Shown here: piece after piece, positions 1 to 35,648 of the stretch | Layout: each line of letters opens with the position of its first letter | How positions within the stretch are numbered: position 1 is the first letter of the stretch | Origin: Trueperaceae bacterium | GTDB lineage: Bacteria; Deinococcota; Deinococci; Deinococcales; Trueperaceae | Assembly (NCBI GenBank): GCA_019454765.1 | Contig: JACFNR010000029.1 | Span: 1-35,648 of the forward strand | Length of the DNA stretch: 35,648 nt | Direction: 5' to 3' | Made by a program: the position numbers and the translations under genes | The notes under the pieces: generated by a model | What the model was told of the DNA's origin: nothing | Databases searched by the model: none | Seen by the model: only the letters and a program-made list of their open reading frames with translations

Positions 1-896
1 GCGTGGTCAGCGCGGCCAACTCGATGGTGGCCGCCGCCGCCCCGCGCGAGCGCCTTGGCTACGCCATGGGTATGATGCAGACGGCGGCCTGGGCCGGCGC
101 CTCCGTCGGACCGATGCTCGGTGGCGCCCTCGAGTTCTTCTTCGGTTACCGCCTGTCGTTCGTGGTCACGGCCGCGTTGCTCCTGGCGGGCGGCCTGCTC
201 GTGCTGTTCGGCGTGCGGGAACGCTTCACCCCGCCCGCCGACCCCGGCAGGGGGCTGCGTGGCATGCTGGCCACCTGGCGCGAGGTGTTCCGGGCGCCGG
301 GCGTGCCCCTCGCCTACTTCCTGCGCTTCAGCGCCTGGCTCGGCCGCACGATGCTCGTGCCGTTCCTCCCGCTGTTCATCGCCACCATCACCGTGAAGCC
401 GGACCTGGCCGGGATGTACACGGGGCTGGCGATCGGGCTCGCAGCGGGCTCGTCCACCCTCAGCGGCGTGGTGCTCGGGCGCCTCTCCGACCGCGTCGGT
501 TACCGCGTCATCCTGGTGGCCTCGACCTTCGCCTGCGCCGCCTTCTACGTCCCCATGGCCTTCGTCACCAACGTGCTCCAGCTCATCTTCGTGAACGTGC
601 TGATCGGCCTGGCGACGGGCGGGGTGCTGCCCGCCATCTCGGCGATGCTGGCGCACCTCACCCCGCGCGCCGCGGCGGGCTCCGTCTACGGCATCGACAA
701 CTCCGTCGCGGCCGCGTCCCGCGCCCTCGCGCCCATGGTGGCGGGCGCCGTGGTGACGCTTACGAGCCTGCCCGGCCAGACCGACTACCGCACGATCTTC
801 CTCGTCACCGCGGCGCTCTTCGTCCTGACTGGCGCGGTGGCGGCGTGGCGGCTGCCGCGCCGGGAAGGCGCCGGGCCGGGCCAGGGCGCGCCTTGA
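1..896 (+). CDS. MFS transporter, drug-efflux type (5' end outside the window)
   Basis: This is the C-terminal ~297 residues of a major facilitator superfamily permease, a proton-coupled transporter of the inner membrane. The reading frame is open at the left edge, so the true start lies upstream. What remains begins near TM4-TM5, with the typical G-Y-A-M-G and G-P-x-L-G-G motifs around residues 19-41 that drug/H+ antiporters of the DHA1/MdtG type carry after TM4. It then has a central hydrophilic loop (about 75-100), and the second six-helix half with a G-R-L-S-D-R-V-G-Y-R motif (about 159-168), the usual MFS motif A repeat. The stop (894-896) lies inside a 32-bp tandem duplication. The substrate cannot be told. 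Next downstream is the thiamine locus, but nothing ties this gene to thiamine. Confidence 0.85.
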   Translation, partial: VVSAANSMVAAAAPRERLGYAMGMMQTAAWAGASVGPMLGGALEFFFGYRLSFVVTAALLLAGGLLVLFGVRERFTPPADPGRGLRGMLATWREVFRAPGVPLAYFLRFSAWLGRTMLVPFLPLFIATITVKPDLAGMYTGLAIGLAAGSSTLSGVVLGRLSDRVGYRVILVASTFACAAFYVPMAFVTNVLQLIFVNVLIGLATGGVLPAISAMLAHLTPRAAAGSVYGIDNSVAAASRALAPMVAGAVVTLTSLPGQTDYRTIFLVTAALFVLTGAVAAWRLPRREGAGPGQGAP

Positions 897-942
897 CGCC
901 GCCGGTGACGGGCCAGGGCGCGCCTTGACGCCGCCGGTGACG
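879..942. repeat. perfect 32-bp tandem duplication
   Basis: Two identical 32-bp units lie head to tail at 879-910 and 911-942. The first unit carries the last codons and stop of the MFS gene. Each unit contains a TTGACG hexamer (893-898 and 925-930), and the second hexamer is correctly placed to be the -35 box of the thiB promoter. The unit length is not a multiple of three. The duplication therefore copied the coding end and the -35 hexamer together. Confidence 0.95.
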
Positions 943-953
943 GGCGGTAGTTT
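925..953 (+). promoter_or_regulatory. sigma-A promoter of the TPP riboswitch-thiB transcript
   Basis: A TTGACG -35 box (925-930) is followed by exactly 17 nt and a TAGTTT -10 box (948-953). A start about 7 nt further on falls at about 960, where the first strand of riboswitch helix P1 begins (958-964). Promoter and aptamer therefore support each other. Confidence 0.75.
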
Positions 954-957
954 CGGG

Positions 958-1049
958 GCGTCACCAGGGGTGTCCGGCGCCTGTCGCGCCGGGCTGAGAT
1001 CAAACCCTAGGACCTGACCCCGATCATGCGGGCGGAGGGAGCGTGACGC
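958..1049 (+). promoter_or_regulatory. TPP riboswitch (THI element)
   Basis: The conserved THI-box blocks appear in order. GGGGTG is at 967-972, CTGAGA at 994-999, an ACCC strand at 1003-1006, GACCTGA at 1011-1017, and the final GATCATGCGGGCGGAGGGA block at 1022-1040. A 7-bp closing helix P1 forms between 958-964 and 1043-1049. The aptamer lies 48 nt before the thiB start codon. A Shine-Dalgarno-like GAGAGG (1082-1087) is the probable regulated element, with thiamine pyrophosphate binding repressing thiB. I see no clear intrinsic terminator between aptamer and gene, so control of translation initiation is more likely than premature termination; this is inference. Confidence 0.93.
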
Positions 1050-1096
1050 GGCGCCGAAAGCGCGGTGCGTCCGGTGGTGATGAGAGGACGTGCACC

Positions 1097-2191
1097 ATGC
1101 GCGTGTTCATCAGGTCGGCCCTACTCGTCTCGTTGCTGGCACTGACGGTGCCGGGCGCCGCCCAGCGCCTGACGGTGCTCACGCACGACTCCTTCGCCCT
1201 GCCGAAGGAGCTGGTCGACGACTTCACGGCGCGCACGGGCATCGCCGTCACGTTCCTGCAGGGCGGCGACGCGGGCGAGGTGGTCAACCGCGCCGTCCTC
1301 ACGCGAGCGAGGCCACTCGCCGACGTGCTGTTCGGCGTCGACGAGAGCCTCCTGCAGCGCGTGCGCACGGAGGGCATCTTCGAGCCGTACCTGAGCCCGG
1401 CGCTGGCGCGGGTGGACCCCGCGTTCAGGTTCGACCCGAGCGGGCTCGTGACGCCGATCGACGTCGGTTACGTGGTGCCGAACGTGGACGTCGGCTGGTT
1501 CGCGGCCAACGACCTGCCATTGCCGAGCGACCTCGCCGACCTGGCGGCGGCGCCCTACCGCGGGCTCACCGTGGTCCTCAACCCCGCCAGCTCGAGCCCC
1601 GGCCTCGCCTTCCTGGCGGCCACCGTGGCGCGCTTCGGCGACCCACAGGCCGGCATCGTCGGCACCGCTGGTGGAGACGGCGACTGGCTCGACTTCTGGG
1701 CCGACCTCGCCAAGAACGACGTGGCGGTGGCGGACGGCTGGACGGACGCCTACTACACGCGGTTCACGCGCTACGGCGGCGACAGGCCGATCGTGGTTAG
1801 CTACGCCACCAGCCCCGCCGCAGAGGTCATCTTCGCCGACGCCCCCTTGAGCGCCGCCCCCACCGCCAACCTGACATGCGCGGGGTGCGCCTACCGCCAG
1901 GTCGAGGCGGCCGGCATCCTGGCGGGAACGAAGCAGCGCGCCGCCGCCGAGGCGTTCATCGACTTCCTCTTGAGCCCAGCGGTGCAGTCGGCCATACCGC
2001 TGGCCATGTTCGTCGCTCCCGTCGTGGCGGACGCGCCGGAGCCGCCCGAGTTCCTCGCCTACGGGCGGGTGGCTCCGGGCGCGGTCGCGGCGCCCCTGGC
2101 CCCCGGCGTGCTGGAGGCGAACCAGGCGCGCTGGCTGAAGCAGTGGACCGCCGTGGTCCTACAGGGTCGGCTCCCGTCGAGCGTGAGGTGA
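1097..2191 (+). CDS. thiB: thiamine ABC transporter substrate-binding protein ThiB
   Basis: A 364-residue periplasmic solute-binding protein that captures thiamine (or its phosphates) for the ThiPQ importer. Residues 1-22 are a signal peptide (basic N-terminus, Leu/Val core, A-A before Q23). The mature protein starts with the L-T-V-L-T-H-D-S-F motif typical of ThiB/TbpA. The family's extracellular solute-binding fold runs through the rest. Start choice: ATG 1097 has GAGAGG nine bases upstream and gives a clean signal peptide; an in-frame GTG at 1043 lies inside the riboswitch and would add a charged tail before the signal. The 3' end overlaps the convergent ABC-exporter gene by 33 bp (2159-2191). 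The matching permease, ATPase and TPP-forming kinase lie 10 kb downstream (12330-16057). Confidence 0.92.
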   Translation: MRVFIRSALLVSLLALTVPGAAQRLTVLTHDSFALPKELVDDFTARTGIAVTFLQGGDAGEVVNRAVLTRARPLADVLFGVDESLLQRVRTEGIFEPYLSPALARVDPAFRFDPSGLVTPIDVGYVVPNVDVGWFAANDLPLPSDLADLAAAPYRGLTVVLNPASSSPGLAFLAATVARFGDPQAGIVGTAGGDGDWLDFWADLAKNDVAVADGWTDAYYTRFTRYGGDRPIVVSYATSPAAEVIFADAPLSAAPTANLTCAGCAYRQVEAAGILAGTKQRAAAEAFIDFLLSPAVQSAIPLAMFVAPVVADAPEPPEFLAYGRVAPGAVAAPLAPGVLEANQARWLKQWTAVVLQGRLPSSVR

Positions 2192-3976
2192 GGCGGCCGG
2201 CGGGCCGTCGCCCGCGGCCACCAACCACGACCGACCGGCGCTGACCTCCGCGAGGGTGCCCTGTGCCACGACCCGCCCTTGCTCGAGGACGACGACGCGG
2301 TCGGCCCGCTCGAGGGCGGCGCGGCGGTGGGAGACGACGAGGCAGGTGACCCTCGACCCGTCCTCTCCCGGCGTCCGGGCGGCGAAGATGCCGTCCCAGA
2401 GTCGACGCTCCGTCTCGATGTCGAGGGCGCTCGAGATGTCGTCGAACACCAGGAGCTCCGCGCGGCGCAGCAGCATGCGGGCCGCGGCCGCGCGTTGCAC
2501 CTGCCCGCCGGAGAGGCGCACGCCGCGCGTGCCGACCTCCGCCTCGAGCCCCCCCGTGAGGGTCGCCAGGTCCGGCCCGAGCACGGCGAGTTCCAGGGCT
2601 TCGGTGACCTCGGCGTCCGTCAGGTCGGAACCCAGGAGCACGTTCTCGCGCAGCGAATCCGAGAAGAGGCGCGGCACCTGGGGCGTGTAGGCGCTGCGCG
2701 GCGGCACGAAGAACGACGCGGCGTCGGTCACCTCGCGACCGTTCCAGCTGACCGTCCCGGCCTGCTTCGGGACGAGCCCCAGCAGCGCCCGCAGGAGGGT
2801 CGTCTTGCCCGCCCCCACCCTGCCGGTCACGACCACGAACTCGCCGCGCTCGACGGTGAAGGTCACGTCCTCGACACCGCGAGCGTCGCCGTGACCCGCG
2901 GTGAGGCCGGCCACGTCGAGGCGTCTGAACGGCTCCGGCCGCGGAGCGCCCGCCACGAACGGCCGCTGGGGCCGCTCGAGGTCGTGGTTCCTGGGCGTGA
3001 CGACGGCGGCCACGGGCGCGTCGACGAGCAGGCGCCCGAGCCGCTCGAAGGCGACGCCGGTGCGGCGGTGCTGCACCACCATCAACCCCATGAACGACAT
3101 GACCCCCGTCAGGCGGGGCAGGAACGTCACGAAGAGCGCGAAGTCTCCGACGGTGAACGTGCCCGCCTCGAGCCGGGAGGCGCCGAGGAGCAGGATGATC
3201 CCCGTGGCGATGTTGACCATGTTGTCGGTGACGCTCCTGAAGAGCTCGGTGAGGAGCGTGTCCCTGAGCGCGGTGCGCTTGCGGACGGCGTTGAGGGACG
3301 CGAAGCGTCGCAACACGAAGGGCTCGCGGCCCGACGCCTTGACGGCCTGCACGCTGCCGAAGGTCTCGCCCAGGAAGTCCGTCACGCGGCTGGTGGCCTC
3401 GCGGCTGAGGCGGCGGGCGGCGCGGATGTGTGGCCGCAGCACCCCCGTGAGCACCACGGTCGAGGCCAGGGGCACGCAGGCGAGCAGCGTCATGAACGGG
3501 TCGACGAGCAGCATGGTCGCGAGCGCCAGGAGCGCGTAGGCCGCGAACCCCCAGAAGTCGCACCAGTGCTCGAAGTACTCGCCGATGTCGTTGACGTCGT
3601 CGCGGAAGCGCGTGACGGCCTCGCTGGGCGAGTCGGGCAGCCGCCGCGACCCGTGCGCCTCGAGGAGGTAGCTCAGCAGCGCGCGCCGCACGTGCAGGGT
3701 CAGCTCGAGCCACCACGTCGCCCAGGTGTAGATGCCGCCCACGAAGAGGAGGATCCTCACCGCGTCGACGCTCAGGCCGAGCGCCAGGTAGGTCCAGGCG
3801 TTGAGGCCGGCCGCCTGGGCTCCCGAGAGGGCGTCGAACAGCCCGCGCATGGCCAGGGCGAACAGCACCGGCACGGCGTGGATGAGCGACCACAGCGTGG
3901 CCGTGAGCACGAAGTACCAACGGCGCTGGCGGCCGAGCGCCAGCGCGAGCCGCAGCGGGTTGGACGAGAAGGTCAT
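2159..3976 (-). CDS. heterodimeric ABC exporter, subunit with degenerate Walker B
   Basis: A 605-residue half-transporter: a six-helix membrane domain (about 1-310) and a nucleotide-binding domain (about 350-590). Visible motifs are Walker A G-R-V-G-A-G-K-T (385-392), Q-loop Q433, a canonical LSGGQ signature (488-492), Walker B ending D512-D513, and switch H550. The catalytic glutamate after Walker B is replaced by Asp513, as in the non-catalytic partner of heterodimeric exporters such as TM287/288. The upstream partner gene (3973-5799) has the opposite defect, a normal DE and a degraded signature. The two genes overlap by 4 bp (ATGA), so they are translationally coupled. Likely an inner-membrane multidrug, lipid or peptide exporter; the substrate is unknown. 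Its 3' end overlaps thiB by 33 bp and no terminator is visible. Confidence 0.92.
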   Translation of the reverse strand: MTFSSNPLRLALALGRQRRWYFVLTATLWSLIHAVPVLFALAMRGLFDALSGAQAAGLNAWTYLALGLSVDAVRILLFVGGIYTWATWWLELTLHVRRALLSYLLEAHGSRRLPDSPSEAVTRFRDDVNDIGEYFEHWCDFWGFAAYALLALATMLLVDPFMTLLACVPLASTVVLTGVLRPHIRAARRLSREATSRVTDFLGETFGSVQAVKASGREPFVLRRFASLNAVRKRTALRDTLLTELFRSVTDNMVNIATGIILLLGASRLEAGTFTVGDFALFVTFLPRLTGVMSFMGLMVVQHRRTGVAFERLGRLLVDAPVAAVVTPRNHDLERPQRPFVAGAPRPEPFRRLDVAGLTAGHGDARGVEDVTFTVERGEFVVVTGRVGAGKTTLLRALLGLVPKQAGTVSWNGREVTDAASFFVPPRSAYTPQVPRLFSDSLRENVLLGSDLTDAEVTEALELAVLGPDLATLTGGLEAEVGTRGVRLSGGQVQRAAAARMLLRRAELLVFDDISSALDIETERRLWDGIFAARTPGEDGSRVTCLVVSHRRAALERADRVVVLEQGRVVAQGTLAEVSAGRSWLVAAGDGPPAASPHARREPTL

Positions 3977-5799
3977 GCCAGTTCCTCCAGGACGCCGGCG
4001 TGGGAGCCCGACGCCGGTGCGTCCGGATCGAGAGCGGCGCGGCGCAGGCGGGCGTAGCGGGAGCGCGGGTCGGCGGCCAGCGCGCGGCGCGGACCGAACT
4101 CCGCCACGCGGCCACCGTCCATTACCAGGATCGAGTCGACGCGCTCCACCGTCTCGAGGCGGTGCGCGATGACGATGGCGGTGCGCCCCGCGAGGAGGCG
4201 CTCCAGCGCCGCCTCCAGCCGCAGTTCCGTGGCGGGGTCGAGGCGCGACGACGGCTCGTCGAGCACGATGAGCCCCGGGTCGAGGAGGAAGACGCGCGCG
4301 AAGGCCACGAGCTGCGCCTCGCCGGCCGACAGGTTCCGGCCGCCCGAGTCGATGACGGTGTCGAGGCCGGCGTCCTGGCGCTCCAGCCAGTCGAGCATGT
4401 CGAGCTCGGCCAGCACGGCGAGGATGCGGTCGTCGTCGACGCCGTCGTCGAAGAAGGTCAGGTTGTGGCGGAGCGTCCCCCTGAAGAGCTGCACCTCCTG
4501 CGAGACGAGGCCGACGCGCGCCCTCAGGGCGTCCAGGTCGGCCTCGGTGGCGTCGACGCCGCCGAGGCGCACCCGCCCCGCCACGGGGTCGTAGAGGCGG
4601 AAGAGGAGCCTGGTGAGGGTCGTCTTCCCCGAGCCGGTGCGGCCCAGCAGGCCGAGCCGCTCCCCCGGCGCGAGCCGGAAGCTCACGTCGTCGAGGGTGA
4701 GCCGCTCCGGGTCCTCGTCCGGGTACCTGAAGCTGACGCGCTCGAAGGAGACGCTCAGCGGACCGGGAGGCAGCGCCAGCTCGCCGCGGCGCGGCAGCGC
4801 CGACGAGAGGGCCATCAGCTCACCCACGCGCTGGGCGCCGGCGCCCGCCTTCTGCAGCTCCTGGAGCTGCTGCGTGATCTGCTCGACGGGGTTCTGCAGC
4901 ATCAGCAGGTACTGGAACACCATGTAGGCGGCGCCGACGGTGAGCGCGCCGCGGCCGACGAGGAAGATGGACGCCCCGACCGTGACGGCCGTGCCGACGA
5001 CCATCAGCCCGTAGCCGGACAGCCACACCACGCTCCGCAGCATCCAGGCCCGCCTTGTGTCGTGGTAGACGCCTCGCATGACCGCGCCGAAGCGGTGCAT
5101 CACGTACGCTCCGGCGCCGTTGGCGCGCAGGTCGTCGAGGCCCTGCAGCCTCTCCTCGATGAAGCCGAACAGCTTCGCGCTCGCCTCCCGCTCGAGGCGC
5201 GTGGCCGGCACACCGGCGCGCCGCGTTCGCGACAGGACGACGAGCTCGAGCAGCACGAAGGCCGTCAGTACCGCGCCCATCGCCGGGTTCTCGAGCCACA
5301 GCGCCACCAACACGCCGACCAGCAGGAGCGCGCCGCCCAACACCCGCACCGCGAAGACCGACAGGAAGTTGGACAGGGCGGTGACGTCGCCGTCGATCCT
5401 CTCGATCATCTCGCCCGGGGTGCGGGCGTTGTGGAACGCCATGTCGAGGCCCAAGGTGTGCGCGGTGAGGTCCTCGCGCAGCAGGTTCGTCGCCGTCCAG
5501 CCGACGGCGGCCGCCACGTAGGTCGCGACCGCGCCCAGGAGCTGGGTCAGCAGGGCGGCGACGAGGAAGGCGACCGCGATCTTGACGAGTTCGGCCTCGG
5601 GCGCGGCGCCCATGGCGCCGTCGATGAAGGACCTCAACAGTTGCGGCACGAGAAGCTGCAGGCCGGTGGCCAGCAGGAGCAGGGTGGTCATGATGGCCGC
5701 CATGGGCCTCTGCGGCGCCAGGTAGCGCCACAACACGGCGCCAAGGGAGTGGCCGCGGGGCGGTCGGTCGTTGCTCGGCGTGAGGGCGGCGTCGCTCAT
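3973..5799 (-). CDS. heterodimeric ABC exporter, catalytic-site subunit
   Basis: A 608-residue half-transporter with a membrane domain (about 25-315) and a nucleotide-binding domain (about 348-580). Motifs: Walker A G-R-T-G-S-G-K-T (386-393), Q-loop Q434, a degraded signature LSAGE (490-494) instead of LSGGQ, an intact Walker B with D514-E515, and switch H546. With the downstream subunit this predicts one working ATP site (this Walker A/B plus the partner's LSGGQ) and one degenerate site. Start choice: ATG 5799 is preceded by an AGGA-type Shine-Dalgarno. An in-frame ATG at 5877 has none and would add a hydrophilic Pro/Glu-rich tail of 26 residues. The gene is first in its operon, after a leader of about 240 nt that contains an upstream ORF and alternative hairpins. 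Confidence 0.9.
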   Translation of the reverse strand: MSDAALTPSNDRPPRGHSLGAVLWRYLAPQRPMAAIMTTLLLLATGLQLLVPQLLRSFIDGAMGAAPEAELVKIAVAFLVAALLTQLLGAVATYVAAAVGWTATNLLREDLTAHTLGLDMAFHNARTPGEMIERIDGDVTALSNFLSVFAVRVLGGALLLVGVLVALWLENPAMGAVLTAFVLLELVVLSRTRRAGVPATRLEREASAKLFGFIEERLQGLDDLRANGAGAYVMHRFGAVMRGVYHDTRRAWMLRSVVWLSGYGLMVVGTAVTVGASIFLVGRGALTVGAAYMVFQYLLMLQNPVEQITQQLQELQKAGAGAQRVGELMALSSALPRRGELALPPGPLSVSFERVSFRYPDEDPERLTLDDVSFRLAPGERLGLLGRTGSGKTTLTRLLFRLYDPVAGRVRLGGVDATEADLDALRARVGLVSQEVQLFRGTLRHNLTFFDDGVDDDRILAVLAELDMLDWLERQDAGLDTVIDSGGRNLSAGEAQLVAFARVFLLDPGLIVLDEPSSRLDPATELRLEAALERLLAGRTAIVIAHRLETVERVDSILVMDGGRVAEFGPRRALAADPRSRYARLRRAALDPDAPASGSHAGVLEELA

Positions 5800-5881
5800 C
5801 TGGTCCTCGTGGGTCTCCGGTGGTTCCCGGGACTGGTTCGGGTGCTTGGTAGGTTCCCTGTCAGGCCCACGCGGCATGAGT

Positions 5882-5921
5882 ACGACCGTGGGGGCCTCGG
5901 TCGGGGGCCGCCCACGGTCGT
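5882..5921 (-). promoter_or_regulatory. inverted repeat with competing pairings in the ABC-exporter leader
   Basis: Perfect 11-bp arms at 5882-5892 and 5911-5921 are separated by 18 nt and would form a stable hairpin in the minus-strand leader RNA. The arm nearer the gene has two further possible partners: a second copy of the complementary hexamer inside the loop (5898-5903), and a 6-nt strand further downstream (5866-5871). The structures exclude one another. No T-run follows, so a role as a plain terminator is not supported; a switching leader is inferred. Confidence 0.55.
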
Positions 5922-5939
5922 CGCGGTGCTCTCTTGGGG

Positions 5940-6038
5940 TCAGTGCGCGATGATCGCTAGGCAGTCCTCTCCCGTTCGCGGCTCGCCGGCGCCTGCGGCG
6001 CGGGCAGCGCTGACGGTATCGGGCAGGAGGATCGCCAT
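5940..6038 (-). CDS. possible 32-residue leader peptide (uORF) of the ABC exporter operon
   Basis: A 33-codon ATG-to-TGA frame starts 10 nt after the -10 box of the operon's predicted promoter, so its ATG would be within about 5 nt of the transcript's 5' end. It encodes a small Ala-rich peptide ending A-I-I-A-H, with no recognisable domain. It ends about 20 nt before the first arm of the competing hairpins and about 140 nt before the exporter start. A comparable layout is known for Bacillus subtilis bmrB-bmrCD, where translation of a leader peptide controls read-through into a heterodimeric multidrug ABC exporter. Open frames of this length are common by chance in GC-rich DNA, so the position next to the promoter is the main evidence. 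Confidence 0.45.
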   Translation of the reverse strand: MAILLPDTVSAARAAGAGEPRTGEDCLAIIAH

Positions 6039-6048
6039 CGCGAGGTGA

Positions 6049-6077
6049 ACTGTAGCGGTTCGGCCCGCCCTTGTCAA
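6049..6077 (-). promoter_or_regulatory. sigma-A promoter of the ABC exporter operon
   Basis: Reading the minus strand, TTGACA (6077-6072) is followed by exactly 17 nt and then TACAGT (6054-6049). This is the best sigma-A promoter in the window. Transcription would begin near 6042, giving a leader of about 240 nt before the exporter start at 5799. Confidence 0.8.
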
Positions 6078-6171
6078 TCGCACCGCGCGGCTCGCCGTGC
6101 GCGGGGGCGGCCCCGCGCTCAGGGCGAGGCGCGTCCGACCCGCCGCGGCGTTAGCTGTCGCGCCGGCGCGC

Positions 6172-6177
6172 TATCCT
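6172..6177 (+). promoter_or_regulatory. probable -10 box for addBA
   Basis: TATCCT lies 36 nt before the addB ATG, with no convincing -35 box. It would give a leader of roughly 30 nt carrying the GGAG ribosome-binding site at 6206-6209. The 5800-6213 gap otherwise holds only the divergent ABC-exporter leader and its promoter. Confidence 0.4.
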
Positions 6178-6213
6178 CCCGGGGTAACGACCGCGCGGGT
6201 TCATTGGAGTCGA

Positions 6214-8853
6214 ATGCTCAGCAGGCACACCCACGTCGTCCCCGGCAGGCTCGGCGAGCGCCGCCTGCGAGACGCCCTCGCGGCGGGCGGCGGTCTCGGT
6301 CACGTGATCACCACGCTGCCGGGGCTGGCGGCGCGGTTGGCGGGCGGCTTCGCGCGGGCGGCGACCGGGGCCGAGGTGCGCGCCGCCCTGCAGGAGCCGC
6401 CGGCGGCCGAGTTGACCACGCTGGCCGGCGTCGCCGTCATGCCCGGCTTCGCCCGGGCCGCGGCGCGGACGCTGCAGGCCGCCTGGCACGCGAACGTCGA
6501 CCTGGGCGAGCGCGCCACCGCGGGCGGGCGCTGGGCGGAGCTGGCCGCGCTCGAGAGGCACGTGGCCGCCTCCCTCGTGGGCGGCGCTCTACTGCCGCCG
6601 CGCCTCGTGGCGCTCGCTCGCGCTCGCGTCGCCAGGGCGCCCCGCCTCACGGGACCCGTCACGCTGCAGGGCCTGGCCGACGTGCCGCCCCTCTACCGCC
6701 CGCTCGTCGAAGAGCTCGCCGGCGTCGTGCCCGTTGCCTGGCGGGGCGCCTCGCCGCCGGCCCCGGCCTGGTTGCCGGCCACCGTGGCGTGGGCGGCGCC
6801 GGAGCCGCGGCCCCTGCCGACCGCGACCGTGGTGGGGTGCGCCGACCCGGACCACGAGGCGCTCGAAGCGCTCGGGTGGGCACGCGAGTTGATCGCCTCG
6901 GGTCGCCGGCCCGAGGAGGTCCTGATCGCCGCCGTTGACACCGCCGCCTACGACGACGCCATCGGCTTCCTGGCGGCGGAGGCCGGCATCCCGCTGCACG
7001 CGGCGCACGGCGTGAGGGCGCTCTCGACGCCCGTGGGCCAGGTCGTGGCCGCCCTGGCTGACGCCCTCGTGCGCGGTCCCGGGCAGGTCGAGGTCAGGCG
7101 CCTGGCTACCGCGGCGCGGCGCGCCAACGTGGGTCCGCTCGGCCTCGTACCCGAGGACTGGGCGGACGAGCTGGCGCCCGACGCCTTCCTAATCGACACG
7201 GAGCGGTGGCGGCGCGCGCTACGGCCCCTGGCGGCTCGCGAGTCACACCAGGCCGAGATCATCGTGCGCCTCGTCGCCGACCTCGAGCTCGGCCTCGCCG
7301 CGGCGCGGCGCGTCGGGGCGCGCTGGTTGGACGGCCGCGCGGCCGAGCTGTGGCGCCGCGCCATGGCCGACGGCCCGCCCGGCGTACTGGAGCAGACGTT
7401 GGCGCGCCTGCGGGTGGACGACGGCGTCGATCCGGCCGCCGCCGTCCTGTGGGGGCCGGCGGCCGCGCTCACGGCCTGGCCCCGCCCTCACGCCCGCCTA
7501 CTCGGCCTGTCGGCGCGCGGCTGGCCGCGCCGCGGCTCCGACGAGGACCCGCTCCTGCCGGAGCGGATCAGGCCGGGCCTGGTGCTCCGCGAGCGCAGCG
7601 TCACTCGCCAGGACGGCGACGCCTTCGCCGCGCTGGTCGCGGCGGCGCGGACGGAGCTCGTCGTGTCGTACCCCCGCAGGGATGCGAGGGGCCGCGTGGC
7701 GCCGCGTAGCCACCTCCTCGCCAGCCTGGCGGGCGCCACCACCGTCGAGGCGCGACGTGGCGCTGGCGATCGCGCCGTCACCGAGGCATACCGCCGCGCC
7801 GCCAGGCCCGCCGAGCTCGCCTCCGACCCCAGGCAGCGGCGGGCCGCCGCGGCGTACAGGGCCGCCTACTCGCCGGACCTCACGCCGCACGACGGCGTGG
7901 TGCGGCCCGATCACCCCGCGCTCGCGGCGGCGCTCGAGCGGGTGCAGTCCGCCACCTCGCTGCGGAGCCTGTTGCTCAACCCTCACGGTTACGTGGTCCG
8001 TTACGCCCTGCGCTGGGAGCGCCCCGAGCCGCGCACGGAGCTGCTCGCGCTCGACCCGGCCGCCCTAGGTACCCTGCTGCACCAGGTGCTCGAACGGGCG
8101 GCGCGGCCCGCGGCAGGCACGGACGGTGCCCCGCCGGACGTGAAGGGGAGGGTGGCGGCGGCGTGCCGGACGGTCGGCTCCGCCTGGGAGACGCGTTACC
8201 CCCTGCCACCGGAGGCGCTGTGGCGCAAGACGCTCGCGGCGGTGGAAGAGTGGGCCGTCTGGTCGCTCACGGTGGGAGCACCGCCCGGTTTCGGGGCCGA
8301 GAGCCACGTCGAGCTGCGCTTCGGCTACGCCGGGCAGGCCGCGCCTGCCGACGGGCTGCCCTGGGACCCCAGCGCGAGCGTGTTCGTGCCAGGCACCACG
8401 GTCAGGGTGCGCGGCGTGATCGACCGCCTCGACGTCGATCGCGCCCAGCGGCGCGTCCGGGTCGTCGACTACAAGTCGGGTCGCCCGGTCGCCCGCCTCG
8501 GCGGCCTCGAGGGGGGCGCGGAGCTGCAGCGCACGCTCTACACCGCGGCCGTGCGGCAGCTGCTCGGCGCCGACTGGGACGTGGAGGCGCTGCTGGTGCA
8601 TCCGCGTCAGCGGGTGGTGCTGCCGCTCGAGGACCCCGACTCCCACGTGCCGGTCCTCACGGCCGCCGTGACGCTCGCGGCGCGGTCCCTCCTGGCCGGC
8701 AACGCTCTGGCGGGGCCGGCCCTGGCAGCGCCGTTCGAGGACGCGCGGCTCGCCTTCCCCGCCTACGGCGCCGACCGCTACCTGGAGCTGAAGGGAGCCG
8801 CCCTCGCCGCGGCGAGGGGCGAGCTGGACGAGCTCCTTGGCGGCGCCACGTGA
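6214..8853 (+). CDS. addB: AddB-like helicase-nuclease subunit of AddAB
   Basis: An 879-residue protein of the AddB family, the partner of AddA in the enzyme that resects double-strand breaks and feeds RecA in homologous recombination. The C-terminal PD-(D/E)XK nuclease is visible as R-G-V-I-D-R-L-D (about 736-743) and V-V-D752-Y-K754-S-G, then a Q-R-T-L-Y motif. The N-terminal part is UvrD-like but has no usable Walker A, as is normal for AddB. The whole protein has only two cysteines, so it cannot hold the four-cysteine Fe-S cluster of Bacillus AddB. It is shorter than Bacillus AddB (about 1170). Start choice: ATG 6214 has GGAG just upstream; an in-frame GTG at 6097 would add an Arg/Ala-rich tail and precede the likely promoter. 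The stop overlaps the addA start (GTGA). Confidence 0.85.
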   Translation: MLSRHTHVVPGRLGERRLRDALAAGGGLGHVITTLPGLAARLAGGFARAATGAEVRAALQEPPAAELTTLAGVAVMPGFARAAARTLQAAWHANVDLGERATAGGRWAELAALERHVAASLVGGALLPPRLVALARARVARAPRLTGPVTLQGLADVPPLYRPLVEELAGVVPVAWRGASPPAPAWLPATVAWAAPEPRPLPTATVVGCADPDHEALEALGWARELIASGRRPEEVLIAAVDTAAYDDAIGFLAAEAGIPLHAAHGVRALSTPVGQVVAALADALVRGPGQVEVRRLATAARRANVGPLGLVPEDWADELAPDAFLIDTERWRRALRPLAARESHQAEIIVRLVADLELGLAAARRVGARWLDGRAAELWRRAMADGPPGVLEQTLARLRVDDGVDPAAAVLWGPAAALTAWPRPHARLLGLSARGWPRRGSDEDPLLPERIRPGLVLRERSVTRQDGDAFAALVAAARTELVVSYPRRDARGRVAPRSHLLASLAGATTVEARRGAGDRAVTEAYRRAARPAELASDPRQRRAAAAYRAAYSPDLTPHDGVVRPDHPALAAALERVQSATSLRSLLLNPHGYVVRYALRWERPEPRTELLALDPAALGTLLHQVLERAARPAAGTDGAPPDVKGRVAAACRTVGSAWETRYPLPPEALWRKTLAAVEEWAVWSLTVGAPPGFGAESHVELRFGYAGQAAPADGLPWDPSASVFVPGTTVRVRGVIDRLDVDRAQRRVRVVDYKSGRPVARLGGLEGGAELQRTLYTAAVRQLLGADWDVEALLVHPRQRVVLPLEDPDSHVPVLTAAVTLAARSLLAGNALAGPALAAPFEDARLAFPAYGADRYLELKGAALAAARGELDELLGGAT

Positions 8854-11800
8854 CGGGCCTCGCGCCGACCCCGCTGCCGGACGCCGCAGCACGCCGCACG
8901 GCGCTGACGGACCTCGGTCACGGCCTGCTGGTGGAGGCGGGCGCGGGCTCCGGCAAGACCGCGGTGCTTGCGGGCCGCGTGGCGTGGCTGCTTGCCGGCG
9001 GGGTGGAGCCACGGCACGTGGCCGCCATCACCTTCACCGAGCTCGCGGCTGCGGAGCTGGCTTCTCGGGTGCGCGACTACGTGACGAGCCTCGCGGCCGG
9101 CGTCGTCCCGGCGCCGCTCGAGCCGGCGTTCGGCGCCGCCCCGACGGTCGAGCAGCGCCGCCACCTCGCGGCCGCCCTCCCGGCTCTCGACGAGCTCACC
9201 AGCACGACCATCCACGGCTTCGCGCGCGAGCTGACGCTCCCGTACCCGGTCGAGGCGGGGATCGACCCGGGTGCCACCGTGCTCGACGCCGCGGAGGCGG
9301 AACTGCTGTTCGGCGACGTCTTCGGCGCCTGGTTGCGGCGCAGGCTCGGCGGGCGGGCTCGGGACGACGCCACGGACCCGCTCGTCCATCTCATGTCTCA
9401 CCCGGCGGCGCCCGGGCCGGACGCCGTAAAGGAGCTGGCGTTGCTGCTGCGCGCCCACCCCGGCGCCGCGACGCCCGCCGCCGACGTGACCGGCGCGGTA
9501 AGGGGCGCCTTGGCCGCGGCCGCCGCGCTCTGCGGCCTCATAGGCGCCGAGCCGGCGGCGCCCGAGCCGTTGGTGGCCCTGGCGGCGGCGGTGGACGCCT
9601 GGCTGGCGCCGATCGCCGCGGCCCCAAGCACCACCGAGGCCGCCACCGCCGCGCTGTCGGGCGAGCCCGGTCCGCTCTTCACGCAGCAGCTGACCGTCAG
9701 GGCGCTCCGGTCCAAGGGGGCCTGGCTCGAGGCGGTGGCGGCAGCGGGGGCGTCCAAGGCCGCGGCCGCCGCCGGCTACGCCGCGCTGCAGGAGGCCCAC
9801 GGCGCCTTCGCTGCCGCGGCCGTGGCCCTCACGGCCGCGAGCGTGGACCACCTCCTCGGCCTGCTGGTCGCGGCCCTGCGCGAGATGTTGGCCGAGTACG
9901 GCGCCGCCAAGCGCGAGAGGGCAGCGGTCGACTTCGACGACCTGATCGCGAACGCGGCGGCGCTCCTCCGCGAACACGAGGTCGTGAGGGCCGAGCTGGC
10001 CGCGCGCTACCGCCACGTGCTCGTCGACGAGTTCCAGGACACGGACCCGTCGCAGGCCGAGATCGTGTGGCGCCTCACCGGCGAGCCGCGGCCGGGCGAC
10101 TGGCGCGCTTGGCCGGCGCGCCCCGCAGCCAGGTTCGTCGTGGGCGACCCCAACCAGTCCATCTACCGCTTCCGCGGTGCGGACCCCGGCACCTACGCCG
10201 CGTTGCGAGGCGGGCTGGAGCGCGACCCCGGCTCGCTGACCCTCGCCCTCACGGAGAACTTCAGGTCGGTCCCCGCCCTCCTGGCCAACGCCAACCTCAC
10301 CTTCGCCGCGCCCTTGTCGGCGTCCGGCCAGGCGGGCTACGCGAACCTCGGCGCCCGCCGCCCGGACGGGCGGGGCGCGGCGCTCGTGCGGCTCCAGGTC
10401 GGGGCGGCCGCCGAGCCGACCGCGGCCGGGGGCGACGGCCCCCACGCGGCGGCCGAGCGCTACATGGAGGAGAAGCGCGCGGCAGAGGCGCGGGCGGTGG
10501 CGAGCCTCTGCCGGCGGCTGGTGGACGGCGCGACCGATTTGCTGGACGGACCGGTCAGTCCAGGCGACATCGCGCTCCTCGCCCCCACCAGCACGGGTCT
10601 CGAGCACCACGAGCGTGCGCTCGAGGCGCTCGGCCTCGACGTCGCCAGCCAGGCGGGCAAGGGGTTCTACCGACGACAGGAGGTGCAGGACATGGTGGCC
10701 CTCACCTGCGCGCTCGCCGACCCCGCCAACACCCTCGCCCTCGGCGCCTTCCTCCACGGCCCGATGGTCGGCGTCACGCTGGAGGAGCTGCTCGACGTCG
10801 CCCACGCCCTCGCCGCGGCCGGCGCGGAGCCGCAGCTGAGCCTCCGCACCGACCCCGCCCTCGTGCCCGTCCCGCGCGTCGCCGAGGTCATCGCCGCCCT
10901 CGCGCCCCTGTCCGCGGCGCGCGCGACCACCCCGCCCCACGCCCTCCTCGCGGCGGCCTGCGAGGCGCTGGAGCTCAGGGCCACCCTGGTGAACCGCCAC
11001 CCGCGCAGCGCCGAACGGGCGCTCGCCAACCTCGACCGCTTCCTGCGGGCGGCCAAGGCGTACGAGTCGCGCGGCCTGCAGGCCTACGCCGACGCCACCT
11101 GGCGCGCGTGGCTCGACACGGAGACCGCTCCCGAGGGGCAGGTCGACGCCGTGGAGGACGCCGTCACCCTCATCACCATGCACTCGGCCAAGGGCCTCGA
11201 GTGGCGCGTCGTCATACCCGTCGGGTCCATGGCAGGCCCGGCCAGGTGGCAGGAACCCTGGTACAGCCGTCACTCCGGCCGGCCTGTCATGAGCCTCCTC
11301 GGCCACGCCGGCTCGGACGCCGACGCCCTGCAGGAGGCGGAGCGCGCCGACCGCCGCGCCGAGCGCCTCCGGCTCTGGTACGTGACGGCCACGCGCGCCC
11401 GCGACCTCCTGGTCGTCCCGACGTTCGCGTTCGACGCCGCAACGGACGCCTGGTGCGACCTGGTCCCCTGGCAGGAGGTCGTGCCGTGGCGCACCGTGAC
11501 GGCCACGGAGGCGCCCACGCGCGCTGCGGCCTCCGGCCCCAGCGACCGCGGCCCGACGAGAGACGAGTTCGAGGCGCAATCCGCCGCGGTGGCCCGCGCC
11601 GTCAGGCACGTGGAGCGGCGCGCCCCAAGCCGGCGCGACGAACCGCCGGCGGCGTCGGCCGCCGCGACCGACGCCCCCGCACCACCGGCCCTGACGCCGG
11701 AGCTCGGCGAGTGGGTCCTGAGCACGCTCGACGCCGACGACGACGCCCTCCCCACCGACCGGCCCGCGGCAGGCACCACGCGCGGCGTGCTGCTTCACAA

Positions 11801-12248
11801 GCTCATGGAGGAGATCGTGGAGGGCGACACCGCGCCCACGCCGCCAGACCTGACGCGGCGGGCGGAGGAGCTGCTGGCGGCACTCGCCACGGACGACCCC
11901 GGCGTGGCGCCCGCCGACGTGGCCGCCATGGCGCACCGCGCCTGGCACGCCCCCGAGGTGCGGGCGTTGAGCGGGAGGCTGTGGGCCGAGGTGCCGGTGG
12001 CGGGCGTCGAACGCGATCCGGCTACCGGGGCCGAGGTCGTCTGGAGCGGGGTGGCCGACGCCGTGGCGATCGACGCCGCCGGCCACCCCGAGGCGGTGAT
12101 CGACTGGAAGTCGGACCGCGCCCCGACGGAACCGACGCTCGCCCGCTACCGGGAGCAGGTCCGCGCCTACCTTCGTCTCACGGGCGCGCCCCTCGGCCTC
12201 GTCGTCCTGGCGGCCTCCGGCGAGGTCCTGCGCGTCACGGCCCACTGA
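8850..12248 (+). CDS. addA: AddA-like ATP-dependent helicase/exonuclease
   Basis: A 1132-residue UvrD/RecB-type superfamily 1A helicase fused to a C-terminal nuclease. Motif I is A-G-A-G-S-G-K-T (30-37). Motif II is V-D393-E394-F-Q-D, followed by V-V-G-D-P-N-Q-S-I-Y-R-F-R-G-A-D (motif III), an E-N-F-R-S segment (motif IV), M-H-S-A-K-G-L-E-W (motif V) and Y-V-T-A-T-R-A (motif VI). The nuclease core is V-I-D1085-W-K1087-S-D with a downstream Q-V-R-A-Y-L motif. It is a 3'-5' DNA translocase that works with AddB in break processing. The GTG start (8850) overlaps the addB stop by four bases, so the two are coupled. The open frame extends upstream inside addB, but that part is a shadow. Next comes an 81-bp gap to thiP. 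Confidence 0.92.
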   Translation: MTGLAPTPLPDAAARRTALTDLGHGLLVEAGAGSGKTAVLAGRVAWLLAGGVEPRHVAAITFTELAAAELASRVRDYVTSLAAGVVPAPLEPAFGAAPTVEQRRHLAAALPALDELTSTTIHGFARELTLPYPVEAGIDPGATVLDAAEAELLFGDVFGAWLRRRLGGRARDDATDPLVHLMSHPAAPGPDAVKELALLLRAHPGAATPAADVTGAVRGALAAAAALCGLIGAEPAAPEPLVALAAAVDAWLAPIAAAPSTTEAATAALSGEPGPLFTQQLTVRALRSKGAWLEAVAAAGASKAAAAAGYAALQEAHGAFAAAAVALTAASVDHLLGLLVAALREMLAEYGAAKRERAAVDFDDLIANAAALLREHEVVRAELAARYRHVLVDEFQDTDPSQAEIVWRLTGEPRPGDWRAWPARPAARFVVGDPNQSIYRFRGADPGTYAALRGGLERDPGSLTLALTENFRSVPALLANANLTFAAPLSASGQAGYANLGARRPDGRGAALVRLQVGAAAEPTAAGGDGPHAAAERYMEEKRAAEARAVASLCRRLVDGATDLLDGPVSPGDIALLAPTSTGLEHHERALEALGLDVASQAGKGFYRRQEVQDMVALTCALADPANTLALGAFLHGPMVGVTLEELLDVAHALAAAGAEPQLSLRTDPALVPVPRVAEVIAALAPLSAARATTPPHALLAAACEALELRATLVNRHPRSAERALANLDRFLRAAKAYESRGLQAYADATWRAWLDTETAPEGQVDAVEDAVTLITMHSAKGLEWRVVIPVGSMAGPARWQEPWYSRHSGRPVMSLLGHAGSDADALQEAERADRRAERLRLWYVTATRARDLLVVPTFAFDAATDAWCDLVPWQEVVPWRTVTATEAPTRAAASGPSDRGPTRDEFEAQSAAVARAVRHVERRAPSRRDEPPAASAAATDAPAPPALTPELGEWVLSTLDADDDALPTDRPAAGTTRGVLLHKLMEEIVEGDTAPTPPDLTRRAEELLAALATDDPGVAPADVAAMAHRAWHAPEVRALSGRLWAEVPVAGVERDPATGAEVVWSGVADAVAIDAAGHPEAVIDWKSDRAPTEPTLARYREQVRAYLRLTGAPLGLVVLAASGEVLRVTAH

Positions 12249-12282
12249 CGGGCGGTCGGGGTGGCGGCTAGGCAGGCGGGTG

Positions 12283-12306
12283 CGCCGCGGGGCGCGCCGC
12301 GGGGCG
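12283..12306. repeat. 12-bp tandem repeat upstream of thiP
   Basis: Two perfect copies of a 12-bp GC-only unit lie at 12283-12294 and 12295-12306, in the short gap between addA and thiP, just before the thiP -10 box. No THI-box motifs occur here. The function is unknown and may simply reflect slippage. Confidence 0.7.
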
Positions 12307-12316
12307 GCGCCCGGCC

Positions 12317-12322
12317 TACACT
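12317..12322 (+). promoter_or_regulatory. -10 box of a leaderless thiP promoter
   Basis: TACACT is followed by 7 nt and the GTG start at 12330, the spacing at which transcription would begin on the start codon. No -35 box is visible. The arrangement matches other TANNNT-start pairs in this window (16828, 17281, 31349). Confidence 0.55.
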
Positions 12323-12329
12323 GGGCGCA

Positions 12330-13925
12330 GTGCCCCGCCACCTCCTGACGCGACTCTCGGGCGCGGCCGCGACGCTCTTCCTCGCCGCCTTCCTGGCCGT
12401 GCCGCTCGCCGTGATCGTCGGCCGCAGCCTCACGCCGGCGCCCGGCGAGGCGTTCGGCGCCGGCTTCCTCGCCGCCCTCGTCGACCAGTACTACCTCGGA
12501 CGCATCGCCTTCACGCTCCTACAGGCGCTCCTCTCCACCGCGTTGACGGTCGCGCTGGGGCTGCCGACGGCGCTGCTGCTCGCCCGTTACGCCTTCCGCG
12601 GCAAGCGCGCGCTGACGGCGGCCTTCACCGTGCCCTTCGTCATGCCGACGGTCGTCGCCGGCATCGGCTTCCTGGCGCTCGTCGGACCGCGCGGCGCGCT
12701 GGGAGTCGACCTGCGCGACACCCTCGCCGTCGTCCTGCTGGCGCACGTCTTCTACAACTTCGCGGTCGTGGCGCGAGTGGTGAGCGGCTTCCTCGCCGGG
12801 GTGGCGCCGCGCCTCGAGGAGGCCGCGGCCACCCTCGGCGCGACCGAGCGGCGGACGTTGTGGCGCGTCACGCTGCCGCTGGCGCTGCCCGCCACGCTCG
12901 CCTCTGCGTTGCTCGTGTTCCTCTTCTGCTTCACGAGCTTCGGCGTCATCGTCATCCTGGCGCCGGCGGCGCGCTTCGCCACCCTGGAGGTCGAGATCTA
13001 CCGCCTCACCGCCCGCCTCCTCGAGCTCGACGCGGCCGCCGCCCTCGCCCTCGTGCAGCTCGTGCTGATGGTCGGCCTCGGCTTCCTCTACACGCGTCTG
13101 CAGGAGCGACTGGCCGTGAGCGTGACACCGGGCGACGCCGCGCGTGCCCCGCGTGGCGGCGCCCGCGCCCTGGTCGGCGTCACGCTGCTCGCCACCGGCG
13201 CCCTCGTGCTGGCGCCGCTCGTCGCCCTGGCGGCGCGCTCGTTCGCGGCGCCCGGCGCGGACTGGCCCTCGCTCGGCAACTACGCGCGGCTGCTCGCGCC
13301 TTCGACGACCGTCGGCTTCACGGGCCTGTGGCCGGCCCTACGCAACTCGCTGGCGTTCGCGGTCGGCAGCGCCGGCCTCGCGCTGTTCATCGGCTTCCTG
13401 TTCGCTCACGCCGTCGCGCGCGGCGGTTGGCGTTGGCTCGATCAGGCCAGCCTACTGCCCCTCGCCACCAGCCCTGTGACGCTGGCGTTCGGCTACCTGC
13501 TCACCTACCCCCTCCTCGTCGGCTCCGCCTGGGGCGTGCCGCTCGCGCACGCGCTGCTCGCCTTCCCCTTCGTGACGCGCACCCTCCTACCCGCCTACCG
13601 CGCCCAACCGCCCGCGCTGGCCGACGCCGCCGCCACGCTCGGCGCCGGACCCCTGCGCACCCTGCTGCGAGTCGAGCTCCCGCTTCTGGCGCCCGCCACG
13701 GCGACGGCGTTCGCCTTCGCCTTCGCCGTGTCGATGGGGGAGTTCGGCGCCACACTGCTCCTGGTGCGCCCCGAGTACGCCACCCTGCCGGTGGCCATCT
13801 TCGACCGCCTCGGCAGGCCCGGCGCCGCCAACTACGGCGAGGCCCTCGCGCTCGCCGTCGTGCTCATGGTCATCACGGCCGTCGTGATGCTCGTCCTGCA
13901 GCGCCGCGGCCGCGGCGAGTTCTGA
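12330..13925 (+). CDS. thiP: thiamine ABC transporter permease ThiP
   Basis: A 531-residue inner-membrane permease made of two fused binding-protein-dependent transport domains, each with about six helices, as in ThiP and FbpB. Each half has an EAA loop that contacts the ATPase: E-E-A-A-A-T-L-G-A (about 163-171) in the first half and A-D-A-A-A-T-L-G-A in the second. Start choice: GTG 12330 comes 7 nt after a TACACT box and is followed by a normal basic N-terminus and the first helix; an in-frame GTG at 12261 adds a Gly/Arg-rich tail. It forms an operon with thiQ (88 nt downstream) and the TPP kinase. Identification as thiamine rather than iron transport rests on the kinase and on thiB. Confidence 0.88.
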   Translation: MPRHLLTRLSGAAATLFLAAFLAVPLAVIVGRSLTPAPGEAFGAGFLAALVDQYYLGRIAFTLLQALLSTALTVALGLPTALLLARYAFRGKRALTAAFTVPFVMPTVVAGIGFLALVGPRGALGVDLRDTLAVVLLAHVFYNFAVVARVVSGFLAGVAPRLEEAAATLGATERRTLWRVTLPLALPATLASALLVFLFCFTSFGVIVILAPAARFATLEVEIYRLTARLLELDAAAALALVQLVLMVGLGFLYTRLQERLAVSVTPGDAARAPRGGARALVGVTLLATGALVLAPLVALAARSFAAPGADWPSLGNYARLLAPSTTVGFTGLWPALRNSLAFAVGSAGLALFIGFLFAHAVARGGWRWLDQASLLPLATSPVTLAFGYLLTYPLLVGSAWGVPLAHALLAFPFVTRTLLPAYRAQPPALADAAATLGAGPLRTLLRVELPLLAPATATAFAFAFAVSMGEFGATLLLVRPEYATLPVAIFDRLGRPGAANYGEALALAVVLMVITAVVMLVLQRRGRGEF

Positions 13926-13962
13926 AGCGCCTCCTCGGGGCCGGCCGCGAGGGACGCGCCGG

Positions 13963-13968
13963 TATGAT
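13963..13968 (+). promoter_or_regulatory. possible internal -10 box before thiQ
   Basis: TATGAT stands out in the GC-rich 88-nt gap between thiP and thiQ, 45 nt before the thiQ GTG. No -35 partner is evident. It could give an internal promoter for thiQ and the kinase. Confidence 0.3.
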
Positions 13969-14013
13969 GCAGCGCAGCGTGCCGCCCGCCACCCCCAACC
14001 CCGCCCCCGCGCC

Positions 14014-15039
14014 GTGAACCTGCGCCTCGAGCGACTCACGAAGCGGTTCGGCGCCGTGACCGCCGTCTCGGACGTCAGCCTCGACCTGCCGGCGGGCACC
14101 ACCCTCGCCCTGCTCGGGCCGAGCGGCTGCGGCAAGAGCACGCTGCTGCGGCTCGTGGCCGGACTCGAGACGCCGGACGGCGGCAGCGTCGCGCTCGGTA
14201 GCGAGGACCTCACCAGCGTGGCGCCGGCGAAGCGCGGCTTCGGGATGGTGTTCCAGGACTTCGCCCTCTTCCCTCACCTCGACGTGGCCGCCAACGTGGC
14301 GTTCGGCCTGGTGGAGGGGCGCGTGCCGGAGCCGGGGCGCAGCGCGCGCGTGGCTGAGCTGTTGGCGTTGGTCGGCCTGACCGGACTGGAGCGGCGTCGC
14401 GTCCACCAGCTGAGCGGCGGCCAGCAGCAACGGGTCGCGTTGGCGCGCGCGCTGGCGCCGACCCCCCGCCTGCTCCTCCTCGACGAGCCCCTCTCCGACC
14501 TGGACGCTCGCCTGCGCGAGCTCCTGAAGCTCGAGCTAAGGACCATCCTGGCGGGCTCCCCCGCCGGCGCCATCTACGTCACCCACGACCAGGTGGAGGC
14601 GTTCACTGTCGCCGACCGCGTGGCGCTCATGCGGGGCGGCGCGCTCGTGCAGGTCGGCCCGGGCGAGGAGCTGCTCGAGGCGCCGGCGGACGCGTGGGCC
14701 GCGAGGTTCCTTGGCCACGAGAACGTCTTCGAGGGCGCCGCGGGGGCACGGCTGCCCGTGAGCGCGCCGCCGGGGGGCGCCGTGCTACTGCGCGCCGACC
14801 GCACCCGGCTCGTGGCGCCGGACGCCGGCGGCGTCACGGCCACCGTGACCGCGGCGGGGCGCGAGGGACTGGCCTGGCGCCTCGTCCTGAGCGCGGGCGC
14901 GTGGGGGGTGCAGGTCGTGTGGCGCGGTCACGACCGCGAGCTGCCGGAGCGGCCCACGCCCGGCACGACGTTCGGCCTCGTGACGCCGCCCGACTCGTGG
15001 CGCGCGCTGGCCGGCACTGGGAGGACGGACGATGTCTGA
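14014..15039 (+). CDS. thiQ: thiamine ABC transporter ATP-binding protein ThiQ
   Basis: A 341-residue cytoplasmic ATPase that powers ThiBP. Visible motifs: Walker A G-P-S-G-C-G-K-S (about 35-42), Q-loop in V-F-Q-D-F-A-L-F-P-H, signature L-S-G-G-Q-Q-Q-R (about 133-140), Walker B L-L-L-L-D-E-P-L-S-D-L-D, and switch histidine in V-T-H-D-Q. It is longer than Escherichia coli ThiQ (about 232) because of a C-terminal TOBE-like extension (about 235-330), as in FbpC/PotA-type ATPases. From sequence alone it could be an iron or polyamine importer ATPase; position between thiP and a thiamine pyrophosphokinase makes ThiQ the best call. The start is GTG 14014. Its last eight bases overlap the next gene, so translation is coupled. 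Confidence 0.85.
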   Translation: MNLRLERLTKRFGAVTAVSDVSLDLPAGTTLALLGPSGCGKSTLLRLVAGLETPDGGSVALGSEDLTSVAPAKRGFGMVFQDFALFPHLDVAANVAFGLVEGRVPEPGRSARVAELLALVGLTGLERRRVHQLSGGQQQRVALARALAPTPRLLLLDEPLSDLDARLRELLKLELRTILAGSPAGAIYVTHDQVEAFTVADRVALMRGGALVQVGPGEELLEAPADAWAARFLGHENVFEGAAGARLPVSAPPGGAVLLRADRTRLVAPDAGGVTATVTAAGREGLAWRLVLSAGAWGVQVVWRGHDRELPERPTPGTTFGLVTPPDSWRALAGTGRTDDV

Positions 15040-16057
15040 GGCGCGTGCGCGCACCGCCCTGATCCTGGCGGGCGGCACCCTGCCGCTCCCCCACCTGTGG
15101 CCCCTGGCCCTCGCCGGCGCGGACCTGATCGTCGCCGCCGACGGCGGCCTGGCTCACGCCCGCGTGCTCGGCGTCACCCCGGACCTGATCGTGGGCGACC
15201 TCGACAGCGTCGAGGAGCGCGACCTGCGCCGGCACGCGACGGTGGCGGTGGAGCGCCACCCGGTGGCGAAGAACGAGCTCGACCTGGAGCTGGCGCTTGG
15301 CGCCGCCTGGGCGCGCGGCGCTGAGCGCGCCACGGTGGTGGGAGCGTTCGGGTCGCGCCTCGACCAGAGCTTTGGCGCGTTGTTGATAGCCGGCCGCCTG
15401 GCGGCCGCTGGGCGCGAGGTGACGCTGCTCGCCGGCCCTCACGAGGCGCGGCCCGTGGCGGCGGGGGGCGCGACCACCCGCGACCTGCCCGAGGGGACCA
15501 CGGTGAGCCTGCTGGCGCTCACGGAGGACTGCAACGTGACCACCACCGGCGTGCGCTACCCGTTGAGCGCGGCTTCGTTGCCGTTGGGCAGCGGCCTCGG
15601 GGTCTCGAACGTCGCCGTCGGGGGCGCCGTCACGCTGGAGGTGCACGCCGGGGTGGTGACGCTCCTCGTGGAACACGCCGCGACCGACCCGCGGGAGGCC
15701 ATCTGGGGGGCGCAGCGGGGGCGCATCGGGGCGGCCCTGGCGGCGGCCGATCCCGACCTGGCCGACCTGGTCGAGCGCGTCGCCTACGCGGAGGTGTTCG
15801 CTCGCGGCGGGCTCGACCTGGCGACCCGCGAGCTGCTCGCGGTGGCGCTGCTCACGGGGGCGGGGGCCGTGACCGAACTGCCCACCCACCTGCGGGGCGC
15901 GCTCCGCGTGGGCGCGAGCGAGAGGCAGCTGCGCGAGACCATCATCCACGCGGCGATGTTCGTGGGCTTCCCGAAGTCCCTCGCGGCCATGCGGGCGTTA
16001 CAGGCTTTCCTGGCGGGGGCCGGCGGAGCCGCCGCGACCGGGCCCGACGACGGCTGA
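15032..16057 (+). CDS. thiamine pyrophosphokinase fused to a carboxymuconolactone-decarboxylase-like domain
   Basis: A 341-residue protein with two parts. Residues 1-212 are a thiamine pyrophosphokinase, which transfers pyrophosphate from ATP to thiamine to make TPP: A-D-G-G (36-39), G-D-L-D-S (55-59), K-N-E-L-D-L-E-L-A-L (80-89), G-S-R-L-D-Q (107-112) and the late S-N-V (192-194) are the family landmarks. Residues about 219-328 resemble the carboxymuconolactone decarboxylase/AhpD family (D-L-A-T-R-E-L-L-A-V-A-L-L, then H-L-R-G-A-L-R-V-G-A and a V-G-F-P segment). This part has no CxxC, so it is not a peroxidase of the AhpD type. Normal kinases of this family end near residue 210-220. The ATG (15032) lies inside thiQ, so kinase and importer are coupled. 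The function of the extra domain is unknown. Confidence 0.87.
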   Translation: MSEARARTALILAGGTLPLPHLWPLALAGADLIVAADGGLAHARVLGVTPDLIVGDLDSVEERDLRRHATVAVERHPVAKNELDLELALGAAWARGAERATVVGAFGSRLDQSFGALLIAGRLAAAGREVTLLAGPHEARPVAAGGATTRDLPEGTTVSLLALTEDCNVTTTGVRYPLSAASLPLGSGLGVSNVAVGGAVTLEVHAGVVTLLVEHAATDPREAIWGAQRGRIGAALAAADPDLADLVERVAYAEVFARGGLDLATRELLAVALLTGAGAVTELPTHLRGALRVGASERQLRETIIHAAMFVGFPKSLAAMRALQAFLAGAGGAAATGPDDG

Positions 16058-16086
16058 CCGCCCCCCTGGCCTCGCTCCCGACAGGG

Positions 16087-16752
16087 TCAGTTCGGACGGT
16101 GCTCGGGTGCCTCGATGCCGGCCCGGTAGACGATGCCGGCGAGCACGCCACCCAGGACGGGGCCCAGCCAGTAGATCCAGAACTGGCCGAGGAAGGCGCC
16201 GCCGGCGAGAAGCGCCGGGCCGAGGTGCCGCGCCGGGTTCAGGGCCGCGCCCGTGATGGGGCCGGCCACCAGCACTCCCATCGTGACCGACAGCCCGATG
16301 AGCAGGCCGCCAAGCTTCGGCGCGCGCTTGTCGACCGCCGTGCCGAGGACCGTGAACACGAGGAAGAAGGTCAGGACGGCCTCGAGGAGTATGGCGGAGC
16401 CCACGCTCACTCCGGCCGCCAGGGTGGGGGTGCCGGTGCCCGCCACCGCCGTCTGGTCCGGCAGGCCGAGCTTGATCAGCACGGCAGCGACGAACGCGCC
16501 GGCCACCTGGGCAAGCAGGTAACCGACGACGCCGGCGGTGGGGAACTTGCCGGCTGCCCACAGGCCGATGGTGACGGCCGGGTTGAGGTGGCCGCCGCTC
16601 ACGGCCATGACCGCGGTGATCATGATGGCGAGCGCGAGGCCGTGCGCGAGCGCCACGCCGACGAGGTCGGCGCCGATGGCGATGGCACCGACGCCCGCGA
16701 AGATGAGGGTGAAGGTGCCGACGAACTCGGCGACGAGTGCTTTCGTGTTCAT
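16087..16752 (-). CDS. MIP-family channel (aquaporin, TIP/AqpM-like filter)
   Basis: A 221-residue six-helix channel with both half-helix motifs, N-P-A at 57-59 and 172-174, the latter followed by R175. By comparison with AqpZ and GlpF from memory, the selectivity-filter positions are H37, V160, A169 and R175. AqpZ has F/H/T/R and GlpF has W/G/F/R, while plant TIP aquaporins have His in the first place and Ile in the second. It therefore may pass water plus small neutral solutes such as ammonia or urea; this is inference. ATG 16752 has GAGAGG upstream. It is transcribed away from the nucleotidyltransferase-like gene and converges on the TPP-kinase gene with a 29-bp gap. Confidence 0.88.
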   Translation of the reverse strand: MNTKALVAEFVGTFTLIFAGVGAIAIGADLVGVALAHGLALAIMITAVMAVSGGHLNPAVTIGLWAAGKFPTAGVVGYLLAQVAGAFVAAVLIKLGLPDQTAVAGTGTPTLAAGVSVGSAILLEAVLTFFLVFTVLGTAVDKRAPKLGGLLIGLSVTMGVLVAGPITGAALNPARHLGPALLAGGAFLGQFWIYWLGPVLGGVLAGIVYRAGIEAPEHRPN

Positions 16753-16768
16753 GCCGGATCCTCTCTCA

Positions 16769-16789
16769 TGTGAGTCTCACAAGATGTTA
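16769..16789 (-). promoter_or_regulatory. aquaporin promoter with overlapping palindromic operator
   Basis: A perfect 6-bp inverted repeat, TGTGAG and CTCACA around one T, lies at 16769-16781. On the minus strand a TAACAT hexamer (16789-16784) sits just upstream, so the predicted transcription start (near 16777) falls inside the palindrome. A dimeric repressor could occlude it. The half-sites resemble CRP/FNR-family sites, but their 3-bp TGTGA-to-TCACA spacing is shorter than the usual 6. Confidence 0.45.
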
Positions 16790-16827
16790 ACCACAGCTTC
16801 GCGCTCCCGTGGCGGGGAGCCCGCCCG

Positions 16828-16833
16828 TATACT
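16828..16833 (+). promoter_or_regulatory. -10 box of a leaderless promoter (nucleotidyltransferase-like gene)
   Basis: TATACT is followed by 6 nt and the GTG start at 16840. No Shine-Dalgarno fits in this space, so the transcript is probably leaderless. No -35 box is seen 17 nt upstream. Confidence 0.65.
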
Positions 16834-16839
16834 CGCGAG

Positions 16840-17271
16840 GTGAACCTCGAGCAGATCCACGCCAGGTTGGCCGCCTTGGCGCTGCCGCCAGGGGAGTTCG
16901 TCCTCCACTCCAGCGCCTCTCTGGTCCTGCGGGGCATCCTGCCCGAGGCGGTGGACCTCGACATCGTGGCGCGCGGACCGGCGTGGTCGCGGGCGCTGGA
17001 GCTCGTCGCGGCGACCGCGGCCACCCTCGACCGCGGCAGGCAGGACCTGCGGGTGAAGGTCGGCGACGACGTCGAGATCTACGACGGTTGGCTCGGCGAG
17101 CCGGCCGCCGCCGTGGTGGCGCGCGCCGAGGTCGTCGCAGGCGTGCCGTGCGCGCCCCTCGCCGACGTGATCGCGATGAAGGAGCGGCTCGACCGACCCA
17201 AGGACCGGCGGCACCTGGCACTGATCCGCGCCCACCTCCAGGAACGCGGAGGCCGCCTTGACGCGTCCTAG
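16840..17271 (+). CDS. small nucleotidyltransferase-like protein
   Basis: A 143-residue protein with H-S-S-A-S-L-V-L-R-G (about 23-32) and D-L-D-I-V-A-R-G (about 39-46). These match the G-S-x-A-x-x-L-x-G and D-x-D pattern of minimal nucleotidyltransferases of the AbiEii/DUF6036 type. A third acidic cluster, D-D-V-E-I-Y-D, follows at about 75-81, and a late M-K-E-R-L motif at about 111-115. The catalytic acids appear present. No antitoxin-like partner adjoins it, so a toxin-antitoxin role is not supported. Its 3' end carries the -35 box of the next transcript (17258-17263). The GTG start is supported by the TATACT box 6 nt upstream. Confidence 0.7.
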   Translation: MNLEQIHARLAALALPPGEFVLHSSASLVLRGILPEAVDLDIVARGPAWSRALELVAATAATLDRGRQDLRVKVGDDVEIYDGWLGEPAAAVVARAEVVAGVPCAPLADVIAMKERLDRPKDRRHLALIRAHLQERGGRLDAS

Positions 17272-17286
17272 CGCGCTTGCTAAGCT
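17258..17286 (+). promoter_or_regulatory. sigma-A promoter of the aspS leader
   Basis: TTGACG (17258-17263), exactly 17 nt, then TAAGCT (17281-17286). Seven nt later comes the ATG of a 20-codon frame (17294), so the leader transcript would begin at or next to its first codon. The -35 box lies within the end of the preceding gene. Confidence 0.75.
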
Positions 17287-17293
17287 TCCGCGC

Positions 17294-17356
17294 ATGCCTG
17301 ACGCCCTCCACAGGAGCACAGCGACCGATCCGGGTCCTGCTCGCCTCGGGGCGTAG
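17294..17356 (+). CDS. putative 20-residue leader peptide controlling aspS
   Basis: A 20-codon ATG-to-TAG frame begins 7 nt after the -10 box, so it would be translated from a leaderless transcript. It has aspartate codons at positions 3 (GAC) and 12 (GAT, 17327-17329), the amino acid that the downstream synthetase uses. A ribosome waiting at codon 12 would cover RNA to about 17342, leaving the antiterminator strand at 17343-17351 free. A ribosome reaching the stop codon (17354-17356) would cover that strand. This geometry fits classical attenuation. Only two Asp codons are present, fewer than in textbook leaders, and the frame is short enough to arise by chance. Confidence 0.5.
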   Translation: MPDALHRSTATDPGPARLGA

Positions 17357-17412
17357 GCGTCTGCGCGGACCGCGTACCGACCCCCGAGGCTCGCCTCGGG
17401 GGTCGTTCGTTA
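17343..17412 (+). terminator. attenuator: terminator hairpin with alternative antiterminator pairing
   Basis: The terminator arms 17378-17390 and 17393-17405 are perfectly complementary (13 nt; realistically 12 pairs around a CTCG tetraloop) and are followed by TTCGTTAGT. An upstream copy of the 3' arm, GCCTCGGGG at 17343-17351, can instead pair over 9 bp with 17382-17390, which would block the terminator. The two structures exclude each other. The hairpin lies between the leader peptide and the aspS ribosome-binding site. The T-tract is weak. Confidence 0.65.
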
Positions 17413-17461
17413 GTGGCGGGGCGGGGGCATGCAGTTGGGGTACCGGCCGAGGAGGCAGGCG

Positions 17462-18778
<1,317 letters not shown>

Positions 18779-18848
18779 ACGGCGCCGCGGCGGGGACCGC
18801 TTCCCGAGTGGACCCGACCTGGGCCACGTGACGCCACCGCCGCTCCCT

Positions 18849-18880
18849 TTGATGGCCGATTGACGCCCTTCTGCTAGCCT
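18849..18880 (+). promoter_or_regulatory. promoter with paired TTGAY half-sites (CsgG-like gene)
   Basis: TTGATG (18849-18854) and TTGACG (18860-18865) lie 11 bp apart, followed by 9 nt and TAGCCT (18875-18880). Neither hexamer is 17 nt from the -10 box. A near-identical layout occurs at 22060-22092 and 27965-27997 (minus). It suggests a site for an activator that binds direct repeats one helical turn apart, as OmpR/PhoB-type regulators do. Confidence 0.5.
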
Positions 18881-18939
18881 GGTCGCAGCAACGAAGCCGC
18901 GTCGCGCCGTGCAACCACGGCGGCGAGAAGGAGATCAGC

Positions 18940-19575
18940 ATGCCGCGTAGAACCTTGCTCCCTCTACTCCTGGCCGGGCTCGTCGCCCTGAGCGCCTGCG
19001 CCCCCACCACCGAGGCGACCCAGCCGGCCGCCTGCGTCTCCGACCCGATCCCGACGGTGGCCGTGGTCGACTTCCAGAACACCTCGAGCCAGGGTGGCGG
19101 CGTGAGCGTGGTGGGCGTCGAGGACGCCGCCACCGCGCGCCTCATCACGCTCCTCAAGGAGTCTGGCTGCTACGTGGTGGTCGAGCGCAGCGAGCTGTTG
19201 ACGATCATGGAGAAGCAGGGGCTCGAGTCGCTCGACCCGGTGGCGTTGGCGAAGGCCGCGGGTGCAGGCTACGTGGTCACCGGCACCGTCACGCGCGCCA
19301 CGGTGGCGCGCCCCGGCGGCAGCCTGTTCGGCGTGACGCTCGGCCAGACCAAGGCGCAGATCGAGGTCGACGTGCGGGCCACCGACATCATCACGGGCGA
19401 GGTCGTCGTCTCGAAGAAGGGCGCCGGCGAGGCGAGCAGCCCGAACGTCAACATCAGCAACGTCCCCGTGGCGGGCACGGTCAGCTACGACGACCCGACG
19501 GTCGGACCGCTGTTCGCGGAGGCCGCCAACGCGGCCGTCAACCAGGTGGTGGCCGCGCTGCGCGCCAAGTTCTGA
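18940..19575 (+). CDS. CsgG-like lipoprotein
   Basis: A 211-residue predicted lipoprotein: basic N-terminus, hydrophobic core and lipobox L17-S-A-C20. The mature part resembles the CsgG/FlgO-type fold. It has V-A-V-V-D-F-Q-N-T-S early on, then V-E-D-A-A-T-A-R-L-I-T-L-L, Y-V-V-V-E-R-S-E-L, a G-A-G-Y-V-V-T-G-T-V segment, and R-A-T-D-I-I-T-G-E-V-V followed by a C-terminal helix. CsgG itself forms an outer-membrane secretion pore for curli subunits. No curli genes are near, so the true role here is unknown; many single CsgG-like lipoproteins are uncharacterised. ATG 18940 has AAGGAG at 18928-18933. A 7-bp hairpin with a CAAC loop (18905-18922) lies just before it. A strong terminator follows. Confidence 0.8.
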   Translation: MPRRTLLPLLLAGLVALSACAPTTEATQPAACVSDPIPTVAVVDFQNTSSQGGGVSVVGVEDAATARLITLLKESGCYVVVERSELLTIMEKQGLESLDPVALAKAAGAGYVVTGTVTRATVARPGGSLFGVTLGQTKAQIEVDVRATDIITGEVVVSKKGAGEASSPNVNISNVPVAGTVSYDDPTVGPLFAEAANAAVNQVVAALRAKF

Positions 19576-19597
19576 GCCGCCCACACCGTTGCTTCCA

Positions 19598-19638
19598 CGA
19601 GGACGGGGCCCCGCGCTGCGGGTGGGGCCCCGTCCTCG
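19598..19638. terminator. strong hairpin terminator between convergent genes
   Basis: Perfect 15-bp arms (19598-19612 and 19624-19638) enclose an 11-nt loop. It follows the CsgG-like gene by 22 nt and lies 75 nt beyond the stop of the convergent amidohydrolase gene. The T-run is poor on both sides. Confidence 0.75.
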
Positions 19639-19713
19639 TCCAGTAGGCGTCGCGCCTTGTTCCCGCTCCCGGCGCACCTCCCTCACGAGGTCTCCCGTCC
19701 GCGCCGCTGCGGG

Positions 19714-20889
19714 TCAGGACGCCGTCATCAGGTCCACCACGCCCGCCGCGAGCAGCGCGACGGCCACCTCGAGGCCGCGCTCGTCCACGTCGAAGCGCGG
19801 GTGGTGGTGCGCCCAGGCGGTGTCGGGCCCGGAGCTGGTGCCGACGAAGAAGTAGCAGCCGCGCGCCTGCGCCAGCCAGAGGGCCATGTCGTCGCCGCCC
19901 ATGATGGGGACCTGCACGCTCACGTTCTCCTCCCCTACGACGCCCGCCGCGACCTGGCGGAACCGCGCCACCGACTCCGCGTCGTTGACGACCGCCGGCG
20001 TCCCCTCGAACCACTCCGCCCGCAGGCTGCAGCGTGCCAGCGACGCCGCCCCCTCGCTCACCGCGAGGATGCGCTCGCGCAGCCGCGCCCTGGTGCCCTC
20101 GTCGAAGGTCCTGAGGGTGCCCTTCAGCTCGACCTCCTCCGGGATGATGTTGTAGGCAGTGCCCCCGTGGATGCTCGTCACGCTGATCACGCTCTGGTCG
20201 ATGGGGTCGGTCTCGCGGCTGACGAGCGTCTGCAGCGCCCCCACCAGCTGCGCGGCGGCCACGATGGGGTCGATGCAGAGCTGCGGGTAGGCGGCGTGCC
20301 CGCCCCGCCCGGCGACCACCAACCGGAAGGAGTCGGTCGCGGCCATCGCCGGCCCCTCGCGCACGGCGACCGTGCCGAGGTCGTGGCTGCTCGAGAGGTG
20401 CAGACCGATGACCTCGTCGACGCGCAGCCCGTCGAGCGCGCCGTCGTCGAGCATGGCCCGCGCGCCCCGCACGACCTCCTCGGCGGGCTGGAACACGAAC
20501 ACCGCCCTGCCGCCAAGCGAGTCCGCGCGCGCCAGCACGATCTCGACGACGCTCAGGAGCACGGCCACGTGGCCGTCGTGCCCGCAGGCGTGCATCTTCC
20601 CCTCGTTGGTCGAGCGGTAGTCCGTCGCGTTCTCCTCGGCGACGGGCAGGGCGTCCATGTCGGCGCGCACCAGCACCGTGCGGCCCGGCCTGCCGGTGTC
20701 GAACACCGCGACCACGCCGGTGCCGCCGACGCCCGTGCGCGGCTGCAACCCGAGTTCCCGGAGCCGCGCGCCTATCACCCCCATGGTGCGGTGCTCCTCG
20801 AACGCCAGCTCCGGGTGGCGGTGGAGGTCGCGGCGCACTGCGACGGTGCGCTCCTGCAGGGCTCGGGCCTGGTCGACGATGCTGGGCAT
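19714..20889 (-). CDS. M20-family amidohydrolase (M20D type)
   Basis: A 391-residue cytoplasmic metal-dependent hydrolase of the N-acyl amino acid amidohydrolase / hippurate hydrolase / IAA-amino-acid hydrolase group. Metal and catalytic residues are visible: R-A-D-M-D-A-L-P (75-82), M-H-A-C102-G-H104-D-G-H (99-107), F-Q-P-A-E137-E138 (133-138), and G-L-H164 (162-164), with a further histidine near the C-terminus (H-H-P-R-F). The dimerisation domain has G-R-G-G-H-A-A-Y-P (194-202). The substrate is probably an N-acylated amino acid or peptide, not resolvable here. ATG 20889 is preceded by GAGGAG. It follows the membrane-protein gene by 64 nt in the same direction; a TAGGCT at 20956-20951 could be its own -10 box. 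Confidence 0.9.
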   Translation of the reverse strand: MPSIVDQARALQERTVAVRRDLHRHPELAFEEHRTMGVIGARLRELGLQPRTGVGGTGVVAVFDTGRPGRTVLVRADMDALPVAEENATDYRSTNEGKMHACGHDGHVAVLLSVVEIVLARADSLGGRAVFVFQPAEEVVRGARAMLDDGALDGLRVDEVIGLHLSSSHDLGTVAVREGPAMAATDSFRLVVAGRGGHAAYPQLCIDPIVAAAQLVGALQTLVSRETDPIDQSVISVTSIHGGTAYNIIPEEVELKGTLRTFDEGTRARLRERILAVSEGAASLARCSLRAEWFEGTPAVVNDAESVARFRQVAAGVVGEENVSVQVPIMGGDDMALWLAQARGCYFFVGTSSGPDTAWAHHHPRFDVDERGLEVAVALLAAGVVDLMTAS

Positions 20890-20953
20890 GGGGCTCTCCT
20901 CGTGCGGATGCGCGCGCCGGGCTACCTACCGGGCGTGGCGCCGTCCCCCAAGC

Positions 20954-22024
20954 CTACCCTTCCGTGCCGGGCACCGCCCCCAAGGGCGGTTCGGGCGCCT
21001 CGCCCGGCGTCGCCTCCACCGGTGGCACCCCGGGTGTCGGCGTGGGCGTCACCGCGGGCGCCGCCTCCGGCGTGGGCGTCACCGCAGCCCGCGCCACCGG
21101 CGCGACGGCCGCGGCGGCCTTCTGACCGAGCTCGCGGAACTTGTCGCTCGCGCCCTCGAGCTTGCTCACCCACTCTGGGTTGGGCGTCATCCCGGCGGTG
21201 GTGCGGTGGTAGGCCAGCAGAGTCGCGGCCAGGGCCACCGCGTCCGACAGCGCGAGCTTGAGCATCCAGGCCCCGATGAGGGCGCCGATCCCGAGAGCGG
21301 GAGCGAGGGCTGGTGCCACCGCCGCGACGGCGAGCGCCGGCAACCCGAGCAGCAAGAGGAAGAGCACGAACTCGAGGTAGCCGAGGAGGGCGAGCACGAC
21401 GGCGTTGGCGAGGATCGGTTGCCACGCCTGGGCGTACAGCACCACGCCCTCGCGCGCGACCGCCCAGACGTTCTGCTCGCGCTTCGCGTAGGCGCGCGAC
21501 AGCACCGCCTCGTCGACGTAGGTCGTGCTGAGGACGGCAACGCGCTCCAGGAACTTGCCGAGCGAGTCGACGCCGGGCAGAGGCAGGATCGACGTGATGC
21601 GCGTGAACGTGCGCACCACGAACTTCACGACGCCGCCCACCAGCAGCCCGACGCCGAAGAGGATGGACGTGGCGGCGAACCTGCTGACCACCTGCTCCCG
21701 GCCGTAGGCCAGCTGGCCCGTGGCCGGCCCCGAGCCCGTCGTGATGAACTCCGTCAGGACGGCGGTGTGGGCGGCCCTGAGCAGGTGGAACCAGTAGCGC
21801 CCGGCGAGCTCGACCAGCCAGAACGCCCCGCCCAGCGCCACGAGCACGAGTATCACGCCCAACGGCGCCCACAGTTTGGCGAGCAACCAACCGATGCCGC
21901 CGAAGAGGGCGGCGTACAGCCCGAGGGCGAGGCCGAGCACCAGGTAGCTGCCGAGCCTCACCCACACGATCGGCAGTGTCTTCATGACGAGCCCGATGGC
22001 CTCGCCAAGGTAGATCTTCGGCAT
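20954..22024 (-). CDS. polytopic membrane protein of unknown function
   Basis: A 356-residue protein I cannot assign to a named family. It has about five or six hydrophobic segments (roughly 24-46, 52-76, 115-137, 203-238, 241-270). A soluble-looking stretch contains Y-W-F-H-L-L-R-A-A-H-T-A-V-L-T-E (77-92) and V-A-V-L-S-T-T-Y-V-D-E (162-172). A low-complexity C-terminal tail is rich in Pro, Thr and Ala (about 305-356). Start choice: ATG 22024 follows GGGAAGGGA at a good distance; the in-frame upstream start at 22081 would overlap the predicted promoter. It lies 93 bp downstream of the giant vWA protein in the same direction. It could be that protein's membrane partner, but it has its own candidate promoter. 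Confidence 0.75.
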   Translation of the reverse strand: MPKIYLGEAIGLVMKTLPIVWVRLGSYLVLGLALGLYAALFGGIGWLLAKLWAPLGVILVLVALGGAFWLVELAGRYWFHLLRAAHTAVLTEFITTGSGPATGQLAYGREQVVSRFAATSILFGVGLLVGGVVKFVVRTFTRITSILPLPGVDSLGKFLERVAVLSTTYVDEAVLSRAYAKREQNVWAVAREGVVLYAQAWQPILANAVVLALLGYLEFVLFLLLLGLPALAVAAVAPALAPALGIGALIGAWMLKLALSDAVALAATLLAYHRTTAGMTPNPEWVSKLEGASDKFRELGQKAAAAVAPVARAAVTPTPEAAPAVTPTPTPGVPPVEATPGEAPEPPLGAVPGTEG

Positions 22025-22059
22025 GGTCAGGTCCCTTCCCGCAACGTGATCACGCCGCG

Positions 22060-22092
22060 ATGCTAGGCGGCGGGGCGTCAACGCGCCGTCAA
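22060..22092 (-). promoter_or_regulatory. promoter with paired TTGACG half-sites (membrane protein)
   Basis: On the minus strand TTGACG (22092-22087), 5 nt, TTGACG (22081-22076), 10 nt, then TAGCAT (22065-22060). The half-sites repeat every 11 bp, and the -10-like box is 36 nt before the ATG at 22024. The layout nearly matches that at 27965-27997. Confidence 0.5.
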
Positions 22093-22117
22093 CGCCCCGC
22101 CCGGCCGCGCGCCGGCC

Positions 22118-25100
22118 TCAGCGCGAGGACAGCGTGAGCGCCACCGCCTTCTCGCCGGGCACCCGCACGGCGCGGAACTCCTCGACCGGAGCGGTGAGGA
22201 CGCGCACGTCGTACACGCCCATCGCCAGCTCCAGCGGCTCGCCCCCCACCCGGCCCCGCGCGACAAGCTCGTCGGTCCCCGCGACGTACACCTCGAACGC
22301 CGGGTTCAGTGCCTCGGCGACCGCCGCCGCCAACGCCTCGTACGAGGCCACGTCGACGTAGCTCGCGCCGACGTCTGCAGCCAGGCGCTCGAACACCGCC
22401 AACGCCTCGGGCTCCAGTCCGAGCGAGACGATCGCCAGGTCGAGGGGGCCGCGCTTGCGCGCCTCGCGCACCGCCTCGGCGGGGTCGCCGCCGCAGGATT
22501 CCTCGCCGTCCGTGATGAGGATGACGGTGCGGGCGCCGGCCGCGGCGGCGAGGTCGTCGGGCACGTTCAGGAGCGAGTCGGCGATGGGGGTCTGCGACAG
22601 GAGCTTCGGCGCGATCGCCTCGACGGCGGCCATCGCCTCGGCGCGGTCGAGGGGGCCGAAGGGCACGTCGAGGCGCGACTCGCACGAGGTGGGCGTGATG
22701 TGTCCGAAGGCGCGCAGGGCGAAGGGCGTGCCCTCGGGCAACACCTCGCCCACGAGCTCCGCGAGGGTGCGCTTGGCGGCGGTGATGCGCTGCTCGCCGC
22801 TCGGCAGCTCGCGCCCCATGGAGCCGGAGGCGTCGAAGACGATCTCCACCGCGGCGGGCGCGGCGCCTGGCGCCTGACGCACCACCAGGCTGCCCGGCCC
22901 GGGGAGCGCCGCGGCCGCGGTCGTGAGCTCGAGGGTGTAGCGCTTGGGACGCCGCAGCAGGCACGAGGCGCGCGCGAAGCCGACGTCGAACTCGCCCACG
23001 CCCGCTGCGAGCGAGTAGACCCCGCCGTTGACGTCGGCCCAATCCTGCATGAGGTCCTGCGCGTAGTCGGTGCCGCCCGAGCTTATCTCGAACGTGAAGA
23101 CGCGCGGCCTGACCGCATCGAACGCCTGCCACAACTCGGGCGTGAGGACGCCCCCGTCCGACTCGGCGTCGGTCATCAGCAAGATGGCGCGGGTGCCGTC
23201 GCGATCGGCCAGCGCCACCGTGGCCGCCAACAGGGCCGCCTCTGAGTTGCTCGAGTCCGCCTCGCGATCGAACTCCGTGATGGCGCGCTGCACCCGCGCG
23301 GGGTCGGTCGACCAGTAGGGCATGAGCCAGCGGGGCCGCGGACTGTCGAAGGCGAGGAGCTGCGCGGCCTCGCGCTCGCCGTTCAGGCCGGTCGCGAAGG
23401 CGGCCAGGGAGTTGTAGGTGATCGCCTGGTATGAGCTGACGGAGCCGCTCGTGTCCCAGCTGAAGACGACGCTGCGCTTGGGCTCGAACAGGTGCAGGTA
23501 GTAGTCGCCGGGCGCGGCGTAGAGGGTGAGCACCAGGCCGTCGCCGTCCGCCCTGACGTCGTAGCCGACGGGCGCGCCGGCAGCGTCGACGAGCTCGTGA
23601 TCGAAGGCGATCGTCGGGTCGCCTCCGAGCGCCAGTTCCAGGTAGTTGTGGCCCGCGGGGATGCTCAGGCGGTACCAGTCCTCGTCGACGGCCACCTCGA
23701 CCGTCCCGGCGACGGTCTGGCCCGGCGCGAGCTGGGTGGCGGTGGCGGGAGAGTCGTTGCCGGAACCGTCGGCGACGGCGGGGGCGTCGGTGCCGGTCAT
23801 GTACTCGTAGGTCGCCGCGCGCCGCGCTGTGCCCCACTCCGCCAACGCGGAGCGGTACGACTCGTCCGCGACGCGCTCGTAGGCGGCCACGGCGTCGGGC
23901 GCGTAGTAGTGGCGCCCGGGCGTACCCTCGGCGTCGACCACCTTGGGCGCGGTGAAGCGCAGGAAGCGCGCCCACGTCGGGGCGTCTAGCCGCAAGGTGG
24001 CCGTGCCGTCGGCGTCGCGCTCCAGGCGCCAGTCGGCGAGCGGCTCCCACGGCCCGGCGCCGCCGCCGAGGCTCACCTCGACGGTCACCGCGGGGAACAG
24101 GGCGCCGGGCTCCTGCAGCGCCGCCGGCCCGTCCGTCCAGGTGAGGCGCGTCACCTGCGCCGCCCGGTTGTCGTGGAACCCGACGACGAAGCTGAAGGCC
24201 TCGTGGTCCCTCAGGTCGAGTCGGACGGGCCGACGGTCGCTCCGTTCGAGCACGTCGCCGGAGCCGAGGTACGGCTCCGAGCGCACCACGTGACCCCCAT
24301 GTTCGGGGGCCGCGAGGTTCAGCTCGCCGGGCGTCCAGGGGTCGGCCGCGATGAGCTTCCACTCGCCCACGTAACCGTACCTGCCGTCTAGGCCGCTCTC
24401 GAACACCAGGCGCGCGTAACGCGCTACGACCGGCGCCTCGAACAGGAAGGCGCGCTCGCGGGGTGCCGCGCCCAGGCGACCGGTGAAGGCGGTGGTGAAC
24501 GTCTCGCCGTCGAGCGAGGTCTCGATCCTGAACCCGTCGAGGCGGTCGGACCGCCTGCCGTCCGAGCGCGGGTCGAGCGTGGTGCCGACGAGGGTGACCG
24601 GCGCGTCGCCCGCCAGCTTGAAGGTGGCGGAGTGGTCGGCGTCGACGTAACCGCCGTACGAGGGTCCCACGCGCCCGTCGATGAGCGCCAGGTCGCGCCC
24701 CTCCCGGCCCGACTCCCCGTGAATTCCCGCCCCGAAGCCCCGTCCGAGCACGTCGAAGTGACCGAGGAGCGGTCGCGGGAGCGGCCAGTACGGGAACGCG
24801 CCCACCGGCGGCGCCTCGCAGGTGAGGACCGCCTCCATCGCGGCCACGTCGACGCCGCCCGGCCCGCCGGCGGCGACCTCGACGCGAAGCGGCAGGTCGT
24901 CGCGCATGTCAGCGGGCACGAGCACCTCGACGGGCACCTCGCGCGTCTCGCCCGGCTGGAGCGTCACCTCGGCGGGGTGGCGCAACTCCACGGCCGCGTT
25001 GCTGCTGGCCGCCTCGACGGCCACGGTCCGGGCCGTGGGAGCGCGGTTCTCGACACGCGCCGTCAGTGTCAGCGCCTGCCCCTCGTGCCAGTAGGCCGCC

Positions 25101-27556
25101 AGCTCCGCGCCAGACGGCTCGAGGGTGACCGCCACGTCGCCGTCCACGCGTGGCGACAGGAGTTGGGCCGGGTCGGGCTCGGCCGCGAAGGCCAGGCGCG
25201 CCTGGTAGGGCGAGCGGCCACTGAGTCGCAGGTAGACCTGCTCGCCGGCGGGGAGCTCGGCCTGCCAGGGGGCGCCGCCCAACGCGTCGCCCCGGGCGGT
25301 GAAAGCGAAGCGCTCCCGCTCGCTGAGAAGCTCCGCCGCGACGGCGCGCTCGTCGAGCGCGCCGCTCAAGGTCAACGTCATGGTGGTCGCCGCCGGGAAG
25401 ACGGGGAGGCGGTAGTAGTCGTAGTCGCCGCCGTACTCCCCCACGTGCCCGTCCCAGGCCAACTCGGCGGGGAGCGTCGCTGCCGTGGCCATGCTGTCGT
25501 TCGGTTCCGCGTCCACCGCGGGCTGAAGGCGTCCGAGAAGGGTAAGGCGCAGCTGGTAGTAACCGCTCGACTCGACCTCGGGCGCGCGCAGGAAGAAGCC
25601 GTGGTCGCCGGCGTGGAAGTAGCGCTCTAGCCTGACCGTGCCCTCGGGCGTGAGGGTCGGGAACTCGACCCAGCCCCGTTCGGCAAGGCGGATCGGGATG
25701 GGCGCCCCGCCGCTGGGCGGCACCACCTCGAGCCTCACGTACTGGTCGTCGTCGAGGAAGAAGCGGTAGTAGTCGTCGCTGCCGCCGGAGAGGCGCCCCA
25801 CGTAGACGTGGCCGGGAACGACCTTCATGGCGCGGCTCTCGTCGTCGTTCGGTTCGAGTTCGAGGCGCCCCGGCGGCGGGGGCGGCCCCGCCTCGAGGGG
25901 CGCGTCCTCGAGCGCCGCCGCGGCGGCGGCCGGGTCTTGCTCCGGCGCGCCGGCGGCGGCGGGCAGGATCGGCTCGTCAGGTGCGGGCGCCCCCTCCGCC
26001 TCGCCCGCCAGGACGGCCTCGCCCAGGTCGAGGAGCTTGAGTCCGTACTCGCCCTCCGACCCCGTCACCCGCAGGTAGTTGGCGCCGGGGAGGAGCACGA
26101 TGTCGTCCAGCCTGAGGCGTTGCGACCCGCGCACGCTCGTGACCTCGCCGCCGGCGGCGTCGACCAGCGCCAGGCCGGTCACACCGGGACCCACCAGCTG
26201 CGCCCGGTAGCGGCGCGGGGCGTCCTCGACCTGCACGAGGTAGTGATCGACGTCGGCGACCTCGAGCCGACCGCGCACCTGGCCGCTCTGCGGCAGCGGG
26301 GCGGCGCCGCGCGGTTGGTCGTTGGGTTCGATCTCGCCGCCGGACGGCGCGGCGCTCGGCGCCAAGGCGAGGCGGTAGGCGGCTCCCTCCGCCCCCCACA
26401 CGTCGAGCCTGTAGACGCCCGCCGCCAACAGGAGCCCGCGCCGCGAGGCGCCGCGCCCCCTCAGCAGCTCGCCACCGGCCTCGTCGACCAACGTGAGCGC
26501 GAAGGAGAGGTCAGCCGCCGAGTCGTAGTCGAGGTCGTAGTACCCGGCGGACTCGGGGGTCACCTCCACGCGGAACAGGTCGACGCCCTGGAGGACGCCG
26601 CGCATCTCGGTGCCCGGCGGGAAGTGGGTGGCGGACTCCCAGTGGTCGTTCGGTTCCACGGCCACCCCGTCGCCCCGCACCCCTTGCGACGCGAGGCGCA
26701 AGCGCACCATGCCGCTGGCGCCGTCCACGCGCACCGCGTACTCGCCGGCCGCGAGCCCGAGGCCCGAGAAGCTCACCCTTCCGCCGGCGCCGACGTCGCC
26801 CTGCACCACCACCCCGCCCGGGCCCTCCAGCACGAGCCGCGGCGTCGAGCCCAAGGCCGCCCACAGCTCGAGGCCCCAGACGCGCCCGGCCGCCGCCGCG
26901 TCGAGCGTGAAGGCGTGCCGCAGCTCGCCGGTCACGCCGCCGTAGAAACCGAACGCGCCCTCGCTCCCCTCGGGCAGCGAATCACGGTAACGGTCGCCCT
27001 CGTCGCCGTAGTAGAGGGAGCCGACGGGTTCGGCGCTCACCACGTACTCGCCGCCGGCACCGGCGGCGCTGACCCCCAGGTAGTAGCTGCCGGGCCCAAC
27101 CAGGAACTGGCGGGAGCGCGCGCTCGCCCCGCCCTGGGTGGAGACGGCCAGGAGCTCATCGGCCGCCGTCACCGCGACCCCGTCGTCGGCGAAGGTCACC
27201 GCGAACAGCTGCGCGGCGGTGAGGTCCGCTGCCGGCCCCTCGACCTGCAAGACCCAGCGGTAGGTGGCGTCGGTCTCCGACACGTCCCACCGGAACATGT
27301 CGGGATCGTCGGCGCTGACGGTGCCGACGAAACAGACGCTCGTGGCTTCGTCGGAGCGCGCCGGTTGGACGCCGGCGCCCGAGGCTCCCGACCTCGTGGC
27401 CGTCGCGGGCGTACCGTTCGGTTCCACCTCGAGCGTGCACTGCTGCGCCGCGGCGAACCCGCTCGCCGCCAAGACCGCCAGGCACGTCACCCACCAGCGC
27501 CGCCGCGCCAACCGCGCGCGCCGCGCCCCGCCAGCGAAAGCCACCACTACCGGCAT
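22118..27556 (-). CDS. giant secreted protein with PPC-like repeats and two vWA domains
   Basis: An 1812-residue exported protein. A signal peptide covers about 1-38 (Arg-rich start, A-A-A-Q end). Six E-P-N-D-type motifs (at 45, 301, 410, 569, 684 and a G-N-D variant at 1266) mark PPC-like beta-sandwich domains, usually found in secreted proteases. A Pro/Ala-rich linker lies near 515-565. A discoidin-like region with F-R-I-E-T-S-L-D-G and Y-A-R-L-V-F is at about 950-1205. Two von Willebrand A domains follow: D1368-T-S-G-S1372 with T1462-D1463, and D1575-A-S-G-S1579 with T1656 and D1683. Both metal sites look intact. A short C-terminal beta domain ends the protein. No anchor or protease is seen. 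Role: probably surface adhesion or assembly, but unknown. ATG 27556 has AAGGAG six bases upstream. Confidence 0.85.
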   Translation of the reverse strand: MPVVVAFAGGARRARLARRRWWVTCLAVLAASGFAAAQQCTLEVEPNGTPATATRSGASGAGVQPARSDEATSVCFVGTVSADDPDMFRWDVSETDATYRWVLQVEGPAADLTAAQLFAVTFADDGVAVTAADELLAVSTQGGASARSRQFLVGPGSYYLGVSAAGAGGEYVVSAEPVGSLYYGDEGDRYRDSLPEGSEGAFGFYGGVTGELRHAFTLDAAAAGRVWGLELWAALGSTPRLVLEGPGGVVVQGDVGAGGRVSFSGLGLAAGEYAVRVDGASGMVRLRLASQGVRGDGVAVEPNDHWESATHFPPGTEMRGVLQGVDLFRVEVTPESAGYYDLDYDSAADLSFALTLVDEAGGELLRGRGASRRGLLLAAGVYRLDVWGAEGAAYRLALAPSAAPSGGEIEPNDQPRGAAPLPQSGQVRGRLEVADVDHYLVQVEDAPRRYRAQLVGPGVTGLALVDAAGGEVTSVRGSQRLRLDDIVLLPGANYLRVTGSEGEYGLKLLDLGEAVLAGEAEGAPAPDEPILPAAAGAPEQDPAAAAAALEDAPLEAGPPPPPGRLELEPNDDESRAMKVVPGHVYVGRLSGGSDDYYRFFLDDDQYVRLEVVPPSGGAPIPIRLAERGWVEFPTLTPEGTVRLERYFHAGDHGFFLRAPEVESSGYYQLRLTLLGRLQPAVDAEPNDSMATAATLPAELAWDGHVGEYGGDYDYYRLPVFPAATTMTLTLSGALDERAVAAELLSERERFAFTARGDALGGAPWQAELPAGEQVYLRLSGRSPYQARLAFAAEPDPAQLLSPRVDGDVAVTLEPSGAELAAYWHEGQALTLTARVENRAPTARTVAVEAASSNAAVELRHPAEVTLQPGETREVPVEVLVPADMRDDLPLRVEVAAGGPGGVDVAAMEAVLTCEAPPVGAFPYWPLPRPLLGHFDVLGRGFGAGIHGESGREGRDLALIDGRVGPSYGGYVDADHSATFKLAGDAPVTLVGTTLDPRSDGRRSDRLDGFRIETSLDGETFTTAFTGRLGAAPRERAFLFEAPVVARYARLVFESGLDGRYGYVGEWKLIAADPWTPGELNLAAPEHGGHVVRSEPYLGSGDVLERSDRRPVRLDLRDHEAFSFVVGFHDNRAAQVTRLTWTDGPAALQEPGALFPAVTVEVSLGGGAGPWEPLADWRLERDADGTATLRLDAPTWARFLRFTAPKVVDAEGTPGRHYYAPDAVAAYERVADESYRSALAEWGTARRAATYEYMTGTDAPAVADGSGNDSPATATQLAPGQTVAGTVEVAVDEDWYRLSIPAGHNYLELALGGDPTIAFDHELVDAAGAPVGYDVRADGDGLVLTLYAAPGDYYLHLFEPKRSVVFSWDTSGSVSSYQAITYNSLAAFATGLNGEREAAQLLAFDSPRPRWLMPYWSTDPARVQRAITEFDREADSSNSEAALLAATVALADRDGTRAILLMTDAESDGGVLTPELWQAFDAVRPRVFTFEISSGGTDYAQDLMQDWADVNGGVYSLAAGVGEFDVGFARASCLLRRPKRYTLELTTAAAALPGPGSLVVRQAPGAAPAAVEIVFDASGSMGRELPSGEQRITAAKRTLAELVGEVLPEGTPFALRAFGHITPTSCESRLDVPFGPLDRAEAMAAVEAIAPKLLSQTPIADSLLNVPDDLAAAAGARTVILITDGEESCGGDPAEAVREARKRGPLDLAIVSLGLEPEALAVFERLAADVGASYVDVASYEALAAAVAEALNPAFEVYVAGTDELVARGRVGGEPLELAMGVYDVRVLTAPVEEFRAVRVPGEKAVALTLSSR

Positions 27557-27683
27557 CGTCCGCTCCTTCCCAACAGGGTTCCCGACTAGGTTACCGTCAC
27601 GCGCCCCGGGCCGCACGCCGCCCGCGGGGTGACCAAGGCGCTACGCCAGGACCGCGGGGCGGTCGGCGCCGCGCCCGCTGCCG

Positions 27684-27887
27684 TCACTCCTCCGGCAGTT
27701 CGGTCCGCCACTCGCCCTCGTCCGCCGCGCCGTCGTCGAGCGCCACCAGGTAGTCGATCAGGGCCTCGGTCGCCTCGAACTCGTGGAGGGTGCCGTCGGT
27801 CACGTCGCGCAGCGCCGCGCGCCAGGTGGGGCCCTCGCCCGGCTCGCGCCAGACCTTCAGTAGGAACCTGCGGCTGCGGTCGCCCAC
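27684..27887 (-). CDS. small W-R-E-P motif protein of unknown function
   Basis: A 67-residue protein with a basic N-terminus and F-L-L-K-V-W-R-E-P (about 8-16), W-R-A-A-L-R-D-V (about 22-29), an E-A-T-E-A-L-I-D-Y-L segment and an acidic tail. Small proteins of this pattern, often with W-R-x-x-L and a final F-x-x-L-x-x-L helix, recur in Deinococcus and Chloroflexi beside regulators; I know no function. Start choice: GTG 27887 follows AAGGAGG by 3 nt; GTG 27917 gives 77 residues but has no ribosome-binding site. It lies downstream of the BTAD regulator and has its own promoter with paired TTGAC half-sites. Confidence 0.6.
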   Translation of the reverse strand: MGDRSRRFLLKVWREPGEGPTWRAALRDVTDGTLHEFEATEALIDYLVALDDGAADEGEWRTELPEE

Positions 27888-27964
27888 GACCCTCCTTCGC
27901 TCCGCCGCGACCGTCACGCGCCTCGCTCGGCGCGAACCAGTGGCGCAGAGTCACGGCTGCAAGG

Positions 27965-27997
27965 AGGTTAGGCGACCCGGTGTCAACGGGGCGTCAA
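27965..27997 (-). promoter_or_regulatory. promoter with paired TTGAC half-sites (small W-R-E-P gene)
   Basis: On the minus strand TTGACG (27997-27992), 5 nt, TTGACA (27986-27981), 10 nt, then TAACCT (27970-27965). The first half-site overlaps the stop codon of the BTAD regulator, so this gene has a promoter separate from the upstream pair. Confidence 0.5.
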
Positions 27998-30603
27998 AGG
28001 CCCTCCCTCGGAGGCGGCAACCAGGCGGCCGGCGTCCGCAGCAGCGCCTCCGCCAGCCGGCGCGGCAGGCCCGCGCCCTGCTCCCGCAGCTCCTCGAGCA
28101 CGTCTTCCGCCACGCCGGCCGTGGGCGTCGGCGCCCCTCCCCCACCGGCTTCGACGGCTCGCCACCGCGGGCCGCCCGCCAGGACCGAGGCCAGGTAACG
28201 CGCCTTCGGTCGCTCGACGATGCGTACGACAGGCCCCGGTGGGGCCGCGCCGGCCGGGCCGGGCGGGACCAGCCCCGCCGCGACGGTGCGCGCCCGCGCC
28301 GCCATGGCCTCCGCCCTCACGGCCTCGTCCGCCTCCGCCAGGAGGCCGAGCCGCATCGTGGCGACGTCGCGCACCAGCCGCTGGTGGGCGCTCTTGAGCC
28401 CCGCTTCGGGGACGCTCGCCAACTGGGCGAGCCCGAACGACAGTTCTTGCGTCCAGAGCGCCAGCTCCAGGCGGAGCCACGGCGCCACGTCCGTCAGGCG
28501 CGCCGTCTCGAGGTCCGCGATGGCGCGCGCGGTCTCGGGCGCGGATGTCGGGTCGCGCCGAGCCCGCACGGTGGCCAGTTGGGCGTGGAGGCCGCGGCGC
28601 TTGCGCTCGTCGCCGACCTCCTCCGCCAGCAGCAACGCTGTCGTCAGGGCGGCCTCCGCTCCGGCCAGGTCGCCACACAGCCGCATGATCTCGCCGCGCT
28701 GCTCCGCCACCCGCATGGCCAGGCGCCTGTCGGCCAGCTCGTCGACCAGCTCCTCGACCTCGGCGTTCGTGTTCCAGGCCGGGCCGAGCTGCCCCTGGCG
28801 CGCGTACACGACGGCGAGGTTGACGAGCATCTCGGCCTCGCGCGCCGCCGCGCCGCGCCGGCGCGCGAGCACCATCCCCTCCTTGAAGTACCGTTCCGCC
28901 CGCGGGTAGTCGCCGAACCTCTCGGCGCTGGCCGCGACGTTGTTGAGGGTGGCGCTGACGTCGAGGTGGCGCGAGTTGCGCCGCGCCAGCGTGAGCGCCT
29001 GGTCGAAGTGGTGGTAAGACTCCCCCAGCCGCCCGCGCAGGGCGTTGATGCTCCCCAGGTTGTTGTGCGCGCGGTAGCGCTCGACCTCGGACCCGCTCAC
29101 GAGGCACGAGGCGAACGCCGCCTCCGCCCCATCGAGGTCGCCGGCGTAGAAGTGGGCCGCGCCCAGGGCGTTGCGCGCTCGCGCCACCAGCGTGTCGTCG
29201 GCGATCCGCAGGGCGATCTCGAGCGCCACCAGGGCCGACTCGAGGGCCTCCCCGACCTGGGAGCGCGCCAGCAGTAGCCGCGCGCGCCTGACGTTCGCCT
29301 CGGCCAACGCCACGTCGCTCTGCAGCTCCCAGGCGAGTCGCTCCGCCTCCTGCAGTAGCGCCTCCTGCGCCGCCAGGTCTGCGTCCTGCGCGGCAACGCC
29401 CTCGAGCTGGAAGAGGGCGTCGAGGCGGAGGCGCGGCTCCTCGGCCGCCGCCCACAGGGTCAGGTAGAGCAGGTCGGAGGCGGCGTCGGCCTGGCCGCGC
29501 TCGAGCGCCGCTCGCGCGGCGCCGAACGCGCGCCGCGCCGCCTCCGCGAGCTCCCCGACAGCCAGGAGGTGCCTGGCGAGCACACCCTGGTCGGCCTCGG
29601 GGTCGTCGCGCATGACCGCCACGCTGCGCTCGTGCAGTAGCCGCTTGAGCGGTGCGGGGACGCCCGCCAGCACCGGGCCGACCAGGTCGGGCGCGAGCCG
29701 CAGGTCGGCGTCGACGAGGCCGCGGTCGGCGAGGCGCGCCAGGTCGGCGGTCAGCTCGAACGCCGGCCGCTCGAGCACGCGGGCGAGCCCGTCGACGCGC
29801 AACCCACCCCGCGCCAGCGCCAGGGCCCGAAGGGTGCGCAGCTCCTGCTCGTCGAGGCTCGCCAGGGCCGGGCGCGCCGAGAGCGGCTCGCGCCGCTCGA
29901 TCCGCGACGCCAACCGCGCCGTCTCGGCGCTCGGCCGGCTACCCAGCTCGGTCTCGAGCCGCGCGCTGAAGGTCGCGTAGCTCGCCAGCGCGCGCTCCGG
30001 GTCGCCGGCGAGGTAGGCGAGGCGCATGACGGCGCGCTGGGCCTCCTCGCCGTACGGCTCGAGCTCCTGGGCGCGCAGCGCCAACGCCAGCGCCTCGCGC
30101 GGGTGGCCCTCGCCCTCGAGCTCGGCGGCCTTGGCGGCGTAGGCGCGTGCGGCGGCCGCGGCGCACCGCTCGCGCTCGTGAGCGAGCCACTCCAGGTACG
30201 GCTCTGGCAGGCGGTCGCCGAACCCCGCCATGAACTCGTTGCCTTCCAGCCGTTCGGCGAGGGCCGGCAACTCCTCCCGCGCCGCGGCCGTCAGCTCCAC
30301 GACGTCGACTACGGCGAGGACGTTGACGGTTGCGGCGCCTGCGTCGAGCCACTCCTCCGCCCCCGGCAGCGACCGCAACGTGTATAGCGCCTGGCGCACG
30401 TTGGCCAGGCGCCCCGGCCCCCACAGGAGCGCGGCGAGCTCCTCGCGCGAGCTCGGGCCCGGCGCGGCGGCCAAGTACGCCAGCAGCGCCACGGACTTCT
30501 GCGAGGTCGGCTCCACCGCCACGCCCCGGTGAGCGAACCGGACCTCCCCCCAGAGCCGCGCTTCGAGTGGCCGGCGACCATCGACGGGATCCTTATCGCT
30601 CAA
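27994..30603 (-). CDS. BTAD/TPR transcriptional regulator without an ATPase domain
   Basis: An 869-residue regulator. An N-terminal winged-helix domain (about 13-80: [32 protein letters not shown]) is followed by a bacterial transcriptional activator domain (about 120-240). A winged-helix-like spacer (about 250-340) resembles the end of a STAND ATPase, and a long TPR array (about 340-770) follows. AfsR/MalT-type relatives normally carry a P-loop ATPase between these parts; no Walker A is visible. Start choice: TTG 30603 overlaps the thymidine kinase stop (TTGA) and is the only start before the DNA-binding domain that does not lie deep in the kinase gene. Its target genes are unknown. Confidence 0.8.
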
Positions 30604-31226
30604 CCAGGCACCCTGGCGGGAGCCGCGAAGAGCGGCGCGTCGCGCAGGCCTCTCAGCACGACGTGGCACGAACGGCAGCGTGGTTCGTAGCTCTCGGCGG
30701 CTCCCACCAAGACCGTGGGGTCGTCGAAGTGCGCGGGTCGGCCCTGGATCAAGCGCTGGGTGCGAGTGGCCGCCAGGCCGCAGCGGCAGATCGCCGTGAG
30801 CTTCTCGACCACCTCCGCCCGGGCGATCAGCTGAGGCATCGGTCCGAACGGCTCGCCCCTGAAGTCCATGTCGAGGCCCGCGACGATCACGCGCTTGCCC
30901 GCGTCCGCCAGCCGCTCCACCACGGCCACGATGGCGTCGTCGAGGAACTGGGCCTCGTCGATGGCGACGACCTGCGTGTCGGGGGCGAGGCGAGCGAGGA
31001 GCTCGGCAGCGCTCGAGACGAGCTCGGCCTCCAGCGTGCGGCCGGCGTGCGAGGCGACCGCCAGCCTGGCGTAGCGGTCGTCGATGGCGTGCTTGAAGAC
31101 CTGTACCGCCTGCTTGGCGAGCACGGCCCGACCGACGCGGCGGATGAGCTCCTCGCTCTTGCCGGAGAACATGGGGCCGGCGATGACCTCGGTCCAGCCC
31201 CCGGAGAACCCATGACCCAACAGCAT
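30600..31226 (-). CDS. tdk: thymidine kinase, type II
   Basis: A 208-residue enzyme of the thymidine salvage pathway (thymidine + ATP to dTMP). P-loop G17-P-M-F-S-G-K-S24, the Walker B/catalytic D90-E91-A-Q-F, and the lasso region ending L-V-G-A-A-E-S-Y are all present. The zinc site is unusual: the first pair is C147-R-C149 (CxC) instead of the usual CxxC, while the second is C184-R-S-C187. Start choice: ATG 31226 gives the usual short N-terminus before the P-loop, and a TACCAT box lies 5 nt upstream; ATG 31233 is in a different frame. Its stop overlaps the TTG start of the BTAD regulator. It diverges from hslV across 134 bp. Confidence 0.92.
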
Positions 31227-31231
31227 GCGCC

Positions 31232-31237
31232 ATGGTA
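31232..31237 (-). promoter_or_regulatory. possible -10 box of a leaderless tdk promoter
   Basis: On the minus strand TACCAT ends 5 nt before the ATG at 31226. The gap is slightly shorter than for the other TANNNT-start pairs here. No -35 box is seen. Confidence 0.35.
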
Positions 31238-31348
31238 CCGCCCGGCGCCGACCCCCGGGGCGGGGCATCCCCGGCGCCGCGTCGCGCCCGCGCCCGGCGG
31301 GCGCACCGCGGGTCGCGTGGGGGCCGTGGCCGCGCGCCGAGCGAGTGC

Positions 31349-31354
31349 TACTCT
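31349..31354 (+). promoter_or_regulatory. -10 box of a leaderless hslV promoter
   Basis: TACTCT is followed by 6 nt and the hslV ATG (31361). There is no room for a ribosome-binding site between the expected transcription start and the ATG. No -35 box is visible. Confidence 0.6.
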
Positions 31355-31360
31355 CCTCGA

Positions 31361-31954
31361 ATGGAGCGCATGCACGGCACCACCATCGTCGCCGTCAACC
31401 GGGGCGGCGTGACGGCCCTCGCCGGCGACGGGCAAGTGACCATGGGCGACACGATCGTCAAACGGGGCGCGGTGAAGGTCCGGGCGTTGTCGGGCGGCGA
31501 GGTCCTCGCCGGCTTCGCCGGGACGGTCAGCGACGCCTTCACCCTCATCGAGAAGTACGAGGCCTACCTGGAGCAGTACCGCGGCAACCTCCTGCGAGCC
31601 GCCGTGGAGACGGTGAAGGAGTGGCGCACGGACCGCGCGCTACGCAACCTGGAGGCGCTGCTGCTCATCGCCGACGACGAACAGATCCTCACGCTCTCCG
31701 GCATGGGCGACATCATCTCCCCCGACGAGCCCGTGGCGGCGGTGGGTTCGGGCGGGCCGTACGCCCAGGCGGCGGCCACGGCCCTCCTGCGCCACACCGA
31801 CCTTGGGGCCGAGGAGATCGCGCGCGCCGCGCTGGCCATCGCCGCCGAGATCGACGTCTACACGAGCGGCAACGCCACCGTCCTGACCGTGGGCGGGAAC
31901 GCGGGCGACGCGGATCCGGAGCCCGAGCCGACGACCGACGAGGGGGCGGCGTGA
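31361..31954 (+). CDS. hslV: ATP-dependent protease proteolytic subunit HslV (ClpQ)
   Basis: A 197-residue threonine peptidase that forms a double hexamer and degrades proteins unfolded by HslU. The active N-terminal Thr is T7 in H-G-T-T-I-V-A-V, so a six-residue propeptide must be removed, much as in Bacillus ClpQ; most HslV proteins need to lose only Met. The core shows A-G-D-G-Q-V-T, V-L-A-G-F-A-G, A-F-T-L-I-E-K and G-S-G-G-x-Y-A. The C-terminus has an acidic tail ([10 protein letters not shown]) past the usual family end. Start ATG 31361 is supported by the TACTCT box; ATG 31370 would shorten the propeptide. The stop overlaps the hslU start (GTGA). Confidence 0.95.
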
Positions 31955-33255
31955 GGGGCGCGGCGGACGCAGGCCTGACCGACCTGACGCCCGTCGACAT
32001 CGTCACCGAGCTCGACCGCTACATCGTCGGGCAGAGCAAGGCCAAGCGCCTGGTGGCGGTCGCCCTTCGGAACCACTACCGCCGGCGCCGCCTGCCCGAG
32101 GAGATCCAGGGCGAGGTGACGCCGAAGAACATCATGCTCATCGGCCCGACGGGGGTCGGCAAGACCGAGATCGCCCGGCGCTTGGCGCGGCTGGCGCGGG
32201 CGCCGTTCCTCAAGGTGGAGGCCACCAAGTTCACGGAGGTGGGGTACGTCGGTCGCGACGTCGACTCGATCGTGCGCGACCTGGTGCGCGCCTCCGCCGT
32301 CATGGTGGAGGAGGAGAAGAGGGCCGAGGTCATGGCCCAGGCGCGCCGCGCCGCCGAGGAGCGCCTCCTGGACGTCCTCATCCCCGGCGGTTCCGACGAC
32401 AGCCGCGAGCGCATGCGGCAGCTGCTGCGCGCCGGCGACCTGGAGGAGCGCAGCGTCGAGATCGAGGTGGCGGAGGAGCCGCCCGCGAGCCTGCCGATGC
32501 CGGGCATGGAGGAGGCCGGCACCAACCTGCAGGAGATGTTCAGGCGCTTCATGCCGGAGCGGAAGGTCAGGCGCAAGGTGAGCGTGCGCGACGGCCGCCG
32601 CCTGCTCGAGAACGAGGAGGCGGACCGCCTCATCGACCACGACGCCGTGACCCGCGAGGCGGTCGACCGCGCCGAGTCGCTCGGCATCGTGTTCATCGAC
32701 GAGATCGACAAGATCGCTCGCGACGACCGCACCGGCGGCGCCGACGTGTCCGGCGAGGGCGTGCAGCGCGACCTGCTGCCCATCGTGGAGGGCACCCAGG
32801 TGAACACCCGCTACGGTCCGGTGCGCACCGACCACGTGCTCTTCATCGCGGCCGGCGCCTTCTCGGTCAGCAAACCAAGCGACCTCATCCCGGAGCTGCA
32901 GGGGCGCTTCCCGATCCGCGTCGAGCTCGAGGAGCTAGGGGCCGCGGACTTCCAGCGCATCCTCACCCAGCCGCGCTTCGCGCTGACGAAGCAGTACACG
33001 GAGCTCCTGGCGGTGGACGGCACCCACCTGCGCTTCGAGGAGAGCGGCGTGGTGGCGCTGGCCGAGTACGCCGAGCGCGTCAACCGCGAGGTCGAGGACA
33101 TCGGCGCGCGACGCCTGCACACCATCCTCGAGACGGTCCTCGAGGACATCGCCTTCGGCACCGACCTGGGGGTGGTGGTGATCGACAAGGCCATGGTCGA
33201 CAAGAAGCTCGCCGACCTGGTCGAGGACGAGGACCTCAGCCGCTACGTGTTGTAG
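31951..33255 (+). CDS. hslU: ATP-dependent protease ATPase subunit HslU (ClpY)
   Basis: A 434-residue AAA+ unfoldase that feeds HslV. Motifs: Walker A G-P-T-G-V-G-K-T (65-72), pore loop G-Y-V-G (98-101), an inserted I-domain (about 110-240, shortened, with a Met-rich segment), and Walker B V-F-I-D-E-I-D-K. Sensor residues follow, and the C-terminal tail L-S-R-Y-V-L docks into HslV to activate it. The start is GTG 31951, overlapping the hslV stop by 4 bp, so the pair is coupled and made in step. A hairpin terminator begins at its stop codon. Confidence 0.95.
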
Positions 33256-33274
33256 GGGCGCGCTCGCGCGCCCC
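33255..33274. terminator. hairpin terminator between hslU and lpd
   Basis: Perfect 8-bp GC arms (33255-33262 and 33267-33274) surround a CTCG tetraloop. It lies between the hslU stop and the convergent lpd stop (33280), so it can serve both. The same tetraloop occurs in the aspS attenuator. Confidence 0.7.
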
Positions 33275-33279
33275 GGTCG

Positions 33280-34686
33280 TCAGATGTGCAGGGCCCTGCC
33301 GTCGACGGCCAGCGCCGCCTCCTTGACCACCTCCGCCAGCGTCGGGTGGGCGTGGATGGTGCGGGCGACGTCCTCGCTGCTCGCCCCGAACGTCATGGCC
33401 GTCACCGCCTCGGCGATGAGGTCGCCGGCGCGCGGTCCGATGATGTGGACGCCGAGGACGCGGTCCGTGGTGGCGTCAGCCAGCACCTTGACGCGCCCCT
33501 GCGTGTGGCCGAGGGCGCGGGCGCGCCCGTTGGCCGAGAAGGGGAACACGCCCTTGCGGTAAGCCACGCCGCCGTCACGCAGTTGCTCCTCCGTCTGGCC
33601 GACGGTCGCGATCTCGGGTTCGGTGTACGCCACGCCCGGCACGAGCCCGTAATGAACCTCGCTCGGGGTGCCGGCGAGGCGCTCCATGAGGGCGACGCCG
33701 TCCTCCTCCGCCTTGTGCGCGAGCATGGGCCCGTGGATGAGGTCGCCAATGGCGTACACCCCCGGCACGTTGGTGCGGAAGCCGGCGTCGACCGCCACCC
33801 GACCGCGCTCGTCAAGGGCGACGCCCACCGCGTCGAGTCCGAGCGAGCCCACGGCGGGGCGTCGACCGACCGCGACGAGCACCTTGCTGGCTACGAGCGC
33901 TTCGCGGCCTTCCACGGCCACGCTCGCCCGGCGCTTGGCGCCCTTGCCCGTGACCGTGACGCCCGTCACGCGCGCCCCGAGCTCGAACGCGAGCCCCTGC
34001 TGCTTGAAGACGCGCAGCGCCTCGCGCGCCACCTCCGCGTCCATGCCGGGGAGGATGCGGTCGAGGTACTCGAGCACCGTCACCTTGGCCCCTAGCCGCG
34101 ACCAGACCGAGCCGAGCTCCAGCCCGATGTAACCGGCGCCGATGACCACCAGGCTGTCGGGCACCGCCTCCCACTCGAGCGCCTCGGTGCTGCTGACGAC
34201 GACGTCGCCGTCGAGCGTCACCCCCGGCAGGGTCGCGACCTCGGAACCGGCGGCCAGCACGACGTGCTCGGCCGCGATGTCCGTGACGCCGTCCGGGCCC
34301 GTGACGGTGACGACGCGGTCGCCCGTCAGGCGGCCCTCGCCGCGGTAGCGGGTGATCTTGTTCTTCTTGAAGAGGTACTCGACGCCGTCGGTGTTCTGCT
34401 TGACGACCTTGGCGCGACGCGCCTGCATGGCGGCCACGTCGGCGCGGACGCCCTCGACCACGACGCCGTGCTCGGCCAGGCTCCCCTTGGCCTCCTCGTA
34501 GCGGAAGCTCGACTCGAGCAGCGCCTTGCTGGGGATGCAGCCGACGCGCAGGCAGGTGCCACCCAGCGTCTCCTCGCGCTCCACCACCGCCACGTCGAAC
34601 CCGAGCTGGGCGCCGCGGATGGCCGCCACGTAGCCGCCGGGCCCGGCGCCGATGATCACGACGTCGTGCTGCGCCTCGGTTGCCAC
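33280..34686 (-). CDS. lpdA: dihydrolipoyl dehydrogenase (E3)
   Basis: A 468-residue flavoprotein that reoxidises the lipoyl groups of 2-oxoacid dehydrogenases, passing electrons to NAD+. FAD motif G-A-G-P-G-G (13-18), redox-active C45-x4-C50 within G-G-T-C-L-R-V-G-C-I-P-S-K, an NAD-binding G-A-G-Y-I-G-L-E-L-G motif near 180, and the C-terminal catalytic H447-P-T-L-A-E are all present. The GTG start at 34686 lies 1 nt after the stop of the E2 gene (34688), with GGAGGT inside that gene as ribosome-binding site, so it is the last gene of the sucB-lpd operon. Confidence 0.95.
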   Translation of the reverse strand: MATEAQHDVVIIGAGPGGYVAAIRGAQLGFDVAVVEREETLGGTCLRVGCIPSKALLESSFRYEEAKGSLAEHGVVVEGVRADVAAMQARRAKVVKQNTDGVEYLFKKNKITRYRGEGRLTGDRVVTVTGPDGVTDIAAEHVVLAAGSEVATLPGVTLDGDVVVSSTEALEWEAVPDSLVVIGAGYIGLELGSVWSRLGAKVTVLEYLDRILPGMDAEVAREALRVFKQQGLAFELGARVTGVTVTGKGAKRRASVAVEGREALVASKVLVAVGRRPAVGSLGLDAVGVALDERGRVAVDAGFRTNVPGVYAIGDLIHGPMLAHKAEEDGVALMERLAGTPSEVHYGLVPGVAYTEPEIATVGQTEEQLRDGGVAYRKGVFPFSANGRARALGHTQGRVKVLADATTDRVLGVHIIGPRAGDLIAEAVTAMTFGASSEDVARTIHAHPTLAEVVKEAALAVDGRALHI

Positions 34687-34687
34687 C

Positions 34688-35648
34688 TCAGACCTCCAGC
34701 AGCATGCGCGCGGGCCGCTCGACGGCGTCCTTGATGCGCTTCAGGAAGGTGACGGCCTCGCGCCCGTCCACCACGCGGTGGTCGTAGGTGAGCGCCAGGT
34801 ACATCATCGGTCTGATGACGACCTGGCCGGCCTCGGCCACGGGCCGTTCCTGGATGGTGTGCATCCCCAGCACGCCCGACTGGGGCGGGTTGACGATCGG
34901 GGTCGAGAGGAGCGAGCCGAAGACGCCGCCGTTGCTGATGGTGAAGGTGCCGCCCTGCAGCTCCTCGGGCAGGATCTTGTTGTTGTTGGCGCGCGCCCCG
35001 AAATCGGCGATGGCGAGCTCCACCTCGGCGAACGACAGCCGCTCCGCGTCGCGGACGACCGGCACCACCAAGCCGCGCGGCGTCGACACGGCTACGCCGA
35101 TGTCGTAGTAGTTCTTGAACACCATGTCGGTGCCGCGGACCTCGGCGTTGAGCTGCGGCACCTGCTTGAGGGCGTCGACCGCGGCCTTGACGAAGAACGA
35201 CATGAAGCCGAGGCGCACGCCGTAGCGCTTCTCGAACGCCTCTTTGTACTCCTTGCGCAGCGCCATCACCCCGCTCATGTCGACCTCGTTGAAGGTCGTG
35301 AGCAGCGCCGCGTCCTGCTGCGCCGCCACCAGGCGCTCGGCGATGCGGCGCCTTAGGAGCGACATCGGCCTCACCTCCTCCTGGCGCTCGTAGCCGCTCA
35401 CGGCGACGGTCCGGTCGGGCTCGGCGGCGGCGCGCTCGCGCTGAGCGAGGTAGTTCTGGACGTCCTCCTTGAGGAGGCGCCCGCCCGGGCCGGTGGCGGG
35501 GACCTCGTCGGCGCTGAGGCCGCTCTCGTCCAACAGGCGGCGCGCGGCCGGCATGACGCTGGTGGCCTTGACCCCGACGGGCGCGGCGGGCGCCGGCGTG
35601 GCGGCGGGCGCCGGCGTGGCGGCAGGCGCCGGCGTGGCGGCAGGCGCC
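34688..35648 (-). CDS. sucB: dihydrolipoyllysine succinyltransferase (E2 of 2-oxoglutarate dehydrogenase), 5' end outside window
   Basis: The frame is open to the right edge; the lipoyl domain lies outside the window. What is seen: an Ala/Pro/Thr linker with repeated A-P-A-A-T-P, an E3-binding domain ([21 protein letters not shown]), and the catalytic acyltransferase domain ending in [12 protein letters not shown] with the active His and Asp. Motifs such as [18 protein letters not shown] and [14 protein letters not shown] favour SucB (succinyl) over the pyruvate enzyme. It precedes lpd by 1 nt. An in-frame ATG at 35554 is internal, not the start. Confidence 0.9.
35589..35648. repeat. 18-bp tandem repeat coding the E2 linker
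   Basis: Three full copies of an 18-bp unit (35589-35606, 35607-35624, 35625-35642) and a partial fourth run to the window edge. They encode the A-P-A-A-T-P linker that lets the lipoyl arm swing. Copy number may vary by slippage. Confidence 0.9.

Follow-up and report, generated by a model that had tools for sequence, protein, structure and literature searches.

A putative ribosome-mediated transcription attenuator with a predicted leaderless sensor reading frame upstream of a heterodimeric ABC exporter in Trueperaceae, and leaders of the same build in Chloroflexota

We uncovered, ahead of a heterodimeric ABC exporter operon in a Trueperaceae bacterium, a leader that probably functions as a ribosome-mediated transcription attenuator, with a short upstream open reading frame (uORF) acting as a gauge of translation. 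It lies in a stretch of DNA of 35,648 nucleotides (hereafter the window), namely contig 29 of a genome of 2.9 Mb; the closest named relatives of this genome are Trueperaceae and Deinococcota genomes from metagenomes. The promoter, the uORF, the hairpin and the exporter genes are all on the minus strand (Table 1). Sequence comparison with related genomes supports the promoter, the frame of the uORF, a conserved motif near its 3′ end, a terminator-like hairpin, the pairing of the motif with this hairpin, the order and spacing of all these parts and their association with the exporter.

The mechanism that we propose on the basis of these elements is as follows: RNA polymerase would start near 6042 and a ribosome would load by leaderless initiation, on an AUG situated at the very 5′ end of the message. 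A ribosome that advances unhindered to the UGA (5942-5940) would cover or unwind the motif at 5959-5973; with the motif covered, the terminator 5911-5921/5882-5892 would fold and transcription would end before the exporter, leaving the pump off. If, instead, the ribosome is stalled early in the uORF by a ribosome-targeting drug, the presumed inducer, or is absent altogether, the motif would be free to pair with 5905-5913 once these are made, thereby trapping the 5′ arm of the terminator and permitting read-through into the exporter (pump on), which may in turn expel drugs from the cell.

Table 1. Predicted elements of the leader and the genes downstream of it, in window coordinates
Feature	Positions	Strand	Basis or remark
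-35 box TTGACA	6072..6077	-	with the -10 box matches the consensus at 10 of 12 positions
-10 box TACAGT	6049..6054	-	predicted transcription start at about 6042; spacer 17
uORF, 32 codons + TGA, predicted leaderless translation	5940..6038	-	start-codon placement; frame-preserving indels
Conserved motif GGGAGAGGACTGCCT, 3′ part of the uORF, proposed antiterminator strand	5959..5973	-	nucleotide conservation in 14 genera; pairing tests
Predicted terminator, 5′ arm	5911..5921	-	core CCGTGGG nearly invariant in Trueperaceae
Motif partner GGGCGGCCC, covering the last part of the terminator 5′ arm and the loop	5905..5913	-	sequence; nascent-RNA fold
Predicted terminator, 3′ arm	5882..5892	-	GTACTC next; no U-tract in the window's species
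Second CGTGGG, probably what is left of the second tandem hairpin of relatives	5866..5871	-	comparison
ABC exporter subunit 1	3973..5799	-	intact Walker B Glu, degenerate LSAGE signature; likely ATG 5799 after GAGG
ABC exporter subunit 2, overlaps subunit 1	2159..3976	-	LSGGQ signature, degenerate Walker B FDD

Both half-transporters carry ABC_membrane and ABC_tran domains and their ATP sites are asymmetric, which is the usual make-up of heterodimeric exporters. An in-frame upstream ATG at 5877 was considered as the exporter start and is unlikely, because the relatives start further downstream. The promoter, TTGACA-17-TACAGT (6077-6049), is the only sigma-70-type site recovered in scans of positions 1-20000 and 15649-35648, for which shuffled sequences lead one to expect 0.1 and 0.4 sites, respectively. 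The original prediction had named this site as the best sigma-A promoter and had placed a 33-codon frame close to the 5′ end of its transcript; both hold up, the latter as 32 codons and a TGA, with an ATG 10 nt past the -10 box and about 4 nt from the expected transcription start. The product of this uORF would be MAILLPDTVSAARAAGAGEPRTGEDCLAIIAH.

Among the 23 leaders with a readable promoter, every one displays TTGAC(A/G) at the corresponding position, and the distance from the -10 box to the start codon is bimodal: it is 6-10 nt, with no Shine-Dalgarno sequence, in 15 of them, including that of the window, and 24-45 nt, with a Shine-Dalgarno-like sequence, in the other eight. This bimodal spacing suggests that the uORF is translated, and that in the 6-10 nt group it is translated as a leaderless message. 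Between within-genus pairs, the indels in the uORF measure 3, 3, 3, 3 and 18 nt (one event may account for two of these cases), and the substitutions are spread evenly over the three codon positions without a third-position bias. To judge from these alignments, the frame of the uORF is kept while its peptide is not. A distinct arrangement is seen in L079: from the leaderless start, at the first AUG, a frame of 15 codons runs to a stop that overlaps the AUG of the frame carrying the motif, resulting in two coupled uORFs that apparently arose by local duplication.

We gathered the orthologues of the exporter from 151 genomes and read the DNA upstream of them. In Trueperaceae, the leader features a TTGACA promoter, a short uORF, the block GGGAGWGGWCTGCC at the 3′ end of the uORF, a spacer and a hairpin whose core is CCGTGGG/CCCACGG, in that order, with a T-run next in most species. 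A comparative alignment of the leader had been put forward in the original prediction as a check, and it finds the leader conserved across the genera of Trueperaceae; hence, the leader is more than a chance arrangement. A covariance model of it (R1) recovers 27 of the 39 Trueperaceae genomes at 1.5e-9 or better, with 28 strong matches (genome G013 has two leaders); the tally at an E-value of 0.05 is 29, including two weak partial matches. Two of the matches, L113 and L119, come from outside the training set, and the score of the window is among the lower ones (55.6 bits versus up to 79.5). The strong matches precede the exporter wherever the downstream DNA can be read, and in the Trueperaceae genomes without a strong match the orthologue is either missing or lost at a contig end. 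A second model (R2), which was built without the sequence of the window, though with that of a congener, recovers the window's leader at 2.5e-4.

Beyond Trueperaceae, R1 returned nothing convincing in the remaining families of the order, and the leaders of the exporter orthologues L085, L091 and L092 from these families lack the element. In the latter two, which come from one such family, the exporter is preceded by a different leader; it contains the block TTTAGGCGACCGGAAGC, common to both, is without an Rfam match and is possibly another regulatory RNA. We also discarded L002, a second match in the window's own genome, as a 27-nt stretch devoid of the other parts of the leader. The attenuator-like leader itself has no match in Rfam at gathering thresholds.

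The hairpin 5921-5911/5892-5882 starts 18 nt past the stop of the uORF and, as had been foreseen from the complementarity of 5882-5892 to 5911-5921, forms the minimum-energy structure in RNA folding, with 11 base pairs. Its stem is strongly conserved, and the T-run seen after it in many relatives is missing in the window; a scan of the window for terminator-like structures does not list this U-tract-less hairpin. In L069, L075, L082, L083 and L086, as in most of the Chloroflexota leaders described below, at least five T follow directly after the stem, and several GC-rich relatives show interrupted T-runs. Many relatives also have a second CGTGGG after the terminator, which in the Chloroflexota leaders is part of a second, full terminator. 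It could be argued from the absent U-tract and the interrupted T-runs of the GC-rich relatives that the hairpin works via Rho, translation or mRNA stability rather than intrinsic termination, with the uORF still sensing translation, and toiL, reported to be a uORF system coupled to Rho, offers a precedent (PMC12121999). We consider this unlikely: the T-runs of at least five residues listed above speak against it, and the hairpin sits about 80 nt before the start codon at 5799, whose Shine-Dalgarno sequence it leaves uncovered.

What opposes the terminator appears to be the end of the uORF itself. The original prediction had proposed 5898-5903 and 5866-5871 as alternative partners of the 3′ arm; these can indeed pair, albeit more weakly, but the comparison supports the pairing of 5959-5973 with 5905-5913 instead. 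Thus, switching by alternative partners of the 3′ arm proved wrong, and the competitor is the 3′ end of the uORF, which would pair with the 5′ arm of the terminator. In the window, C5964-U5959 pair with G5908-G5913 and G5967-G5966 with C5905-C5906, with an A-C mismatch between the two runs, and this pairing has a probability of 0.77 in a nascent transcript that ends short of the 3′ arm. It is better than expected from shuffled sequences, both when the loop is shuffled (p 0.03) and when the motif is shuffled (p 0.005); the combined values for 13 genera are 0.0013 and 2e-5, respectively. Swapping partners across the Trueperaceae genera yields a total as good in 369 of 20,000 trials, a modest signal; neither the shuffles nor the swaps fully correct for kinship. 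With the 3′ arm present, almost every leader has the terminator as its stable structure, the exceptions being L087 and L090. Hence, computationally, in nascent and full folds, shuffles and swaps, the antiterminator and the terminator come out as mutually exclusive. In the leaders examined, the uORF stop is 23-33 nt ahead of CGTGGG, a distance at which a terminating ribosome could disturb the motif yet spare the terminator.

The motif:arm pairing is weak in three genera (g11, g14 and g16), where a local hairpin competes with it. In the leaders of these genera (e.g., L071, L073, L074, L076, L079 and L081), a strand immediately ahead of the terminator offers the motif another partner; in L074 this takes the form of GTGGTC with GACCAC, a rival to the proposed antiterminator.

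The same data bear on the improbable scenario that the leader is an ancestral attenuator in decay, with termination lost in the window's species and the exporter expressed constitutively. The missing U-tract and the comparatively low R1 score would be in line with such decay, but the promoter, the uORF frame, the motif and the antiterminator pairing, with the probability and both of the shuffle values given above for the window, are all intact.

Most genera read the motif in the frame GAG WGG TCT GCC, whereas the window, L064, L066 and L067 read it as GGA GWG GWC TGC; L119, from a congener of the window, uses the common frame. As the nucleotides of the motif are kept despite this change of frame, the sequence of the leader peptide seems not to matter in the Trueperaceae clade. 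The peptide TGEDCL, common to the window, L064 and L066, was entertained as a case of conservation in the uORF product and dropped, since the other genera and the congener use another frame.

Our analysis also indicates, at the level of sequence, that the element extends beyond the exporter locus, with leaders of the same build placed before many resistance-type genes in Chloroflexota. The exporter orthologues in the family of genome G151 are preceded by a promoter, a Shine-Dalgarno sequence, a uORF, the motif GGAGTGCGCCT, a terminator and often a second terminator. Other Chloroflexota orthologues (e.g., L139, L140, L143-L146 and L148, and many more) lack a leader of this build within the 330 nt inspected. 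R2 matches 65 of the 298 genomes of G151's class at an E-value of 0.001 or better, with few matches in a sample of the whole phylum. At the 24 loci that we read, the next genes code for ABC exporters or ABC-2 transporters, GNAT acetyltransferases, MFS pumps, one ABC-F protein and RtcB, and at two of the loci the downstream gene has no Pfam match. Given that the search used the RNA alone, this list of genes provides independent support for the sensing of translation stress, though not proof of it. The loci L158-L187 and L190-L200 make up a candidate translation-stress regulon in Chloroflexota that is absent from Rfam.

The pairing of the motif with the terminator arm is also seen in this phylum: across 30 Chloroflexota leaders, in a swap test that ignores shared ancestry, the native duplex is far better than the swapped ones (z -6.1; 0 of 20,000), and it remains so with one arm corrected (z -6.4) or with a single leader per motif type (z -5.2). 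As neither R1 nor R2 contains motif-arm pairs, this covariation is not a product of selection by the search. Within the Chloroflexota motif, Ser is encoded by AGT and Ala by GCG in 22 of 22 cases each, while the preceding Arg codon varies. These fixed wobble bases argue for a constraint on the RNA, though a role of the peptide may remain there. Many of the Chloroflexota uORFs end in RSAPxxR, which is reminiscent of arrest motifs of the RAPP type.

One could propose that the end of the uORF instead encodes an arrest peptide that is sensed in its nascent state and would stall ribosomes under a specific condition (R-S-A-C in most Trueperaceae and R-S-A-P in many Chloroflexota), the conservation being that of the peptide. 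RSA does recur in both phyla and RAPP-type arrest motifs are known (PMC10951233), yet we regard this explanation as very unlikely: the motif is translated in a different frame in the window, L064, L066 and L067 (TGEDC, MGVVC), and likewise in L130 and L134, the combination of fixed Ser and Ala codons with a variable Arg codon in Chloroflexota is what RNA pairing would demand, and the rest of the uORF is without third-position bias.

Several weaker R2 matches lie outside this set. L205 and L206, from Thermus, look like coding sequence; L201, before an rnpA-like gene, looks false, and L202 is doubtful. L207 and L208, from other phyla, encode many Phe, Trp and Tyr residues in their uORFs, precede what seem to be genes for aromatic amino-acid synthesis and look like classical attenuators of the same layout. 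Control of the window's operon by a riboswitch or an amino-acid attenuator is highly improbable, for despite a general layout as in trp-type attenuators and the resemblance of the weak matches L207 and L208 to aromatic amino-acid attenuators, the uORFs of the window and its relatives that we inspected lack a run of control codons, there is no Rfam match, and the downstream genes are exporters and other resistance-type genes rather than biosynthesis genes.

With regard to origins, it is conceivable, though we advance it tentatively and with some doubt, that the Trueperaceae and Chloroflexota leaders constitute one family by common descent across two phyla, which senses blocked ribosomes irrespective of the peptide, is wired to many resistance-type genes (ABC exporters, ABC-2 and MFS pumps, acetyltransferases, ABC-F and RtcB) and in many Trueperaceae relies on a leaderless uORF; the alternative is that the two sets of leaders converged on one layout. 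If the leaders act as proposed, they would supply a sequence-searchable marker for genes induced by ribosome inhibition in two little-studied phyla and would point to undescribed environmental drug-resistance genes. Moreover, they would imply that a switch of this kind can operate while its leader peptide is all but unconstrained, even once the frame has changed, and that its sensor ORF can be leaderless.

In the open-licence literature, outside which most subscription papers lie, we found no attenuator of this kind from Deinococcota or Chloroflexota. The closest parallel is bmrB-bmrCD of Bacillus subtilis, which is induced by lincomycin, erythromycin and chloramphenicol and provides a measured precedent for the mechanism (PMC4191407). 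The window's system is predicted to match it in combining a leader ORF, an antiterminator made from the 3′ part of that ORF, a terminator and a heterodimeric, putatively multidrug ABC exporter, and the logic proposed for it is identical. However, bmrB has 53 codons and the terminator is inside the leader ORF (PMC4191407), whereas in the window the uORF has 32 codons, is probably leaderless and ends before the proposed terminator. Thus, the earlier suggestion of an attenuated heterodimeric exporter outside the phylum of Bacillus is well supported by the comparison, with a layout that departs from that of bmrB; by analogy, the window's leader would work like that of bmrB-bmrCD and is not a demonstrated relative of it. 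The patAB genes of Streptococcus pneumoniae, in another phylum, likewise encode a heterodimeric ABC exporter and are reported to be preceded by a transcriptional attenuator (PMC4319486). The predicted succession of a promoter, a leader ORF, an antiterminator strand at or close to where the ORF ends and a terminator past its stop is shared with attenuators of the trp/phe type; unlike these, the window's leader is without control codons and serves exporters and resistance-type genes. Finally, in toiL of Escherichia coli a single uORF is reported to sense several drug classes (PMC12121999), and the window's uORF would be comparable as a general sensor of stalled ribosomes; toiL is reported to release a ribosome-binding site and to work through Rho, whereas the window's leader is proposed to act through a terminator hairpin.
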